A stretch of DNA of 64,000 bases from Anaeromyxobacter dehalogenans 2CP-1 (GTDB lineage: Bacteria > Myxococcota > Myxococcia > Myxococcales > Anaeromyxobacteraceae), in contig NC_011891.1 in NCBI RefSeq assembly GCF_000022145.1, forward strand, positions 3,764,501 through 3,828,500, given 5' to 3'. The position numbers and the translations under genes are program-made. The notes under the pieces are model-generated. The model worked only from the letters and a program-made list of their open reading frames with translations, ran no database searches and was not told the origin of the DNA. This document shows, in pieces, positions 1 through 64,000 of this stretch (position 1 is the stretch's first letter; every line of letters starts with the position of its first letter).

Positions 1-1
1 C

Positions 2-3000
2 ATGGACTTCCTCACCCGCGACCGCTACCGCCAGGCGGTCGAGGAGCTCGCAGAGCCCACCGGGGAGGCCCAGGTCCGCGTCGCGCTCCGCGCGGTCGAG
101 AGCGCGCGGGAGGCGGCGGAGGCCGGGGGGCCGGGCGCGCGCGCGGCGCACGTCGGGTCCCACCTCATCGGGAAGGAGCGCCGCGAGCTCGAGGTGGACG
201 TGGCCTGGCGCCCGGGCCCGAGGAAGCGGCTCCGGCGGTTCGCGTTCGCCCACGCGACCGCCGCCTACCTCGGCGGGATCGCGGTCGCGACGGCGGCGCT
301 CGTCCTCGCCGGGCTGGCGTACGCGCACCGCGCCGGCGCCTCCGCGCCGGCGTCGCTCGCGGTGGCGCTGCTCCTCCTCCTTCCGGCGAGCGAGGTGGCC
401 GTCGCGCTCGTCCAGCGCCTGGCCGCGCGCCTCGCTCCGCCCCGGCGCCTCCCCCGCCTCGACCTGGCCGGCGGGATCCCCGAGGACGCGCGGACGCTCG
501 TGGTCGTCCCGACGCTGCTCACGAGCGTCGAGGGCGTCGAGCGGCAGCTCGAGCACCTCGAGGTTCTCGCGCTCGGGAACCTCGACCCGCACGTCCACTT
601 CGCGATCCTCGGGGACTTCGCCGACGCCGAGTCCGAGGCCGCGCCCGCGGACGCGGGGATCCTCGCGGCCGCCCGGAGCGGGATCGCGGCGCTGAACGCC
701 CGCCTCGGCGACGGCCGGGACGACCGGTTCTTCCTGTTCCATCGCGCGCGCCGCTGGAACGCGGCCGAGGACGTGTGGATGGGGTGGGAGCGCAAGCGCG
801 GGAAGCTCCAGGAGCTGAACCGGCTGCTCCGCGGCGCGACGGACACGAGCTACGACGTGCAGGTCGGCGACGTCGGCGTCCTGCAGCGCGTGCGCTACTG
901 CATCACGCTCGACTCCGACACGCGCCTCCCGCGAGACGGGGCGAAGACGCTCGTCGGCATCATCGCGCATCCGCTCAACCGGCCCGTGCTCGACCCGCGC
1001 TCCGGCCGCGTCACCGAGGGCTACGGGGTCCTGCAGCCGCGGGTCAGCGTCACGACCGCGAGCGCGGCCAGCTCGCGCTTCGCGCGGATCTTCGCCGGCC
1101 ACACCGGCGTGGATCCGTATACCACCGCGGTCTCCGACACCTACCAGGACCTGTTCGGCGAGGGCAGCTTCACCGGCAAGGGCCTCTACGACGTGGACGC
1201 CTTCACCGCGGCGCTCGAGGGACGCGTCCCGGACAACACCCTCCTCTCCCACGATCTGTTCGAGGGCCTCCACGCCCGCACCGGGCTCGTGACCGACGTC
1301 GAGGTCGTGGACGACTACCCCTCGAGCGTCCTCGCCCACGCGCGCCGCCAGCACCGCTGGACGCGCGGCGACTGGCAGATCCTCGGCTGGCTCCTGCCGT
1401 TCGTGCGGACGACGGCGGGCCTCGCGAGGAATCGCCTCCCGCTCATCTCCCGCTGGAAGATCTTCGACAACCTGCGGCGCGCGCTGCTCGCGCCCGCGAC
1501 GGTCGTCCTCCTCCTCGCCGCGTGGACCGCGCTCCCGGGCAGCCCGGCGCTCTGGACGGCCGCGGTCCTGGCGTCCGTCGCGCTCCCGCTGCTCCCGCTC
1601 GCGCTCGCGGCCCTCCGCGGCCCGAGGCGCCACCAGCCGGTCCGGGCCTTCCTGCGCGCGCTCGCCGACGACGCGGTCGCCACCTCGGCCCGCGTCCTCC
1701 TGCAGGTCACGTTCCTCGCGAACCAGGCGTTCGCGATGGTGCACGCGATCGCGGTCACGCTGGTCCGGCTCACCGTCACGCGGCGCGGCCTGCTCGAGTG
1801 GGAGACCGCCGCCGCCAGCGCCGCGCGCGGCGCCGGGCTCGAGGCGCGGTCCTTCCTCGCCGGCATGGCCGCGGGCCCTGCGATCGCGCTCGCCGGCGGG
1901 ATCCTCGTCTCCGCGCTGCGGCCCGCAGCGCTGCTCCCGGCCGCCCCGCTGCTCCTGCTGTGGGCGCTCGCGCCGCTCGTCGCGCACCGGCTCTCGCAGC
2001 CGATCGCGGCGCGCGACCGCGAGCTCGGGGAGGAGGACCGTCGCTTCCTGCTCGGCGTCGCGCGCGCGACCTGGAGGTACTTCGACGCGTTCATGGGGCC
2101 GGACGACCACCACCTGCCCGCGGACAATTTCCAGGAGGCGCCGGACCGCGTCGCGCACCGGACCTCGCCGACGAACATCGGGATGGGGCTCCTCTCCACG
2201 CTGGCCGCGCACGACCTCGGCATCATCCCGACCGGCGAGCTCCTCCGGCGGATCGACGCCACCCTCACCACCATGGAGGGGCTGGAGCGGCTCGAGGGGC
2301 ACCTCTTCAACTGGTACGACACCGCGAGCCTGGCGCCGCTCCCGCCGCGCTACGTCTCGACCGTGGACAGCGGCAACCTCGCCGGCGCGCTCGTCGCGGT
2401 GGCCGAGGGGCTCCGCGCGCTCGCGCGCGGGCCCGGACCGCCCGGCGCTGGGCCCGGCGCCGCGCCGGCGCGGCTCGAGGACCTGGCGGCGCGCGCCGCG
2501 GCGTTCGCCGATGGCATGAGCTTCCGCTTCCTCTACGATCCCCGCCGGAGCCTGTTCGCGATCGGCTACCGCCCCGCCGACGCGGAGGGGCCCGGCCGGC
2601 TCGATCCCGCGCACTACGACCTGCTCGCCTCGGAGGCCCGCCTCGCCAGCTTCATCGCCATCGCGAAGGGCGACGTCCCGGAGAAGCACTGGTTCCACCT
2701 CGGCCGCGCGGTCACCAGCGTGCACGGCAGCCCGGCGCTCCTGTCCTGGAGCGCGACGATGTTCGAGTACCTGATGCCGCTGCTCCTCCTGCGCAGCTAC
2801 CCCGACACCCTGCTCGACGAGAGCTGCCGGCTGGCGGTGCGGCGACAGCGGGACTACGCAGCCGAGCGCGGCAGGCCATGGGGGATCTCCGAGTCGGCCT
2901 ACGACCTCGTCGATCACCACGGCAACTACCAGTACAAGGCGTTCGGCGTCCCGGGGCTCGGCCTGAAGCGCGGCCTCGCGGACGAGCTCGTGGTCGCGCC

Positions 3001-6000
3001 GTACGCCACCGCGCTCGCCGCGCTCGTCCACCCCACCGCGGCGGCGGAGAACCTGCGCCGCCTCGAGCGAGAAGGCCTCCTCGGCGCGTACGGGTACTTC
3101 GACGCGGTGGACTACACCCCCCGGCATCCGGAGGAGACGGACGCCGCGCCGGGGCGCGCCGATCGCGGGGGGACGATCGTCCGGACCTACCTCGCCCACC
3201 ACCAGGGGATGACGCTCGCGGCCATCGCGGGCGCGCTCCAGGGGAACCGCATGGTGGAGCGCTTCCACGCCGATCGCCGGGTGCAGGCGACGGAGCTGCT
3301 CCTCCAGGAGCGCGTGCCGCGCCACGCGGCGGTCATCCGGCCGCGGCCGGACGAGGTGGCGCGCGTCGCCGCGCCGATCCCGCCGGCGGCCGCCCGCCGC
3401 TTCCGCTCGCCCGACACCACCTTCCCGCACGCGCAGTTCCTCTCGAACGGGAGCTACACCGCCGTCGTCACGAACGCGGGCGGCGGCGCGAGCTTCTGCC
3501 GCGACCGCGCCGTCACGAGGTGGCGGCAGGACGCGACGCGCGACCTCGGCGGCCAGTACCTCTACCTCCGCGACGTCCGCAGCGGCCGCGTCTGGTCCGC
3601 GACGCACCAGCCGACCGCGCGGGCCGGCGGGGACGACGTGGTCACGTTCACGATCGACAAGGCGGCGTTCCAGCGGACGGACGACGACATCGGGACGCGC
3701 CTCGACGTCGCCGTCTCGCCCGAGGACGACGTCGAGGTGCGGCGGCTCGAGGTGACGAACCACGGCGACCGCGCCCGCGAGCTCGAGGTGACGAGCTACG
3801 CCGAGATCGTCCTCGCGCCGGGCGCCGACGACCTGGCGCACCCCGCCTTCGGCAAGCTCTTCGTCGAGACGGAGTACGTCGCGGAGTGCAGCGCGCTCGT
3901 CTGCCGGCGGCGGCGGCGCGCCCCGGAGGAGGCCGAGGTCTTCGCGGTGCACGTCATCGGCCAGGAGGGCCGGACCCAGGGGCCGGTGGAGTGGGAGAGC
4001 GACCGCGAGCGCTTCCTCGGCCGCGGGCGCGACCCCGAGGATCCCGTGGCGCTCGACGGGCGCGCGCTCTCCGGCACCACGGGCATCCTGCTCGACCCCA
4101 TCGTGAGCCTGCGGCAGCGCGTGCGGCTCGCGCCGGGCGGCGTGGTGAGGCTGTCGTTCGCGACCGGCGTCGCCTCCAGCCGCGAGACCGCCCTCGCGCT
4201 CGCGCAGCGGTACCACGACCCCACCGCCGCCGCCCGGACCTTCGCGCTCGCGTTCGCGCACGCCCGGAGCAGGCTCCACCACCTCGGCATCTCGAGCGAG
4301 GAGGCGCTCCTCTTCGAGCGCCTGGCCTCGCGCGTGCTCTACGCCGACGCCTCGCTCCGCGCCGGCCCGGAGCTCCTCGCGCGAAACGCGCTCGGCCAGG
4401 AAGGCCTCTGGGCACACGGCGTCTCCGGGGACCTCCCGGTCCTGCTCGTGCGCATCGCCTCGGACGCGGATCTCGCGCTGGTCCGGCAGGTCCTCCAGGC
4501 GCAGGAGTACTGGCGCCTGAAGGGGCTCCGCGCGGACGTCGTGCTCCTGAACGAGCACCCGGTGAGCTACCTCGACGAGATGCACGCGCAGCTCGCGGCG
4601 CTCCTCGACGACGGACCGTGGCGGACGTGGAAGCACACGCCGGGCGGCGCGTACCTGCTGCGCGGAGACCGGATGACCGAGGCCGAGCGCCTCCTCCTCT
4701 GCGGGGTGGCGCGGGCCGTGCTCACGGGCGGAGCCGGCTCCCTCGCGCAGCAGCTCGACGCCGCGCAGGGATCGCGCGAGCCGGCGCCGCTCGCGCTCCC
4801 GCGGGCCGGGAGGCGGGGGCCCGCGCTCGCGGCGGCCGCGCAGCCCGAGGTCCCCCCGCTCGCGCTCTGGAACGGCCTGGGCGGCTTCGCCGGCGGCGGG
4901 CGCGAGTACGTGATCGTCCTCGAGGGCGCCGAGGAGACGCCGCTCCCCTGGGCGAACGTCCTCGCGAACCCCGCCTTCGGCACGGTGGTCACGGCGTCGG
5001 GCGCGTCGTTCACCTGGTCCGAGAACAGCCGCGAGAACCGCCTCACCCCGTTCGCGAACGACCCGGTGAGCGATCCCACCTCCGAGGCGATCCTCGTCCG
5101 CGACGACGAGACCGGCGAGGCGTGGTCGCCCACCCCGGGGCCGCTGCCCCGGACCGCCGCGTCCGGCCGGTTCGTGATCCGCCACGCCGCGGGCGCGACC
5201 CGCTTCGAGCGGGCGGCGAGCGGCGTCCGGCACGCGCTCGACGTCTTCGTGGACGCCGCGGACCCGGTGAAGCTCTCGCTCCTCACGCTCACGAACGAGA
5301 GCGGCGTCGCGCGGTCCCTGTCGGTCTTCTCCTACGTCGAGTGGGTCCTCGGCCCTCCGCAGGCCGGCCAGAGCCTGCACGTCGTCACCGGGCAGGACGC
5401 CGGGAGCGGCGCGGTCCTCGCCACGAACGCCTGGAACCACGAGTTCGCCGGCCGCGTCGCGTTCGCCCACGCGAGCGAGGCGCTCCGGTCCGCGACTGGC
5501 GACCGCACCGCCTTCCTCGGCCGGAACGGCTCGCTGGGCCAGCCCGCGGCGCTCGGCCTCGCGGCGCTCCCCGCGCGCTTCGGCGCGGGGCTCGATCCGT
5601 GCGCGGCGCTGCAGGTCGGCGTCGTGCTCCAGCCGGGCGAGACCCGGCGCATCGTGTTCCTCGTCGGCGAGGGGCGGGACGTCGCGCACGTCCGGGCGCT
5701 CGTCGCACGCCACGGCCGCCCCGAGGCCGCCGACGCCGCGCTCGCCGCCGTGACGGCGGCGTGGGAGGAGACGCTCGGCGCGGTGCAGGTCCGCACGCCC
5801 GACGACTCCTTCGACGTCCTCATGAACCGGTGGCTCCTCCTCCAGGACCTCTCCTGCCGCATGTGGGCCCGGACCGGCTACCACCAGCCCGGCGGCGCGT
5901 TCGGGTTCAGGGATCAGCTGCAGGACGCGATGGCGCTCGCGATGGCGCGCCCGGCGCTCGTGCGCGCGCACCTCCTGCGGGCGGCCGCGCGCCAGTTCCG

Positions 6001-7315
6001 CGAGGGGGACGTCCAGCACTGGTGGCATCCGCCGGGCGGGCGCGGGACGCGCACCCGGTGCTCGGACGACCTCGTGTGGCTGCCGTACGCGGTGGCGCAC
6101 TACGTCGAGACGACGGGCGACGCCGGCGTGCTCGACGAGCGCGTGCCGTTCCTCGAGGGCGAACCGCTCGCGCCGGGCGCGCCCGACGCCTACGCCCAGC
6201 CGCGCGGGTCGGACGAGCAGGCCTCGCTGTTCGAGCACTGCGTGCGCGCCCTCGAGCGCGGGCTCACCTCGGGAGTCCACGGCCTGCCGCTCATGGGGAC
6301 GGGCGACTGGAACGACGGGATGAACCGCGTGGGGAGCGAGGGCCGCGGCGAGAGCGTCTGGCTCGGCTTCTTCCTCCACGCCGTCCTCTCCGGCTTCGCC
6401 CCGCTGTGCGCAGCCCGCGGCGAGGCCGACCGCGCCGCGCGCTACCGCGCCGAGGCGGCCCGGCTCGGCTCGGCGCTCGAGCGGAGCTGGGACGGGGAGT
6501 GGTACCGGCGCGGCTACTACGACGACGGCGCGCCGCTCGGCTCGGCGGAGAACGACGAGTGCTCCATCGACTCGATCGCCCAGTCGTGGGCCGTGCTCTC
6601 CGGCGTCGCCCCGGCGCGCTTCGCCGATCGCGCGATGGACTCCGTCCGGACGCACCTGGTGCGGCGCGGCGCCCAGGTGGTCCTGCTGCTCGCGCCGCCG
6701 TTCGACCGCTCGACGCAGGAACCCGGCTACATCAAGGGCTATCCGCCCGGCGTGCGCGAGAACGGCGGGCAGTACACGCACGCCGCCGCGTGGGTGGTGA
6801 TGGCGCTCGCGAAGCTCGGGAGCGGAGACGAGGCGGCCGAGCTGTTCCACATGCTGAACCCCGTGAACCACACCCGCACCGCCGCGGACGTCGCGCGCTA
6901 CCGGGGAGAGCCCTACGCCGTCGCCGGCGACGTCTGCGCCCACCCCGAGCACGCAGGGCGCGCCGGCTGGACCTGGTACACGGGCTCGGCCGGCTGGCTG
7001 TACCGCGCCGGGCTGGAGAGCATCCTCGGGCTGCGCAGGCACGGCGGGACGTTCGAGCTGGATCCGTGCATCCCGGCGTCGTGGCCCGAGTACGGGATCA
7101 CCTGGCGCCTCGGCGCGACGCGGTACGAGATCACGGTCGCGAACCCCGAGCGGCGGTGCCGCGGGATCGCGCTCGCCGTGCTGGACGGCGTCGCGGTCGA
7201 TCCGTCCGCCTTCGCGCTCGCCGACGACGGCCGCACGCACGAGGTCCTGGTGGTGATGGGGGCGGCCGGCCAGCGCGGCGAGCTGACGGGGCCGACCGCG
7301 GTGACACCCGCGTGA
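2..7315 (+). CDS. ndvB: Cyclic beta-1,2-glucan synthase (NdvB/ChvB family), 5' part outside window
   Basis: Family members are inner-membrane enzymes that build and cyclise beta-1,2-glucan from UDP-glucose for the periplasm. The 2437 visible residues show the expected order: membrane segments around residues 80-145; a GT84 glycosyltransferase region with TLVVVPTLL and the metal-binding [14 protein letters not shown] near residue 300 and QHRWTRGDW near 450; more membrane helices at about 500-670; a glycoamylase-like domain ([19 protein letters not shown], near 965); then GH94-type sugar-binding and catalytic modules with TGDWNDGMN near 2100, which holds the likely acid/base Asp. Homologues are about 2800-2900 residues long, so the first ATG here is probably internal and the true N-terminus lies upstream. 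The gene is intact to its TGA and is followed 23 bp later by a desaturase. The family is clear; that the product is cyclic is inferred. Confidence 0.93.
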
Positions 7316-7338
7316 CATCCCCTGTCCATGTATTGCCC

Positions 7339-8427
7339 ATGACGGCATCGGCCCTCCGCGCCCGCTTCCCACGCGACGACGGGTTCCACGCGGACCTGAA
7401 GCGCCGCGTCGCGGCGTACTTCGCGGCGACGGGCGAGCCGGCGCAGGGGGGCCGCGCGATGCACGTGAAGACGGCCGCCATCTTCGGCTGGTTCGGCGCC
7501 TCGTATGCGCTGCTCCTCGCCTGGGGGGACGTCTCGGCGTGGCTCGCGATCGGCCTCACCGTCTCGATCGCGCTGGCGACCGCCGGGATCGGCTTCTCGG
7601 TCATGCACGACGCCAACCACGGCGCCTACTCGCGGTCGCCCCGCGTGAACCGCGCCGTCGGGCTCGCGCTCGACTTCATCGGCGCGAGCTCGTACGTCTG
7701 GCGCTTCAAGCACAACGTGCAGCACCACACCTACACCAACGTCGCCGGCCTGGACGCCGACATCGACGCCGAGCCGTTCCTCCGGCTCGCCGGCGCACAG
7801 CGCCGCCGCGCCCTCCACCGCTTCCAGGGCGCGTACGCCTGGCCGCTGTACGGCGTGCTCTCGCTGAAGTGGTGGCTGGTGGACGACGTCGTGGACCTCG
7901 TCCGCGGGACGATCGGCGGCCATCCGTACCCGCGGCCGCGCGGGCGCGAGCTCGCCGCCGTGGTCGCCGGCAAGGCCACGTTCCTCGGCTGGGCGCTTGT
8001 CGTCCCGGTCCTCGTCCACGGGAGCGCGTGGCCCGTGGCCTTCTTCGTGCTCGGTTCGCTCGTGCTCGGGGTGGTCATGGCGGTGGTCTTCCAGCTCGCG
8101 CACGCGGTCTCCGGCGCGCAGTTCCACGACGCGCCCGCCGCAGACGGCCGCATGCCCGCGGCCTGGGCCGAGCACCAGGTCCGGACGACCGTGGACTTCG
8201 CGCGCTCGAGCCGGGTCCTCGCCTGGTACCTGGGCGGCCTCAACTTCCAGATCGAGCACCACCTCTTCCCCGGCGTCTGCCACGTCCGCTACCCGGCGCT
8301 CGCGACGATCGTGGAGGAGACGTGCCGCGCGCACGGGATCCCCTACCGCGCGGAGCCGTCGCTCGGGGCGGCCATCGCCGCGCACCACCGGCACCTGCGC
8401 GCCCTGGGCGCGCCGGTGCCGGCGTGA
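7339..8427 (+). CDS. Membrane fatty acid desaturase (acyl-CoA/lipid desaturase family)
   Basis: A 362-residue integral-membrane di-iron desaturase that would put a double bond into membrane acyl chains. All three histidine boxes are visible: [19 protein letters not shown] and QIEHHLFP. The QxxHH form of the third box is typical of front-end/linoleoyl-CoA-type desaturases (DesA3-like) and argues against the stearoyl-CoA class. Hydrophobic pairs lie between the boxes. The ATG at 7339 was chosen; a GTG at 7312 in the same frame overlaps the stop of the glucan synthase gene and could be a translationally coupled start. No strong ribosome site is seen for either. Regiospecificity cannot be read from sequence. 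Confidence 0.9.
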
Positions 8428-8452
8428 GGGACCGCCCGGACCGCCGGGCGAC

Positions 8453-9190
8453 TTACCTGGTCGTCCCGGGCGGCGGCGACGTCGGCGCGGGCGGGGACGC
8501 CCCTTCGCTCGAGCTCCCCGTCCCGGTCGCAGGAGGCGTCCGGTCGCCGCTGCCCATCCCGGACCCCGAGGCGGCGCCCGAAGGGTTCACCGCCACCGTC
8601 ACCGCCGTCGGCCCGTTGGCGGACGGCTCGTAGACGACGCGCGCTTCGGCGCCTTCGCGGATCTGGTCCGCTGCCGCGACCCGGCCGTCGATCTGGACCT
8701 GCGTCCGATCGTTCAGCTTGAACCTCATGACGTCGCCCGCGCGAGGCTGCAGCACGATCTCGTCGGACCGGACCTGCGTCACCACGCCCGCGGCGAGCTG
8801 CTGGCCGCGCACGCTGCGCTCCGTCTGCTGGACGAGCCCGCTCTCGGCCGCCCGCTGGTGCCGCTGCGTCTCCTGCGTTGCCCGGGCGGTCTCCTGCTGC
8901 GCCGAGGCCTGGAGCTGCTGGGCCTTCAGCTGCTCCTGCCGGAGCTTCATCTGATCCTGCTCCAGCTTCGCCTGATCCTCCCGCACCTGCGCCTCCGCCG
9001 CCGCGGCCCTCTTCGCCTGCTCGGCCGCCGCGTCCTGCGCGGCCTGCGCGCGCTTCAAGGCCGCCTGGGACTGCGCCTGCGCCGACGCGACCTCCCGCGT
9101 CGCAGGGTTCGGGCTCTCGGACGCCTGCTGCCTGCTCGCGCAGCCCAGCAACAGCGCCGTGCACGCTACCGCGTAGCTCACCGCTCTCAT
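8453..9190 (-). CDS. Coiled-coil lipoprotein with C-terminal RNA/OB-like tail, function unknown
   Basis: A 245-residue predicted lipoprotein. It starts with a short hydrophobic signal ending in the lipobox LLGCAS, so Cys is the lipidated residue. Residues about 25-130 are an Ala/Gln/Glu-rich heptad region, a long coiled coil (RAQAAQDAAAEQAKRAAAAE and similar). Then comes a compact beta-rich stretch (GVVTQVRSDEIVLQPRAGD) with a hydrophilic Pro/Ser tail. The start is set by GGGGGC just upstream of ATG and by the signal peptide; longer in-frame starts lack both. It probably sits in the periplasm, anchored to a membrane and reaching outward. The desaturase gene ends 26 bp away, convergent. No family function is recognised. 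Confidence 0.75.
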   Translation of the reverse strand: MRAVSYAVACTALLLGCASRQQASESPNPATREVASAQAQSQAALKRAQAAQDAAAEQAKRAAAAEAQVREDQAKLEQDQMKLRQEQLKAQQLQASAQQETARATQETQRHQRAAESGLVQQTERSVRGQQLAAGVVTQVRSDEIVLQPRAGDVMRFKLNDRTQVQIDGRVAAADQIREGAEARVVYEPSANGPTAVTVAVNPSGAASGSGMGSGDRTPPATGTGSSSEGASPPAPTSPPPGTTR

Positions 9191-9368
9191 GGTTTTGCCC
9201 CCGATCAGATCTCTGTGGTGCGTCTCGAGTCGGCAACCACCGGCCCCGGCGCCGGGCTCGGCGAGCTCGCTCGCGACCCTGGGCGCCGGCTCCCTGCGGC
9301 CGCTATGGAGGGAAGGCTGACGAGATCGCTCGTCGCGCGTCAGGGTTTCGGCCCTGCAGGACGGCGTC

Positions 9369-9623
9369 ATGGGGAATCCGGGAAGTCTCACCAGGAGCGC
9401 GCTCGCGTTCTCGCTTGCCGCGGGGGTCGCCTTCCTCGGCAGCGCGATGCTGCTGAAGGCGGGCCGCACGTTCCCGGCCCTGGCGGGCGGGGCGCCGGGC
9501 GCCGGGCAGCCGGGCATCCTCCTGGTCACGACGGTGATCCTGCTCGCGACGACCGGTGTGCTCCTGGCGGGGATGGCCGCGCGGGACCTCCTGGAACAGC
9601 GCCGCCGCTCTCACGCGCGCTGA
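9369..9623 (+). CDS. Small two-helix membrane protein
   Basis: An 84-residue ORF with two clear hydrophobic segments (ALAFSLAAGVAFLGSAMLL and ILLVTTVILLATTGVLLAG) joined by a Gly/Ala/Pro loop, and a basic C-terminus EQRRRSHAR that should stay in the cytoplasm. It is convergent with the DUF421 gene, 19 bp from its stop, and divergent from the coiled-coil lipoprotein. The ribosome site is weak and no family is recognised, so the gene rests on the membrane pattern and reading-frame quality alone. Confidence 0.5.
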   Translation: MGNPGSLTRSALAFSLAAGVAFLGSAMLLKAGRTFPALAGGAPGAGQPGILLVTTVILLATTGVLLAGMAARDLLEQRRRSHAR

Positions 9624-9642
9624 GGGACGCGCCGTACCACCG

Positions 9643-10119
9643 TCAGGCCCGGAGCACGACGGTGATGCTGCCCGACCGCTCCAGGTACGCGTCCTTCACG
9701 TCCGCGAGGCTCCCCTTCCCGAGCCGCCGCACGTGGGCGAGGAGCTCGTCCTCGGAGACCCGCGTCGCCCGCATGACGTCCCGCTGTAGCACGCCGTCGC
9801 GGACGAGCTGGCGGATCCTCCCCTCGAGCAGGTCGGCCGCGCGCCTGCTCCGAGACGTCACGAGCGAGAACAGCCAGTCGAGGGCGACGAGCGTGGTGAG
9901 CGCCACGACCGCGGTGGTGAGGCTCGCGTCGTCCGCGACGAGGGTCTTCCGGACGGCGGTGGTGACGAGGAACAGCAGCACGATGTCGGAGACGCCCCAC
10001 CGGGCGAACTCCTTCCGCCCGACCACGCGGAACAGGACCTGGACGAACAGGTAGACGAAGGCCGCCCGGAACACGACCTCCCACGGCGGAAGCTCCGGGC
10101 GCCAGAGGGCACTGTCCAT
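9643..10119 (-). CDS. DUF421 (YetF/YcaP-like) membrane protein
   Basis: A 158-residue inner-membrane protein of the DUF421 family. Two or three helices fill residues 10-85 (VVFRAAFVYLFVQVLFRVVG, then IVLLFLVTTAVR and VVALTTLVALDWLFSLV), followed by the soluble YetF domain. The family hallmarks GRKEFARWGVSDIVLLFLV and RKTLVADD, and a final beta-rich segment with AYLERSGSITVV, are present. The ATG at 10119 matches the usual N-terminus; an upstream in-frame ATG would add 73 unrelated residues. Family members are often sporulation or envelope-stress genes of uncertain role. The neighbouring DUF2382 gene suggests a general-stress context. Confidence 0.88.
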   Translation of the reverse strand: MDSALWRPELPPWEVVFRAAFVYLFVQVLFRVVGRKEFARWGVSDIVLLFLVTTAVRKTLVADDASLTTAVVALTTLVALDWLFSLVTSRSRRAADLLEGRIRQLVRDGVLQRDVMRATRVSEDELLAHVRRLGKGSLADVKDAYLERSGSITVVLRA

Positions 10120-10282
10120 GGTGCAAGGATGCGACCGCCGGGCGTGGGCCGCAGCCGAGGGCTGCCGCCGTGCGTGAAACGGCGCGCACGCCAGTCCCAT
10201 GCCGGCGGGACCGAGAACACCTGGTACCACGTCGCGCGACGACGCGGGCCCGATCCACGGCCTCGCACGCGGAACCAGGCTC

Positions 10283-10314
10283 CCCCCCCGCCACGGCGCA
10301 CCGTGGCGGGGGGG
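10283..10314 (-). terminator. Strong GC hairpin after the DUF2382 gene
   Basis: A perfect 14-bp stem (10283-10296 with 10301-10314) closes a CGCA tetraloop. It starts about 20 bp past the stop of the DUF2382 gene on the minus strand. There is no T-run, so it is either a hairpin-only terminator or a 3' stabiliser. Confidence 0.6.
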
Positions 10315-10334
10315 ACTCCGGTCCTGCCCACCGG

Positions 10335-11036
10335 TCACGGCAGCTCGTCGTCGTCCTCGCGCCTCGGCGAGAACGCGCCGGGCTCGTCCCTGCGGACGCT
10401 CGCTCCACCCTCGCCCTCGACGCGGATGCGCTCCTTGCGCAGGTCCTCGTCAGCCGCTCGCTGCTCGGTCACGCGCTCCTTGCGGAGCCGGACCTCCTCC
10501 TTGACGACGGGGCGCTTGCGGATCTCGACCTCCTCCTCGTGGACCGGGACCGAGACGCTGTCCTTCTCGAACGCCCTCTCCCCCGCGCTCATGGCGCGCT
10601 CGCCGGTCGCCGGCGTGCGCTCCACGTGGACCACCTCGCGCGTCACGGGAACGTCGACGTGCTTGGTCTCGGTCACGACGTCCTTGCGGAGCCGGACCTC
10701 GCCGGCATCCCGCTCGCGCTTCAGGACGTCGAGCTCCTCCTCGTGCACCGGTACCCGGATGTCCTCGGCGCTGGTCCGCGTGGTGTCGCGGGTGTCGGTG
10801 AACCCGTAGTCCCCCCGCTCGCGCATCGCGATGAAGGCGTCCTTGGTCATGGCGAGCCGGATCTCGTCGTCGGTGATCCCGCTGATCTCGTCGTACCTGG
10901 CGATGTAGTCCTTCGGGAAGAAGATGCCCTTCTCCACCGTGAAGCTCCGGTCGTCCTTCGCGACCACCTTGCCGAGCTTTTCCCCATCGCTGCTCAGAAC
11001 CGTCATCCCGTCCTGCACCATCCAGCGGTCGTTCAT
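10335..11036 (-). CDS. YsnF/AvaK-type DUF2382 stress protein with N-terminal PRC-barrel-like domain
   Basis: A 233-residue soluble protein. Residues 1-75 resemble a PRC-barrel/DUF2171 domain (WMVQDGMTVLSSDGEKLGKV...FFPKDYIA). The rest is the DUF2382 region: repeated units of the type IRVPVHEEELDVLKR, VDVPVTREVVHVER and VSVPVHEEEVEIRKRPVV, all strongly charged. DUF2382 proteins are found in stress-tolerant and desiccation-tolerant bacteria; the biochemical role is not known. The Lys/Arg/Glu-rich C-terminus ends in EDDDELP. The gene stands alone between a 180-bp upstream gap and a hairpin terminator. Confidence 0.85.
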   Translation of the reverse strand: MNDRWMVQDGMTVLSSDGEKLGKVVAKDDRSFTVEKGIFFPKDYIARYDEISGITDDEIRLAMTKDAFIAMRERGDYGFTDTRDTTRTSAEDIRVPVHEEELDVLKRERDAGEVRLRKDVVTETKHVDVPVTREVVHVERTPATGERAMSAGERAFEKDSVSVPVHEEEVEIRKRPVVKEEVRLRKERVTEQRAADEDLRKERIRVEGEGGASVRRDEPGAFSPRREDDDELP

Positions 11037-11217
11037 CTGTCGTCCCTCCCGGCCTCAAATGCTGCTTATGCCTGGGCAAGCGGCCTGCCCTGCGGCGCGA
11101 GCCGCGACCGGGCTGGCGACCGGGTGAGTCGGGAGGGCGTCGGCAGGACCGCCCGCGGCAGGCCGGTGCGCCGGGCAGGAGATCGCCCCGCCCACCCACG
11201 GGATGCTCGGCGCTCCG

Positions 11218-11959
11218 CTACATCATGTTCGCGCCGCCGCACACGGGCAGGTAGACGCCCGTCACGTGCCGCGCCGCGGGGGAGCAGAGGAAGGCGACGG
11301 CCCCGGCGATGTCCTCCGGCTCGGCCAGCCGCCGGAGCGGCGTGTGCGCGGCGATCGCCTCGTGGAACTGCGCCGGCTGGTCGCGCGTCGCGTCGGTGAG
11401 GGTGAGGCCGGGCGCGACGACGTTCACGCGGATGCCGTGCGGCCCCAGCTCGAGGGCGAGCGCCCTGGAGAACCCGTCGAGCCCGGACTTGGCGCACGAG
11501 TGCGCGACGAACCCGGGGCCCGGGAACCGCGACAGCGTGCTGCTCACGTTCACGATGCAGCCGCTACGCCGCTGGATCATGCCGGGGATCACCGCCTGGC
11601 AGGTGAAGAAGCTGGCCTTCGCCTCCCCCTCGACCTTCCGCTGGAAGTCCTCCCAGGCGTACTCGGCGAACGGGACGATCGGAAAGCCGATGGAGGCGTT
11701 GTTGACGAGGATGTCCACGGGGCCGAGCTCCGCCTCGACGCCGCGGACCATCGCCTCGGCCTCCGACCGGACCGTGGCGTCGGCGCGGACGAGGATCGCC
11801 CGCCCGCCCGCCGCGACGATCTCGTCCACCACGTGCTGCCCCTTGGCGCGGCTGGCCACGTAGTTCACCGCGACCTTCGCGCCCTGGCGGGCGAGCGCCT
11901 TGGCGATGGCGGCGCCGATGCCGCGGCTCGAGCCGGTGACGATGGCGATCTTGTCCCAT
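11218..11959 (-). CDS. SDR-family oxidoreductase, start codon one base out of frame
   Basis: A classical short-chain dehydrogenase of about 245 residues. It shows the nucleotide-binding TGSSRGIG, NNAS, the active-site Ser in NVSS and a C-terminal PVCGGANMM. In the usual catalytic Y-x-x-x-K position the sequence reads HSCAKSG, so Tyr is replaced by His or Cys, which may alter or abolish catalysis. The frame that encodes the whole enzyme has no ATG, GTG or TTG near the expected N-terminus. The ATG at 11959 is followed by GGGACAAG; with two G rather than three it would read M-D-K-I-A-I-V-T-G, a textbook SDR start. The gene is therefore frameshifted at codon 2 in life, or the sequence has one extra G. 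The substrate is unknown. Confidence 0.75.
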
Positions 11960-12137
11960 GATCCAGATCGCCGAGTGGTGGTCGCGCGAGCGCGATCGGG
12001 CCCCGGGCGAGGCGCTCGCCGCGCTGCTGTGGCGCCTCGCCTGCGATCCGCGGCCGCACCTGGAGCCGCTCCTGTCCAAGGTGGGCGGGCACCTGTGCGT
12101 CCGGGCGATGCAGCTCGTGCGCGAAGGCTCCGCGTGA
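11958..12137 (+). CDS. Possible 59-residue protein at head of the DUF1858/DUF438 operon
   Basis: The ORF runs ATG-TGA and begins MIQIAEWWSRERD, with several Trp, Leu and Cys residues and a helical look. It lies 37 bp before the DUF1858 gene on the same strand, and its start overlaps the reverse-strand start of the SDR gene. No family is recognised and no good ribosome site is seen. It may be a small operon member or chance. Confidence 0.4.
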   Translation: MIQIAEWWSRERDRAPGEALAALLWRLACDPRPHLEPLLSKVGGHLCVRAMQLVREGSA

Positions 12138-12174
12138 TCCGGCGCGACGAGAAGTCTGGCGAGGGAGGACCGAC

Positions 12175-12711
12175 ATGGCCGCGAAGGACGACCGCGCCGC
12201 GAACATCACGCCGGACTCCCGGGTCGGAGAGCTGCTGGAGCGCTGGCCGCAGCTCGAGGACGTGCTCATCGAGCTCTCGCCGCGGTACCGCGCGCTGAAG
12301 AACCCGGTGCTCCGGCGCACGATCGCGAAGGTCGCCACGCTCCGCCAGGTCTCGGTCGTCGGCGGCGTCTCGCTGGCCACGCTGATCGAGCGGCTCCGCG
12401 CGGCCGCCGGCCTCGCGCCGCTCGCCATCCCGGCGGCGGAGGCCGGGGCGCCCGGCCGGCGCCCACCGTGGGCGGTGGAGCAGGCGGTGACGCGGCGCCA
12501 TGATGCGCGCGCGGCCATCGAGGCGGGCGAGCACCCCATGCCGAAGGTGATGGCGGACCTCGCCGCGCTCGGCGAAGGGGACGTCTACGAGCTCGTGACG
12601 CCCTTCGTCCCTGCGCCGCTCGTGGATCTCGCCCGCGGGAAGGGGTTCGAGAGCTTCAGCGTCTCCGAGGGAGACGCCGTGGTGCGGACCTACTTCCGGA
12701 GGGTCGGATGA
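12175..12711 (+). CDS. DUF1858-DUF2249 domain protein
   Basis: A 178-residue soluble protein with two small modules. Residues 8-75 are DUF1858 (ITPDSRVGELLERWPQLEDV...NPVLRRTIAKVATLRQVSVV), a domain found with hemerythrin and NO/iron-sulfur repair proteins. Residues 120-178 are DUF2249-like (MADLAALGEGDVYELVTPFV...SVSEGDAVVRTYFRR), a SirA/TusA-fold relative. The TGA overlaps the ATG of the DUF438 gene (ATGA), so the two are translationally coupled. Such pairs are known in anaerobes and linked by inference to nitrosative or redox stress. No metal site is obvious in this protein itself. Confidence 0.8.
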   Translation: MAAKDDRAANITPDSRVGELLERWPQLEDVLIELSPRYRALKNPVLRRTIAKVATLRQVSVVGGVSLATLIERLRAAAGLAPLAIPAAEAGAPGRRPPWAVEQAVTRRHDARAAIEAGEHPMPKVMADLAALGEGDVYELVTPFVPAPLVDLARGKGFESFSVSEGDAVVRTYFRRVG

Positions 12712-13608
12712 GCGAGCTCATCAACAACCGCGAGAAGCGCGTCCAGACGCTGAAGGAGATCATCCTCCACCTGCACCGCGGCGAGGCGCCGGAGGCCGTG
12801 CGGGGCCGGCTCGCGGCGCTCATCGCGGACGTGGACGCGAGCGAGGTCGCCGCCATGGAGCAGGAGCTCATGGCGGAGGGCATGTCTCACCAGGAGGTCC
12901 AGTCCCTCTGCGATCTGCACGCGGACGTGCTGCAGGACGTGATGACGCGGCCCGCGACGCCGATGCCGCTCGCGCCCGGCCACCCCGTGCACCAGCTCCG
13001 CGCCGAGAACCGCGCGCTCGGCGCCGCGGCCCAGGCCGCGCGGTTGCACGTCCGGAAGCTGGCGGCGCTCCCGGACGAGGGGCGGTTCGACGCCAGCCGA
13101 GTACGGATGGTGCCTCGTCGCGCCGGCCACGGGCTACCGCCCGCCCGAGCCGCGACCGGTGACCGACGCCGTGAAGCTGCCGCCGGCGCAGGCGGTGCAG
13201 TTCCCGAGCGGCACGCTCTCGTTCGAGCAGCTCCTCGGGCTGTTCCAGACGTTGCCGGTGGATCTCACGTTCGTGGACCGAGACGACCGGGTGGCGTTCT
13301 TCAGCGAGGGGCCCGACCGCGTCTTCGCCCGCTCGCGCGCCGTCATCGGCCGGGAGGTGAAGCACTGCCACCCGCCGAAGAGCGTCCACATCGTCGAGCG
13401 CATCGTCGCGGACTTCAAGGCGGGGCGGGAGAGCGTGGCGGAGTTCTGGATCGACCTCCACGGGAAGTTCGTGCACATCCGTTATTTCGCCGTCCGCGAC
13501 GCCGCGGGCGCGTACCTCGGCACGCTCGAGGTGACGCAGGACCTCACGCGGCTGCGGGCGCTCGAGGGGGAGCGGCGGCTGCTCGAGTACGACAGGCCGC
13601 AGACCTGA
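12708..13608 (+). pseudogene. DUF438-PAS protein with central hemerythrin domain lost and a frameshift
   Basis: The N-terminal DUF438 domain is read from the ATG at 12708 (MSELINNREKRVQTLKEII ... LCDLHADVL ... PGHPVHQLRAENRAL). The family normally continues with a hemerythrin-like metal domain of about 140 residues and then a PAS domain. Here the frame leaves the family soon after AENRAL. The PAS part (LPVDLTFVDRDDRVAFFS ... GREVKHCHPPKSVHIVERI) is in the +1 frame and ends at 13608; its upstream edge reads EYGWCLVAPATGYRPP, which in intact homologues follows the hemerythrin domain. So roughly 400 bp is missing and the two halves are out of frame. The 13159-13608 half could still be made from a GTG. 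An assembly collapse is the alternative. Confidence 0.75.
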
Positions 13609-13774
13609 CGGCGTCCACCTCGGGACGTCGTCGTGGCTCGCGCATTCCCTTGACCGCCGGAGGACACCTCCACATATCCGGGCCCGTCGGTTCCGGGAGC
13701 GGTGGCGAGCGTCCGCGCGCCTCGAAGCCGGATCCCGCGTCACACCCCTCCGTCCCGCCTCCGGGAGATTCGCC

Positions 13775-14800
13775 ATGTCGAGCCCCTCCGTCAACCGCCG
13801 CATCGTGCTCGCCGCTCGCCCGCGCGGCGCGCCGACGGCGCAGGATTTCCGCCTCGAGCAGGTCCCGGTGACGGCCCCCGCGGACGGGCAGGTGCTGCTT
13901 CGCACGGTGTACCTGTCGCTCGACCCGTACATGCGGGGCCGCATGAGCGAGGGCCCCTCCTACGTGCCGCCGCTGGCGCTCGGGGAGACGATGGGGGGTG
14001 GCACGGTGAGTCGCGTGGTCGCCTCCAGGCACCCGGGATTCCGCGAGGGCGAGCTGGTGCTCGGGGCCACCGGCTGGCAGGACTACGCGCTCTCCGACGG
14101 CGAGGGGCTGATGCCGGTCCGCGACACCGCGCATCCTTCCTACGCCCTGAGCGTGCTCGGCATGCCCGGCTTCACCGCGTACCACGGGCTCCTGAACATC
14201 GGCCAGCCGAGGCCCGGCGAGACCGTGGTCGTGGCCGCGGCGAGCGGCGCGGTCGGCGCCGTCGTGGGCCAGATCGCCAGGATCCGGGGCGCGCGCGTGA
14301 TCGGCGTCGCCGGCGGCGCCGAGAAGCGCCGGTACGTGACCGAGCAGCTCGGCTTCGACGCCTGCCTCGATCGCCGCGACCCGCACCTCGCGCAGCAGCT
14401 CGCCGAGGCCTGCCCCGACGGCATCGACGTCTACTTCGAGAACGTCGGCGGCGCGGTGCTCGACGCCGTGCTGCCGCTCCTCCGCGAGGGCGCGCGCGTC
14501 CCGGTGTGCGGGGGGATCGCGCACTACAACGACGAGGCGCCGCCGCCCGGGCCGGACCGCCTGCCGATGCTGATGGCGCTCGTGCTCCGCAAGCGCCTCC
14601 GCCTGCAGGGCTTCATCATCCTCGACCACTACGCCGACGGCTACGCGCCCTTCCTGCGCGACATGAGCGCATGGGTCGCCGAGGGCAAGGTGAAGCTCCG
14701 CGAGGACGTGGTCGTCGGGCTGGAGAACGCGCCGGCGGCGTTGATGGGCCTGCTGGAGGGCAAGAACTTCGGCAAGGTCGTCGTCCGCGTCGCGGATTGA
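13775..14800 (+). CDS. NADP-dependent MDR oxidoreductase (CurA/PTGR-like)
   Basis: A 341-residue zinc-free medium-chain reductase related to leukotriene B4 12-hydroxydehydrogenase, YncB and curcumin reductase. These reduce alpha,beta-unsaturated carbonyls with NADPH. Visible marks are VYLSLDPYMRGRM, LGMPGFTAYHGLL, the Rossmann turn AAASGAVGAVVGQIA, FENVGG, the late GFIILDHY and the C-terminal GKNFGKVVVRV. Length and ends match the family. GGGAG sits upstream of the chosen ATG. It is a single-gene unit between the broken DUF438 gene and a convergent membrane-protein gene. The natural substrate is not predictable. Confidence 0.92.
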   Translation: MSSPSVNRRIVLAARPRGAPTAQDFRLEQVPVTAPADGQVLLRTVYLSLDPYMRGRMSEGPSYVPPLALGETMGGGTVSRVVASRHPGFREGELVLGATGWQDYALSDGEGLMPVRDTAHPSYALSVLGMPGFTAYHGLLNIGQPRPGETVVVAAASGAVGAVVGQIARIRGARVIGVAGGAEKRRYVTEQLGFDACLDRRDPHLAQQLAEACPDGIDVYFENVGGAVLDAVLPLLREGARVPVCGGIAHYNDEAPPPGPDRLPMLMALVLRKRLRLQGFIILDHYADGYAPFLRDMSAWVAEGKVKLREDVVVGLENAPAALMGLLEGKNFGKVVVRVAD

Positions 14801-14883
14801 CGCGGGGTCCGGTGCGGTGGGGACGGGCGAGCGCGGCAGCCCCGGCATCGGCGGGGTCACGTCGCCGTCGCCGTCCCTCCACC

Positions 14884-15366
14884 TCACCCGGGCATCACGC
14901 GATAGAACGCGCCCAGGATCCCGCCGAACACGAGGTGCGCGGCGACCGTGGTGATGGGCGTCCGGACGCCGTAGTTCAGCGCGAGGAACCCGGGCGGCTC
15001 GAGCTGCCGCGTGACGTCGGGGCCTTGCTCCTCGCTCGCCATCCTCGGGTGGAGACCGGGCAGGATCCGCATCCCCGCGGTCAGCACGAACGCCGCGTGG
15101 ACGAGGCCGATGGCGGCGCCCAGCCACACCGATGCCCTGCCCCAGGCCTCGAACGCCGCGACGTATAGGAGCGAGAACAACCAGCCGTTCACGAGGTGCA
15201 CGCCGAACCCGAGGAGCTTCGCCCGGTCCCGGCTCGGGGTGAGCATCGTGCCCAGCATGTACGGCAGGTTCATGCGGGTGAGCCGGAGGCCCTGGCTCGC
15301 CGACATCACCGTCGTGAGCACGACCGTCCCGACGAAGCCCCAGAGCAGCCAGCTCCCGACGCTCAT
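14884..15366 (-). CDS. Four-helix membrane protein, GH15-linked
   Basis: A 160-residue integral-membrane protein with about four hydrophobic helices (WLLWGFVGTVVLTTVMSA, then LVNGWLFSLLYVAAFEAW, LGAAIGLVHAAFVLTAGM and TTVAAHLVFGGILGAFY). An internal soluble loop GLHPRMASEEQGPDV holds acidic residues. The ATG overlaps the stop of the GH15 gene by 4 bp, so the two are coupled. The family is found in many proteobacteria as an uncharacterised membrane protein. Its job here is unknown. Confidence 0.8.
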   Translation of the reverse strand: MSVGSWLLWGFVGTVVLTTVMSASQGLRLTRMNLPYMLGTMLTPSRDRAKLLGFGVHLVNGWLFSLLYVAAFEAWGRASVWLGAAIGLVHAAFVLTAGMRILPGLHPRMASEEQGPDVTRQLEPPGFLALNYGVRTPITTVAAHLVFGGILGAFYRVMPG

Positions 15367-17222
15367 GGGCCCACCTCGTCGGCCGCGGGCAGCTCGCGCG
15401 CCTCCGCAGCCGACGCTGGCGCCTCGCGCCGGATCCGCCGCTCCAGCGAGAGCGCCGCGTTGATGAGGCCGACGTGCGTGAACGCCTGGGGGAAGTTCCC
15501 GACCGCCTCGCCGGTGGCGGGGTCGATCTCCTCCGCGAACAGGCCGACGTCGTTCGCGAATCCGCACAGCCGCTCGAACGTGGCCTGCGCGTCGGCCGCG
15601 CTCCCCGCCCCGAGCGCCAGGGTCTCGGCGCCCCAGAAGCAACAGATCCCGAAGGCGCCCTCGCCGGGCGAGTCGCCGGTGCGGTACCGGTAGAGGAGGC
15701 CGTCCCGCGCGCCGAGCTGCTCGGTGATCCGCCGGTACGTCGCGCGCATCCGGGGCGCGCTCGCGTCCTGGAACCCGTACCACGGGATGAGGAGCAGCGA
15801 CGCGTCGAGCTCCTCGCCGTCGAGCCGCGACACGTAGCTGCCGAGCCGCGCGTTCCACGCGTGCGCCTCGACCTCGCCGCGGATCGCCGCCCGGTTCCGC
15901 TCGAACAGGCCCGCCGGCGCGTGGCGGACGTGCCGCTTCGCGTGCAGCTCGAGGAGGCGGTCGAGGGCGGTCCAGCAGAGGACGCGGGAGTGCGTGTTGT
16001 GGGCCGCTCCGGACCGGGGCTCCCAGATCCCGTCGTCCGGCCGCTGCCAGTTGCGGCAGACGTACTCGCCCAGCGCGGACAGCATCCGCTGCGTCTCGCG
16101 GTCGAGCGTCCCGCCGCTGCGGACGAAGTGCGCCACCGCGTCGATCACCTCACCGTAGACGTCGAGCTGGAGCTGACCCGCGGCGCCGTTCCCGACCCGC
16201 ACCGGGCGCGATCCACGGTAGCCCGCGAGGTGCCCCAGCGTGCGCTCGGCCGCAGGCTGGTTGCCGTGGACGTCGTACAGCACCTGGAGCGCCGGCTGCG
16301 TGAGGCGGGTCGAGTGCAGGAGCCAGCTCACGAACGCGTCCGCCTCCTCGCGGAAGCCGAGCCCGAACAGCGCCCGGACCGTGAGGGCTGCGTCGCGCAG
16401 CCAGCAGTACCGATAGTCCCAGTTGAGATCGCCTCCCACCCGCTCCGGGAGCGACGTGGTGGGCGCCGCGACGACGGCGCCGGAGGGTGCGTAGACGAGG
16501 AGCCGCAGCGCGAGGGCGCTCCGCACCACCGCCTCGCGAGCCGGTCCGCCGTAGCGGATCCGCGCGGCCCAGTCGCTCCACCAGCCGACCGTCCGGTGGA
16601 GGGCGTCGTGCGTCGCGGCCCCGAGCGGCGGCAGCACGGCGGGCCACTCGCTCGCGAAGGTGAGCGCAAAGTGGCACGCCTCGCCGGCGCGGAGCCGGAC
16701 CCGCCCGGTGGCGCGCCCGCCGTCCTCGATGCGCAGCGGCAGCCCGGCGCGGAGCGCGACGAGCCCCGCCCGCGTCTCCACGCGCAGCCCCAGCCCGCGC
16801 GCGTCGACGAGCCGCGGCCGCTCGCGCCCGTAGTCGGGGCGCGGCTCGAAGATCGCCTCCAGCTCGACGTCACCGCGCTCGCACGCAGCGATGCGCAGGA
16901 TGGCGTGGTCGGGGAGGAGGAGGCGCCGCCGCTCCGGGCCGGACGCGACCGGCATGAAGTCCGTGACCGCGACGGTCCCCGATGCGGTCTCGAACCGCGT
17001 CTCGAGCACGTTGGTGTCCCCGAGGTAGCGCCGGCGGGTCCGGAATGGCTGGGTCGGCGCGACGGTGAAGTGTCCCGCCCCGTCGTCCAGGAGCGCGCCG
17101 AGGACGCTCGGGCCGTCGAACCGCGGCCAGCACAGCCAGTCGATGCTCCCGCGCCTGGACACGAGCGCCGCCGACCGGCCGTCGCCGATGATGGCGTGAT
17201 CGTGGATGCGCTCCACCCGCAC
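15363..17222 (-). CDS. Glycoside hydrolase family 15 protein (trehalase/glucoamylase-like)
   Basis: A 619-residue cytoplasmic protein. The N-terminal beta-sandwich (IHDHAIIGDGRSAALVSRRG, residues about 5-200) binds and shapes the active site. The (alpha/alpha)6 catalytic barrel follows, with LNWDYRYCWLRDAALTVRAL near residue 265 and FPQAFTHVGLINAA near 590. The family hydrolyses alpha-glucosidic bonds in trehalose, maltose or dextrins by an inverting mechanism using two acidic residues. No signal peptide is seen. It forms a coupled two-gene unit with the downstream membrane protein. Substrate choice between trehalose and glucans is open. Confidence 0.92.
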   Translation of the reverse strand: MRVERIHDHAIIGDGRSAALVSRRGSIDWLCWPRFDGPSVLGALLDDGAGHFTVAPTQPFRTRRRYLGDTNVLETRFETASGTVAVTDFMPVASGPERRRLLLPDHAILRIAACERGDVELEAIFEPRPDYGRERPRLVDARGLGLRVETRAGLVALRAGLPLRIEDGGRATGRVRLRAGEACHFALTFASEWPAVLPPLGAATHDALHRTVGWWSDWAARIRYGGPAREAVVRSALALRLLVYAPSGAVVAAPTTSLPERVGGDLNWDYRYCWLRDAALTVRALFGLGFREEADAFVSWLLHSTRLTQPALQVLYDVHGNQPAAERTLGHLAGYRGSRPVRVGNGAAGQLQLDVYGEVIDAVAHFVRSGGTLDRETQRMLSALGEYVCRNWQRPDDGIWEPRSGAAHNTHSRVLCWTALDRLLELHAKRHVRHAPAGLFERNRAAIRGEVEAHAWNARLGSYVSRLDGEELDASLLLIPWYGFQDASAPRMRATYRRITEQLGARDGLLYRYRTGDSPGEGAFGICCFWGAETLALGAGSAADAQATFERLCGFANDVGLFAEEIDPATGEAVGNFPQAFTHVGLINAALSLERRIRREAPASAAEARELPAADEVGP

Positions 17223-17378
17223 CTCCCCGGCGCCGGCGCCGGTCCGCGACGGGGCCAGCGGCCAGCCCGTCCCGCAGATGCGTGCGGCGCACCGGGGTTA
17301 CCGTAGTGCCCCCGAGGTCGCGCGGCACCGGAGCGGTGGAGCACTCGGTCGCCGAGGTCGGCGACCTGCCGCTCCGTC

Positions 17379-18680
17379 CTAGGCCTCCTGAGCGGCTGGT
17401 CCGGTGAGCCCGTGGAGCAGATCGGCCCTGTCCACGATCCCGACGACGCGCCCGTCGGCGTCCGTGACCGCGAGGACCTTGTCGTCGCCCTGCAGCATGC
17501 TCGCGATGGCCTCCGAGAGCAGCGCGTGCTCCCGGGCCGTCGCCACGTGGCGGCTCATCACGTCGGCCGCCGTGCCACCTCGCGTGTGCGCGGCGACCGA
17601 CTCCTCGCCCCTCGCGTGCCGGAACGGGAGCCGCTGCATGATCGCCCGGATCGCGCCCGGGCGCAGCGCCGGCGTCACACGCTCGAGGAGCTCGGCATCC
17701 GTGACGAGCCCGACCGGTCGCCGCTCGTCGTCCAGCACCAGCGCGCGGTTCAGGCGGGTGGAGGTGACGGCCTGGAACACCTCGGGCAGCGGTGACTCAG
17801 GATGGATGGCCGGGACGTCGCGGCGCATCACCCGCGAGAGCGGCACGTCGCCGGCGAGTCCCAGCTCGCGTGCGATCGGCTCCTTCTTGCCGAACCCGAC
17901 GCCGACCGTGCGGAGCAGGTCCACCCGGCTCACGATTCCGACGAGCGACCCGGCCTCGTCCACCACCGGGAGGCGCTTCAGCCTGCGACGAGCCATGCGC
18001 TCCGCCGCCGCGGGGAGCGAGGCGGACGACCTCACCGTCACGGGGTCGGGCGTCATCACCTCTGCCGCCGTCCGTCGCTGCTGGGTCAGGCGCTCGAGGA
18101 GCTCCTGGAGCGCGGGCCTGTCGAGCGTCGCCAGCAGGTCGAGCCGGACGCCGAGCCCGCCGCGGTGGACGAGGTCGCTGCTGGTGACGATGCCGACCGG
18201 CCGACCGCCCTCGACCACCGGGACCGCGCGGTACGTCTTGCCGAGCGTGAGCTCCACGACCTCGCGCACCGGTGTCGAGCGCGCCACCGTCACGACGTCC
18301 CGGCTCATCACGTCGGCGACGATCGCCGTCGTGGTGAGATCCCGGACCGGGTGCGGCTCGAACAGGAGCACGTCCGTGTCGTCCACGGTGATGAGGCCGT
18401 GGCGAACGAGCGCGCGGAGGCGGGGCGCGAGCCGCTCGACCTGCTCCGGGCGATCGACCCACTCGATCACGAGGGGCAGGCGCCAGGCGACGTCGACGAG
18501 GCTGCTGACGTGGATCCGGCCCGTCGCGCCGAAGCCCTCGACGCCCTTCAGGACGGTCGCTCCCTGGGCGCTCTCCCGACGGAGGAGCTCCAGGATCGCG
18601 AGGTGGAGCGGCTTTCCGTCCGCCCGGTCGTCCTCGCTCACGTAGATGCGGACCCGCTTCGCCTTTCCGAGCGTCTCCAT
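17379..18680 (-). CDS. DUF190 protein fused to four CBS motifs
   Basis: A 433-residue soluble protein. Residues 5-105 are DUF190 (KRVRIYVSEDDRADGKPLHL ... GFGATGRIHVSSL ... LPLVIEWVDRPEQV), a PII-like fold. Four CBS units follow: VADVMSRDVVTVARSTPV, AAEVMTPDPVTVRSSASL, LSRVMRRDVPAIHPESPL and AADVMSRHVATAREHALL. CBS pairs bind adenine nucleotides, and PII-like domains also sense small ligands, so this looks like an energy or nucleotide sensor. The start at 18680 is set by GAGGAG 6 nt upstream; an in-frame ATG at 18704 is the alternative. DUF190 genes often sit beside fluoride channel crcB, but none is seen here. Confidence 0.9.
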   Translation of the reverse strand: METLGKAKRVRIYVSEDDRADGKPLHLAILELLRRESAQGATVLKGVEGFGATGRIHVSSLVDVAWRLPLVIEWVDRPEQVERLAPRLRALVRHGLITVDDTDVLLFEPHPVRDLTTTAIVADVMSRDVVTVARSTPVREVVELTLGKTYRAVPVVEGGRPVGIVTSSDLVHRGGLGVRLDLLATLDRPALQELLERLTQQRRTAAEVMTPDPVTVRSSASLPAAAERMARRRLKRLPVVDEAGSLVGIVSRVDLLRTVGVGFGKKEPIARELGLAGDVPLSRVMRRDVPAIHPESPLPEVFQAVTSTRLNRALVLDDERRPVGLVTDAELLERVTPALRPGAIRAIMQRLPFRHARGEESVAAHTRGGTAADVMSRHVATAREHALLSEAIASMLQGDDKVLAVTDADGRVVGIVDRADLLHGLTGPAAQEA

Positions 18681-18902
18681 GCGCGCTCCTCGTGCGCCCT
18701 CCATCAGAAGTGTCGGGCGTTCGCCGCGCCGAGGAGCGTCTCGCATGGGGTGCGACCGATGAGCCCTTCTCGGCCGCCGGGTCGGATGAGTGGAGCCCCT
18801 TCCGATGGCTCGTCGGGAGGGCGTTCCTTCGGTACCGAGTCTCCCCATCCGACCGCCGTCGCGTCGATGGGCGGCAGGCGTCCCACAACGGAGGACGAAC
18901 AC

Positions 18903-19376
18903 ATGGAGAAGAACACGATCTGTCTCTGGTTCGACAAGGACGCCGAGGCGGCGGCCCGCTTCTACGCGAAGACCTTCCCGGACAGCGCCGTCGGCCGCAT
19001 CTACCGTGCGCCCAGCGACTTCCCGAGCGGCAAGAAGGGCGACGTGCTGATGGTCGCGTTCACGGTGGCCGGGGTGCCGTGCATCGGCCTGAACGGGGGT
19101 CCCGCGTTCAAGCACAACGAGGCGTTCTCGTTCCAGATCGCGACCGAGGATCAGGCGGAGACCGATCGCTACTGGAACGCGATCGTCGGCAACGGTGGCC
19201 AGGAGAGCGCGTGCGGCTGGTGCAAGGATCGCTGGGGCGTGTCGTGGCAGATCACGCCGCGGGTCCTGATGGAAGCGCTCGAGGCGGGGGGCGAGGAGGC
19301 GCGGCGCGCCTTCGAGGCCATGATGCCGATGACGAAGATCGACGTCGCGAAGATCGAGGCGGCGCGGCGCGGCTGA
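18903..19376 (+). CDS. VOC-fold PhnB-like protein
   Basis: A 157-residue protein of the PhnB/3-demethylubiquinone methyltransferase-like branch of the vicinal oxygen chelate fold. The two beta-alpha-beta-beta-beta halves are visible: KNTICLWFDKDAEAAARFYA ... PCIGLNGGPAFKHNEAFSFQ, then CGWCKDRWGVSWQITPRVL. A GGAGG ribosome site precedes the ATG. It is followed 36 bp on by a DHFR-like gene, a pairing common in many genomes. Members are often called glyoxalase-like; no activity can be assigned. Confidence 0.88.
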   Translation: MEKNTICLWFDKDAEAAARFYAKTFPDSAVGRIYRAPSDFPSGKKGDVLMVAFTVAGVPCIGLNGGPAFKHNEAFSFQIATEDQAETDRYWNAIVGNGGQESACGWCKDRWGVSWQITPRVLMEALEAGGEEARRAFEAMMPMTKIDVAKIEAARRG

Positions 19377-19412
19377 CGCCCGCATGACTCGACGCATCCG
19401 GCCATCGACTCC

Positions 19413-19961
19413 ATGGGACTCCTGACCTTCGCGCTCAACGTGACGCTCGACGGTTGCTGCGACCACCGCGAGGGGATCGCCGACGACGAGATGCTCCGCT
19501 ACTGGACGCGCGTGATGGACGGGGCGGGAGCGATGCTCTTCGGCCGGGTGACCTACGAGCTGATGGAGGAGGCCTGGCCGCAGGTGGCGCGCGACCCGAA
19601 GGCGAGGCCGGCGGACCGGACCTGGGCGAGGAAGCTCGAGGCGAAGCCCAAGTACGTGGTCTCGACCACGCGCCGCGACTTCCCGTGGAGCAACACGCAC
19701 CTCGTCGAGGGAGACCTGACGCGGGCGGTGAAGGCGCTGAAGAAGGCCACGCCGCGCGGGATCCTGGTGGGCAGCCCCCAGCTCTCGGCCGCGCTGCAGC
19801 GCCTCGATCTCGTGGACGAGTATCGCCTCGTCGTCCACCCGGTGGTGGCCGGGCACGGTCCGTACCTGTTCACCGGCCTGCAGCCCTCGCTGCGCCTGAA
19901 GCTCGTGGCGGCGAGGCGGCTGAAGTCGGGCATCGTGACGCTGCACTACCGGCGACGCTAG
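19413..19961 (+). CDS. Dihydrofolate reductase/RibD C-terminal family protein
   Basis: A 182-residue NADPH-binding fold protein related to DHFR and the reductase half of RibD. Motifs include FALNVTLDG, MLFGRVTYELM, KYVVSTT, ILVGSPQLSAAL and DEYRLVVHPVVAGHGPYLF. These stand-alone proteins (YyaP/YwjB class) are rarely characterised and are not usually the cell's folate enzyme. It follows the VOC gene on the same strand. Confidence 0.88.
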   Translation: MGLLTFALNVTLDGCCDHREGIADDEMLRYWTRVMDGAGAMLFGRVTYELMEEAWPQVARDPKARPADRTWARKLEAKPKYVVSTTRRDFPWSNTHLVEGDLTRAVKALKKATPRGILVGSPQLSAALQRLDLVDEYRLVVHPVVAGHGPYLFTGLQPSLRLKLVAARRLKSGIVTLHYRRR

Positions 19962-20085
19962 AGGGCGTTCGGCGGACGCCGGTTGCGAGCAAGCGGGCGG
20001 CGATCCTTCCCGGCCGGCGCCCCTTGCACGCACCGGTGACGTTGCGCCGCGGTGGCAGGAGGGCGCCTGGCCCACGCCTCGCGCC

Positions 20086-20439
20086 TCACTTCCGGAGGAT
20101 GCTCTCCAGCTTCTTCCCCCTGGCGAGCTCGTCGACGAGCTTGTCGAGGTAGCGGATCTTCTGCATCAGCGGGTCGGCGATCTCCTCGACGCGCACCCCG
20201 CACACCACGCCGGTGATGAGCCCGACGTTCGGGTTCAGCCGCGGCGCCTTCGAGAAGAACGTCTCGAAGTCCACCCCGGAGTCGATGGCGCGCTGGAGCT
20301 TCGCGCCGCGGTAGCCGGTGAGCCACGCGATGATCTCGTCCACCTCCTCCTTGGTCCGCCCCTTCTTCTCCGCCTTCTGGACGTACAGCGGGTACACGCT
20401 CCCGAACGACATCGTGAAGACGCGCGGCTTCTTTTCCAT
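20086..20439 (-). CDS. DUF2200 family protein
   Basis: A 117-residue protein matching the DUF2200 pattern almost end to end: [57 protein letters not shown] and [14 protein letters not shown]. The family is small, soluble and of unknown function. The ATG at 20439 gives the standard N-terminus. It is convergent with the DHFR-like gene, with about 125 bp between stops. Confidence 0.88.
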
Positions 20440-20689
20440 GGTCGCCAGGTCTCGCGACGCGGCACCGAGGTCCCCGCGTCGATCCCCTCCCAGGCGAGGA
20501 GACCATGGATGCACTTTGCGTGTCGACCACCTTGCGCATTTCGCCGGCGCCCTCCGCTCCGGACGTCTCCAGCACGTGCCACCACGGCGCGACCGCGATC
20601 GGGCTCCGGTGCCCCCAATCATGAAGGCTTCCTGCACGGCCCATGCATCTTGCGGCCGTTTCTCGGACGTCTGCCCGCGCCTAGGTTCC

Positions 20690-20835
20690 CGGGCGACGAG
20701 AAGGCGCCGATGGCCGTCGAGCCGGACCACGTGGGCCTCGAGGGGCTCGCGAAGCTCGCGGACGAGGGGAAGCTGCGGGTCCACGTGAGCGAGGCGCTTC
20801 TCCTCGTCCCGCGGGCGTTGCTTGCTCACGCCGCC
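20690..20835 (+). pseudogene. Remnant of an MDR alcohol dehydrogenase-like gene, C-terminal end only
   Basis: A short stretch read on the plus strand ([20 protein letters not shown] then [11 protein letters not shown]) resembles the last part of zinc-type or quinone-reductase-like MDR proteins. In those, an EPxxxxLxxLAxLVDxGKLR segment leads into the final VFPL region. No Rossmann domain precedes it, and it runs into the 3' end of the opposite-strand methyltransferase gene. It is best read as a decayed fragment; a chance match is possible. Confidence 0.4.
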
Positions 20836-21422
20836 TCGAGCAGGTGCCATGTCGGGTCGGCGTTCCGCAGCGGGAGCGGCAGCTTCGACTCCCGCGCCGG
20901 CTCCGAGCGCACCAGTCGCCAGGACCGTCCAAAGGCCGAGGCGACGTCCTCCGCGCTCGCGCCCCGCGGCGCCGGCCCCCGCCACCCCGGCTTGAACGCG
21001 AACAGCAGCATCACCGTGCGCGCCCCGCGCAGCGCGGTCACGCCCTGCGCGTACGCCGCTCGCTCCGGGTCCGAGAGCCCGTGGAAGCAGCCTGCGTCGA
21101 GGAAGAGGTCGTAGCCCGGCGAGAGCCCGAGCGCGTCGAGCCGGGTGACGTCGCCGTCCAAGAACTGCACCTCCACGCCGGCCTCCGCCGCCCTCCGGCG
21201 CGCCTGTGCGAGCGCTGTCGGGACGAGATCCACCCCGGTCACCTTCCACCCGTGGCTCGCGAGATAGACCGCGTGCGCCCCCCTCCCGCACCCGAGATCG
21301 AGCGCCCGTCCGGGAGGACGCGCGCGCGGTCCCTCGACGAGCGCCAGGAGCTCCGGCGGCAGTGGCTGGTCTTCCCAGGGCGTGAACCCGAGCAAGTATG
21401 CCAGGCGGTACGAAGTGCCCAT
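20826..21422 (-). CDS. Class I SAM-dependent methyltransferase
   Basis: A 198-residue methyltransferase. Motif I is [16 protein letters not shown], the acidic ribose-binding residue is in VTGVDLVP, and motif IV-like [10 protein letters not shown] follows [11 protein letters not shown]. The N-terminus ([19 protein letters not shown]) matches a tellurite-resistance/thiopurine-like family of small methyltransferases. The methyl acceptor is unknown. It is a single-gene unit whose 3' end overlaps a decayed MDR fragment. Confidence 0.88.
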
Positions 21423-21642
21423 CGCGCACCTCTCCGGCGGCGCTCAGTCCTGTACGCGCCACCGCCGGGGAGATAGACGGCGGGCGTGGGGCGCGCTGCT
21501 CCCGAAGAGACAAAGGCCTCCGTCGTCGACGCACGGCTCCGCAGACCATACAGAATCGGTCCCCGCGCGCGCACCAGGGGCGCAGCGCGCCAGGGTGGTC
21601 CGGGCCTGCCGCCGGGTCGACGGGCCCGCCTCGACCTGCCCC

Positions 21643-22578
21643 TCACGGCGAGAGCTGTGAGGCGGCGGCCTTGCTGCGCAAGCTGACCACGTGTCGCCGA
21701 GGAGGCGCGCCGAAGAGCCGCGCGTACTCGCGGCTGAACTGCGAGGGGCTCTCGTACCCGACCTTGAATGCGGCGCCGGCCGCATCGAAGCCCTCGTTCA
21801 GCATCACCCGCCTCGCCTCGTTCAGCCGCAGCCACTTCTGGTACTGCAGCGGGCTCATCGCCGTGAGCTGGCGGAAGTGCTGGTGCAGGCTCGACGGGCT
21901 CATGTGCACGCGCGCAGCCAGCTCCGCGATGCGCAGCGGCGCCGCATAGTTCACCTTCAGCCACTCGATGGCGCGCGCGATGGCGTGGCTCTGGCTGCCC
22001 ACGGATGCAATCTGGCGCAGGCGTCCCGCCTGGTCGCTCGTCAGCAGCCGATAGTGGAGCTCGCGACGCACGAGCGGCGCCAGCACGTCGATCGCGTCCG
22101 GCTCGTCGAGCAGATCCGTGAGCCGCATGAAGGCGTCGAGCAGCGGCGGCGTGACCGCGCCGAGCGCCATGCCCTTCGCGGCGGAGCGCTCCTCGCGCGC
22201 CGCCAGGTGGACCTGCGGCACGAGCTCGGCCAGCAGGCGCAGGTCGAGCTTCAGGGTCAGGCCCAGGCAAGGTCGTTTCGGGCTCGCCTCGAGGACCTGG
22301 GAGCTCGCCGGGACGTCGAGCGACGCGATCAGGAAGTGATCCCGGTCGTACGCGTACGCGTCGTCGCCCGCGAGCATCCGCTTCTTCCCCTGGACCACCA
22401 GGACCACGCTCGGCTCGACCCTGCAGATGCCCGGCGGCGTCGGCCCCTCGCGGCGGAAGAACAGGAGGTCCGCGATGGGCGTCGAGCGGTCCTCGACGCC
22501 CTCGGTCCACCGCCCGATGGTGCGCGCCAGCGCCGCGCGGATTGCGTCGAGAGACGTCCCTGTCTGGTCGGATGGCAT
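21643..22578 (-). CDS. AraC-family transcriptional regulator (AraC_N type)
   Basis: A 311-residue regulator. Residues 1-190 are the AraC N-terminal ligand-binding type domain (GICRVEPSVVLVVQGKKRML). Residues 200-300 carry two helix-turn-helix motifs (LRIAELAARVHMSPSSLHQH and AAFKVGYESPSQFSREYARL). It is transcribed away from the hydrolase-SDR cluster across a 174-bp gap, the classic layout of a local regulator controlling a divergent operon. Such regulators are commonly linked to SDR or aldo-keto reductase genes and respond to aldehydes or similar. The ligand is unknown. Confidence 0.92.
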   Translation of the reverse strand: MPSDQTGTSLDAIRAALARTIGRWTEGVEDRSTPIADLLFFRREGPTPPGICRVEPSVVLVVQGKKRMLAGDDAYAYDRDHFLIASLDVPASSQVLEASPKRPCLGLTLKLDLRLLAELVPQVHLAAREERSAAKGMALGAVTPPLLDAFMRLTDLLDEPDAIDVLAPLVRRELHYRLLTSDQAGRLRQIASVGSQSHAIARAIEWLKVNYAAPLRIAELAARVHMSPSSLHQHFRQLTAMSPLQYQKWLRLNEARRVMLNEGFDAAGAAFKVGYESPSQFSREYARLFGAPPRRHVVSLRSKAAASQLSP

Positions 22579-22752
22579 GCGGGCCCTTTCCCTCCCTCAC
22601 GGAGCATCATTGTAGCGAATGCCGCCCAGGCGTTCTCGATCCTCCGCGGCCTTGTCGGATCAGGCAAGAACAGGCGCCGATCCGTCTACCGGTCGCGCAT
22701 GCCCCCCGACAAGAATGCCCAGGTCGAACCATCGATCCCCGAGGAGACGCGA

Positions 22753-23841
22753 ATGAAGAGGCTTCACCCCCACAACGGAATCACCCGGCGCTCGCTCATC
22801 GCCTGCGCAGCGCTTGCCGTGACCTTTGGGCCCGGTCTCGTGCGCGCCGCTCCCGATGCGAGCAAGGAGAACGCCGTGAAGCGGACCCAGGCCTGGGACA
22901 AGACCTTCGCGAGGAGCGCGAAGGTGGACCATCAGAAGGTGACGTTCAAGAACCGCTACGGCATCACGCTCGCGGGCGACCTGTACCTGCCGAAGGACCG
23001 CGCCGGCAGGAAGCTCGCGGCGCTCGCCGTGAGCGGTCCGTTCGGCGCGGTGAAGGAGCAGTCGTCCGGGCTCTACGCGCAGACCATGGCCGAGCGCGGG
23101 TACGTGACGCTCGCGTTCGATCCGTCCTTCACCGGCGAGAGCGGCGGCGAGCCGCGCAACGTCCCGTCGCCGGAGATCGACACCGAGGACTTCAGCGCCG
23201 CGGTGGACTTCCTCGGCCTTCAGGCCTTCGTGGATCGCGCCCGCATCGGCCTCATCGGCATCTGCGGCTTCGGCGGGATGGCGCTCAACGCCGCCGCGCC
23301 CGACAAGCGGATCAAGGCCGTGGTCACGACGAGCATGTACGACATGTCGCGAGTGATGGCGAAGGGCTACTACGACCGCCTCACGAGGGAGCAGCGCGGG
23401 CAGCTGCTGGAACGGATGAGCCAGCAGCGCTGGGCCGACGCCGAGCGTGGCACCCCGGCCGCGGGCCCGCGGATCCTGCCCGAGACGCTGGAAGGGGTGA
23501 CCGATCCCGTCGCCCGGATGTACTTCGACTACTACCGCACGCCGCGCGGCTTCCACGAGCGCTCGCCCAACTCCAACGGTGCCTGGACGGCCACGGGGGC
23601 GATGCCGTTCATGAACATGCCGCTGCTGACCTACGTCGACGAGATCTCGCCGCGTCCCATCCTCCTGATCGCCGGCGAGAACGCGCACTCGCGCTACTTC
23701 AGCGAGGACGCCTACGAGGCCGCGGCGGAGCCCAAGGAGCTCCTGATCATCAAGAACGCCGATCACGTGGATCTGTACGACCGTCCGGACAAGATCCCGT
23801 TCGACAAGATCGCGGAGTTCTTCGGCAAGAACCTGAGATGA
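22753..23841 (+). CDS. Exported alpha/beta hydrolase (YcjY/DltE-like)
   Basis: A 362-residue protein with an N-terminal TRRSLIACAALAVTFGPG signal, a possible Tat signal cut near VRAAP. The alpha/beta hydrolase core follows: ALAVSGPFGAVKEQSSGLYA, FDPSFTGESGG, the nucleophile-elbow region LIGICGFGGMALNAA, and the late NADHVDLYD with the likely catalytic His. The usual GxSxG reads GICGFGG, so the expected nucleophile Ser is Cys; related YcjY-like proteins share this, as in dienelactone hydrolases. It heads the cluster opposite the AraC gene. Confidence 0.87.
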   Translation: MKRLHPHNGITRRSLIACAALAVTFGPGLVRAAPDASKENAVKRTQAWDKTFARSAKVDHQKVTFKNRYGITLAGDLYLPKDRAGRKLAALAVSGPFGAVKEQSSGLYAQTMAERGYVTLAFDPSFTGESGGEPRNVPSPEIDTEDFSAAVDFLGLQAFVDRARIGLIGICGFGGMALNAAAPDKRIKAVVTTSMYDMSRVMAKGYYDRLTREQRGQLLERMSQQRWADAERGTPAAGPRILPETLEGVTDPVARMYFDYYRTPRGFHERSPNSNGAWTATGAMPFMNMPLLTYVDEISPRPILLIAGENAHSRYFSEDAYEAAAEPKELLIIKNADHVDLYDRPDKIPFDKIAEFFGKNLR

Positions 23842-23896
23842 GCGATCGGGGGCGCTCCACCGGCCGGACGCTTGGCCGGGGGCGCCGCTCACCCCC

Positions 23897-24628
23897 ATGG
23901 CACGCATCTTCATCACAGGGTCGGCGGACGGGCTGGGCAAGGCCGCAGCCGAGACGCTTGTCGCCGGCGGTCACGAGGTGATCGTCCACGTGCGCACCGA
24001 GCAGCGGCTCGGGGCGGTGCAGGAGCTCGTCGCACGAGGTGCGACGGCCCTGGTCGGCGATCTCGCCGACCTGGAGCAGACCCGCGCGCTCGCAAGGCAG
24101 ACCAGCACGCTCGGGCGCATGGACGCCGTGATCCACAACGCGGGCGTCTACTCCGGCCCTTCGGTCCTTCCAGTGAACGCGGTCGCGCCCTACGTGCTCA
24201 CGGCGCTCATGCCGCGCCCGGAACGCCTGATCTACCTGAGCAGCGGGATGCACCACGGCGGCCGACCGCGGCTCGAAGGCCTGGACTGGAGCGGGCGGCG
24301 TGCCACCGGGTCCTATTCGGACAGCAAGCTCTTCGTGACCGCGCTCGCCGCCGCCGTCGCGCGGCTGTGGCCGGACGTCGTCAGCAACGCGGTGGATCCG
24401 GGGTGGGTGCCCACTCGGATGGGCGGTCCCAACGCGCCGGACGATCTCCGCCTCGGGCACGCCACTCAGGAGTGGCTCGCGACCAGCGACGCTCGCGAGG
24501 CGCGCACCAGCGGCGGCTACTGGCACCATCGACGGCAGGTCGCGCCGCACCCCGCGGTGCACGACGTGAAGTTCCAGGCCCGGCTTCTAGGAGAGCTGGC
24601 TCGGGTCACCGGCGTGACGCTGGAATGA
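23897..24628 (+). CDS. SDR-family oxidoreductase
   Basis: A 243-residue short-chain dehydrogenase with the cofactor motif TGSADGLGKA, NAGVYSG, the catalytic Ser region YLSSGMHH and the YSDSK pair carrying Tyr and Lys. It lies 55 bp after the hydrolase in the AraC-linked cluster, and its TGA overlaps an ATG that probably began a cyclophilin-like gene, now broken. The substrate is unknown. The cluster looks like detoxification of small carbonyl or ester compounds. Confidence 0.9.
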   Translation: MARIFITGSADGLGKAAAETLVAGGHEVIVHVRTEQRLGAVQELVARGATALVGDLADLEQTRALARQTSTLGRMDAVIHNAGVYSGPSVLPVNAVAPYVLTALMPRPERLIYLSSGMHHGGRPRLEGLDWSGRRATGSYSDSKLFVTALAAAVARLWPDVVSNAVDPGWVPTRMGGPNAPDDLRLGHATQEWLATSDAREARTSGGYWHHRRQVAPHPAVHDVKFQARLLGELARVTGVTLE

Positions 24629-24922
24629 AGACATCGCGCGCGCCCCCTCGTCCTCCTTCTGCTGGTCGGCAACGCGCCGCTGACGACGGAGGCCCCCCCT
24701 CCGGCGACCGACTCGGCCGCAACGCAGGAAGTGACTTCGATGAAGATCAAGATCCAGCTCGAGGGTCGTGCGTTCACCGCGACGCTCGCGAACGGCGAGG
24801 GAGCGCGTGACTTCCTGTCGCTCCTGCCCCTCACGCTGACGCTCACCGACTACGACGGAACGGAGAAGATCGCCGACCTGCCGAGGAAGCTCTCGACCCG
24901 CGGCGACTGCTGCCGGGCATGA
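24625..24922 (+). pseudogene. Secreted cyclophilin-like fold protein, frameshifted and truncated
   Basis: The ATG at 24625 overlaps the SDR stop (ATGA) and starts a signal-like MKTSRA, but the next codons leave frame. One base over, the frame reads RPLVLLLLVGNAPLTTEA, a hydrophobic signal, and runs on into the cyclophilin-like domain MKIKIQLEGRAFTATLANGE ... RDFLSLLPLTLTLTDYDGT ... LPRKLST. The domain then stops at about half the family length (homologues continue through a DITYYAPWGNLA-like stretch). So it carries one indel near the start and a lost 3' half. A 60-residue product from the ATG at 24740 is still possible. Confidence 0.65.
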
Positions 24923-24976
24923 GCTGACCGTCTCGGGCCGACGCGCGAAGGCGGAGGGGTGCCCACGAACAAGCGT

Positions 24977-25006
24977 GTTGTGTCTGAGCTATAATCATGA
25001 CACAAC
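24977..25006 (+). promoter_or_regulatory. 8-bp inverted repeat around a TATAAT box
   Basis: GTTGTGTC (24977-24984) and GACACAAC (24999-25006) form a perfect inverted repeat with a 14-bp spacer. A consensus TATAAT (24990-24995) lies inside it, which stands out in this GC-rich DNA. It sits about 40 bp before the chosen start of the TPR gene, so it looks like a -10 box covered by a dimeric regulator. Confidence 0.6.
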
Positions 25007-25047
25007 CGCCCTCCCCGGCCCCCCACGGCCGGACAGAGGAAGATCGA

Positions 25048-26475
25048 ATGGCCTACGTGCGGAGACGGGGCAACCAGCTCGCCATCGTCCGAGGTGCCCG
25101 CAACCCGGAGACGAAGAAGGTCGAGCAGGAGATCCTCTTCACGCTCTACTCGAAGGGCGAGGCGCTGGCGGCGCTCGGGAAGGCCGACGGCGGAGACGCC
25201 TTTCGCTTCCAGTCCCTCGTCGAGCGCGCTCACCCCGACGTGCGCTTCGACTGGAAGGCGATCTCCCGCGCCATCGCCGAGAACCTCGAGGTCCTGCCGG
25301 AGAACTACGATTACCGCTCCACCCGCCTGCACGCCGGCTTCCGGCGAGACCTGCTCGCCTTCGCGCGGCAGGTCGTCCTCACCGATCCGCTCGGCGCGAC
25401 CGCCGCGCGGCAGCTCATCGACGAGCACCGCGAGGCGCTCGAGTACCTTCGCGAGCTCATCGACCGGCGGCTCGCCGCGCCAGCTCAGGTCGAGAGCGAG
25501 TGGACCGCGGACAACGCCTTCTACTGGCGCTTCGCGTCCCGACCCTCGGACGTCCCGGCTGACGTCGAGGAGCAGGCGGCGGACCTGTACGCGCGCCAGG
25601 AGTACCGCCGCGCCGCAGCGGCGTTCCGCCTGTTGACCGAGTCCTTCCCCGACTACGCGGAAGGTCACAACTACCTCGGCCTCATCGCGCTCGACCAGCG
25701 GCGTGCGGAGGAGGCGATCGAACACTTCGAGCGCACGATCGAGGTCGGACGCCGCCTCCTCCCGCGCCGCGTGCCCCGGAGCAGCTGGTGGAGCGATCAC
25801 CGGACCCGGCCGTACATGCGCGGGCTGCGCAACCTCGCCCTCGCCCTCGTCCACGCCAAGCGCTACGAGGAGGCCCTCGCCACCTGCGACCGGCTCACCA
25901 CGGAGTGCGACGACAGGATCACGGCCTCGGCCCACCGCGCCTCGGCGTACCTCGACACCGGCCGCTGGCGGGAGGCGCTGGCGGCCGCGCTGCACATCCA
26001 CCAGCTCAGCCCAGGCGACAGCCTTCTCGCCGCCTTCGCCGCCTTCGAACTCGGGCGTGAGGCCGAGGCTCGGGCGCTGTTCCTCCATGCCGCGTTGAAC
26101 AAGCCGCGAACCGTGGGGGGCCTCCTCGGCGTCCGGTTCGCGCGCCCTCGGGACCGCGACGAGACCGTGGACCACAACGACGGCGTCCTGCTCGCGAGGA
26201 CCCTGGACGACTTCCTGCGCAAGCGTCGCCCCGCCTCCCGGCGCTTCTTCGCCGGGCTCTGGGAGCACCCGATGGTGAAGGACCTGCGCGAGGAGGTGGC
26301 GGTGGTGACCGCCCGCTGGCAGGCCGACCGTCAGGGTCGCGACCGCGCCGCCTTCGTCCGGATGCAGGAGCTGCGCTCCTGGGAGTTCGCCGAACGAGCC
26401 TGGGGCCCGGAAGGCCCTCCGATCGCGGGCTCCCCTCCCCTAGCCCGCGGGCGTGCCAGGAAACAGCTTCACTGA
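25048..26475 (+). CDS. TPR-repeat protein, function unknown
   Basis: A 475-residue soluble protein. After a novel N-terminal region (AYVRRRGNQLAIVRGARNPE) come TPR units at about residues 180-330, for example AADLYARQEYRRAAAAFRLL, EGHNYLGLIALDQRRAEEAI, LRNLALALVHAKRYEEALAT and ASAYLDTGRWREALAAALHI. The C-terminus (RKRRPASRRFFAGLWEHPMV) is basic. The start at 25048 is preferred over the ATG at 24997 because it has GAGGAAG upstream and because the likely -10 box lies just before 24997. TPRs usually bind partner proteins. No partner gene is evident. Confidence 0.8.
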   Translation: MAYVRRRGNQLAIVRGARNPETKKVEQEILFTLYSKGEALAALGKADGGDAFRFQSLVERAHPDVRFDWKAISRAIAENLEVLPENYDYRSTRLHAGFRRDLLAFARQVVLTDPLGATAARQLIDEHREALEYLRELIDRRLAAPAQVESEWTADNAFYWRFASRPSDVPADVEEQAADLYARQEYRRAAAAFRLLTESFPDYAEGHNYLGLIALDQRRAEEAIEHFERTIEVGRRLLPRRVPRSSWWSDHRTRPYMRGLRNLALALVHAKRYEEALATCDRLTTECDDRITASAHRASAYLDTGRWREALAAALHIHQLSPGDSLLAAFAAFELGREAEARALFLHAALNKPRTVGGLLGVRFARPRDRDETVDHNDGVLLARTLDDFLRKRRPASRRFFAGLWEHPMVKDLREEVAVVTARWQADRQGRDRAAFVRMQELRSWEFAERAWGPEGPPIAGSPPLARGRARKQLH

Positions 26476-26520
26476 CGAGCATCGGCGAGGGTTCCACACA
26501 GATCCGCGCTGCGCTCGGGT

Positions 26521-26790
26521 TCACTTCGCGGTGCGCATCGCGAGCTCCCGGGCCGCGTCGATGAAGAGTCGCAGCGGCGCGTAGCGCTGCGATCGGGGGG
26601 AAGTACAGGAAGAAGCCCGCGATGGTAGCGGACTCGAGCAGCCGCTGCAGGCGGCCCGTTCGCAGCGGGCTCTTCGAACTGGAGCCGGGCGCCACCGCGC
26701 TCGGCGGGCTCGCGCTCGCTCAGGTAGACCGGCGAGCGTGCGACGTACTCTGGCTCCGGGTATCGCGCCGAGAGGCAGGGGAGCCCCACG
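26521..26790 (-). pseudogene. LysR-type regulator remnant, C-terminal end
   Basis: On the minus strand a degraded effector-binding domain can be read in pieces: RLLESATIAGFFLYFPP, then after a frame change SQRYAPLRLFIDAARELAMR ending in a stop at 26521. Intact LysR proteins of the DhlR type end with a GFFLYYPSRRxxxxALRAFIDxxR pattern, so the match is specific. The DNA-binding half is absent. Confidence 0.65.
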
Positions 26791-26826
26791 GGCCGGCGCG
26801 CTCGTCTGCGACTACGCGGGAGCGGC

Positions 26827-27396
26827 TCAGGGGGGCGGCGGTCCCGCGGGGAGCGTCACCAGCGACAGAACCACGAGCGCCGCGAATAGGCCGATGGTGA
26901 CGACCCAGCTCGCCCGCCGCGGCGGCGGCGGCGCGGCGCCGGTGGCGAGCCGCCGCTCGGGCGGCCGGAGCGACCACGACGTGACCGTGAAGGCGGCGAA
27001 CACGAGCGGCGCGACCCACTTGCCGGCACGATCCCCGACGAGGAAGTGGGACGCGGCGGCGCCTGCGTAGTTGAGCAGGGAGCCCGTGTACGCCCACTCC
27101 TTGACGCGCAGGAACCGCGGGAGGAGGAGCACTGCGCCACAGGGGATCTTCCAGACGCCGATGATGAGCAGCACGTAGAGGGGATACCCCAGGTGCTCCA
27201 TCACGACGCGGACGTACTCGATGCGGAGGAGGTCCCAGAGCCCCCCGGCGATCATCTCGTAGGCGACGATCAGCGTGGACGTCCAGTAGAGGGCGCGCGC
27301 GGCCCAGGCCGCGGCGCCGAGCCGGTGGCCTCTGGGGGCGGCGGGGGATGACGCCGCGGGATCGCGTGGAAGCGGGTTCGAGTCGTGAGCGAGCAT
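26827..27396 (-). CDS. DoxX-like membrane protein
   Basis: A 189-residue membrane protein with four hydrophobic helices and the DoxX-like pattern: LYWTSTLIVAYEMIAGGLWD, VVMEHLGYPLYVLLIIGVWK, AVLLLPRFLRVKEWAYTGSL and AASHFLVGD. DoxX-like proteins are quinone-linked or redox-related membrane proteins and are frequent partners of ECF41-type sigma factors. The gene lies downstream of such a sigma gene and has its own matching promoter about 60 bp upstream. The start codon has only a weak ribosome site. Confidence 0.85.
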   Translation of the reverse strand: MLAHDSNPLPRDPAASSPAAPRGHRLGAAAWAARALYWTSTLIVAYEMIAGGLWDLLRIEYVRVVMEHLGYPLYVLLIIGVWKIPCGAVLLLPRFLRVKEWAYTGSLLNYAGAAASHFLVGDRAGKWVAPLVFAAFTVTSWSLRPPERRLATGAAPPPPRRASWVVTIGLFAALVVLSLVTLPAGPPPP

Positions 27397-27456
27397 GGGT
27401 GAGCTTTCGATGTGTGCGAGATCGCCGATCTCGACGGGTGGGTACGTCGCGACGAT

Positions 27457-27483
27457 GACGCGCGAGCCGAAGGAAACGTGACG
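27457..27483 (-). promoter_or_regulatory. ECF41-type promoter for the DoxX gene
   Basis: Read on the minus strand: CGTCACG, 16 bp, CGTC. This fits the known ECF41 promoter form (TGTCACA-n16-CGTC) at 5 of 7 positions in the -35 box and fully in the -10 box. It lies 60 bp before the DoxX start. Confidence 0.65.
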
Positions 27484-27597
27484 GACGCGTCCGGCGTGCG
27501 CGCCCGGTTGCCCCCGGCACGACGGGGCTCGACGCGCGAGCGACGACGCGCGCCGCAACCCCATGGTTCGCACGCGACTGGCGCCGTCGTCGTCGCG

Positions 27598-28482
27598 TCA
27601 CCCGGGGATCTTCAGGTCGAGCGCGCGGAGCCGCTCGGGATCGGCGAGCACGTCGATCTCGACGATCTTGCCGTGCGCGACCGTGAACCCCAGCACCGAG
27701 AAGGGCTGCCCTTCCTTATCGAACGAGACGAGGCCCGCAGCGCCGTTGACGAGCGCGGCCCGGGTCTCGCCGGCGGCCCGGGCGGCGTGGATCGACTGGT
27801 CGGCCGCCGCCCGCGCGCCGCGGATTACGATCGTCCCGCCCGGCGCGGCCGGGCCGCGGTCGGCCCGGAGGACGACGTCCGGATCCAGGATTCGGAGCAG
27901 CGCGTCGAAGTCTCCTCCGCGCGACGCGGCGAGGAACGCATCGACGATCACCCGCTGCCGGGAGAGATCCGGGTCAGGGCTCGGCGCGGCGCCACGGACC
28001 CGGCGGCGCGCCCGGCTCGCGAGCTGCCGGGCCGCCTCCGGTGAACGGCCGACCACGCGCGCGATATCCTCGAACGGGACGCCGAACATGTCATGGAGCA
28101 CGAAAGCGAGCCGCTCCGCGGGCGCGAGGGAGTCGAGCACCACGAGGAGCGCGAGCCCGACCGAGCCCGACAGGAGAGCCTCGGTCTCGGGATCGGGGCC
28201 GCCCGCACCGCTCACGATCGGCTCGGGCAGGCGGACGCCGACCGGCTCTTCGCGCCGGGATCGGCGCGACCTGAGCATGTCGAGGCACACGCGGGCAACC
28301 ACGGTGGTGAGCCACCCGCGGAGGCTGCTCACCCCGTCCGTGTCGGCGCCGCTGAGGCGGATCCAGGCTTCCTGGACGGCGTCCTCGGCCTCGTTCAGCG
28401 ATCCGAGCATCCGATAGGCCACCGCGCGGAGATGCGCGCGGTGGGCCTCGAACCGCCCGGCCAGAGCCTCGTCTTCCTTCAT
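27598..28482 (-). CDS. ECF41-type RNA polymerase sigma factor with SnoaL-like tail
   Basis: A 294-residue sigma factor. Region 2 spans residues 10-80 (HLRAVAYRMLGSLNEAEDAV, QEAWIRL, LTTVVARVCLDMLRS). Region 4 spans 110-165 (VVLDSLAPAERLAFVLHDMF, FEDIARVVGRSPEAARQLAS). The last 120 residues form a SnoaL/NTF2-like domain (VDAFLAASRGGDFDALLRIL), the built-in regulator that replaces an anti-sigma factor in ECF41 (SigJ-like) proteins. Matching promoters precede the sigma gene itself, the divergent ABM gene and the DoxX gene, so autoregulation is likely. Confidence 0.92.
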   Translation of the reverse strand: MKEDEALAGRFEAHRAHLRAVAYRMLGSLNEAEDAVQEAWIRLSGADTDGVSSLRGWLTTVVARVCLDMLRSRRSRREEPVGVRLPEPIVSGAGGPDPETEALLSGSVGLALLVVLDSLAPAERLAFVLHDMFGVPFEDIARVVGRSPEAARQLASRARRRVRGAAPSPDPDLSRQRVIVDAFLAASRGGDFDALLRILDPDVVLRADRGPAAPGGTIVIRGARAAADQSIHAARAAGETRAALVNGAAGLVSFDKEGQPFSVLGFTVAHGKIVEIDVLADPERLRALDLKIPG

Positions 28483-28483
28483 C

Positions 28484-28510
28484 GGTCACGTTCCTTGGTC
28501 GCGTTCCGTC
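28484..28510 (+). promoter_or_regulatory. ECF41-type promoter facing the ABM gene
   Basis: GGTCACG, 16 bp, CGTC on the plus strand. It starts 2 bp beyond the sigma gene start codon and would give a leader of about 95 nt for the ABM gene at 28613. Confidence 0.6.
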
Positions 28511-28518
28511 TACTGCGT

Positions 28519-28545
28519 GACGAACGAGGCGAGCCTGGCGTGACG
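28519..28545 (-). promoter_or_regulatory. ECF41-type promoter for the sigma gene
   Basis: CGTCACG, 16 bp, CGTC on the minus strand, about 37 bp before the sigma start codon. It faces the plus-strand copy 9 bp away, so the two promoters fire into each other. Confidence 0.65.
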
Positions 28546-28612
28546 AGGAACGACCACGGAGGCCGCACGGGCGAGACCGATCCGCATCTAGCGATACGAG
28601 GAGACCTCTTCC

Positions 28613-28915
28613 ATGAAGATTTTGATGGTGCGTTCGAGCATAAAGCCGGAGCACGTGATGGACGTGGAGGCCGCGGTCCAGCGGCTCTTCTCGGCCATCG
28701 AGCGCGCGCGGCCGGCCAACGTCCGGTACGCCTCGTCGATGCTTCCCGACGGGGAGACGTTCCTGGCCCTGCTGCAGGTCGAGGAGGGAACCGAGAACCC
28801 CCTCCCGGCGCTGCCGGCATTCAGGGAGTTCCAGGAGCGCCTGAAAGCGTGGGTCGCGAGCCCGCCCGTCGCCGAGCAGCTCACGGTGGTCGGGTCGTAC
28901 CGGCTTTTCGGGTAG
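28613..28915 (+). CDS. Small ABM/dimeric-barrel protein
   Basis: A 100-residue protein with the ferredoxin-like dimeric alpha/beta-barrel look of antibiotic-biosynthesis-monooxygenase proteins: MKILMVRSSIKPEHVMDVEA, SSMLPDGETFLALLQVEEG and EQLTVVGSYRLFG. GAGGAG precedes the ATG. It is divergent from the ECF41 sigma gene with a matching promoter between. Such small proteins act as cofactor-free oxygenases or ligand binders. ECF41 regulons often contain a small oxidoreductase-like gene, so it is a probable target. Confidence 0.78.
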   Translation: MKILMVRSSIKPEHVMDVEAAVQRLFSAIERARPANVRYASSMLPDGETFLALLQVEEGTENPLPALPAFREFQERLKAWVASPPVAEQLTVVGSYRLFG

Positions 28916-29029
28916 CTCGCACACCGACGTTCCTAGGTCGGGCGCCGCCGCACAGCGGGGCGCCTGCCTCCGCAGCGTGCCGTCCGCTGGATGCCAGCGG
29001 TAGTGCACCACGGCGACTTCGTTGCGATG

Positions 29030-29269
29030 GGCAGAATGAACGGGGACTCGCCCTCGGCCGGAAGAACTTCCTCTTCGTCGGGACGGACGAGGCCGGCGAG
29101 AACCTGGCCGGCCTGTACTCGCTCATCGCGAACGTGCGAGGCGAGCGGCGTGAACCCCGTCGACTACCTCACCGACGTCCTCCTCCGCGTGCAGACGCAC
29201 CCGGCGGCGCGGATCGACGAGCTGCTGCCACACAACTGGACGCCCCCGAGACCCGAGCCGTCGGCCTGA
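29030..29269 (+). pseudogene. IS66 transposase (TnpC) C-terminal remnant
   Basis: Two pieces in different frames make up the end of an IS66-type transposase: LALGRKNFLFVGTDEAGENL then AGLYSLIA, and after one extra base near 29129 TCEASGVNPVDYLTDVLLRV then QTHPAARIDELLPHNW. The catalytic core is gone. It marks an old insertion in this eroding zone. Confidence 0.8.
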
Positions 29270-29446
29270 GCAGGTCGGCGGCGAACTCGAACACGACCGG
29301 GGGGAGCGACGAGCCCGCGGCGGCGCGGGGCGGACAACTACCGGGTCAACACGTCCGCGGCCGGGCGGTTATGGAGGGCCCGCTCGAAGCCCTTCCCGCG
29401 GATCCCAGTCACGTTTCAGGCACGTTTCACGGTATGTCAAACGACG

Positions 29447-29490
29447 AAGGCCCCGGAACGACGCGGTTTCCCGCGCAATTCCGAGGCCTT
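29447..29490 (-). terminator. Terminator after tRNA-Pro
   Basis: A 12-bp stem with one mismatch (29447-29458 with 29479-29490) starts 6 bp past the tRNA 3' end on the minus strand. It is followed on that strand by CGTCGTTTGAC. Confidence 0.65.
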
Positions 29491-29495
29491 CTGAG

Positions 29496-29569
29496 TCGGG
29501 GAGACAGGATTTGAACCTGCGACCCCTTGGTCCCGAACCAAGTGCTCTACCAGGCTGAGCCACTCCCCG
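29496..29569 (-). tRNA. tRNA-Pro(CGG)
   Basis: A full 74-nt cloverleaf on the minus strand: acceptor CGGGGAG/CTCCCCG, D arm GCTC...GAGC, anticodon arm CTTGG-TTCGGGA-CCAAG with anticodon CGG, and T arm GCAGG-TTCAAAT-CCTGT. The discriminator base is A and CCA is not encoded. Confidence 0.97.
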
Positions 29570-29722
29570 ATGCTGCAGGACGCCGGTGCTTCACCAGGGC
29601 CTCGGGAGGGCCTCGGTCCGACGTAAGGCCGCGTATCTACTGGACGGCCGAGAGGGTGTCAAGGGGCTTCTCCGCGGCGGGGGCAGAAAAGCCCGGGGCT
29701 GCTGAAACGGCTGGGCGGGAGG

Positions 29723-29742
29723 CGTTTCGGGCGCCCGAAACG
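29723..29742. repeat. 20-bp perfect palindrome
   Basis: CGTTTCGGGCGCCCGAAACG is its own reverse complement. It lies 150 bp upstream of tRNA-Pro and just before the tandem palindrome array. It could be a regulator site or a transcription barrier. Confidence 0.7.
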
Positions 29743-29752
29743 ACGCGTCGGC

Positions 29753-29948
29753 TCAACCCTTCGACAGGCTCCGGGTGAGCGGCGGGGGACGGGCTGCACG
29801 CGCGTCAGCTCTCCCTTCGACAGGCTCAGGGTGAGGGGCGGGGGCGGGCTGCACGCGCGTCAGCTCATCCTTCGACAGGCTCAGGGTGAGGGGCGGGGGC
29901 GGGCTGCACGGCTCCGCTCACCCTTCGACGGAGCTCAGGGTAAGCGGA
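29753..29948. repeat. Tandem array of four short palindromic repeats
   Basis: Four units start near 29757, 29813, 29868 and 29921. Each carries a CCCTTCGACAGGCTCAGGG-type imperfect hairpin, the outer ones with flanking CTCA/TGAG arms. The linkers between units are also repeated (GGGGCGGGGGCGGGCTGCAC then GCGCGTCAGCTC). The array ends 7 bp from the stop of the minus-strand peptidase gene, so it may also serve as its terminator. The form matches dispersed intergenic palindromes common in high-GC genomes. Confidence 0.85.
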
Positions 29949-29955
29949 CGACGGC

Positions 29956-31275
29956 CTACCTCACGCAGACCGCCTCCATCTCGGCGATCTCCTTGGGCAC
30001 GGCCTCGGTGAGGTTCGCGTGACCGTCGTCGGTGACGAGCACGTCGTCCTCGATGCGGATGCCGACGCCGCGAAGCGCTTCGGGGGCGTCCGGGTCGTCC
30101 TCGGCGACGTACAGGCCGGGCTCGATGGTCAGCACCATGCCGGGCACGAGCGGCCGCGACTTGCCGTCCACGTAGTAGTCGCCGACGTCGTGCACGTCCA
30201 TGCCGAGCCAGTGGCTGGTGCGGTGCATGTAGTACCGGCGGAACGACTTGTCGGCGATGCGCTCGTCCACGCTCCCCTTCAGCAGGCCAAGGCCGATGAG
30301 GCCGTCGGTCAGCTCGCGGACGGTCTGGTCGTGGATGGCGTCGAGCGTGGTCCCGGGGCGCACCGAGGCGACGGCGCGCTTCTGCACCTCGAGGCAGAGC
30401 GAGTACAGCTCGGCCTGCGCGGGGGAGAACTCGCCGGACACGGGGAACGTGCGGGTCACGTCGGCGGTGTACCACTGGTACTCGCCGCCGGCGTCCACCA
30501 GGCACACGTCGCCGTCCTTCAGCACGGCGTCGCCGGCGCGGTAGTGGAGGATCGTCGAGTTCACGCCGGCGGCCACGATGGTCCCGTAGCCGGGCCCGCT
30601 CCCGCCGCGGCGGCGGAACGCGTACTCGATCTCCGACTGCACCTGGTACTCGCGGCGGCCGGGCAGGCCGTCGCGCATGGCGGCCATGTGCGCCTCGGCG
30701 CTGATCTCGGCTGCGCGGCGGAGCTTCACGATCTCGTCGGGCGTCTTCACGAGCCGCAGCTCGTGGACGATGCGGCCGGGATCGACGACCGCCTCGGGGG
30801 GCAGCTTGCCGAGCCGGGCGGCGCCGCGCAGCTCGGTGAGGATGCGCGAGAGCCGCGCGTCCCAGGCGGCGTCGAAGCCGATGCGGTACCAGAGCGTCCG
30901 CGCCCCCTCGACGAGCCGGGGCAGCTTCTCGTCCAGCTCGGCGACGACGTACGCCTCGTCGGCGCCGTACAGCTCCTTCGCGCCCTCCACCCCGGCGCGG
31001 CGCCCGGTCCAGATCTCCTTCTCGCGATCCCGCGGCCGCACGAACAGCACGAGCTTCCGCTCGCCGCCGCGCGCGAGCAGCACGGCGCAGCCGGTGGGCT
31101 CGTCGAGGCCGATCGCCCACGCGTAGTCGGAGTCCTGGCGGAACAGGTACTCGGAGTCGTGGTTGCGGACCTTCTCGTCGGCGGCGGGGAGCACCATCAC
31201 GCCGCCGCCTCGCTTCTCCATCTCCTCGAAGACGCGGGCGCGGCGGGCGGCGTGGATGCTGGGGTCGTGGGCCAT
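29956..31275 (-). CDS. pepP: Xaa-Pro aminopeptidase (M24B, PepP-like)
   Basis: A 439-residue cytosolic metallopeptidase that removes N-terminal residues next to proline. Residues 5-150 are the creatinase N-domain (FRQDSDYAWAIGLDEPTGCA). The pita-bread catalytic domain holds the five metal ligands: Asp in LVDAGGEYQW, Asp in TADVTRTFP, His in TSHWLGMDVHDVG, Glu in VLTIEPGLYV and Glu in GIRIEDDVLVT. HYRAGDAVLKDG and YYMHRTSHWLG are typical of PepP. It is a single gene closed by the palindrome array, and length and ends are normal. Confidence 0.95.
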   Translation of the reverse strand: MAHDPSIHAARRARVFEEMEKRGGGVMVLPAADEKVRNHDSEYLFRQDSDYAWAIGLDEPTGCAVLLARGGERKLVLFVRPRDREKEIWTGRRAGVEGAKELYGADEAYVVAELDEKLPRLVEGARTLWYRIGFDAAWDARLSRILTELRGAARLGKLPPEAVVDPGRIVHELRLVKTPDEIVKLRRAAEISAEAHMAAMRDGLPGRREYQVQSEIEYAFRRRGGSGPGYGTIVAAGVNSTILHYRAGDAVLKDGDVCLVDAGGEYQWYTADVTRTFPVSGEFSPAQAELYSLCLEVQKRAVASVRPGTTLDAIHDQTVRELTDGLIGLGLLKGSVDERIADKSFRRYYMHRTSHWLGMDVHDVGDYYVDGKSRPLVPGMVLTIEPGLYVAEDDPDAPEALRGVGIRIEDDVLVTDDGHANLTEAVPKEIAEMEAVCVR

Positions 31276-31376
31276 GGCGGACCCTTATAACCCAGCCCCC
31301 GCAGGCAGGCTCGGGCCGTGATCAGGGCACGGCCGGCCGGGGCACGGCGCCCCCGGCGCGCGGCGTCATGATGGCC

Positions 31377-33131
31377 TCACTTCGCCGGGAAGGGCGCGCC
31401 GGCCCAGGCCTCGAACGCGGCCTTCTGCTCGGGCGACGGCGCGGCGGCGGGCTCGAGCCAGAGGGTGTCCTCGGGCGCCTTCCCGAGCGTCACAAGCACC
31501 TCGACCAGCTCGTCGCGGCGGAACACGGTCAGCCGGAGCGCACCGCCCTCCCCCACCTCGCAGAGCCGGTTCCACAGCGCGCCGGCGTCCACCCGGAACC
31601 CGTCCTCGGCGACGACCTCGTCCTCTGCGTAGAGCCCGGCCCGCCAGGCGGGGCTGCCCTCGCGCACGCTCCGCACCGCGAGCTTGGGCGACGTCGCGAG
31701 GTCGGCGCCGAGCCAGCCGGCGGGCGGCCGATCATCGTGGTTGCCGTTGCTGGCGGGCTTGCCGCCCTTGTCCTCGAAGCCGCTCGCGGCGCGCCGGCGG
31801 AGCGCGAGGCCGACGAGGTCGAGGTCGGGCTGGAGCGGCGCGGTCCCGCGCACCCACCGGTCGAAGAACGCGCGCGCGGGCGCCTCGCCGAGCAGCTCGG
31901 CGGCGACCCGCTCCACGCCGTCCTCGGGCACGCCTCCGTCGGCGAAGCGCGCGTACAGCGTCCGCAGGAGCGCGTCGAGCGAGTGGCCGGCGCGGCGCAG
32001 CGCGAGGTCGAGCGCGAGCGCCACCAGCTCGCCCTTCAGGTAGTAGGAGATGGCGCTGTTGGGCGAGTTCTCGTCGGGCCGGTAGTGCTTCACCCAGGCG
32101 AGGAAGCTCGCCTCCTCGACGCTCATCTTCCCTGCGCCGGGCGTGCGCTCGAGGCTGGTGAGCGCCTGGCCGAGGTTCTCGAGCCACTTCTTCGGCGACA
32201 GGATCCCGGCGCGCACCAGCGCGAGCTGCTCGTAGTAGCTGGTCGCACCCTCGAACCACCACAGGAGCCGCGTGTACTGCTCCCGCCCGTAGTCGAACGG
32301 CACGAACGCCGCGGGGCGGAGCCGCTTCACGTTCCACAGGTGGAAGTACTCGTGCGAGAACAGCCCGAGCGTCTCCACGTACGCGTCGCGCGGGAAGAAG
32401 CCGCCGCGCGCCACGTTGAGCGTCGTCGAGCGCGCGTGCTCGAGCCCGCCGCGCCGCTTGTCGGTGACGTGCACGATGAAGAGGTAGCGATCGTAGGGCA
32501 GCTCCCCGCCCATCAGCTTCCCCTGCGCCTCCACGATGCGGCGCGCGTCCTCGGCGAGCCGCTCCCCGTCCACGTGCCCGCGCCCCCACAGCGCGATCTG
32601 GTGGGGCTTCCCGAGCGCCTCGAACCGGACCAGCCGGTGCGTGCCGATCTCCACCGGCGAGTCGGCCAGCTCGTCGTAGTCGCGCGCCGTGAACGTCGTC
32701 GGGCCGCCCTCGAGCGCGGTCGCGACCGACCAGCCGGCGGGCGGGGCGATCTCGAGCAGGTGCGGCTCCCGCTCTCGCCCGGGGACCCACGGGAACACCG
32801 CGGCGCCGTTCAGGTAACCGTGCGTGCCGTCGAGGTGGCAGGTGCGGACGGTCAGGTCGTTCGCGTAGACGCGGTAGCGGAGCACGAGCTGCGTCGCGTT
32901 GCCGCAGGCGACCCGGACCCGGTGCTTGTCGAGCCGCTCCAGGGCGAGCGCTCGCCCGCTGCCGTCCTCGGCGGCGAGCCCCTCCACGTGCCGCGCGTAC
33001 TCGCGGACCAGGTAGCTGCCGGGCGTCCAGACCGGAAAGCGCAGCTCGGCGGACGGACCGGGGCGCTCGACGTGCACCTCGACGTGGAACAGGTGGCCGT
33101 GGGGCTCGGGCATCGAGAGGCGGTAGCGCAT
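31377..33131 (-). CDS. M61 family peptidase with PDZ domain (glycyl aminopeptidase-like)
   Basis: A 584-residue protein. An N-terminal beta-domain (PEPHGHLFHVEVHVERPG, ELRFPVWTPGSYLVREYARH) precedes the zinc site HEYFHLWNVKRLRP (HExxH), with the third ligand Glu in LWWFEGATSYYE. The PDZ domain near the C-terminus reads GWLGADLATSPKLAVRSVRE. M61 enzymes are aminopeptidases with preference for small residues. No signal peptide is visible. Its start and the SARP-type regulator gene are divergent, 77 bp apart. Confidence 0.93.
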   Translation of the reverse strand: MRYRLSMPEPHGHLFHVEVHVERPGPSAELRFPVWTPGSYLVREYARHVEGLAAEDGSGRALALERLDKHRVRVACGNATQLVLRYRVYANDLTVRTCHLDGTHGYLNGAAVFPWVPGREREPHLLEIAPPAGWSVATALEGGPTTFTARDYDELADSPVEIGTHRLVRFEALGKPHQIALWGRGHVDGERLAEDARRIVEAQGKLMGGELPYDRYLFIVHVTDKRRGGLEHARSTTLNVARGGFFPRDAYVETLGLFSHEYFHLWNVKRLRPAAFVPFDYGREQYTRLLWWFEGATSYYEQLALVRAGILSPKKWLENLGQALTSLERTPGAGKMSVEEASFLAWVKHYRPDENSPNSAISYYLKGELVALALDLALRRAGHSLDALLRTLYARFADGGVPEDGVERVAAELLGEAPARAFFDRWVRGTAPLQPDLDLVGLALRRRAASGFEDKGGKPASNGNHDDRPPAGWLGADLATSPKLAVRSVREGSPAWRAGLYAEDEVVAEDGFRVDAGALWNRLCEVGEGGALRLTVFRRDELVEVLVTLGKAPEDTLWLEPAAAPSPEQKAAFEAWAGAPFPAK

Positions 33132-33207
33132 GCAGCCGCCGACTGTAGCCCGGGATCAAGTCCGCCGCGGGGGCTTCTTGGTACGTTGCCCCGGGGGAGA
33201 CGCGGCG

Positions 33208-36200
33208 ATGGAAACGCAGGGCCATCGAGGCGGAGCCCGGCCCGGCGAGCCATCGTCGCCGCTGCTGCGGCTCTACCTGCTCGGACGGTTCGAGGCGGTC
33301 CGGGAGGACGCGCCCATCCCCGCGCACGCCTGGCGCCGCCGCCGGCCCGCCGACCTCCTCCAGCTCGTCGCGCTCACGCCGGGCCGCGCGCTCGGTCGCG
33401 ACCAGGCCATCGACGCGCTCTGGCCGGACAAGGACCCGGCCAGCGGCGCGAACAACCTGCACCGCGCGCTCTACGACCTGCGCCAGATCCTGGGCGGACG
33501 CTGGGTGGACATCGAGCGCGGCCAGGTGCGGATGCGGCCGGACGTCTGGGTGGACGTGGACGCGTTCGAGCAGGCCATCGCCGACGGCGGCCGCGAGCGG
33601 CTCGCGGAGGCGGTCTCGCTCTACCGCGGCGACCTCTGCCCGGGCGAGCGCGAGGTGCCCTGGCTCTCGGCCCGCCGCGCGGTGCTGCGGGCACGCTTCG
33701 TCGAGGCGGCCTACCCGCTCGCCCGCGCGCACGCGGAGGCCGGCGCGGCGGCCCAGGCGATCCCGCTGCTGCGGCGGCTCCTCGAGGTGGACCCGGCCGC
33801 GGAGGACGCGCACCGCCAGCTCATGCGCCTGCTCGCGGAGTCGGGGCGGCGCGCGGAGGCGCTGCGGCAGTACGACGCCTGCGAGGGGGCGCTCCGCACC
33901 GCCGGCGTGGCGGTGTCCGACGACACGCGGCTGCTGCGCCAGGCGATCCAGCGCGGCGAGGTGGGCCACCCGCAGGCGCGCCCGGCGCTCGACGGCGTGC
34001 GCCGCGCGGCGCGGCGGCTGCTCGGCACGGTGGACCCGCCGCCGGTGCGCGGGCGCGGCGCGATCCTGCTGCTGTTCGAGTCGCTGGTGGAGCGCGGCAG
34101 CGGCACGCTGATCTTGCTCGGCGAGCGCGGGGTGGGGAAGACGCGGCTCGCCGTGGAGGGCGCGCGCATCGCGCAGTCCCGCGGGGCGGGGGTGCTCTCG
34201 TGCGTGGCCGGCGCGCAGGGCGCGGGCGTGCCGTACGGCCTGTTCGCCGACCTGTTCCGCGAGGAGTGCCGGCTGGCCCAGGGCGTCGCCGACCCGTTCG
34301 CCGACGCGAACTTCGACGGCAGGGCCTCGGCGGAGGCGGTGCGCCTGCGGGTGTTCGACGCGGTGACCCGCGGCCTCGCCACGCTGGGCGAAGGCCGGCC
34401 GGTGTACCTGCTGCTCGACGAGCTTCACGACGCCGACGAGTCGTCCCTCAACCTGCTCCACCACCTCGCGCTCCACGCCGGCGCGCAGCGCCTCATGATC
34501 GTCGGCACCTGCCGCGAGGACCGCATCCACGCGGGCACGCCCATCCAGATGGCGCTGTCGCACCTCGACGGCGGGCGGCTGGCGCGCGGCATCCGCGTGC
34601 CGCGGCTCGGCCTGGTCGCCACCCGCGAGCAGGTGGCCGATCTCGTGGGCGGGGTTCCGCCGGACGCGCTGGTGGAGCAGGTGTATCGGGTCACCGACGG
34701 CTGCCCGTTCCTGGTGGAGGAGGCGGTGCGCGCGCAGCGCGAGACCGGCCACCAGGTCCCCGCGGAGCCGCGGGCGGGCCTGCGTGCGCGGGTGGCGCGG
34801 CTCGGGCCTCGGGTGGAAGGGCTGCTCGCGGCTGCGGCGGTCGCGGGGCAGCGCTTCGACTTCGAGCTGGTGCGGCCGGTCACCGGGCTCACCGCGCACG
34901 AGGCGGTGGGCGCGCTGGAGGCGTGCCTGGAGCACGGCCTCCTCGACGAGGACGGCAGCGGGTACCACTTCCACCACGGGATGGTGCGCGACGCGATCCT
35001 GGCCGGGCTGGAGCCGACCCGGCGGGCGGCGCTGCACGGCGCCCTCGCCGACGCGCTGGAGGCGAGCGCCGGGCACGAGCCGCCCTCGGAGGCGCTGGCG
35101 CGCCACCGACGCGAGGCCGGCCAGCCGGAGCGTGCGTTGCGCCACCTGGTGGCCGCCGGGCACCGCGCCGCGGCGCGGGCCGGCCTGCGCGAGGCGGTCG
35201 CGTTCTACGCGGAGGCGCTCGAGCTGCTGGCCGGCCAGGCGAGCCCGGATCCGGCGCTGCGGCTCGAGCTGCTCGAGGCGATGGGGCGGGTGCAGCTCGA
35301 GCTGGGCGAGGTGTCGGGCGCGGCCCGCAGCTTCGGCGACGCGGCGCTCCTCGCCGGCGCGGGTGGGGCCGGACGGCCCGATGTGCGCGCCCGGAGCCAC
35401 CGGCTCGCCGCCATCGCGCACGCGGCCGCGGGGCGGATCGACTCCGCCCTGGCCGAGGTGGCGGCGGGGCTGGAGCCGGCGGGCGACGAGCCGGCGCCGC
35501 TCCTCCACCTGCGCGCGCAGCTCGACTGGCACCGCGGGCAGTACGCCGAGGCGCGCGAGTCGGCCCGCGCCTGCGCCGAGGCCGCGGGGCGCGCCGGCGA
35601 CGCGGACCTGCTCGCCCGCAGCCACGATCTCTCCGCGCTGGCGCGCGGCATGCTCGGGGAGGCCTCCACGCCCGAGGACGAGTCGGACGCGGTGGGGCTG
35701 GCCGACCGGTGCGCGCAGGACGCCGCCCCGGAGCACCCGCTCGACCTGCACCTCGTCCTGTGGGACCGCGATCTGCTCGGCGACCTGGGCTGTGCCGAGC
35801 TGGCGCGCGGCGCGGGGCTGCTGGTGGACCGTGCCCGGCTGCGCGAGGCGCCGGAGGCCCAGGCGGCGGGCCGGCTCGGCGAGGGCACGTTCGCGCTCGC
35901 CGCCGGCCAGCTCGAGGCGGCCGAGCTCGCCATCCGCGCCGCGCTGGACGGGTTCCGCTCGGTGGGCTCGGCGCTCGGCGAGGCGCTCGCGCTCGAGCGG
36001 CTCGGCCTGCTGCTCACGGTGCTCGGGCACCTCGAGGAGGCGCGGTCGGTGCTGGGCGAGGCGGTGGTGGTGGCGGAGCGGTCCTCGCTGCGCCGGCACG
36101 CGCTCACCCGCATCCACGCCGCCGAGGTGCGCCACCGGCTCGCCTCCGGCCTCACCGCGGCGGCGGAGGACGCGCTCCACGAGGCGAGCGAGACCGCCGC

Positions 36201-36564
36201 CCGCCACGGCGACTGCCTGGCCTGCGACGCGGCGTTCCGGCCCGAGGCGGTGCGGGTGGCGCTGGCGCGCGGCCGGATCCCCGACGCGGACCTCGAGGTG
36301 CTGTCGCTCGAGGAGATCGCGCGGCAGCGCGGGGGCCGCGGGCTCGCGGCCGTGGCGCGCCTGGCGCGCGCGCGGGTGCTCGCGGGCCAGGGGCGCACCG
36401 ACGACGCGCGGGCGGCGCTGGCGCAGGCTCGGTTCGCGTTCCTCGCCGGCGGGCAGCGCTACGACGCCGCGCGCTGCGTCCGGCTGGAGGCGCGGCTCGG
36501 CGGCGCGCTGCCGGACGACCTGAAGGCGCTCGATGCGCTGGTGCGGGTGGACGCGGACGCCTAG
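33208..36564 (+). CDS. SARP/AfsR-like regulator: BTAD, AAA ATPase and TPR array
   Basis: A 1118-residue regulator. Residues 15-100 form an OmpR-type winged helix (LRLYLLGRFEAVREDAPIPA, ALWPDKDPASGANNLHRALY), followed by a BTAD helical domain to about 260. An AAA/STAND ATPase has Walker A GERGVGKTRL near residue 305 and Walker B VYLLLDELHDAD near 400. From about 620 on there is a long helical TPR-like array with few breaks. This is the architecture of large SARP activators, which bind DNA and are gated by ATP and a signal sensed by the repeats. The start at 33208 has GGGGGAGA upstream; an ATG at 33130 would overlap the divergent M61 start. Its targets are unknown; the divergent M61 gene is a candidate. 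Confidence 0.88.
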   Translation: METQGHRGGARPGEPSSPLLRLYLLGRFEAVREDAPIPAHAWRRRRPADLLQLVALTPGRALGRDQAIDALWPDKDPASGANNLHRALYDLRQILGGRWVDIERGQVRMRPDVWVDVDAFEQAIADGGRERLAEAVSLYRGDLCPGEREVPWLSARRAVLRARFVEAAYPLARAHAEAGAAAQAIPLLRRLLEVDPAAEDAHRQLMRLLAESGRRAEALRQYDACEGALRTAGVAVSDDTRLLRQAIQRGEVGHPQARPALDGVRRAARRLLGTVDPPPVRGRGAILLLFESLVERGSGTLILLGERGVGKTRLAVEGARIAQSRGAGVLSCVAGAQGAGVPYGLFADLFREECRLAQGVADPFADANFDGRASAEAVRLRVFDAVTRGLATLGEGRPVYLLLDELHDADESSLNLLHHLALHAGAQRLMIVGTCREDRIHAGTPIQMALSHLDGGRLARGIRVPRLGLVATREQVADLVGGVPPDALVEQVYRVTDGCPFLVEEAVRAQRETGHQVPAEPRAGLRARVARLGPRVEGLLAAAAVAGQRFDFELVRPVTGLTAHEAVGALEACLEHGLLDEDGSGYHFHHGMVRDAILAGLEPTRRAALHGALADALEASAGHEPPSEALARHRREAGQPERALRHLVAAGHRAAARAGLREAVAFYAEALELLAGQASPDPALRLELLEAMGRVQLELGEVSGAARSFGDAALLAGAGGAGRPDVRARSHRLAAIAHAAAGRIDSALAEVAAGLEPAGDEPAPLLHLRAQLDWHRGQYAEARESARACAEAAGRAGDADLLARSHDLSALARGMLGEASTPEDESDAVGLADRCAQDAAPEHPLDLHLVLWDRDLLGDLGCAELARGAGLLVDRARLREAPEAQAAGRLGEGTFALAAGQLEAAELAIRAALDGFRSVGSALGEALALERLGLLLTVLGHLEEARSVLGEAVVVAERSSLRRHALTRIHAAEVRHRLASGLTAAAEDALHEASETAARHGDCLACDAAFRPEAVRVALARGRIPDADLEVLSLEEIARQRGGRGLAAVARLARARVLAGQGRTDDARAALAQARFAFLAGGQRYDAARCVRLEARLGGALPDDLKALDALVRVDADA

Positions 36565-36629
36565 ACGTCGCGGGCGGTTGCGCGTTCGCACGGCCCCGCG
36601 GGCCCGGGAATCGCTGCGCCCCAGCCATT

Positions 36630-36643
36630 TTGATCCAGGTCAA
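36630..36643 (+). promoter_or_regulatory. FNR/CRP-type box before the feo operon
   Basis: TTGATCCAGGTCAA matches the FNR/DNR form TTGAT-n4-ATCAA with one mismatch. It is centred about 50 bp upstream of the Fur-like box. Confidence 0.6.
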
Positions 36644-36679
36644 GCGTTCGGCCACCCCTTGACGCCCGAATCTTGAACA

Positions 36680-36694
36680 TGAGAATGATTCTCA
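36680..36694 (+). promoter_or_regulatory. Fur box (7-1-7) before the feo operon
   Basis: TGAGAATGATTCTCA is a perfect 7-1-7 palindrome of the Fur type, 60 bp before the first gene. If the FNR-like box acts at -41.5, the transcript would start at about 36678, right where Fur would sit. Confidence 0.75.
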
Positions 36695-36753
36695 ACTTCA
36701 TCGGTCGCCGGCCGCCGCCTTCCACCCACCCTCCCCGCGCCCAGGTCCACCGC

Positions 36754-37590
36754 ATGCCCGTCCCGCACCCCCTCGTCGTCGCCGCCCTCCTCCTCGCCTC
36801 CGCCGCCCGCGCCCAGGCACCGGACGAGCCGTCCCCGCCCGCGCCCGACCACGGCAAGGTGGCCACCGACGACGCGACGCCCGCCGGCGCGGGGACGCGC
36901 GAGGTGGAGCTGGCCTACCTCCCGTCCGTCACGCACCACGGCGGCGGGCGCTTCGAGCAGGCGGCGCACGCGCACGTGAACGCGTTCGCGGTCACCGCGC
37001 TGGTCGGCGTCACCGACGACCTCGACCTGAAGCTCACCGGCGGCTTCGCCCACGCGATGGACCGCTCCGACCCCGCCATGGCGACCCGCGGCTCCGGCCT
37101 GACCGATCTCACCTTCGGCTCGCGCTGGCGCCTGCTCGCCTCGGCGCCGCGGGCGCTCGACGTCATGCTCACCACCGCGGTCGTCGCGCCCGTCGGGCAC
37201 GAGGCGTCGCCGGGGTCGCTGGGGCTCACGCAGGGCTTCTGGAGCGTCCGGAACGCGCTCGTCGCGTCGAAGGACTGGGGGCGGGTCACCGGCAACGCCG
37301 AGGTCGCGCTCACCGTGCCGGTGGGCGGCGGCGCCGGCGCCTTCCGATCGGCCACCTGCGGCAACCTCGCCGTCGGGTACGCGGTGCTGCCCTGGCTGCA
37401 GCCGCTCCTCGAGGCGAACTACGACCTCGCCCGCAGCGCCGTGACCTCGCAGCGCGTCGCGGTGACCGCGGGCGTGAACCTCAGCGGCAGCGGCGGCACG
37501 CGCCTGATGGCCGGCGTCCAGCGGGCGGTGTGGGGCCGGAACGTCGTCGAGTCCACCAGCGGGCTCGTCGCGCTCAAGACCGGCTTCTGA
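36754..37590 (+). CDS. Outer-membrane beta-barrel protein heading the feo operon
   Basis: A 278-residue exported protein. The signal peptide is MPVPHPLVVAALLLASAARA, cut before QAPDE. The mature part alternates polar and hydrophobic residues as in small porin or MetA-like transporters (REVELAYLPSVTHHGGGRFE, LDLKLTGGFAHAMDRSD, VMLTTAVVAPVGHEASPGSL) and ends in GLVALKTGF with a terminal Phe, typical of outer-membrane barrels. It precedes feoA by 24 bp and lies directly after the FNR and Fur boxes, so it is probably an iron-related outer-membrane channel. The ATG at 36754 is preferred to a TTG at 36673, which overlaps the Fur box. Confidence 0.78.
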   Translation: MPVPHPLVVAALLLASAARAQAPDEPSPPAPDHGKVATDDATPAGAGTREVELAYLPSVTHHGGGRFEQAAHAHVNAFAVTALVGVTDDLDLKLTGGFAHAMDRSDPAMATRGSGLTDLTFGSRWRLLASAPRALDVMLTTAVVAPVGHEASPGSLGLTQGFWSVRNALVASKDWGRVTGNAEVALTVPVGGGAGAFRSATCGNLAVGYAVLPWLQPLLEANYDLARSAVTSQRVAVTAGVNLSGSGGTRLMAGVQRAVWGRNVVESTSGLVALKTGF

Positions 37591-37614
37591 CGAGGGCGCG
37601 AGAGGAGCCACGCG

Positions 37615-37842
37615 ATGATGCCGCTCGGGCTGATGGGCGAGGGAGAGGTCGCGGAGATCGTCTCCGTGCAGTGCGCCGCCGGCGGGACCGCCGCGGCGAG
37701 GGTCGAGGACATGGGCCTGCGGCCGGGGAAGCGCGTCCGGATGCTGTCGAACGGCGCGGGCCCGGTGCTGGTGAAGGTGGACGAGTCGCGCCTCGCGATC
37801 GATCGCGGCGTGGCCATGCGCATCGCGGTGAGGACGGCATGA
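37615..37842 (+). CDS. feoA: FeoA, first copy
   Basis: A 75-residue SH3-like FeoA protein (PLGLMGEGEVAEIVSVQCAA, RVEDMGLRPGKRVRMLSNGA, GVAMRIAVR). FeoA proteins bind FeoB and regulate ferrous iron uptake. GAGAGGAG precedes the ATG, and the stop overlaps the next feoA start (ATGA). Confidence 0.93.
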   Translation: MMPLGLMGEGEVAEIVSVQCAAGGTAAARVEDMGLRPGKRVRMLSNGAGPVLVKVDESRLAIDRGVAMRIAVRTA

Positions 37843-38072
37843 GGACGAACCTGGCGAGTCTCTCCCCCGGGCAGCGGGGGCACATCACGGCGCTCCGGGC
37901 GCCGGGCGCCCTGCGGCGCCGGCTCATGGACATGGGCCTTCTGCCCGGCGAGGAGGTCCGCGTGGAGAAGGTGGCGCCGCTCGGCGATCCCATCGAGGTG
38001 ACGGTGAAGCGCTACCAGCTCTCGCTGCGCAAGGCGGAGGCGGAGGGCATCGCGGTGGAGGTGATGCCGTGA
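37839..38072 (+). CDS. feoA: FeoA, second copy
   Basis: A 77-residue FeoA paralogue (NLASLSPGQRGHITALRAPG, RLMDMGLLPGEEVRVEKVAP, PIEVTVKRYQLSLRKAEAEG). The second copy is closer to the standard FeoA form than the first. It overlaps feoB through GTGA, so it is translationally coupled. Confidence 0.95.
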   Translation: MRTNLASLSPGQRGHITALRAPGALRRRLMDMGLLPGEEVRVEKVAPLGDPIEVTVKRYQLSLRKAEAEGIAVEVMP

Positions 38073-40291
38073 GCGCCGCCCGCCCGCTCCGCGACGCCGC
38101 CGCGGCCGCGAACGGCCCCGCGCGCACGGTGACGATCGCCATCGCCGGCAACCCGAACTCCGGCAAGTCCACCCTGGTGAACGGCCTGGCCGGCTCGCGG
38201 CTGCAGGTGGGGAACTGGCCGGGCGTCACGGTGGAGCGCAAGGAGGCGTCGTTCGAGCACGGCGGCCGCCGCGTCCGCCTGGTGGACCTCCCCGGCACCT
38301 ACTCGCTCTCGCCCTGGTCGCAGGAGGAGCGCGTCGCGCGCGACTACCTCGTCGAGGAGCGGCCGGACGTGGTGGTGAACGTCGTGGACGCGACCAACCT
38401 CGAGCGCAACCTGTACCTCACCGTGCAGCTCCTCGAGCTGGGCCTGCCGGTGGTGATGGCGCTCAACATCTACGACGAGGCGCAGGCGAAGGGGCTGCGC
38501 ATCGACGTGCGGGGCCTCGAGGAGCGGCTCGGGATCCGGGTGATCCCCACCTCCGCCACGCGCAAGGAGGGCCTGCCGGCGCTGCTCGACGCGGTGCTCG
38601 CGACCGCCGACGCGGCCGCCGGCACGCGCCTCGGCGCCCCGCCGTCCTACGGCCCGGACCTCGAGGACGCCATCGCCGCGGTGGAGCGCGCCGTCGAGCA
38701 GGCCGACCCGGCGCTCGCCGCGAGCGCCCCGCGCCGCTGGCTCGCGCTGAAGCTCATCGAGGGGGACGCGCCGGTGGTGGCGGCGACGGCGCTCGACGCC
38801 CCGGCGCTGGTCGAGGCGCCGCTCCGCCACCTGCGGGAGGCCCACGGCGGCGACGTGGAGGCGATGGTCACCGAGGCCCGCTACGCCGTCGCGACCGGCC
38901 TCACCCGCGAGGTGCTGACGCAGCCGGCCCGGCCGCGCCGCGAGCTGACCGAGCGGATCGACCGGGTGGTGCTGAACCGCTTCCTCGGCATCCCCATCTT
39001 CCTCGCCGCCATGTGGCTGGTGTTCAAGCTCACCTTCGACCTCTCTGCGCCGTTCGGCGACTGGATCGACGCGGCCACCAACGGCCCGCTGAAGCGCTGG
39101 GCGGCGGCGCTGCTCGGCGCGGCGGGCGCGCCGGACTGGACCGTCTCGCTCGTGAACGACGGCATCGTCTCGGGCGTCGGCTTCGTGCTGGTGTTCGTGC
39201 CGGTCATCTTCGCGATGATGTTCTTCATCACGCTGCTCGAGGCCTCTGGCTACATGGCCCGGGCCGCGTTCGTGATGGACAAGGCCATGCACGCCATCGG
39301 CCTGCACGGGAAGTCCTTCATCCCCATGGTGCTCGGGTTCGGCTGCAACGTGCCGGCCGTCTACGCGACGCGCACGCTGGAGAGCCACCGCGACCGCGTG
39401 CTCACCGCGCTGCTCGTGCCGCTCATGTCCTGCGGCGCGCGCCTCCCGGTGTACGTGCTGTTCGTGGGCCTCTTCTTCCCCGGCCGGTCCGGCACGGTGA
39501 TCTGGGGCCTCTACGTCCTCGGCATCGCGCTCGCGATCGGGGTGGGCATGGTGTTCAAGCGCACGCTGTTCCGCGGTGAGGCGCCCGCCTTCATCATGGA
39601 GCTGCCGCCCTACCGCATGCCCTCGATGCGCAGCCTGTGCCTGCACACCTGGGAGAAGGGGAAGCACTTCCTCTACAAGGCGGGCACGTACATCCTCGCG
39701 GTGTCCGTGATCGTCTGGTTCCTGCTCAACCTGCCCTGGGGCGTCGCGAGCAAGAAGGACTCGCTGCTCGGCCAGGCGGGCCAGGCGGTGGCGCCGGCGC
39801 TCGCGCCGCTCGGGTTCGGCACCTGGGAGGCGGCCTCCTCGCTCCTCACCGGCATCATCGCGAAGGAGATCGTGGTCGGCACCATGGGCGAGATCTACGC
39901 GCCGGCGGCGCCGCCCGAGCCGGCAGGCCCGGCGCCGACGCTCGCCGAGGACGCGCGGGAGCTGGCGACGTCCTTCGTCGCCGCGGTGGGCGCCGCGGGC
40001 GCGAACGTGAGCTCCACGTTCGGCCTCACCTCGCTCCGCGCCGAGGACGACACCGCGCCGGACACGCCGCTCAAGCTCGCGGTCCACCGTGCGTTCACGC
40101 CGCTCACCGCGCTCGGCTTCATGATCTTCGTCCTGCTGTACATGCCGTGCGTGGTGGTCGCCATCGCCATGCGCCAGGAGCTGGGCGGCTGGAAGTGGTT
40201 CGGCGTCGCGTTCGCGTACCAGACCGCGCTGGCCTGGAGCGTGGCGCTCCTCGTCCACCAGATCGGCCGCGCGCTCGGGCTGGGGGCGTGA
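38069..40291 (+). CDS. feoB: FeoB ferrous iron transporter
   Basis: A 740-residue inner-membrane Fe(II) transporter. The cytosolic G domain has G1 GNPNSGKST (residues 27-35), G2-region NWPGVTVERKE, G3 DLPGTYSLSPWS and a G4-position LNIYD in place of the usual NxxD form. After the helical spacer come two Gate (nucleoside-recognition) blocks with MVLGFGCNVPAVYATRTL and the C-terminal GIIAKEIVVGTMGEIYA. It starts with GTG overlapping the second feoA. It is intact and full length, and is expected to work under anoxic, low-iron conditions. Confidence 0.97.
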   Translation: MSAARPLRDAAAAANGPARTVTIAIAGNPNSGKSTLVNGLAGSRLQVGNWPGVTVERKEASFEHGGRRVRLVDLPGTYSLSPWSQEERVARDYLVEERPDVVVNVVDATNLERNLYLTVQLLELGLPVVMALNIYDEAQAKGLRIDVRGLEERLGIRVIPTSATRKEGLPALLDAVLATADAAAGTRLGAPPSYGPDLEDAIAAVERAVEQADPALAASAPRRWLALKLIEGDAPVVAATALDAPALVEAPLRHLREAHGGDVEAMVTEARYAVATGLTREVLTQPARPRRELTERIDRVVLNRFLGIPIFLAAMWLVFKLTFDLSAPFGDWIDAATNGPLKRWAAALLGAAGAPDWTVSLVNDGIVSGVGFVLVFVPVIFAMMFFITLLEASGYMARAAFVMDKAMHAIGLHGKSFIPMVLGFGCNVPAVYATRTLESHRDRVLTALLVPLMSCGARLPVYVLFVGLFFPGRSGTVIWGLYVLGIALAIGVGMVFKRTLFRGEAPAFIMELPPYRMPSMRSLCLHTWEKGKHFLYKAGTYILAVSVIVWFLLNLPWGVASKKDSLLGQAGQAVAPALAPLGFGTWEAASSLLTGIIAKEIVVGTMGEIYAPAAPPEPAGPAPTLAEDARELATSFVAAVGAAGANVSSTFGLTSLRAEDDTAPDTPLKLAVHRAFTPLTALGFMIFVLLYMPCVVVAIAMRQELGGWKWFGVAFAYQTALAWSVALLVHQIGRALGLGA

Positions 40292-40292
40292 C

Positions 40293-40466
40293 ATGGGTGC
40301 CGGCGATCTCGTCGCGGCGGCGGTCATCCTCGGCCTGGCGGTGTGGCTCCTCTGGCGCTCGGCGTTCCGGCGCGGCGGCGGGTGCGCCGGCTGCTCCGGC
40401 GCAGGCTGCGGCCGGCCCCCGGAGCACGGCGGCGCCCTCGTGAAGCTGGGACGGCGCGGGCGCTGA
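40293..40466 (+). CDS. FeoB-associated Cys-rich membrane protein
   Basis: A 57-residue protein starting 1 bp after the feoB stop. One membrane helix (DLVAAAVILGLAVWLLW) is followed by a basic turn and the cysteine cluster CAGCSGAGCG, the standard pattern of the FeoB-associated Cys-rich family. It may bind iron at the FeoB cytosolic side. Confidence 0.88.
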   Translation: MGAGDLVAAAVILGLAVWLLWRSAFRRGGGCAGCSGAGCGRPPEHGGALVKLGRRGR

Positions 40467-40529
40467 GGGCAGGCGGCGCTCCGTCGCGGGCCTCGACGCG
40501 TGGCGGGCGTCCTCCTAAGCTCCGCCGCC

Positions 40530-41552
40530 ATGGATCCCTACGGCCTCCGCCGCGTCATCTCCCCCGCGGGCGTGCTCCCGCAGCGCGCCGACGTCCTCGA
40601 CCCGGCGCTGCCGCTCGGCGAGGACGAGCTGTCGATCGAGGTCGAGGCGCTCAACGTGGACGCCGCCAGCTTCCGCCAGCTCGAGGGCGCGGTGGGCGGC
40701 GATCCCGGGCGCATCGGCGACGAGGTGCTCCGCATCGTCCGCGCGCGCGGCAAGATGCACAACCCGGTCACCGGCTCGGGCGGCATGCTCATCGGCCGCG
40801 TCCGCGCGCTCGGGCCGCGCCACCCCGCCGCGGCCGCGCTGCGCCCGGGCGACCGGATCGCGACGCTGGTCTCCCTCACGCTCACCCCGCTCCGCATCGA
40901 CGGCATCCGCGCCGTGCGGACGGAGATCGACCGGGTCGAGTGCGACGGTGAGGCGATCCTGTTCGCGACCGGCCTGTGGGCGAGGCTGCCGGACGATCTC
41001 CCCGAGACGCTGGCGCTCGCCGCGCTCGACGTGTGCGGCGCGCCCGCGCTGGTGGCGCGGCACGTGCGCCCGGGCATTCGCGTCCTGGTGCTGGGCGCGG
41101 GGAAGTCCGGCGCGCTCGTCGCGGTCCAGGCCCGCGCCTCGATGGGCGACGACGGTGCGGTGGTGCTGGCGGATCGCTCCGAGCCGGCGCTCGACGCCCT
41201 CGGCGCGCTGGGCGTCGCCGACGCGCGGCTGCGCGTGGACGCCACCGACCCGCTGGCGGTGCTCGCCGCGGCCGAGGGCGCGGGCGGGCGCTTCGACCTC
41301 GTGGTGAACTGCGCCAGCGTCCCCGGGACCGAGATGGCGGCCATCCTCGCCGCGAAGGACGGCGGGACCGTGATCTTCTTCTCGATGGCGACCAGCTTCA
41401 CCGCCGCGGCGCTGGGGGCGGAGGGCGTGGGCAAGGACGTCACCATGCTGGTCGGCAACGGCTACGCCCCGGGGCACGCCGAGCTCACCCTCGACCTGCT
41501 CCGTCGCCACCCGCGCCTGCGCGCGCTGTTCGAGCAGCGCTACGCGCGCTAG
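40530..41552 (+). CDS. kdd: L-erythro-3,5-diaminohexanoate dehydrogenase-like
   Basis: A 340-residue NAD-dependent enzyme of the lysine fermentation pathway; it oxidatively deaminates 3,5-diaminohexanoate. The family signature is strong from the first residues: DPYGLRRVISPAGVLPQRAD, VEALNVDAASF, GKMHNPVTGSGGMLIGRV, ATLVSLTLTPL, WARLPDDLPETLALAALDVC, then the Rossmann turn VLVLGAGKSGALVAV and VGNGYAPGHAELTLDLL. No other lysine-fermentation genes (kamA, kamDE, kce) are in the window, so it is an orphan here. Length is normal. No good ribosome site is visible. Confidence 0.9.
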   Translation: MDPYGLRRVISPAGVLPQRADVLDPALPLGEDELSIEVEALNVDAASFRQLEGAVGGDPGRIGDEVLRIVRARGKMHNPVTGSGGMLIGRVRALGPRHPAAAALRPGDRIATLVSLTLTPLRIDGIRAVRTEIDRVECDGEAILFATGLWARLPDDLPETLALAALDVCGAPALVARHVRPGIRVLVLGAGKSGALVAVQARASMGDDGAVVLADRSEPALDALGALGVADARLRVDATDPLAVLAAAEGAGGRFDLVVNCASVPGTEMAAILAAKDGGTVIFFSMATSFTAAALGAEGVGKDVTMLVGNGYAPGHAELTLDLLRRHPRLRALFEQRYAR

Positions 41553-41663
41553 TGCCCCCGCTCCGGCCGCGGCCGGCCGCCGCCGCTCGATGGGCGGGGC
41601 CGCTGGCGCGGTAGCCCGCGCGCGGTATCATCCCGCCGCCGCGCGATGCGCGGCCGTCGTCAC

Positions 41664-41749
41664 GGGGCCGTGGCGAAACTGGCAGACGCGGGGGACTTAA
41701 AATCCCCGGCCGCGGAAGCGGCGTCCCGGTTCGAGTCCGGGCGGCCCTA
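41664..41749 (+). tRNA. tRNA-Leu(UAA), integration site of the element
   Basis: An 86-nt class II cloverleaf: acceptor GGGGCCG/CGGCCCT with one G-U pair, anticodon arm GGGGA-CTTAAAA-TCCCC (anticodon UAA), a long variable arm GGCCGC...GCGGC, and T arm CCCGG-TTCGAGT-CCGGG. Its last 24 bases form part of the attL repeat, and the integrase frame runs antisense through its 3' half. Confidence 0.97.
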
Positions 41750-43010
41750 CACTCTGAAACGCCGTCGCCGCAGGGGCGAGAACGCGAGGGGAGCCGAGTC
41801 CAGGCACCGGCTGCAGCCCTGGTGCAGCCCGCGGAACATCGAAGGCGCGCGCCACCACGCCGCCGAGCAGGTCCTCGGCGAGGTGGGTGTACTTCGCGGT
41901 CATCCTCGGGTCGGAGTGCGCGAGCAGCGCCTGCCCGGCGCCCGTCCCGCCCGCCGCCACCACCGCCGTGCCGAACGAGTGCCGCAGGTCATGGAAGCGG
42001 ACCTTCCGCGGCACCGGTCGCGCGTAGACGCTGTCGTGGCCGCAGCTCGGGCAGGCGTCCGGGATCGGTGGCGGCTGCACTCCGCCCCGCTCCTCGGTCC
42101 AGCCGCACGCGGCGCGCCGCCGGCAGCGGAGCTCGTGCCCGGTGACCAACCCGGCCCGCCCGCAGGCGCGGCGGAGCATCTTCACCAGGTTCGGGAGGCG
42201 CTTCGTCCGGTCCCACGCGAACAGGTACGCCCCCGGTGTCGCGAGCTGCCGCTCGAGGTCCGCCACCAGGTCGTCGTGGATGGGCAACCGGCGCGCCTTC
42301 TTCCCCTTCGAGATCGTCGCGTTCAGTACCTGGTGCTCGAGATCGACGTCGGCCTTCCGGAGGCCGAACACGTCGCCTCGGCGGAGCCCGGTGAAGAACG
42401 CGACCTTCGCCACGGTCCGCCAGCGCGCGAAGATGTGCGGCTCGAGCAGGGGCCACTCCGCCGGCGTGATCACCTGGATGCTCTTCTCCGGCGGCCTGAG
42501 CTGGCGCGCCTCGGGCACCGGGTTCGGCCGGCCCTCCCACGGCCCGCCCTGCACCCGCGCCGCCTCGAAGATCGCGTTCAGGTGGCCGCGGATGTGCTTC
42601 ACGCTCTTCTCGCTGAGCTCGCCGAGCTTCGCGCCCAGGAGGCGGTCGACGACCGCCGTGGTCACGTCCACCGCCGGCATCCGGCGCAGCCGCACCAGGT
42701 GGCTCGAGCACCAGGCGGCGAACGTGGGCGACCGGAGCCCGGCGCCGCGGGTGGTCCCGTAGAAGTCCTCGAGGTCGCCGAAGGTGACGCCGGTGGTCGC
42801 CCCCCGCGGGCGCGGCGCGAGGCCGGCGCGCTGCCGCTCGGCCAGGTCCTCGAGCTCGGCCAGGAGCCGGCGCGCCTCGCCGCGCAGGGCGATGGGGGAC
42901 AGCGGGCGCCCGTCGGCGCGGCGCTTCCTCACGGTGCGCTGCCGCTTCCGGCCGGCGCCGTCCACCCACTGCACCACGATCCGCTCGCCGCGCTCGAGGA
43001 TGGCGCCCAT
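41697..43010 (-). CDS. int: Tyrosine-family integrase whose C-terminus is set by the att site
   Basis: A 437-residue recombinase with the catalytic set Arg in FFTGLRRGDVFGL (about residue 205), Lys in ATISKGKKARRLP, the HxxR motif FHDLRHSFGT (about 340), His in LAHSDPRMT and the nucleophile Tyr in KYTHLAED (about 372). A CxxC-type insert (C...CGW...CPSCGH) lies just before HxxR. The last 18 residues come from the att core and tRNA-Leu read antisense, ending at a TAA inside the anticodon arm. In the circular element the frame would instead pass through attP into the segment at 58505-58834 and give 537 residues. It is coupled to the upstream HTH gene (2 bp gap). Confidence 0.93.
   Translation of the reverse strand: MGAILERGERIVVQWVDGAGRKRQRTVRKRRADGRPLSPIALRGEARRLLAELEDLAERQRAGLAPRPRGATTGVTFGDLEDFYGTTRGAGLRSPTFAAWCSSHLVRLRRMPAVDVTTAVVDRLLGAKLGELSEKSVKHIRGHLNAIFEAARVQGGPWEGRPNPVPEARQLRPPEKSIQVITPAEWPLLEPHIFARWRTVAKVAFFTGLRRGDVFGLRKADVDLEHQVLNATISKGKKARRLPIHDDLVADLERQLATPGAYLFAWDRTKRLPNLVKMLRRACGRAGLVTGHELRCRRRAACGWTEERGGVQPPPIPDACPSCGHDSVYARPVPRKVRFHDLRHSFGTAVVAAGGTGAGQALLAHSDPRMTAKYTHLAEDLLGGVVARAFDVPRAAPGLQPVPGLGSPRVLAPAATAFQSVGPPGLEPGRRFRGRGF
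41726..41754. repeat. attL core
   Basis: A 29-bp direct repeat made of the T arm, the acceptor 3' strand and 5 bases beyond tRNA-Leu. It is identical to 58834-58862. Flanking bases differ on both sides. Confidence 0.93.
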
Positions 43011-43012
43011 GG

Positions 43013-43207
43013 CTACTCCTCTGCCGTGTCCAGGTACCGGCGAAGGACCTCCGGCCGCCAGCGGTACAGCGCGCCCAGCTTCACCGCGGGCAGCTTGCCG
43101 AGGCGGCGGAGCTTGTAGACCAGCTCGACCGAGCACGCGAGGTGCGCAGCGACCTGCTCGGCCGTGAGCAGTGGTGACCCCAGCGCCGGCACGGTGGAGG
43201 TGCTCAC
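43013..43207 (-). CDS. AlpA/excisionase-like helix-turn-helix protein
   Basis: A 64-residue winged-helix protein of the MerR/AlpA type (LLTAEQVAAHLACSVELVYK, LGKLPAVKLGALYRWRPEVL). It lies 2 bp before the integrase and overlaps the XRE gene by 4 bp. It is a probable recombination directionality factor or transcriptional activator of int. Confidence 0.85.
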   Translation of the reverse strand: MSTSTVPALGSPLLTAEQVAAHLACSVELVYKLRRLGKLPAVKLGALYRWRPEVLRRYLDTAEE

Positions 43208-43410
43208 GGCCGGAGATCCTCAGCGGAAATCCCCAGGACCCTCGCGACGGCCTGGGCGGTCCGATCCGACATGAGCTGTGGGGCCTTCTCGGCCCAGTAC
43301 AGCGTCGCTCGACTGATCCCCGCCGAGACGGCGAGTTGCTCCATGCTCAGCCGCGCGCGCTGTCTCGCAGCTCGCAGAGGGCTCGCGTTCTCAGGATTGG
43401 CGCTAACCAT
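43204..43410 (-). CDS. XRE-family regulator
   Basis: A 68-residue HTH protein (SPLRAARQRARLSMEQLAVS, AGISRATLYWAEKAPQLM, AVARVLGISAEDLRP). The start at 43410 has GAGGA upstream; a longer frame to 43473 adds 21 unlikely residues. It is coupled by ATGA to the AlpA-like gene. It is a candidate repressor of the element. Confidence 0.82.
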   Translation of the reverse strand: MVSANPENASPLRAARQRARLSMEQLAVSAGISRATLYWAEKAPQLMSDRTAQAVARVLGISAEDLRP

Positions 43411-43539
43411 GACGCGAATCCTCGCTCGGTTTTCGGAATCGTCCAGCGCAGTGCACACTCTCTGGTAGGACACGATCCGTGTAGTACCGGCGCTGCCCGC
43501 GAGCCTTCCGCCAGCGGCCCCACCGCGCGCCGGAGCTAC

Positions 43540-43761
43540 CTACTCGGAGCCCGCCTTCTTCCGGCGCTTGAGCCAGGCGTCGAGGATCTCGCGCATCACC
43601 TCCGACGCATCGACCCTCCGAGCTCCGCGTTCGATCATCCGGCGCGTGGCTTCCTCCCGGAGCGCGTCATCCTGTTCCGGGGTCAGCGTCCACTGCCCTT
43701 TCACGAAGCCCTTCGTCGGCACCACGCGCCACTGTCGAGCGGGTTTCGGCGTCTTCACCAT
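43540..43761 (-). CDS. Small basic protein, possible RHH/antitoxin-like
   Basis: A 73-residue basic protein: KGQWTLTPEQDDALREEATR, then DASEVMREILDAWLKRRKKA. The middle resembles a ribbon-helix-helix arrangement, a short beta strand then two helices. A 14-bp palindrome lies 31 bp upstream. No family is certain and no toxin partner is obvious. Confidence 0.6.
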   Translation of the reverse strand: MVKTPKPARQWRVVPTKGFVKGQWTLTPEQDDALREEATRRMIERGARRVDASEVMREILDAWLKRRKKAGSE

Positions 43762-43791
43762 GTCGGGACCCCTCCGTCCCGAAGGGTACTA

Positions 43792-43805
43792 TCACGCCGG
43801 CGTGA
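43792..43805. promoter_or_regulatory. 14-bp palindrome, possible operator
   Basis: TCACGCCGGCGTGA is a perfect palindrome between two minus-strand genes. It overlaps the stop of the upstream gene and precedes the small RHH-like gene. Confidence 0.45.
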
Positions 43806-44208
43806 CAGCGTGCCTGCCGCGGCGGGGCTGAGACGCCAAGTCTGATCCGACTTCGCGCTCGACGGCGTCGAGAACCCGCTCCAGGTGTGCCGCGGCGCTG
43901 ATCAGCCTCGTGAGCTGCATCTCCGGATCGGGGAGCCGGGAAGGCTGGCCGCTCTGCTTCAGTGCGAACTCCACGAGGCCTACGTCGAGCAGCATCGAGG
44001 TCAGGGCGTCTGCGCCGCTCCCGTCTGCGGCCTGCGCCTGCGCGAAGGCGGTCCGGATGCTCGCCCGAACCCGCTCGAGACGAGGACCATCCGGGAGCGC
44101 AAGAGCCCGAGCATCCAACCGGCTGCGCTCGCGTCCCCTATCAGCGCTCAGCTGCTTCGCGCGGCCAGAGGCGGCCTCAGCCTCGAACTGTTTGTGCGCC
44201 CTCTTCAT
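43792..44208 (-). CDS. Helical protein of the element, function unknown
   Basis: A 138-residue soluble, largely helical protein with a basic N-terminus (KRAHKQFEAEAASGRAKQLS) and later MLLDVGLVEFALKQSG and LISAAAHLERVLDAVERE. It is the first gene of the leftward regulator-integrase unit. No domain is recognised. Confidence 0.55.
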   Translation of the reverse strand: MKRAHKQFEAEAASGRAKQLSADRGRERSRLDARALALPDGPRLERVRASIRTAFAQAQAADGSGADALTSMLLDVGLVEFALKQSGQPSRLPDPEMQLTRLISAAAHLERVLDAVEREVGSDLASQPRRGRHAVTPA

Positions 44209-44561
44209 TGTGAATCCTCCTGGCCACGGCTGGTTTGGGAAGGGGGCCGTGCCCTGTAATCCGGCACGCTAGCACGCTAGCACGCCAACGAGCAACACCC
44301 CTCCAGCTCTCGCGGGCCGGCGGGCCGGCGAGTTAGGGGCCGCGGTCTGAGTACAGTCGCTGCGGTGGCCTCAAGCCGCGCGGGACGCCGACTCGGACGA
44401 GCGTCCCGGGCGAGGAGTCCGGAATCGGCGCGCATCTGTGCTGCACGGCATCGGCTCGGCCTGCCGCTGGGGGTTTTGGTGTTCCCCGGGCCCGGTCGAG
44501 CCGGCGGTGGTGCCCGCGAGCTGGCTCGCCGCGCAGGCACGGACGGCGGCGCACCGGCGCG
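44209..44561. other. 353-bp gap with a short tandem repeat
   Basis: No convincing gene. It holds an 8-bp unit, GCACGCTA, three times with one change (44264-44287), and just beyond a GGGCCGGC double repeat. As the region upstream of the element's leftward regulator operon, it is a good place for its promoter and operators. Confidence 0.5.
44264..44287. repeat. Three 8-bp tandem repeats
   Basis: GCACGCTA, GCACGCTA, GCACGCCA in direct order, about 55 bp upstream of the leftward operon. They could be binding sites for the XRE or AlpA-like protein. Confidence 0.6.
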
Positions 44562-44750
44562 CTAGCCGCGGGTCCGCATCCGCGCGAGGCGCTCCTCCGC
44601 GCGGGCGTCGGCGAGGTCCTCCTCGGCCGCGACCTGGCGCAACCGGTGCCGGCGCCACGCCGTCAGCACGGCGTGCGCCGCCACGTAGCAGGAGATCCAG
44701 GTCAGCGCGAGGCCGACGGGGATCGCCAGGAGCGCGACGAGCGGGTCCAC
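44562..44750 (-). CDS. Small membrane protein, 5' end touching the IS
   Basis: A 62-residue protein with one long hydrophobic stretch (LVALLAIPVGLALTWISCYV, AAHAVLTAW) and a charged C-terminus (EEDLADARAEERLARM). Its GTG start is made by the outer three bases of the IS inverted repeat, so the original 5' end may be lost. A holin-like or phage membrane role is possible but unproven. Confidence 0.5.
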   Translation of the reverse strand: MDPLVALLAIPVGLALTWISCYVAAHAVLTAWRRHRLRQVAAEEDLADARAEERLARMRTRG

Positions 44751-46258
44751 TCAGGGACCGTGAAGTAATCCGTCCGCGCTGCGGGTGCGGCGCGGGCAGG
44801 CGCCCGGGGTCGAGCGCGCCCACCTTCGGGGACGCGGGGGCGTCGGAGGGCTCGTTCAGCCGGCGGAGCTCGGTCCGGCGCCGGGAGTCCCGTCCGGAGG
44901 CGATTAGGCCGAGAGTCTGCTCGCGATGAGACGCATGATGTTGAAGCTGATCGCGGCGAGCAGCACGATCGTCTTCACCTTTACCAGCCCTCGGACGTTC
45001 AGCCGGTCGAGTCGCCGGTGCACACGGAGATCTGCGTTCGTCCTCTCGGCGAGGACGCCGCGCTGCACGTAGACGCGCTTGGCGTCCTCTGTCCCCATCC
45101 GCACGCGCCAGGCCCCGATCGCAGGTGTGTCGTTGCGCTTCGGAGCGTGCGGATCGACGGCTTTGCTCTTCGGCTTCGGCAGCGGCGCATACGGAGTCGC
45201 GCCCCGCTCTGCGATGGCCTCGATGTTGTCGAGCGTCACGAAGCCACCGTCGACCAGGTACTCGCGTGGCGTCTCGCCCGTTCGGCGCCGGATCTCGTCG
45301 AGCATCGGCACGACGTGCGGCTGGTCGGTACCGTTGTTCGTGACGTCGGTGCCCACGATGACACCGCTCTCGTCCGTCGCGAACTGCACGTTGTAGGCGG
45401 GCCGGAACCCACCGTCCGCCATCTTCATCACGCGGCTCTCCGCGTCCGTGGTGCTGACGCGGATCTCGCCGCGACGCCTCGCGTCCGAGGGCTTCTTCTC
45501 GTCTCGCTCGACGCGCTGCTTCTCGACGACTTCGACCTCCGCAAGTGCGGCCTCGACGGCATCGAGCCGAGCTTGCGCGGCCCGCTCCTTCGCAGCCTGC
45601 ACACGCTTCGTCGAAGCTGACGGATCGCTCTCGATCTCGCGCCTGAGCTTTCGGACCTGTTCCTCGGCTTCTTTGCGGCAGCGCTCCAGTGACTGACGAC
45701 GCCGGAAGCTCGCCGCGCCGGCGCTCGCCCGGACCTTCATCCCGTCCTGCGCCACGCGCCGGAGCTGCACCACGCCTTCCTTCATGAGCGCGGCCAGCAC
45801 CTGCGTCATGAGCCGGTCGAGCTTCTTCCCGTGCTCCACGCGAAAGTCGGCGAGCGTATGGTGGTTCACCGGCACCCCGCCGCAGATCCAGCGGTAGGGC
45901 GCGTCCCGCTCGCACAGCCGCTCGAGCAACCGCGCGCTCCCCACGCCCTCCGAGTTGGCGAACAGCCACAGCGCGAGCAGCACCGCCGGGTCCGTCGCTG
46001 GCCGCCCAGCATTGCTGCCGCGCGACGCGATCTCGTCGTAGAACGCCGACAGGTCCAGCCGCTCGACCAACGTCCAGATGGCGCGAACCGGGTGCTCGTC
46101 CGGGACCAGCGCTTCGAGGTCCGTCGGCTGCAGCGAGAGTTGATTTCGGACCGGCCTCACCACCCGCGGCGCGTCGTGTTCGCTCACGCCCCGAGAAGAT
46201 CACGGCCGGCGGCCACAGTCCATGGGGCACCGGCCGATTCCTTCACGCTCTCTCAGTG
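44748..46258 (-). mobile_element. IS1182-like insertion sequence, 1.5 kb
   Basis: One transposase gene lies between 25-bp imperfect terminal inverted repeats, 44748-44772 and 46234-46258 (20 of 25 match, both starting CACT). No clear target duplication is seen. The element sits between two small minus-strand genes of the prophage and touches both. Confidence 0.82.
44904..46187 (-). CDS. IS1182-family transposase
   Basis: A 427-residue transposase. The N-terminal DUF772-type region (RNQLSLQPTDLEALVPDEHP, GRPATDPAVLLALWLFANSE, HTLADFRVEHGKKLDRLM) is followed by the DDE nuclease parts: VAQDGMKVRASAGAASFRRR, FRPAYNVQFATDESGVIVGT, YLVDGGFVTLDNIE and RVYVQRGVLAERTNADLRVH. Length is normal and the frame is intact, so the IS may be active. 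It starts with GTG. Confidence 0.92.
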   Translation of the reverse strand: MSEHDAPRVVRPVRNQLSLQPTDLEALVPDEHPVRAIWTLVERLDLSAFYDEIASRGSNAGRPATDPAVLLALWLFANSEGVGSARLLERLCERDAPYRWICGGVPVNHHTLADFRVEHGKKLDRLMTQVLAALMKEGVVQLRRVAQDGMKVRASAGAASFRRRQSLERCRKEAEEQVRKLRREIESDPSASTKRVQAAKERAAQARLDAVEAALAEVEVVEKQRVERDEKKPSDARRRGEIRVSTTDAESRVMKMADGGFRPAYNVQFATDESGVIVGTDVTNNGTDQPHVVPMLDEIRRRTGETPREYLVDGGFVTLDNIEAIAERGATPYAPLPKPKSKAVDPHAPKRNDTPAIGAWRVRMGTEDAKRVYVQRGVLAERTNADLRVHRRLDRLNVRGLVKVKTIVLLAAISFNIMRLIASRLSA

Positions 46259-46438
46259 CACCGCCGCGGGGTCGCAGTCGTGCGGAGGCACCTTGTCCGG
46301 CGATTGCGCCACGATGAGGGTGTCGCAGTTGCGGCAACGATACGCTGGCGCACTGGTGAGTCCGCCCGTTGTCGTCACTTCCATCTTCGTGAACAGCCCC
46401 TCGACGTACCCACCCACAATCAGCCGCCTCGTCGCCAT
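46253..46438 (-). CDS. Small zinc-ribbon-like protein, 3' end cut by the IS
   Basis: A 61-residue protein: ATRRLIVGGYVEGLFTKMEV, then YRCRNCDTLIVAQSPDKVPP and HDC, a CxxC...C arrangement. Its last codon and stop are supplied by the IS inverted repeat, so the product is probably truncated. The function is unknown. Confidence 0.5.
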   Translation of the reverse strand: MATRRLIVGGYVEGLFTKMEVTTTGGLTSAPAYRCRNCDTLIVAQSPDKVPPHDCDPAAVH

Positions 46439-46531
46439 GGTGATCTCCTTGTCCTACTGGTGCGGACACGGATCCATGGGGGTCTGACAATGAGTGAGAA
46501 CACGGAAAGTAGAGTGAGGTAGGCTAGTCGC

Positions 46532-46771
46532 GTGCCCTCCTGGTGGCGCTGCTCCGAGTGCAGGTGCCCGTGGACCAAGGCCGACCGCCGGCGCCGGCGC
46601 ACCGGCCTCCCGCCGCTCACGGTGGTCGCGAAGACTTGCTCGCCCCGGTGTGCCACGGTCCGCAACCGCAGGATCGTCCCGCAGAACGGCGGTGCCTGGC
46701 GCTGCTCGGAGTGCGGCGTCGGGTGGGGCGAGGCGCTCGAGCGCCCGCCGCGCGCGGCCTGCGCGAACTGA
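46532..46771 (+). CDS. Small CxxC zinc-binding protein with a doubled motif
   Basis: A 79-residue GTG-start protein. WRCSECRCPWTKADRRRRRT leads to KTCSPRC, and a second WRCSECGVGWGEALERPPRA begins a repeat of the same unit. The matching second TCSPEC lies just beyond the stop in another frame (to about 46856), so the second half looks frameshifted. Zinc binding through Cys pairs is likely; the role is unknown. Confidence 0.5.
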   Translation: MPSWWRCSECRCPWTKADRRRRRTGLPPLTVVAKTCSPRCATVRNRRIVPQNGGAWRCSECGVGWGEALERPPRAACAN

Positions 46772-46893
46772 TGCGCGGCCGGGCCCGGACCTGCTCGCCG
46801 GAGTGCGGGGCCGCCCGGGCGCGCCGGCGCCACCTCGTCGAGCGGCGCGCGTGTAGGGGAAACCACCTGCCACCAAAGTGTCGAGTTTAGAAT

Positions 46894-46899
46894 TTTATA
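46894..46899 (+). promoter_or_regulatory. TATAAA box in an AT-rich patch
   Basis: The stretch at 46879-46902, with AGAATTTTATAAAC, is strikingly AT-rich for this DNA. It lies about 50 bp before the XRE-ImmA/IrrE gene and is probably its -10 box. Confidence 0.5.
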
Positions 46900-46947
46900 A
46901 ACACCCCACTTGCGGGCGGGCGCCGTGCCCGCTAGCCTGTGGACTGC

Positions 46948-48099
46948 ATGGCATCCCACCGCACGCCAGGCCAGCTGCTCGCCGAGCTTCTTGAGGAGCG
47001 CTCCTGGACGCAGAACGTCCTGTCAGTAGTCCTCGGCATCAACAAGGCCACCATCAGCCAGATCGTGGCCGGGAAGCGGGACCTCGATGTCGAACTCGCG
47101 CTCCGGCTCGCCGAGATCTTCGATGTGCCGGTCCAGCAGTTCATGGATCTGCAGAAGTCGTATGAACTGTCGCGCGCACTCCTGACCTGGTCCCCCGATC
47201 CCGCATTGGCGCGCCGCGCGGAGTTGTTCGGCTCACTGCCGATCGCCGAGATGATCAAGCGGTCCTGGCTATCGGTCGGCGATCTAAAGGACATGCCCAA
47301 AGTCGAACGGGCAGTCGCTGCGTTCTTCGATGTCGCGGCGATCGAGGACGTGCTCACTCGTCCCCAGCCACACGCCGCGAAAAAGACCGCCGCGGGGACT
47401 CCGGTGACGCCGACGCAGCGTGCGTGGCTCCAGCGTGTGAAGCAGATCGCGCGCGAGATGATCGCCCCGAGATACTCGGCGGCCGGGCTTCGCGCCGCGA
47501 TCGAGAAGCTCTCTGACCTTCGTCTCTCCCCGGACGAGGCTCGTCACGTGCCGCGCATTGTGGCTGAGGCCGGCGTGCGCTTCGTGCTTGTTGAATCGCT
47601 GTCCGGCGCGAAGATCGACGGGGCATGTCTATGGCTGGACGAGAAGGCTCCCGTCGTCGGCATGTCTATGCGCTTCGATCGTTTCGACAACTTCTGGTTC
47701 GTGCTTCGCCACGAGCTCGAGCATGTCCTCCGTGACCACGGCCGAGACCATCCAATGCTCGACACCGAGTTGGAGGCCAGCAACTCCGTGGTCGGGACCG
47801 ACCGGCCCGAAGAGGAACGCCAGGCGGATGCCGCCGCCGCAGCGTTCTGTGTGCCGCAGAAGGATCTCGAGTCCTTCATCGCGCGGAAGAGCCCGTTCTT
47901 CGCGGACCGCGACATCGTCGGCTTCGCCGCGAAGCGCCGGATCCACCCGAGTCTCGTCGCTGGTCAGATCCGCCACCGAATGAAGCGGTGGGATTTGTTC
48001 ACGAAGCACAACGCGAAGGTGCGGTTTGCAGTTGCACCGGGTGCGATGGTCGATGGCTGGGGGAACGTCGCCCCAGTAGAGCAGGCAAGGAGCGTGTAG
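46948..48099 (+). CDS. XRE-ImmA/IrrE family metallopeptidase regulator
   Basis: A 383-residue fusion. Residues 5-70 form an XRE helix-turn-helix (LLEERSWTQNVLSVVLGINK, ATISQIVAGKRDLDVELALR) as in HigA-type antitoxins. Residues 200-330 are an ImmA/IrrE (DUF955) domain with the zinc motif HELEH in NFWFVLRHELEHVLRDHG and a later EEERQADAAAAAFCVP. ImmA-type proteins cleave a repressor in response to damage or infection. The ATG at 46948 was chosen over a GTG at 46939. Base composition is less GC-rich than the chromosome. It is followed 2 bp later by its partner gene. Confidence 0.9.
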   Translation: MASHRTPGQLLAELLEERSWTQNVLSVVLGINKATISQIVAGKRDLDVELALRLAEIFDVPVQQFMDLQKSYELSRALLTWSPDPALARRAELFGSLPIAEMIKRSWLSVGDLKDMPKVERAVAAFFDVAAIEDVLTRPQPHAAKKTAAGTPVTPTQRAWLQRVKQIAREMIAPRYSAAGLRAAIEKLSDLRLSPDEARHVPRIVAEAGVRFVLVESLSGAKIDGACLWLDEKAPVVGMSMRFDRFDNFWFVLRHELEHVLRDHGRDHPMLDTELEASNSVVGTDRPEEERQADAAAAAFCVPQKDLESFIARKSPFFADRDIVGFAAKRRIHPSLVAGQIRHRMKRWDLFTKHNAKVRFAVAPGAMVDGWGNVAPVEQARSV

Positions 48100-48101
48100 C
48101 G

Positions 48102-48590
48102 ATGAAGAAGGCGATCCTCCACCAGCGGCTCCGCCGGCAATATCAGGAGGAGACGGGTAACGCCGGTCCAGTGACGACGAACGAGGTCGCGCGCTGGGCG
48201 GTCGGGCGGAACTTTCTCCCCCTTCCAAAACCTGTAGACCCGATGACCAGGCTGGCGGACGAACTCGCCCGCTCGTGGCGGCAGGAAACGCGGCACGACA
48301 AGAACACCGGTCGCCCATACAGAGCGAACCACGCGGTCACGGAGACGGTATCGGGAACGACGCGGACGCTCTGGGGCGACATCGACCATGCGCCCCGGTC
48401 GTTCGTGCACAAGTCCTTCGTGCAGCGCCGCGAGCAGATCGTAGGGGACTGCGTCCAGCTCACCTTCGACTGCGACCACTTCAACAGTGAGCATCCAGAC
48501 GAGGAGCCAATCTCCATTCCGCTGGACTTCACTGAAGACGTGGACGAGCGGAAGTACGGCGAGGCAACCCCGGACGCGGAGGCGGCATAG
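48102..48590 (+). CDS. Partner of the XRE-ImmA/IrrE gene, function unknown
   Basis: A 162-residue soluble protein: KKAILHQRLRRQYQEETGNA, WAVGRNFLPLPKPVDPM, ELARSWRQETRHDKNTGRPY, TLWGDIDHAPRSFVHKSFVQ and LTFDCDHFNSEHPDEEPISI. Asp/His-rich patches are present but no known active site. The 2-bp spacing and AAGGAG ribosome site couple it to the ImmA/IrrE gene, as in toxin-antitoxin or two-gene defence modules. No domain is recognised. Confidence 0.75.
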   Translation: MKKAILHQRLRRQYQEETGNAGPVTTNEVARWAVGRNFLPLPKPVDPMTRLADELARSWRQETRHDKNTGRPYRANHAVTETVSGTTRTLWGDIDHAPRSFVHKSFVQRREQIVGDCVQLTFDCDHFNSEHPDEEPISIPLDFTEDVDERKYGEATPDAEAA

Positions 48591-48706
48591 AGGGCAGAGC
48601 GTCCATCGGGCCCTGTTACAGTAGGTGTGTACGGCATCGTCTACGTCGGCCGCGGGGAGCGCACGGGCCGGCGGATGATGCGAGGAGCGCGTATGGCTTG
48701 ATGCGG

Positions 48707-48743
48707 CGCGACCCGCAGCCCCTTGCACGGGCGGCGGGTCGCG
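48707..48743 (+). terminator. Hairpin after the ImmA/IrrE module
   Basis: CGCGACCCGC (48707-48716) pairs perfectly with 48734-48743 across a 17-bp loop. It lies 117 bp past the partner gene, and no T-run follows. Confidence 0.45.
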
Positions 48744-48862
48744 GGGTGATGCTGCCCGACCTAGGTCGAGACGGAACAGGACACGCGGACGGTGTCACCA
48801 CTGGACGCGCTCGTCAAGCTCTCCGCTGCGGGCGGTAACTGGAAACGAAAGGAGGCCCTCAT

Positions 48863-49024
48863 ATGAGCGGCTCTTCTATGTTCCCGCCTGTGCCGCCGGG
48901 ATGCACGGTCATCTTCCGGCGCTGGCGCAAGGACCCGCGGACGGGAGCGTGGCTCGACGCTCGCCGGTACGGGCACCGCGCGTGGCCGATGGTCGTCCGC
49001 AACGACGACGACAAGCGGCAGTAA
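48863..49024 (+). CDS. 53-residue basic protein with strong ribosome site
   Basis: The ORF begins MSGSSMFPPVPPGCTVIFRR and continues WRKDPRTGAWLDARRYGHRA. AAAGGAGG lies 7 bp before the ATG, the best Shine-Dalgarno in the element, and a strong hairpin follows 18 bp after the stop. It is probably a real single-gene unit. No family is recognised. Confidence 0.7.
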   Translation: MSGSSMFPPVPPGCTVIFRRWRKDPRTGAWLDARRYGHRAWPMVVRNDDDKRQ

Positions 49025-49042
49025 CTCGTAGCCTGCAGTGCA

Positions 49043-49072
49043 GCGGCCCCGGTGCTCCGTCGCCGGGGCCGC
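49043..49072 (+). terminator. Terminator of the 53-residue gene
   Basis: GCGGCCCCGG pairs with CCGGGGCCGC (10-bp perfect stem, 10-bp loop), followed by TCTCGTT. Confidence 0.7.
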
Positions 49073-49195
49073 TCTCGTTGAACGACTGCGCTGAGCGGCT
49101 CGCTCCCGCGCTCCGTTCGGCGGGCAATGCCACCGCGCGCGGGGCTGGAGAGGCTGGGGGAATGGCCGCTCGACAGGTCCCCGCGCGAGGCAACT

Positions 49196-50215
49196 CTAGG
49201 AGGCCAGCATCGGCGGCATCGGAAGCGCGAATGATCCGGCGCCACCGGCCTTCACCGCTTGGAACTGCACGATCTGCTGGCTCTTGATGAACGCCTTGCC
49301 CCAGTTGTTCTCGATGATCTTCTGGACCGCCACCCCTGTGCCACTGAAGGTGTGCGTCGCGGCGTGATACACGGAGAGCACTAGGTCCTGCAGCTGCTGG
49401 TCCGACTCGAGGTCATCGACTACTAGACCGAGGGTCTTCAGCTCCTCACGTGGGATGAAGCGCGAGTGAGACTTGAAGTGGTCGTGGTTGTTGAGCGTCT
49501 TCGCGATCGCCTCAGCCTTGGCCACAGCGTCCGGATGACCGCTGAGCATGTACTTGGCCAACCACGAGCCGACGAGCGACTCTGCGAGATCCGTGTGGTA
49601 CCGGCACTGCATGAGCAGCGACGGCCCGAGCGAACGCAGGATGGGCAGCCAGGTCGCGATCTTCGCGGGGTTCTTCGCGCATTCATCTTGCGCGAACTTG
49701 AACTGCTCCATGATTGCGTGGGCTGGTGCCACGCGCGTGTAAACGTCCCCGCCGGACAGGATGAACTGCGGGTCGATGGGCCCCAGGAACGAATGCTTGC
49801 CCATCAGGAGACGATCGCCGGAGCAAGCCAGCATGGTGGCAGCTGACATCGCCGCATGCGGGACGATCACCCGGACGTCGGAGAACTTCGACCGCATGTA
49901 GTTGACGATCGCCTCGGCTGCCTCAGCCGAGCCGCCCGGCGAATGAAGGATAAGGTCGACGCCCTTCGCCGCCGCCAGCCCGTGGAACACCTCCATTAGC
50001 CCTTGAAGATCCTCCATCGTGACGGAGGTCAACTGAGGGTCGGAGCCTGGCTGCGTCCATGCGGTTGCGTACAGGACCACATTCCGCCCCGTCGTCTTTG
50101 CCACCTCTTTGAGGTAGCGACGGCGAACGATGTCGAACTCAGTTCCCGGGGTGGGTGCAGGCTTCTTGGCGCGCTCTGCCTTGATCTCGTTGAGGATTCC
50201 TCCCCACGTGGGCAT
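49196..50215 (-). CDS. SDH-type serine protease of the ClpP/crotonase fold
   Basis: A 339-residue protein of the serine dehydrogenase proteinase (SDH_sah, ClpP-fold) family. The oxyanion region is LILHSPGGSAEAAEAIVNYM, and the likely nucleophile Ser lies in VPHAAMSAATMLACSGDRLL, followed by KHSFLGPIDPQF. No membrane segment is seen. Its ATG directly follows the TAG of a small upstream gene, so the two are coupled. Related proteins occur on phages and mobile islands, but their targets are unknown. It could be a defence or regulated proteolysis factor. Confidence 0.87.
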   Translation of the reverse strand: MPTWGGILNEIKAERAKKPAPTPGTEFDIVRRRYLKEVAKTTGRNVVLYATAWTQPGSDPQLTSVTMEDLQGLMEVFHGLAAAKGVDLILHSPGGSAEAAEAIVNYMRSKFSDVRVIVPHAAMSAATMLACSGDRLLMGKHSFLGPIDPQFILSGGDVYTRVAPAHAIMEQFKFAQDECAKNPAKIATWLPILRSLGPSLLMQCRYHTDLAESLVGSWLAKYMLSGHPDAVAKAEAIAKTLNNHDHFKSHSRFIPREELKTLGLVVDDLESDQQLQDLVLSVYHAATHTFSGTGVAVQKIIENNWGKAFIKSQQIVQFQAVKAGGAGSFALPMPPMLAS

Positions 50216-50425
50216 CTAGCGCTCCGATCCGTCGTTCGTCGAGTACATGGGCGCGATGGCTTCCGCGACGAGGTAGCGACCAACTTCCACCACTGCGCGT
50301 TCGTACCCCCCGTAGAGGCTCAACACGTCCATGACGCCCGGACCTGCCTCTCGGGCGGCTGCCTCCTCGATGGCCGCGAACTCGGCCTCTGCCTCTCGCT
50401 GCAGTTCTTCGCGCGACCTGGACAT
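50216..50425 (-). CDS. Small acidic partner of the SDH-type protease
   Basis: A 69-residue acidic, helical protein (SRSREELQREAEAEFAAIEE, VMDVLSLYGGYERAVVEVGR). The stop abuts the protease start (TAGATG reversed to CAT-CTA), so the two form a pair. It may be an adaptor, substrate or inhibitor. No family is known to me. Confidence 0.65.
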   Translation of the reverse strand: MSRSREELQREAEAEFAAIEEAAAREAGPGVMDVLSLYGGYERAVVEVGRYLVAEAIAPMYSTNDGSER

Positions 50426-50780
50426 GGCGTCTCCTAAGGGGTCGGTCGGCTCCAAGCGGACGGGGGACACGGACAGTATGCGCTTCCGAGGGCGAAGTGA
50501 AGAGTGGCGAGCGCGTACATGTGAACCATGCTCGGGTGACCTGTCGCGTCATCTCATTTAACGGATGCGGCGGGATGGCGTCGCGACCTGAGATGGTGCG
50601 CTCGACTGGGCGTGGTTCTGCAAACCGTCACGCTCCCCTCGAAGCGCGTCACCGCCTCGCGAACGGTATGGTCACAACGGCGGTTGCTTCGCGGACAACC
50701 TATCCCGCAACAGACGGCGACGCCGACGCTGTATCGTTCGAGCGCGCGCAAGAGGAACCGCGCCGCGCGGAGCCCTTCCG
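50426..50780. other. 355-bp divergent gap
   Basis: No supported gene. It separates the leftward protease pair from two rightward genes and so should hold both promoters. No clear -10/-35 pair stands out. Confidence 0.4.
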
Positions 50781-51059
50781 ATGACCGAGGAAGACGCAGC
50801 ACGGACTGCGACGGGACGAGCCCTCGATGAACTCGCCGCCGCGGCCAGGCAGGTAGCAGCGGCGTTCAGCACGCAGCTCCCCAGGGAGATCCGCGCCAGC
50901 GACGCGATCGCAGCCTACGCCGCCGCCCGTGCCTTGGCGGACGCCCTAGCCGTAACCTTCGGTCCCAACGTCCGTGCGCTCGCCGATCGCGTCGCGGTGA
51001 AAGTGAAGGCCGAGGTGCTCACGAACGCGGGCCTCTCGTCCGACGGGTCGACGCACTAG
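50781..51059 (+). CDS. Helical protein, function unknown
   Basis: A 92-residue Ala-rich protein (GRALDELAAAARQVAAAFST, SDAIAAYAAARALADALAVT). It probably forms helices. The stop is 6 bp before the next gene, with which it likely forms an operon. Confidence 0.55.
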   Translation: MTEEDAARTATGRALDELAAAARQVAAAFSTQLPREIRASDAIAAYAAARALADALAVTFGPNVRALADRVAVKVKAEVLTNAGLSSDGSTH

Positions 51060-51065
51060 GAACTC

Positions 51066-51437
51066 GTGGCCGAGCCGACCGCGACCCTCCAGGTCCTCCT
51101 CGCCGCGATCGAGCGGCTCGAGCGCAAGGTCGACGCGCTCACTGCGCGCCTCGCGGAGCCCCCGCCGGCGGAGGCCGTGGGCAAGCGGGAGGCGGCGCGG
51201 CTCCTGGGGGTCGACCGCTCGACGACGCTCGAGCAGCTGCTCCGCAACGGGCGGCTGCGGGCCACCAGGTACGGGGGCCGGGTTCGGATCGCCCGGTCCG
51301 AGATCCAGCGGTTCCTCGAGGAGCCGGAGGCGCCGCGCCGGCACCGCGCGGCCGCCGCGCCGCGCCGGGCAACGACGCGCCGCCAGGTCATGGACGAAGC
51401 GGCGCGACTGCGTGCGTTGAAGATCGGCGACCTGTAG
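51066..51437 (+). CDS. Excisionase-type HTH DNA-binding protein
   Basis: A 123-residue GTG-start protein. An N-terminal coiled coil (LQVLLAAIERLERKVDALTA) precedes an HTH_17/excisionase motif (VGKREAARLLGVDRSTTLEQ, LLRNGRLRATRYGGRVRIAR) and a basic tail. It is convergent with the tail-protein gene. It may regulate the element or bind its DNA; it differs from the AlpA-like gene next to int. Confidence 0.78.
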   Translation: MAEPTATLQVLLAAIERLERKVDALTARLAEPPPAEAVGKREAARLLGVDRSTTLEQLLRNGRLRATRYGGRVRIARSEIQRFLEEPEAPRRHRAAAAPRRATTRRQVMDEAARLRALKIGDL

Positions 51438-51477
51438 CGAGGAGCACGCGGGCGAGCTCCTCGGCCCGGGCTACCGC

Positions 51478-53955
51478 TCAGCTGCCACCGACGTCGGCCT
51501 CCCTGGTGACGGCGAGCACCGTGCACGGCAGCGGCTCGCGCTGGCGCACCGCGGCGCGGCCCTTCTTGTTCCAGCTCGAGAACGCGACGACCTCGGCGAG
51601 GCCGGAGAACAGCTCGGGCACGCTGAACCCGTCGCCCGGCTGCTCCCACTCGGCCCATTCGCTCTCGGGCGCGCCGGCCGCCTCCGCCACCTCGAGCCCG
51701 CGGCTCGCCTCGAGCTCGAAGGCGACGCGGGTCACGGTCTTGACCTGGTTGCGGACGTTCGCGTTCGGCAGCGCCAGGTCGAGCAGCTCGAACTCGGAGA
51801 CGTAGGGGAGGCCGACGTGCACGACCTGGTAGCCCTCGCCGTCGCCGGGCGGGAGCACGACCTGCCCGCCGGCGACCCGGAGCGGCGCGCCGGCCGCGTC
51901 CTCCCGGAGCACCCGGCCGTCCGCGAGCGCGACGACCTGGAGGCCTTCGAGGTGTCCCAGGCCGCCCACCACCGGCCCGGGGTCGGCCGCCGGGACGGCG
52001 CGCGCCGTGACCGCGGAGTCGAGGAAGATCCCCTCCTCCGCCATCACGCGCGCGGTCGTGTAGGGCTTCCCCTCGGCGTCGATCGCCTCCACCGGCTCGG
52101 TCGGGAGGACACGCGACGCCATGCGCTCGACGTAGCGGTGCCAGGTCCCGTCCCCGATCTGCCGCTTCACGATCAGGTAGACCGCGTCCTCGGTGCCCTC
52201 GGGGATGGCGCAGACGTCCTCGACGATGCCCTGCGTGTCGTGCCACGCCCAGGCCCAGACCTCTTGATCCCGGACGTAGGTGAGCGAGAGGAGCTTCCCG
52301 TCGGAGCGCACCAGCCAGGCGACGCTCCACGGGTCCTCCTGGAACGTCCACGCCTTGATCGAGTAGCCGGTGAACAGGTGCTTCGCGAGGAGCGACAGGT
52401 CGGAGCCCACGAACCCCTGGCGGCCGTCGTCGTACACCAGGTCGCGCACGCCCGAGCCCTTGGTGCGGACGTACAGCACAGCGTCGCCGACGGCGCTCGG
52501 CACGACGAGCGGGTCCAGGTAGCTCGAGCCGGCGGAGCTCTGCGGGACCGCGGTTGCCTTCCCCGGCCCGAGGACCTCGCCGCTCGGCGGCCGGATGGCC
52601 CAGACGCCGCTCTGCGTGCCGATGAGGAGCGCCGCGGCGCCCACCGCCCACCGGACCTCCTCGCGGAGCCGCCCGGCGAGCTCGAGCTCGAAGGCGTCGT
52701 CCACGAGCGCGGGCGTGTGCCTGTCGAAGTTGTAGTAGTCACCGGTCCGCGAGAGGAAGGCGTGCGCCGGGCGCTGCGCCGTGCCGAGCAGCGAGCGCCG
52801 CTCGGCGTGGAACGTCACGACGGACGGTTGCTCGAGGCGCACCACCTCGCCTGCGGGCCCGAACACCGTGAACGGGTTTCGACCCTGGGGCGGGGAGTAA
52901 CTGAGATCCGGCGTGTCGCCGGTGTCGCGGAACTCGGCGACCTCGAATTCCCCGACGTAGCCGAAGACGGTTCCACGGCCCCGGTACACGCGTCGCCCGA
53001 CGAGACGGGAGCCGTCGACTCCGGTCCACGCCCCGGAGGCCCAGAGCTTGATGGTGCGGTCCGGGAAGAGCACCACATCGGTCGGAGCGTTCGACTCGTA
53101 GACGGCGAACGGATCCGGGACGGCCCCGACGGGCGTCCAGTAGGGGTAAGTCGCCGCCGGCGGGTCACCCACCATCACGGCCTCTGGGACGTGCCCGCGG
53201 TTGTCCGCGATCACCGACTGCCAGAACTGCCCGGCGTACGAGACGCACGCGCCGAGGGGGTACGTGAAGCCGGTGTGCCAGGTGGCGCCCGCGCCGACTG
53301 CGATCTTCCGCACCCGAAGCGGGCTCGTCTCCCACTGCAGGCCGCTCTCGTCTTCCCAGATCTCCGTGACCTGCCACGCCCACTGGCGAGCCGGGTGCGT
53401 CGCGTCCGCGACGTTCTCGAGCGCTTCGACGCCGAGGTACACGACGCCGTTCGGCGCCGGGACGTCGAACGAGAGGGGGACGAGCTCCCACGAGTCGTGC
53501 GCCAGGCGGCGCAGCTCGCGCGGATCGTAGCCCTTGCACGTCAGGGTCACGACGTCGCCCTGCTGCGCGTACTTGAGGCGCGGGAGGTCCGCGGCCAGGT
53601 ACGGAGTGGCTAGCTCGTACGGCTGCGCCGAGTTGAGCGGGTCGGCGATCGTCGCGCCGCCCACGTGGAAGCGGACGTACCCCTGGCCGAACTCGAGCTC
53701 GTACGCCTGGCCGAGGTCCTCCGAGAAGATGAACGGGATCAACCGCGCGCCGCGGTCCACGCCGGCGGCGGAGTCCTTGGCCTCCCGCACGAACGGGGTC
53801 CCGGGCCGGTTGAGCGCGGCGCCCTCCGGGGACAGGAAGAAGTTGCGCGCGCGCCGGAGGCCGACCTGGTACTTCGCGAGGTCGTGGCGCCCGTGGAGCC
53901 GCGGGCCGAGCTCGCCGGCGGCGAAGGAGCCCTGGCGGAAAGGTTGGAGGCCCAT
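51478..53955 (-). CDS. Phage tail/head-tail connector protein of podovirus type
   Basis: An 825-residue protein whose N-terminus (PFRQGSFAAGELGPRLHGRH, DLAKYQVGLRRARNFFL, EGAALNRPGTPFVREAKD) matches a well-spread phage family annotated as stabilisation or tail tubular-like protein. The rest is beta-rich, with repeated Trp/Tyr and Gly loops, as in beta-propeller-like tail parts (VVFPDRTIKLWASGAWTGVD, HAFLSRTGDYYNFDRHTPAL). It is the last gene of the leftward structural operon, 25 bp after the scaffold-like gene. It is full length and intact, which is odd for an element that lacks capsid and portal genes. Confidence 0.82.
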   Translation of the reverse strand: MGLQPFRQGSFAAGELGPRLHGRHDLAKYQVGLRRARNFFLSPEGAALNRPGTPFVREAKDSAAGVDRGARLIPFIFSEDLGQAYELEFGQGYVRFHVGGATIADPLNSAQPYELATPYLAADLPRLKYAQQGDVVTLTCKGYDPRELRRLAHDSWELVPLSFDVPAPNGVVYLGVEALENVADATHPARQWAWQVTEIWEDESGLQWETSPLRVRKIAVGAGATWHTGFTYPLGACVSYAGQFWQSVIADNRGHVPEAVMVGDPPAATYPYWTPVGAVPDPFAVYESNAPTDVVLFPDRTIKLWASGAWTGVDGSRLVGRRVYRGRGTVFGYVGEFEVAEFRDTGDTPDLSYSPPQGRNPFTVFGPAGEVVRLEQPSVVTFHAERRSLLGTAQRPAHAFLSRTGDYYNFDRHTPALVDDAFELELAGRLREEVRWAVGAAALLIGTQSGVWAIRPPSGEVLGPGKATAVPQSSAGSSYLDPLVVPSAVGDAVLYVRTKGSGVRDLVYDDGRQGFVGSDLSLLAKHLFTGYSIKAWTFQEDPWSVAWLVRSDGKLLSLTYVRDQEVWAWAWHDTQGIVEDVCAIPEGTEDAVYLIVKRQIGDGTWHRYVERMASRVLPTEPVEAIDAEGKPYTTARVMAEEGIFLDSAVTARAVPAADPGPVVGGLGHLEGLQVVALADGRVLREDAAGAPLRVAGGQVVLPPGDGEGYQVVHVGLPYVSEFELLDLALPNANVRNQVKTVTRVAFELEASRGLEVAEAAGAPESEWAEWEQPGDGFSVPELFSGLAEVVAFSSWNKKGRAAVRQREPLPCTVLAVTREADVGGS

Positions 53956-53980
53956 CAGGTCGTCTCCCCTCGGTGAACGC

Positions 53981-54751
53981 TCATCGGCGAGAACCTCGCG
54001 CGTCCCGGAGCGCCGTGCCCACGCGAACCAGTAGCCGGACGAGCTCGGGATGGTTGCCGTATCCGTGGGCGTCGAGGGCCTCCTCCAGCTCCCTCGTGCC
54101 GAACTCGGAGACGACGTCGCGGGCGATGCCGATCGACGAGTCGAACCGGTCGCCGCCGATCTCCTGGTCGTCGCGCGCCGCCTTCTCCCACGAGGTGACC
54201 TGGGCATCCCAGGTCTCGCGCCACGCCTCGAGGGACCGCTCGTGCATCTCGAGGAACCTGCTCGCCCCTTCCCCGTCGAGACCGAGCTCGTCCGCCACCT
54301 TTTTGAACTCGCCGAGGATCGGGTCAGCCGGATCCATCCCTGCAGGCGCCTCGAGATCGAGTGGCGACTCCGGAGCGGCCGCGGGTTCGGTCGGCTGGCG
54401 CTCGCGGCGTTCCTCGCCGTCGCCCTCCCCCTCCACCTCCGACCCGCCCACCCCCTCCGGATCGCCGTCCAGCTCCGCCTGCATCTTCGGGTAGAGGACG
54501 CGCCCGGGCGCGCCCGGCTCGCCGTCCGCACCCCGGCGTCCGTCCTGGTCGCTGGCGACCTCCGGCCTGCCGCGCGGCGCACCGGCCGCCGATGGCATCG
54601 TGCGCGCGTACATCTGCTCCATCCGCGCGCGCGGACTGCTCTGCTTCTCGGGTTCGAGGCGAACCTGCGTCGGGGCCGGGTCCTGCGCCTTCGCCCCCTC
54701 CTGCTCCATCGACTTGTAGAGCTTCCCCCCGATGTCGTCTGCCACGCCCAT
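53981..54751 (-). CDS. Capsid scaffold/assembly-like protein
   Basis: A 256-residue acidic protein. Residues 20-130 are disordered and Pro/Glu-rich. The C-terminal half is helical, with ILGEFKKVADELGLDGEGAS, AWRETWDAQVTSWEKAARDD and the phage scaffold-like end ALDAHGYGNHPELVRLLVRV. It carries the motif LYPKMQAEL shared with the next gene upstream. Scaffolds guide capsid assembly, yet no capsid gene follows. It is tightly packed with its neighbours. Confidence 0.7.
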   Translation of the reverse strand: MGVADDIGGKLYKSMEQEGAKAQDPAPTQVRLEPEKQSSPRARMEQMYARTMPSAAGAPRGRPEVASDQDGRRGADGEPGAPGRVLYPKMQAELDGDPEGVGGSEVEGEGDGEERRERQPTEPAAAPESPLDLEAPAGMDPADPILGEFKKVADELGLDGEGASRFLEMHERSLEAWRETWDAQVTSWEKAARDDQEIGGDRFDSSIGIARDVVSEFGTRELEEALDAHGYGNHPELVRLLVRVGTALRDARGSRR

Positions 54752-54754
54752 TGG

Positions 54755-55042
54755 CTACCTCCTCGAGTTGCGACCACCGCGCCGGGCCTGCGCGACAGCG
54801 CTGGTCACGGCGCGTCGGTGCGCGGCGAGCAACGGCTCGGCCTTCTCGCGCGGGAGCCCCAGCTCGACCATCGCCCGGAGGAACCGGTCCTCGGCGGCAC
54901 CGCCCGCATTGGCGCCGGGCGGCTTGGTCGCCCCCGGTCCGCGCTCGGGCGGCGGTCGCTCCCCCGCGCGGACCCGTGCGCCGCCGAGCTCGGCTTCCAT
55001 CTTCGGGTACATCGACTTCGGGAAGCGGTGCCCCGAGTTCAC
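54755..55042 (-). CDS. Small protein sharing a YPKM-AEL motif with the scaffold-like protein
   Basis: A 95-residue GTG-start protein with MYPKMEAEL near its N-terminus, a disordered middle, and a helical C-terminus (AAEDRFLRAMVELGLPREKA). It overlaps the upstream gene and ends 3 bp before the scaffold-like gene. No family is recognised. Confidence 0.65.
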   Translation of the reverse strand: MNSGHRFPKSMYPKMEAELGGARVRAGERPPPERGPGATKPPGANAGGAAEDRFLRAMVELGLPREKAEPLLAAHRRAVTSAVAQARRGGRNSRR

Positions 55043-55677
55043 TTTCCGTCCTCTTCGGCCCGGTCACCGTGGAGGTACGCGCGCTGCCGCTTCACCCCCA
55101 TCTCGCGAACCGTGAGGAGCGCCCTCGCGATCCCGTCCCACAGCTCGCCCTCGGCCTCCGAGATGGTCGAGAAGACCGTCCCGCCGGTGTGCGTTCCCGG
55201 CGCCCCACCGGACCCGACGCGCACCGCGTCCCCGAGTGCCCTTCGCGCGGCGACGAGATCCCGGTGCGCCGCGAGTCGCTGGCGGACCTGCTGCTCCAAG
55301 TTGAGGAAGTACTCGCCGAGGGACACGACGTCCTTCCGGACCTGCTCCTGGAGGTCCTGCAGCTCGAGCTTGTCTGCCGCGAGCTGGACCTCCGCCAGGT
55401 CGGTCTCGGCCTTCTGCGCCGCCGCACGGGAGGCCGCGAGGGATGCCTTGAGCGTGCGCTGCTTCCGCCGCGCGTTCTCCCGCTCGAGGAGGTCGTTCTG
55501 CGTGACCTCCGGAGCATCCTCGATCGCGCGCAGCGTCTCCTGAACGGACGCGATCTGCGCCTCGAGATCGCGCACCGCGGCCTCGCACTGCTCGCGCCTC
55601 TCTTCGGCCGCCTTCACCTTCGCGGCAACCGCGTCCCTCAACTGTTGGGTCGCAACCGCTTCCACCTCTTCGATCAT
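55039..55677 (-). CDS. Coiled-coil structural-region protein
   Basis: A 212-residue protein, almost wholly heptad-rich (VKAAEERREQCEAAVRDLEA, RRKQRTLKASLAASRAAAQK, LQDLQEQVRKDVVSLGEYFL). Its C-terminus is a short globular part (EAEGELWDGIARALLTVREM). It overlaps the next gene by 4 bp. It sits where phages carry portal or capsid-assembly genes but resembles neither. Confidence 0.7.
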   Translation of the reverse strand: MIEEVEAVATQQLRDAVAAKVKAAEERREQCEAAVRDLEAQIASVQETLRAIEDAPEVTQNDLLERENARRKQRTLKASLAASRAAAQKAETDLAEVQLAADKLELQDLQEQVRKDVVSLGEYFLNLEQQVRQRLAAHRDLVAARRALGDAVRVGSGGAPGTHTGGTVFSTISEAEGELWDGIARALLTVREMGVKRQRAYLHGDRAEEDGK

Positions 55678-55752
55678 GTCCGTCTCCTGTGGTGATGCTG
55701 CTTTCCCGGCGCGCCCCCGTCGCGCGCCTCGGTCTCTTTGCGGCGAGCTGCG

Positions 55753-56100
55753 TCAACCCTCGTCGCTGTCCTCCTCCTGGTGGTCTTCGTCGCTCTCGTG
55801 CGCGCCACGCTCGACGATGCCTCGCCTCGAACGGTGCCCGTCCAGCATTGGCCCGGCGTCGGCCCGCACCTCGCGCCAGGCGTGAGGGAGGACGGGCCGA
55901 GCCACGCCGTTCACCACTCGCCACCCGGGAGCCAGCTCGCTCGCCGGCAGGCGTACGATCTCGCCGGGCTCGTACATCCGCCCGGCGCGGTAGTACGGCA
56001 CGCCAACGGGCGCGCCCGGGATCCGATAGGTCTTGGTGGTCGCCGGCCCGCCGATCGGGCACCGGTCGATGCCAGGCTCCCGCGCCGCGCAGCGCTTCAC
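55753..56100 (-). CDS. Small beta-rich protein of the structural region
   Basis: A 115-residue protein: KTYRIPGAPVGVPYYRAGRM, YEPGEIVRLPASELAPGWRV, with an acidic tail HESDEDHQEEDSDEG. The middle looks like a short beta barrel. It overlaps the TerS-like gene by 4 bp. No family is known to me. Confidence 0.62.
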   Translation of the reverse strand: MKRCAAREPGIDRCPIGGPATTKTYRIPGAPVGVPYYRAGRMYEPGEIVRLPASELAPGWRVVNGVARPVLPHAWREVRADAGPMLDGHRSRRGIVERGAHESDEDHQEEDSDEG

Positions 56101-56588
56101 CTTGCACCGCCGAGGATCGTCTCGAACCGCCGTGAGGCGCCGGTCGCGGGCGGCGCGCTACACAGCGCCCATCGAGCCGCGCAGGCGGCGAGGAGCTCCT
56201 CGACACGCGCGAGCCGCGCATCGAGATCCTGGCGGACCGTCAGCGTGGCGTGCGCCTCGATGACGGCCTGGGCGGCGCGGGCTGCCACGTGATCGGACTT
56301 GGCACCGCGCGCGAGCTGGACCAGGCGATCCGCGGCCGATGGAAGACCGTTCCGGAGACGGGTCACGGCATCCCGGATGACCTCGCCGCGTGCGGCCTCG
56401 ACCTCCGCCCAGCACTCGGGGATGGCGCGCCAGCGCTGAACCGTTCGCACTGAGAGGCGCACGTGCTTCGCTACGTCCTCGGTCCGGGTGTGCTGGACGA
56501 AGGCGGCGAGCAGTCGGTCATGGTAGACGCGCTTGCGGTACGAACTGCGGCGCCTCGCGCCGTTCATGGGGGTGACAGAGGCGGTCAT
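56097..56588 (-). CDS. Terminase small subunit-like HTH protein
   Basis: A 163-residue protein with an N-terminal helix-turn-helix (LLAAFVQHTRTEDVAKHVRL, SVRTVQRWRAIPECWAEVEA) and a long helix (QAVIEAHATLTVRQDLDARL) that could form an oligomer. This is the look of phage TerS, which marks DNA for packaging. The start at 56588 has GAGGAG upstream. The large terminase subunit that normally follows is missing. Confidence 0.65.
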   Translation of the reverse strand: MTASVTPMNGARRRSSYRKRVYHDRLLAAFVQHTRTEDVAKHVRLSVRTVQRWRAIPECWAEVEAARGEVIRDAVTRLRNGLPSAADRLVQLARGAKSDHVAARAAQAVIEAHATLTVRQDLDARLARVEELLAACAARWALCSAPPATGASRRFETILGGAR

Positions 56589-56599
56589 CGAGCGGCTCC

Positions 56600-56908
56600 T
56601 CAAGCTCGAGTAGGCGCCGCCTCGCGACACTCCGATAGGTGGACAGGTCGGTTGTCGGCGGTTCTCTGCTCGACGAGCTGCTTCGCCGCGGCGGCCAGAA
56701 GCCGCGGGTAGCAGGCACGCGCGAACCCGCTCTGGTTCCTGACGTCGAGCAGCGCGCCACATCCGCAGGCGCACTGCCGGTTCGACACGTTCGCCTTTCG
56801 GCACAGGTAGCAGATGCCGCTCCGGTTGCTCGGGCGCAGGGGATCGCCGCAAGCGGCGCACGAGCGGTCTTCCGGGCGAGGCGTGGCGCTGGGACTTCTC
56901 ACCGGCAC
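56600..56908 (-). CDS. Zinc-ribbon protein of the element
   Basis: A 102-residue protein with CAACGDPL, GICYLCRKANV and QCACGCGALL, three Cys pairs that probably bind one or two zinc ions. It starts with GTG and overlaps the upstream gene by 10 bp. A DNA- or RNA-binding role is likely; the target is unknown. Confidence 0.65.
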   Translation of the reverse strand: MPVRSPSATPRPEDRSCAACGDPLRPSNRSGICYLCRKANVSNRQCACGCGALLDVRNQSGFARACYPRLLAAAAKQLVEQRTADNRPVHLSECREAAPTRA

Positions 56909-57333
56909 GCGACCTGCCCAACGACCGGCAGCGCCAGCTGCAGAACCTGAGGCCTACCGAGCGCAACGCGGCGCCGCTTATCTCGGGATATCGCTGGGTT
57001 GTGCGCACGAGCCGGGCGGGCTGCCGTCCAGGCGCGACGCGGCGGGGCATCAGGTGGAATCAAGTCGTCAGGTCCACGCGCCGAGCGTGTCACCTCACGC
57101 GGCGGACGGCGCACCTCGGCGCTGCGGTCCTCGGCGGCCTCCTGCCAGTACGCCGGGGGCGCCTCCTCGCGCACGGGCGCGGACTCTGCGGGGCGATCGC
57201 CGGGTTCAGCGGGCTCGGATGCGGGCCCGGCTTCGTTCGCCTCGCTGGCGGCCAGCGCGGCCGCCTCGGCGCGCAGGCGCGCCGTCGTACGGCGAAGCCG
57301 CTCCTCCGCGTTGGGGCCGTGGTCCGGCATCAT
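56899..57333 (-). CDS. Hydrophilic protein after the replication gene
   Basis: A 144-residue protein: AEERLRRTTARLRAEAAALA, a disordered Glu/Pro middle, and a basic C-terminus. It is coupled by ATGA to the replication-type gene, suggesting an accessory such as a helicase-loader analogue, but no domain is seen. Confidence 0.55.
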   Translation of the reverse strand: MMPDHGPNAEERLRRTTARLRAEAAALAASEANEAGPASEPAEPGDRPAESAPVREEAPPAYWQEAAEDRSAEVRRPPREVTRSARGPDDLIPPDAPPRRAWTAARPARAHNPAISRDKRRRVALGRPQVLQLALPVVGQVACR

Positions 57334-58505
57334 GGCGCGCCGCCCATCGCGGCGGCGCGGGCCGGCTCGAGGATCTGCAGGCCGAGGCCCAGGCAATGTG
57401 CCTCGCGCTCCAGGCCGGCGCGGTAGAACTCGAGCGCCGCCGCCACATCGGGACGGCGGGGCCGCGCGGTGAGCAGCTGCCCCTCGGTGCGCAGCTCGCA
57501 GCCGCCCAAGGTGGTCTGGAGCATCGGCGTCAGCTTGCCGGCCGCGTCGATTCGCTCCTCGAGCAGCGCCCAGCCTTCGGCCTCCCGCGCCGCGGCAGCG
57601 AGCCGCCGCTCCGGCTGCTCCCGTGGACCCGCCGGCTGTTCCTCCGCCGGCACTGGGCGCCGCGGCGCGCCGTTCGCTCCGCTGTACGCGTTCCACTTCG
57701 CCGCGAGCTCGTGCATCCCGTCGCAGCGCCGGAAGCCGGCCTCGTCGAGCCCCGTCCGCCACCGCCGCTCGACCTCGGCGGAGTCCCCGTTCGACAACCG
57801 CAGGAGCTCGGTGAGCGCCTTCGCGTCGCGCGGCTGGAACCCGTACGCGCTGCCACGCACCTCGCGGAAGGCGGCCTCGAGGCGTTCCTGCAGCGGCCGG
57901 TGCCGCGGATCAGGCTCTGCCCCTGCCCTCCTGCGCCGGCGCGGCGCGCTCGCCGGAGCCGAAGGCGACGGCGAAGACGTCTTCGTGTTCTGTGTTCCCT
58001 TGTTCTCTTGTTGGATGGGGTCGGCCGACATGTTGGCCCGGGTGTCGGCCTGGGTGTCGGCCGGGGTGTCGGTCGGTCCGGACGGCGCCTGAATTCCGAA
58101 CCAACTTCCGAGGTCTACGAGCGTCGGGGGGGTGCCGCCCGAGGTGTCGGGTGCACTGTCGGCCTGGGTGTCGGCACGGGTGTCGCCCGACACCCCCACG
58201 AGCGATGCCCGCCGGGCGGTCGCGAGTCCGACCTGCTCGAAGCGGCGCAGCGCGCGGCGCACCGCCTGCCACTCCATGCCGTACCTCGCGGCCAAGCCGT
58301 CGTAGCTCACGAGGACCTGGCCACGCCCGATGCGCCAGCGGCCATCCGCCGAGACCGAGCCTCCCGGCCGCCACTCCGCGGCGTAGGCCAGGCCGATGAA
58401 GAGGCGGAGCTGCTCCGCGGTGAGTTCGCCGATCGCGCGGGCCAGCACCGCGTTCGGCAACCCGGTGAAGCCCTCGCGCGGCTGGACGGGCCAGGCGCGC
58501 GGCAT
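57330..58505 (-). CDS. Phage replication protein-like, winged helix with tetrapeptide repeats
   Basis: A 391-residue protein. Residues 1-100 are a winged-helix domain (PREGFTGLPNAVLARAIGEL, GQVLVSYDGLAARYGMEWQA, VRRALRRFEQVGLATARR) like phage O/DnaD-type replication initiators. Residues about 107-165 carry two blocks of DTxA-type tetrapeptides (DTRADTQADSAPDTSG and DTPADTQADTRANMSA). The C-terminal half is helical (LQERLEAAFREVRGSAYGFQ, LTELLRLSNGDSAEVERRWR). The DNA under the repeats could be the origin, as in lambda O. Its start overlaps the stop of the stranded integrase tail. Confidence 0.75.
   Translation of the reverse strand: MPRAWPVQPREGFTGLPNAVLARAIGELTAEQLRLFIGLAYAAEWRPGGSVSADGRWRIGRGQVLVSYDGLAARYGMEWQAVRRALRRFEQVGLATARRASLVGVSGDTRADTQADSAPDTSGGTPPTLVDLGSWFGIQAPSGPTDTPADTQADTRANMSADPIQQENKGTQNTKTSSPSPSAPASAPRRRRRAGAEPDPRHRPLQERLEAAFREVRGSAYGFQPRDAKALTELLRLSNGDSAEVERRWRTGLDEAGFRRCDGMHELAAKWNAYSGANGAPRRPVPAEEQPAGPREQPERRLAAAAREAEGWALLEERIDAAGKLTPMLQTTLGGCELRTEGQLLTARPRRPDVAAALEFYRAGLEREAHCLGLGLQILEPARAAAMGGAP
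58021..58195. repeat. Two clusters of 12-bp GTGTCGG-type repeats inside the replication gene
   Basis: Cluster 1 (58021-58076) and cluster 2 (58144-58195) each hold about four direct 12-bp units of the kind GTGTCGGCCTGG, separated by about 65 bp. The unit equals four codons, giving the DTxA repeats of the protein. Iterons inside the initiator gene are the layout of lambdoid origins. Confidence 0.65.
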
Positions 58506-58834
58506 CAGACGTCCTCTTCGAGCGCGCCCAGCGCCTCCAGGAGCAGCCGCCGCGCGCGCCGCCGATCCCCCGCTGCGAGTGCCACCCTGGCGGCCTCGAG
58601 CGCGTCCCACGCCGCCTCGCCACGCGCGGCGCTGGACCGCCTCTCGTCGTCGTGGCTCCGAGGTGCGTCGGAGACGGGCGCCGACGCAACTTGCAGCCCC
58701 GGTGCAGCCCTGAGTATCGGGTCAGATGCATCGGAGCCGTCCCGGTACAGCGACGGCCCGGAACCCGTGTCAGTGATTCCGCCTGGATGCGCCCCGGTGC
58801 ACTCCGTCCCAACGTATGCAACGCTAGTCCTGGC
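58505..58834 (-). pseudogene. Stranded integrase C-terminal segment (109 codons, no start)
   Basis: This frame has no ATG, GTG or TTG between attR and its stop. Translated from the att core it reads SVGPPGLEP, exactly as the integrase does at attL and in the same phase, then ARTSVAYVGTECTGAHPGGI and a helical, Arg-rich end (EAAWDALEAARVALAAGDRR). In the circular element it would be the last 109 residues of a 537-residue integrase. Its stop overlaps the replication gene start, so int would then be coupled to replication. Confidence 0.8.
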
Positions 58835-58862
58835 CGGTTCGAGTCCGGGCGGCCCTACACTC
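58834..58862. repeat. attR core
   Basis: 29 bp identical to 41726-41754, holding only the T arm and acceptor end of tRNA-Leu, with no tRNA body beside it. It marks the right border of the element. Confidence 0.93.
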
Positions 58863-59075
58863 GCCACCCCTTCAGCCGGACCCTTTGCCGCCGCGGCGTC
58901 GGAGGCCGCGAGCGGCGCCGGTGGCAGGCAGCGGTCACGTGCAGGGCGTCGGTCGCGCGCGAACACGTCACCGCGCCAGAACGTGCGGTCCCGTGATGCT
59001 CCTTGTTCTCCGCACGCCTCGGCGCACACTGACGGTGGTGCTGCCGGCGAGCACCCCACGTGAAGGGAGTTGGTC

Positions 59076-59225
59076 ATGCTCTGGACCGTCGCCGTCGTCC
59101 TCCTCGTTCTCTGGGCCGTCGGGCTCCTGAGTTCGTACACCCTCGGTGGATTCATCCACGCCTTGCTGGTGGTGGCAGTCGTCGCGGTGCTTGTGGGCAT
59201 CATCCAGCGCCGGCGAGTCGTCTAG
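59076..59225 (+). CDS. lmo0937-family small membrane protein
   Basis: A 49-residue protein, LWTVAVVLLVLWAVGLLSSY, then TLGGFIHALLVVAVVAVLVG and a basic end IIQRRRVV. Two helices and the TLGGFIH turn match the lmo0937 family closely. GAAGGGAG precedes the ATG. It is the first chromosomal gene right of the element. Confidence 0.88.
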   Translation: MLWTVAVVLLVLWAVGLLSSYTLGGFIHALLVVAVVAVLVGIIQRRRVV

Positions 59226-59307
59226 CGCCGCGAGGAGCCCCGGGGCGAGCGCTGCCTCGGCGCGCCCGGGCGGCCGTCGTCGAGCTCACGGAACTGGAGG
59301 TCACGAG

Positions 59308-60159
59308 ATGCGCAGCCTGCTCATGGCGTTGTCGTTGATCCTTTGCCCGGTGATGGCCCGCGCGCAGGTCGGCGTCTCCGTCGGCGTCAACATCGGGTTC
59401 AGCATGCCCGTCTTCCCGGAGCTCGTCGTGGTGCCGGGCCACCCCGTCTACTACGCGCCTCGTGCGCCTGCGAACTACTTCTATTACGACGGACTTTACT
59501 GGGTGTATCAGGGCGACCGCTGGTACCTGAGCAGCTGGTACGACGGGCCGTGGCAGATGGTGGATCCCGACTCCGTGCCGCTGTACCTGCTCCGCGTTCC
59601 GGTGCGCTACTACCGCCAGCCGCCCGTGTACTTCCGCGCCTGGGCGCAGGACGCGCCCCCACGCTGGGGCGAGCGCTGGGGCCGCGGCTGGGAGCAGCAT
59701 CGAAGGGGATGGGACCGATGGGATCGCCGATCCGCTCCACCTCCCGCGCCGCTTCCGGTCTACCAGCGGGAGTACTCCGGTGATCGCTATCCTCGCGCGC
59801 TGGAGCAGCAACACGCGGTCCGCTCCGAGAGGTTCCAGTACCAGCCGCGCGAGGTCGTGACGCGGCAGCACTATCAGCAGAGGGCCAGCCCACGGCCGGT
59901 GTCGGTGCAGCCGGCGCCCGCGCGAGAGCCGCCGCCCTCCCGGCCTGCGCCGCAGGTGCAACCCGGGCAGCAGAGGCAGCATCCTCAGGGTGCACCGCAG
60001 GAGCAGGGTCGGGAGATGCCGCCCGCGCGGGACCGCGGCCGGGCGAGCCAGGCCGTGCCGCAGAAGAGCGGCCAGCAAGACGAGGGCCGGAAGGACGGGG
60101 GCCCGCCGGGCAAGGGCCAGAAGGACAATGCCGGCGGGCACGGTCAGGGCGAACGTTGA
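59308..60159 (+). CDS. Exported Tyr/Trp-rich envelope protein
   Basis: A 283-residue protein with a signal peptide (RSLLMALSLILCPVMARA) and a first mature block rich in aromatics (HPVYYAPRAPANYFYYDGLY, WVYQGDRWYLSSWYDGPWQM). A long Gln/Pro/Arg-rich, low-complexity tail follows. The aromatic block resembles YXWGXW-type and DUF3300-like periplasmic proteins. It lies 38 bp before a SYLF lipoprotein gene. The function is unknown; an envelope or stress role is inferred. Confidence 0.75.
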   Translation: MRSLLMALSLILCPVMARAQVGVSVGVNIGFSMPVFPELVVVPGHPVYYAPRAPANYFYYDGLYWVYQGDRWYLSSWYDGPWQMVDPDSVPLYLLRVPVRYYRQPPVYFRAWAQDAPPRWGERWGRGWEQHRRGWDRWDRRSAPPPAPLPVYQREYSGDRYPRALEQQHAVRSERFQYQPREVVTRQHYQQRASPRPVSVQPAPAREPPPSRPAPQVQPGQQRQHPQGAPQEQGREMPPARDRGRASQAVPQKSGQQDEGRKDGGPPGKGQKDNAGGHGQGER

Positions 60160-60197
60160 TCGAAGCTCATGAAGCTCACGGAGAGGGAGCAGCCCCC

Positions 60198-60746
60198 ATG
60201 AAATGGATGAACGCCGTCGCGATGTCGCTTCTGTCGTCGTTGCTCGTGGCCGTCGCGGGTTGTGCCACCTCGCCGAGCACCCCGGCCAAGCGCGAGGATC
60301 TGAAGGCCAGCGCCGTCGATGCGCTGGCGACGATGAAGGCAGACGACCCGAGCCTCGCGGGGTTCCTCGACAAGGCGCACGGCTACGCCATCTTCCCTCA
60401 CGTGGGGAAGGGCGGGGCCATCGTCGGTGGCTCCTATGGCCGCGGCATCGTCTACGAGAAAGGCGCGCCCATCGGCTACGCCGACATCTCGCAGGCGACG
60501 GTCGGGCTCCAGCTCGGCGGCCAGAAGTTCATGGAGCTGCTCACCTTCGAGAGCGCCAAGGACCTCGAGCGCTTCACGGCCGGCAAGCTGGCCGTCTCGG
60601 CGAACGTCTCGGCCGTCATGCTCAAGTCCGGCGCCGCGGAGTCGGCCAGGTACACCGACGGCGTCGCGGTCTTCGTCAAGCCGATCGGCGGAGCGATGGT
60701 CGAGGCCTCCATCGGCGGACAGCAGTTCACCTTCCAGCGCGAGTGA
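60198..60746 (+). CDS. SYLF-domain (Ysc84-like) lipoprotein
   Basis: A 182-residue lipoprotein with lipobox VAGCAT. The SYLF/BPSL1445 domain follows: FLDKAHGYAIFPHVGKGGAI, VGGSYGRGIVYEKGAPIGYA, VGLQLGGQKFMELLTF and VFVKPIGGAMVEASIGGQQF. SYLF domains bind phosphoinositides in eukaryotes; bacterial members are envelope lipoproteins of unclear role. It is convergent with the ferredoxin reductase gene, with 3 bp between stops. Confidence 0.92.
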   Translation: MKWMNAVAMSLLSSLLVAVAGCATSPSTPAKREDLKASAVDALATMKADDPSLAGFLDKAHGYAIFPHVGKGGAIVGGSYGRGIVYEKGAPIGYADISQATVGLQLGGQKFMELLTFESAKDLERFTAGKLAVSANVSAVMLKSGAAESARYTDGVAVFVKPIGGAMVEASIGGQQFTFQRE

Positions 60747-60749
60747 GCG

Positions 60750-62090
60750 TCACTCCCGCTCGCCCAGGATCGCGAGCATCGCCGCCACGTCGACGAGCTT
60801 GTCGCGCGGGGCGCCGCGGCGTGCTCCGCGCGCGACCTCCACCTCGTCGAGCCGCGCCCAGTCCACGAACGACACCGGCCGGACGCCGCGCGCGCGCAGC
60901 AGCTCGTCGATGGCGTGGCGCGGGGGCAGCGCGCGGGCCTCGAGCCCGGCGCCGTCCGCGAACATGTGCGCCACCACGTTTGCCGAGGCGCGCCGGTGCT
61001 CGCCGATGAGCCCCTGCGGTCCGCTGCGCGCCCAGCCGACCACGTACTCGCCGGGGAACACCGTGCGGCGGACCGGGTCGACCACCCGCCCGTCCTCGTT
61101 GGCGACGACCCGCGCCTTCTCGTCGAAGGGGACGCCCGCGATGCGCTCCGCGGCGTAGCCGACCGCCGGCAGCACCAGCCCGACCTCCAGCACCTCGGTC
61201 TCGCCGGTGCCGCGCGCGGCGACGCTGCCGTCGGCCCTCGTCTCCAGGCGGTTCCTCTCGAGCCTCAGCCCCGCGACCGCGCCGGCCGCATCCGGGAGCA
61301 CCTCCGTCGGCGACACGAGGAAGCGGAGGTGGAGCTTCCTCGCGTCCGGGCGCGGCCGCCGCGCGGCGAAGGCGCGGAGGATCTCCAGGTTCCCGCCCGG
61401 CGCGGGGTCGCTCAGGCCCGCGAGGTCGGCGGGGTCGACGACCGGGTCCGCCGCCTCGAGGGTGCCGAGCTCCCGGAGCTCGGCCGGCGAGAACGCCGCC
61501 TGCGCAGGGCCCCTCCGCCCGAGCAGGTACACCTCGCGGACCTGGCTCTCGCGCAGGGCCTCGAGCGCGTGCGCCGCGATGTCGGTCCGCTCGAGCTCGG
61601 CCCGCGTGCGCAGCAGGATGCGGGCGACGTCGACCGCGACGTTGCCGTTGCCCACCACCGCGGCCCGCCGGACCGACAGGTCGAACCGCGCGTGGCGATA
61701 GTCCGGGTGGCCGTTGTACCAGCCGACGAACACCGTCGCCGGCGTGCAGCGCTCGATCCCCTCGCCCGGGATGCCGAGCCGCCGGTCGGACTCGTTGCCG
61801 GTGGCGTAGACGATCTGGTGGTAGTGCCGGCGAAGCTCGTCCACCGTGACGTCCTGCCCGAGCCGCACGTTGCCGAGGAACCGGAAGGTGGGCCGTGCCG
61901 CCGTGCTCGCGAAGACGCGGGTGACCGCCTTGATCTTCTGGTGATCGGGCGCGACCCCGCCTCGCACCAGCCCGAACGGCGTGGGGAGGCGATCGAACAT
62001 GTCCACGTCCACCGCCACGTCGGTCCGCTTCAGCAGCGCCTCGGCCGCGTAGAAGCCGGCAGGACCGGAGCCGATGATCGCGACGCGCAT
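60750..62090 (-). CDS. fprA: Ferredoxin/adrenodoxin-NADP+ reductase (FprA-like)
   Basis: A 446-residue flavoprotein that moves electrons between NADPH and ferredoxin. FAD motif VAIIGSGPAGFYAAEALL at the N-terminus, FDRLPTPFGLVRGGVAPDHQ, YATGNESDRRLGIPGE, NADP motif AAVVGNGNVAVDVARILL, VYLLGRRGPAQAAFSPAELR and the late VGWARSGPQGLIGEHR are all in place, as in mitochondrial adrenodoxin reductase and mycobacterial FprA. It is full length and intact. Confidence 0.94.
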   Translation of the reverse strand: MRVAIIGSGPAGFYAAEALLKRTDVAVDVDMFDRLPTPFGLVRGGVAPDHQKIKAVTRVFASTAARPTFRFLGNVRLGQDVTVDELRRHYHQIVYATGNESDRRLGIPGEGIERCTPATVFVGWYNGHPDYRHARFDLSVRRAAVVGNGNVAVDVARILLRTRAELERTDIAAHALEALRESQVREVYLLGRRGPAQAAFSPAELRELGTLEAADPVVDPADLAGLSDPAPGGNLEILRAFAARRPRPDARKLHLRFLVSPTEVLPDAAGAVAGLRLERNRLETRADGSVAARGTGETEVLEVGLVLPAVGYAAERIAGVPFDEKARVVANEDGRVVDPVRRTVFPGEYVVGWARSGPQGLIGEHRRASANVVAHMFADGAGLEARALPPRHAIDELLRARGVRPVSFVDWARLDEVEVARGARRGAPRDKLVDVAAMLAILGERE

Positions 62091-62381
62091 GCGAGGTGCT
62101 CCTTACTGTCCGGCGGATACCGTGACGCATCTTACGAGACACCGCGGAGAAGGCCCTGCGACGCGGGGCCTCGGCGGATTGCCCGGTAGCGGGCGATCGC
62201 ACCCTGGGCGGCTCAGTCGATGGGGATGCTCCGGCCGTCGTGCGGGTGCACCGGCACCGTCGCGGGGTCCACGCCCTCGGAGCGTGCCCTTCGAGCAGAT
62301 GGGGCGTCCCCCCGCATCGTGAGAAGGCGGCGCGGCGGCCGCCCGGGGGCGGGTCCGCCGCGCCGCTCGCCGCCGCTCCAC
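62091..62381. other. 291-bp gap with a possible coding remnant
   Basis: No intact gene. On the minus strand a short frame ending at about 62216 reads EGVDPATVPVHPHDGRSIPI before a TGA, which has a coding look but no start or family. The rest shows nothing clear. Confidence 0.35.
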
Positions 62382-62807
62382 TCAGTGGATCGACGCCTGA
62401 TCGCTCTTCACCGCCTGGACGGTGTCGCCGATGGACCGCTCGCTCTCGACCTCGGCGATGTCGGCCAGGCTGATCACGCCGCGGAGCCGGCCGTCGTCGT
62501 CGCAGACCATCACCCGAGACAGCTGGCGCTGCCGCATGAGCTGCTCCGCGTCCCTGAGGTCGTCGCCCAGCCGGCAGGCCACCACCTCCCGCGTCATGCA
62601 GCTCGACACCTGCTCGTCCGCCGTGCGCCCCTCCGCCAGCACCCGGATAGCGAGGTCGCGATCCGTGATCGCCCCCACCGGCTCGCCGGCGTCGTTGCAC
62701 ACCGGCACGAACCCGATCTCCTCGTCCCTCATGAGCTCCGCGCAGTCGCGCACCGAGTCGTTCTCCCGGCAGCCCGTCGCACGGCTCATCGCCTGTTCGA
62801 CCCGCAT
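62382..62807 (-). CDS. Two-CBS domain protein
   Basis: A 141-residue protein made of a CBS pair: RVEQAMSRATGCRENDSVRD ... VGAITDRDLAIRVLAEGR and VSSCMTREVVACRLGDDLRD ... LRGVISLADIAEVESE. Stand-alone CBS pairs of the HRP1/BON type bind adenylates and are induced by low oxygen in some bacteria. GAGGAGG precedes the ATG. It is divergent from the multicopper oxidase gene. Confidence 0.92.
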   Translation of the reverse strand: MRVEQAMSRATGCRENDSVRDCAELMRDEEIGFVPVCNDAGEPVGAITDRDLAIRVLAEGRTADEQVSSCMTREVVACRLGDDLRDAEQLMRQRQLSRVMVCDDDGRLRGVISLADIAEVESERSIGDTVQAVKSDQASIH

Positions 62808-63300
62808 CGTTCGCCTCCTCCCGTGGATGAGGGTGCGGACGCGGCGGGGAACGGCAACGTGCGGGCGGGAGGTGCCACGGCCGCTCGCGCGCCTGATTGC
62901 GCCGCTGCCCGCTTTTCGGGCAATCGCACATTGCGGGCACTCTGGCCGATTCGGCAATCGAACATTTACGTCCTCCGACGCCGCTGGCGGCAACGGTGAC
63001 GGCCCATCGTGGCCACACACGGACTCGGGGTAAATCACGCTCCGTCAAATCGGCGGCTTACGCATCCGCGATCCCCCGCCCTCGCAGGAGGCCTCCGGGG
63101 CGCCCCCATCGGGACCCCTCGTCACGAAGCGGGGTGGTGTGCACGTGTGCGACAACCGCTCGATCGTAAAGCCACCGAGAAGAAGAGAGGACGGCAGGTC
63201 CCCGCCCGCCGCTACGGGATCCGTCCGTCCTTTCGCGCATCTGTCCGCCTCGCATGGCGCGAGGTGGACGACCGGGCCCCTGCCGGAAGCAGGAGATGCC
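62808..63300. other. 493-bp divergent intergenic region
   Basis: No supported gene. It contains a 14-bp direct repeat (62919-62932 and 62953-62966) near the CBS side. The right part, up to a GGAG ribosome site at about 63293, is the leader of the multicopper oxidase gene. Confidence 0.5.
62919..62966. repeat. Direct repeat GGCAATCG-n-ACATT, two copies
   Basis: GGCAATCGCACATT at 62919 and GGCAATCGAACATT at 62953 (13 of 14 match), 34 bp apart or about three helical turns. They may be activator sites for one of the divergent genes. Confidence 0.55.
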
Positions 63301-64000
63301 GTGACCGTGACCCGCGCTACCCAGGTGCTCTCGCTCCTCGCGATCGCGAGCGCCGCAGTGTCCGCCGCCGCGCAGCCCGCACCGCTGCCGTCCGCATCGC
63401 TCACGCCGCAGACGGCGCTCCCGCCGAAGGCCATCCCGCCGTTCGTGGATCGGCTGCCGGTGCTCTCCGCCAGCGCGGAGCCGCTCTGGTCGGCGTACCC
63501 GCGCATCGAGACCGTGGTGGACGACGGCGAGACGCCGCTCGCCGTCCACATGTGCGAGTTCCAGACGAACGTGCTCCCCACCGGCACCTTCGCCCCCGGG
63601 CAGCGGCCCGCCACCTGGACCTGGGGCTACCGGCTGGGCGGATGTCCCGCCGCCGGTGCGCTCCCGCAGGACACCTTCCTCGGCCCGGTGGTCGTCGCGA
63701 CCCGCGGCGCGCCCACCACCGTGCGCTACGTGAACGCCCTCCCCGCCTCGCCGGATCCCATCTCGACGAACCCGCTCGGCACGCACGTGATCGCGTACTC
63801 CGACAGCGTGGACCAGACGCTCCACTGGGCCGACGCGAACATGCAGATGTGCATGTCGAGCATGCCGCCCGCGCTCCGCGACGTGTGCACGTACCCGTAC
63901 CGCGACGCGAACGGCGCCATGGGCATCCCCGCGGCGCCGCACCTCCACGGCGGCGAGATCCCCGCCGAGCTCGACGGCAGCCCGGACTCCTGGTTCACCA
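63301..64000 (+). CDS. Multicopper oxidase-like protein, 3' part outside window
   Basis: The first 233 residues of an exported protein. A GTG start with GGAG upstream leads a signal peptide (QVLSLLAIASAAVSAAAQ). The mature start (LTPQTALPPKAIPPFVDRLP) and the first cupredoxin domain (VVDDGETPLAVHMCEFQTNV, TWTWGYRLGG) fit bilirubin-oxidase/CotA-like enzymes. The copper motif PHLHGGEIPAELDGSPDSWF appears near the window edge. The family oxidises phenols, bilirubin or metal ions such as Mn(II) with reduction of oxygen. The C-terminal copper sites are not visible. Confidence 0.85.
   Translation, partial: MTVTRATQVLSLLAIASAAVSAAAQPAPLPSASLTPQTALPPKAIPPFVDRLPVLSASAEPLWSAYPRIETVVDDGETPLAVHMCEFQTNVLPTGTFAPGQRPATWTWGYRLGGCPAAGALPQDTFLGPVVVATRGAPTTVRYVNALPASPDPISTNPLGTHVIAYSDSVDQTLHWADANMQMCMSSMPPALRDVCTYPYRDANGAMGIPAAPHLHGGEIPAELDGSPDSWFT

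Follow-up and report, generated by a model that had tools for sequence, protein, structure and literature searches.

Introduction

PD-lambda-2, a three-gene anti-phage system of E. coli, is built from a HigB-like protein A, a HigA-peptidase B and the product of a third gene, C. It is an abortive-infection defence in which B alone is toxic and A rescues the cell; C is needed for defence, and neutralisation does not require this third gene (PMC9519451). In RosmerTA, HTH-ImmA proteins (RmrA) have been verified as antitoxins of defence systems with varied partners (PMC10440598). In the parts of Makarova 2009 (PMC2701414) that concern them, Xre-COG2856 zincin fusions occur with RelE or PIN toxins, and those encoded beside a RelE/HigB-like toxin gene are predicted to form three-component toxin-antitoxin (TA) systems.

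The locus considered here encodes a fusion of this kind (gene B) followed by a 162-aa partner (gene C). It lies in the window, that is the whole stretch of 64,000 nucleotides that was analysed, within a genome that consists of a single contig of 5.03 Mb. The assignment of the module to the HigA-ImmA/IrrE class is well supported, and it is fairly likely that B-C represents a mobile, self-regulated module of that class that lacks HigB, with the A-B-C form as its sister and PD-lambda-2 as a relative.

The locus and its surroundings

Table 1. Coordinates of the B-C module and of neighbouring features in the window
Feature	Position	Strand	Basis
Gene B, HigA-type HTH-ImmA/IrrE zinc peptidase fusion	46948..48099	+	profile matches and HELEH motif
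Gene C, 162-aa partner, apparently undescribed family	48102..48590	+	ORF, homologue set, no match to a known family or fold
Upstream region of B (promoter/operator), 110 bp	46838..46947	+	homology to paralogous site ends at 46837
Imperfect palindrome GTTTAGAATTTTATAAAC, putative operator for the HTH of B	46885..46902		inferred by reading the sequence
Accessory island/prophage-like element holding B-C, 19.0 kb	41751..60749		missing from G002
tRNA-Leu (TAA), island integration site	41664..41750	+	ARAGORN; syntenic tRNA-Leu at the empty site of G002
Tyrosine-recombinase integrase	41697..43136	-	Phage_integrase 5.8e-20
Tail protein	51481..54777	-	phrog_376, 3.4e-154
IS in the left flank, outside the module (transposase 44904-46187)	44751..46254	-	DDE_Tnp_1 and DUF772

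In the close relative G002 the positions corresponding to 41750 and 60750 of the window map 10 bp apart, beside a syntenic tRNA-Leu, and form an empty site of the island. The island is called prophage-like because it encodes a tail protein together with weaker head or packaging matches. With the tRNA-Leu, the integrase and the absence from G002, this agrees with the preliminary description, which had placed the pair on a prophage-like element and had also rightly noted that it is less GC-rich than its surroundings (B-C has 64.3% GC, the island 70.4% and the remaining window 73.6%). Convergent with the module, an SDH/ClpP-like serine protease is encoded at 49196-50215 on the minus strand (SDH_protease 9.8e-19, phrog_11747 6.2e-87).

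The end of the IS in the left flank has about ten occurrences in the genome. The segments on its two sides, 44555-44750 and 46255-46837, run on without a break at L149, a paralogous site in the genome; the IS therefore landed beside the module. Homology with this site stops 110 bp before B. There the place of B-C is occupied by an N6 methyltransferase-Mrr-type domain fusion, and this replacement suggests that the locus may serve as a spot for exchangeable accessory genes. A match on the right side is weak (68-bp, 49128-49191) and too short to rely on. The paralogous site (L149:4906-7437, G000:C1 about 4184905-4187436) shares a Cys-rich gene region with window 46255-46837.

As to the AT-rich promoter once proposed in front of the pair, the AT-rich stretch is present (46880-46905, 31% GC) and a sigma-70 promoter scan found no promoter. 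The imperfect palindrome GTTTAGAATTTTATAAAC is a plausible candidate operator for B, and AT-rich palindromes precede B also in L018, L020 and L046. The segment 46870-46897 was considered as a transposon repeat end and was judged to be the putative operator palindrome instead.

Gene B

Gene B starts with ATG (an in-frame GTG at 46939 is an alternative start) and its product has 383 aa. Residues 11-64 (about 46978-47139) match HTH_3 at 3.7e-10, and the TIGR02607 HigA model is matched at 2.6e-13 with 49.6 bits, above the cut-off of 47.7, by which B carries a HigA-family antitoxin domain. Residues 217-310 (about 47596-47877) match Peptidase_M78 (IrrE) at 3.3e-6, and the HELEH motif occupies residues 255-259 (nucleotides 47710-47724). 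HExxH is kept in 69 of 69 B homologues and an E..A motif downstream of it in 64 of the 69 sequences; the latter is read here as the probable third zinc ligand. Over residues 16-355, thus near its full length, B matches the PADLOC model PD-Lambda-2_B (PDLC03982) at 2.1e-43, and B homologues reach 1e-44 to 2e-49. Matches to the RmrA models are partial, at 2.2e-8 and weaker, well below the PD-Lambda-2_B score.

The coordinates and the HTH_3, HigA and Peptidase_M78 matches bear out what had been described, namely an HTH-metallopeptidase fusion and a 162-residue partner 2 bp apart. The idea that the two form a TA or defence unit is upheld as far as the relation to such systems goes (the PD-Lambda-2_B and HigA matches); what had been missed is that the unit represents the A-less form of a larger (HigB)-HigA/ImmA-C family akin to PD-lambda-2.

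Gene C

Gene C begins with ATG 2 bp past the stop of B. It found no family in Pfam, NCBIfam, PADLOC or PHROGs (the best NCBIfam row had E 0.036, far under its cut-off, and no PADLOC model answered even at E up to 1), and PDB sequences gave no match. When 31 C homologues were searched against Pfam and PHROGs, single stray matches aside, again no family was obtained. The 31 homologues are divergent and share the invariant residues R74, N128 and D146; no recognisable catalytic motif is seen in the sequence of C. By these searches C appears to be a previously undescribed protein family, as had been supposed of the partner.

Structure prediction, proposed earlier as a check, yielded a confident AlphaFold model (pLDDT 93.5, pTM 0.74) with no convincing match to a solved fold. 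It comprises helices 3-18, 26-35 and 47-61, then a beta hairpin ending at residue 93; in the C-terminal part residues 99-130 form a long helix and residues 144-152 a short one. Foldseek reached at best E 0.96 against the PDB and E 0.08 (TM 0.47, a nameless match) against a viral library, and the best VIA-align Z was 3.8 for the whole of C and 3.3 for the N-terminal 97 residues alone. A winged helix was considered from the three helices and hairpin, with FoxP2 and PadR chains in weak rows, and is not supported by the scores. Failure to find a structural match to the predicted model is no proof of a novel fold.

Homologues of C come from myxobacterial genomes, the order of Glaciimonas, three plasmids, one phage and about 40 viral contigs; among phage and plasmid records with C, one is a phage and three are plasmids. 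No DNA match to C was found in E. coli. In a congeneric genome roughly the last 32 residues of C are all that is left, at L007:1501-1608 (75% identity), the trace of a copy that has been lost, and at L068:2619-3437 an element with the terminal repeats GGTAGTGNNTCAGTTTGAAATT is seemingly inserted inside a C gene.

The pair and its HigB-like neighbour

Both genes are whole in 51 loci (41 after dereplication), with B always before C and a spacing of 0-33 bp, and C without B was met solely at contig ends or as fragments. The distance matrices of B and C are correlated (Mantel r 0.82, 0 of 5000 permutations). The computable B or C pairs have dN/dS values of 0.005-0.18, several pairs being saturated; B and C are under purifying selection. 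Because of this co-inheritance, the matrix correlation, the dN/dS values and the retention of HExxH, B-C is regarded as a functional pair and not as chance neighbours. The co-occurrence analysis advised in the preliminary description hence speaks for the pair, and neither lack of conservation nor a housekeeping partner, which it had named as arguments against its own proposal, was observed. The spread is patchy: the module is intact in 5 of 195 genomes of the phylum and in 5 of 399 of another order, congeners have none or a remnant at most, and its settings include plasmids, transposons and varied prophage contigs.

A HigB-like gene, A, stands directly before B in 28 of 50 distinct B proteins and is missing in the other 22. 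The A of one relative matches Pfam HigB-like_toxin at 3.8e-8; the A proteins of relatives that were tested gave no match among PADLOC models. No HigB toxin gene adjoins B in the window, and no remnant of A was detected in six frames of 43901-47000 by tblastn with two A proteins and by a profile. The PD-lambda-2 A model (PDLC03981) had no match in the genome. Elsewhere in the genome, at G000:C1:4178891-4179937 (L016:6844-7977, minus strand), lies a homologue of PD-Lambda-2_C (1.9e-48), with no A or B gene found there.

In the B tree, the window protein belongs to a clade made up of 18 B proteins without A, supported at 98/87 (100/98 for 17 of them), and its nearest kin come from three genomes of the same order. 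Since this clade is well supported, the A-less form is best seen as an old, stable two-gene lineage and not as a freshly broken PD-lambda-2. The presence and absence of A need five changes on the tree, so A was acquired or lost repeatedly. As the tree is rooted at its midpoint and has a few long rows, it does not settle the direction of these changes.

Relatives as transposon cargo

In seven loci (L009, L010, L025, L026, L033, L034 and L041) B-C or A-B-C adjoins a divergent IS1-like transposase inside the 22-nt terminal inverted repeats GGTAGTGNNTCAGTTTGAAATT. Exact 8-bp target duplications flank seven of eight complete elements, that is six of these seven loci and L127, an element obtained through the terminal-repeat search itself. 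Two loci in genomes (L146, L147) have the same transposon layout, and the myxobacterial relative L002 has retained the right-hand repeat. The module of these relatives, B-C or A-B-C, is carried as cargo by IS1-like transposons. The mobility expressed in the earlier term "cargo module" is thus supported by this cargo and by plasmids and prophages, the transposon-borne relatives themselves having been overlooked. A literature search on IS1-family elements with anti-phage cargo found no paper in the collection searched.

The window copy was also considered as such a transposon and rejected: terminal repeats, a transposase of that family and the small basic gene are all missing near the module, and the repeats had no match in 43001-52000 with up to 5 mismatches. 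The small basic gene usually lies convergent behind C in the seven loci. Its product has about 70-100 aa with a GGKARAAKLTPEQR motif and no Pfam match, and the gene recurs beside the cargo of these transposons, at L002:590-847(-), L009:6447-6656(-), L026:3544-3807(-) and others.

The same repeats also enclose other cargo (L064, L080, L082, L097, L100, L110, L114, L133 and L134), namely HTH-IrrE proteins with different partners (RosmerTA-like), an OLD-like ATPase, a DNA methyltransferase and unknown pairs, the names being assigned by eye and not by profile; 8-bp duplications flank several of these elements. Five elements of about 0.4-0.5 kb (L071, L091, L112, L113, L119) have the repeats without a full transposase and look like non-autonomous derivatives.

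Possible function and alternative explanations

On the sequence data, B-C is probably toxin-antitoxin-like with an anti-phage role. In the proposed mechanism B would repress the shared promoter via the palindrome just upstream and would keep C bound to itself; phage infection, DNA damage or a similar trigger would engage the metallopeptidase domain or titrate B, and C, set free as the effector, would halt growth or the phage. It is quite possible, and is put forward tentatively, that C is the effector or toxin and B the antitoxin-repressor and peptidase, the effector role of C being a guess; against it speaks the fact that C has no catalytic motif or known fold. A role of C as an accessory sensor or adaptor is unlikely, and some other division of roles between the two proteins more unlikely still. 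A further-reaching reading, possible but somewhat improbable, makes C the founder of a new effector or antitoxin family whose fold is undescribed, and B-C an autonomous two-gene abortive-infection system spread by a family of IS1-like transposons, through 8-bp-duplicating transposition, as one defence cargo among many that can be exchanged.

The roles could also be reversed, with B toxic and C its dedicated antitoxin that replaces the HigB-like A in the A-less clade. The B of PD-lambda-2 is toxic alone and rescued by its partner A (PMC9519451), and would therefore point to C as the neutraliser in the A-less form; the whole clade lacks A, yet always retains C, and the operon order with its close spacing favours coupled synthesis. 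Related HTH-ImmA proteins, however, are antitoxins in RosmerTA (PMC10440598), and the third gene of PD-lambda-2 is both dispensable for neutralisation and unrelated to C; toxicity of B is possible but somewhat improbable. A lysogeny or excision switch of the host element on the pattern of the ICEBs1 pair ImmR/ImmA, in place of a TA or defence unit, would suit an HTH and an ImmA-type peptidase inside an integrase-bearing island. Such a switch is hard to reconcile with the occurrence of the same pair in transposons, plasmids and diverse prophage contigs, and in the window some 4 kb and an IS separate the pair from the integrase, which leaves this reading little probability.

Even less is to be expected of the window copy being a decayed PD-lambda-2-like A-B-C that lost its HigB gene to the IS upstream. 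The transposase does lie upstream, and A does precede B in more than half of the B proteins (28 of 50), but the six frames searched (43901-47000) hold no remnant of A, the A-less state belongs to an old clade, and purifying selection acts on B and C, both of which are intact. Loss of A through the IS was rejected, since the sequences on its two sides adjoin each other in L149 and the IS had thus gone in next to the module. IrrE and other solitary HTH-zincin proteins control stress genes, and the pair might by analogy be ordinary chromosomal regulators, neither selfish nor defensive; a pair so rare, patchy and mobile, with congeners that lack it or keep a remnant, makes this very improbable too.

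If the preferred reading of B-C as a TA-like module is right, the HigA-ImmA/IrrE group of TA-like defence systems gains a protein family that had not been described. The module also offers a natural dissection of PD-lambda-2-type systems, with one clade that lives without HigB on B and its partner, and the comparison of A-B-C with B-C can reveal the role of each part. The IS1-like cargo with its clear ends is a concrete route for the spread of the module between phyla, islands, plasmids and prophages.

Comparison with known systems

With ImmR/ImmA of ICEBs1 the module shares an HTH and an ImmA peptidase; it differs in being one fused protein, in the partner C and in its presence in many unrelated elements. 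From the Xre-COG2856 systems it is set apart by the C family, which is not described in the parts of Makarova 2009 (PMC2701414) on these fusions. The N-terminal HigA domain, and the HigB-like gene of the A-B-C form, recall type II HigBA; the peptidase fusion of B, the obligatory third gene C and the missing HigB in the clade of the window do not. As in RosmerTA (RmrT/RmrA), an HTH-ImmA/IrrE protein is combined with a variable partner of unknown family and is phage-borne. In RosmerTA antitoxin and defence roles have been shown, and the RmrA models fit B far less well than PD-Lambda-2_B does. Among the PADLOC models none is matched by C; the RmrT toxins are diverse, so C may yet be a partner of RmrT type.

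The closest likeness is to PD-lambda-2. B of the window is a near full-length relative of PD-Lambda-2_B, and many relatives carry a small HigB-like A before B and a third gene after it, in equal order. In contrast to PD-lambda-2, the window has no A and the A of relatives is without a PADLOC match, and C, with 162 aa, is unrelated to PD-Lambda-2_C (374 positions): an identification of the two was rejected, as comparing the C family with a PDLC03983 homologue by hhalign gave E 0.45 and a probability of 0.1%. Because two defining features fail, with no A and an unrelated C, the module is not taken to be PD-lambda-2, yet it may work like a member of the PD-lambda-2 class.
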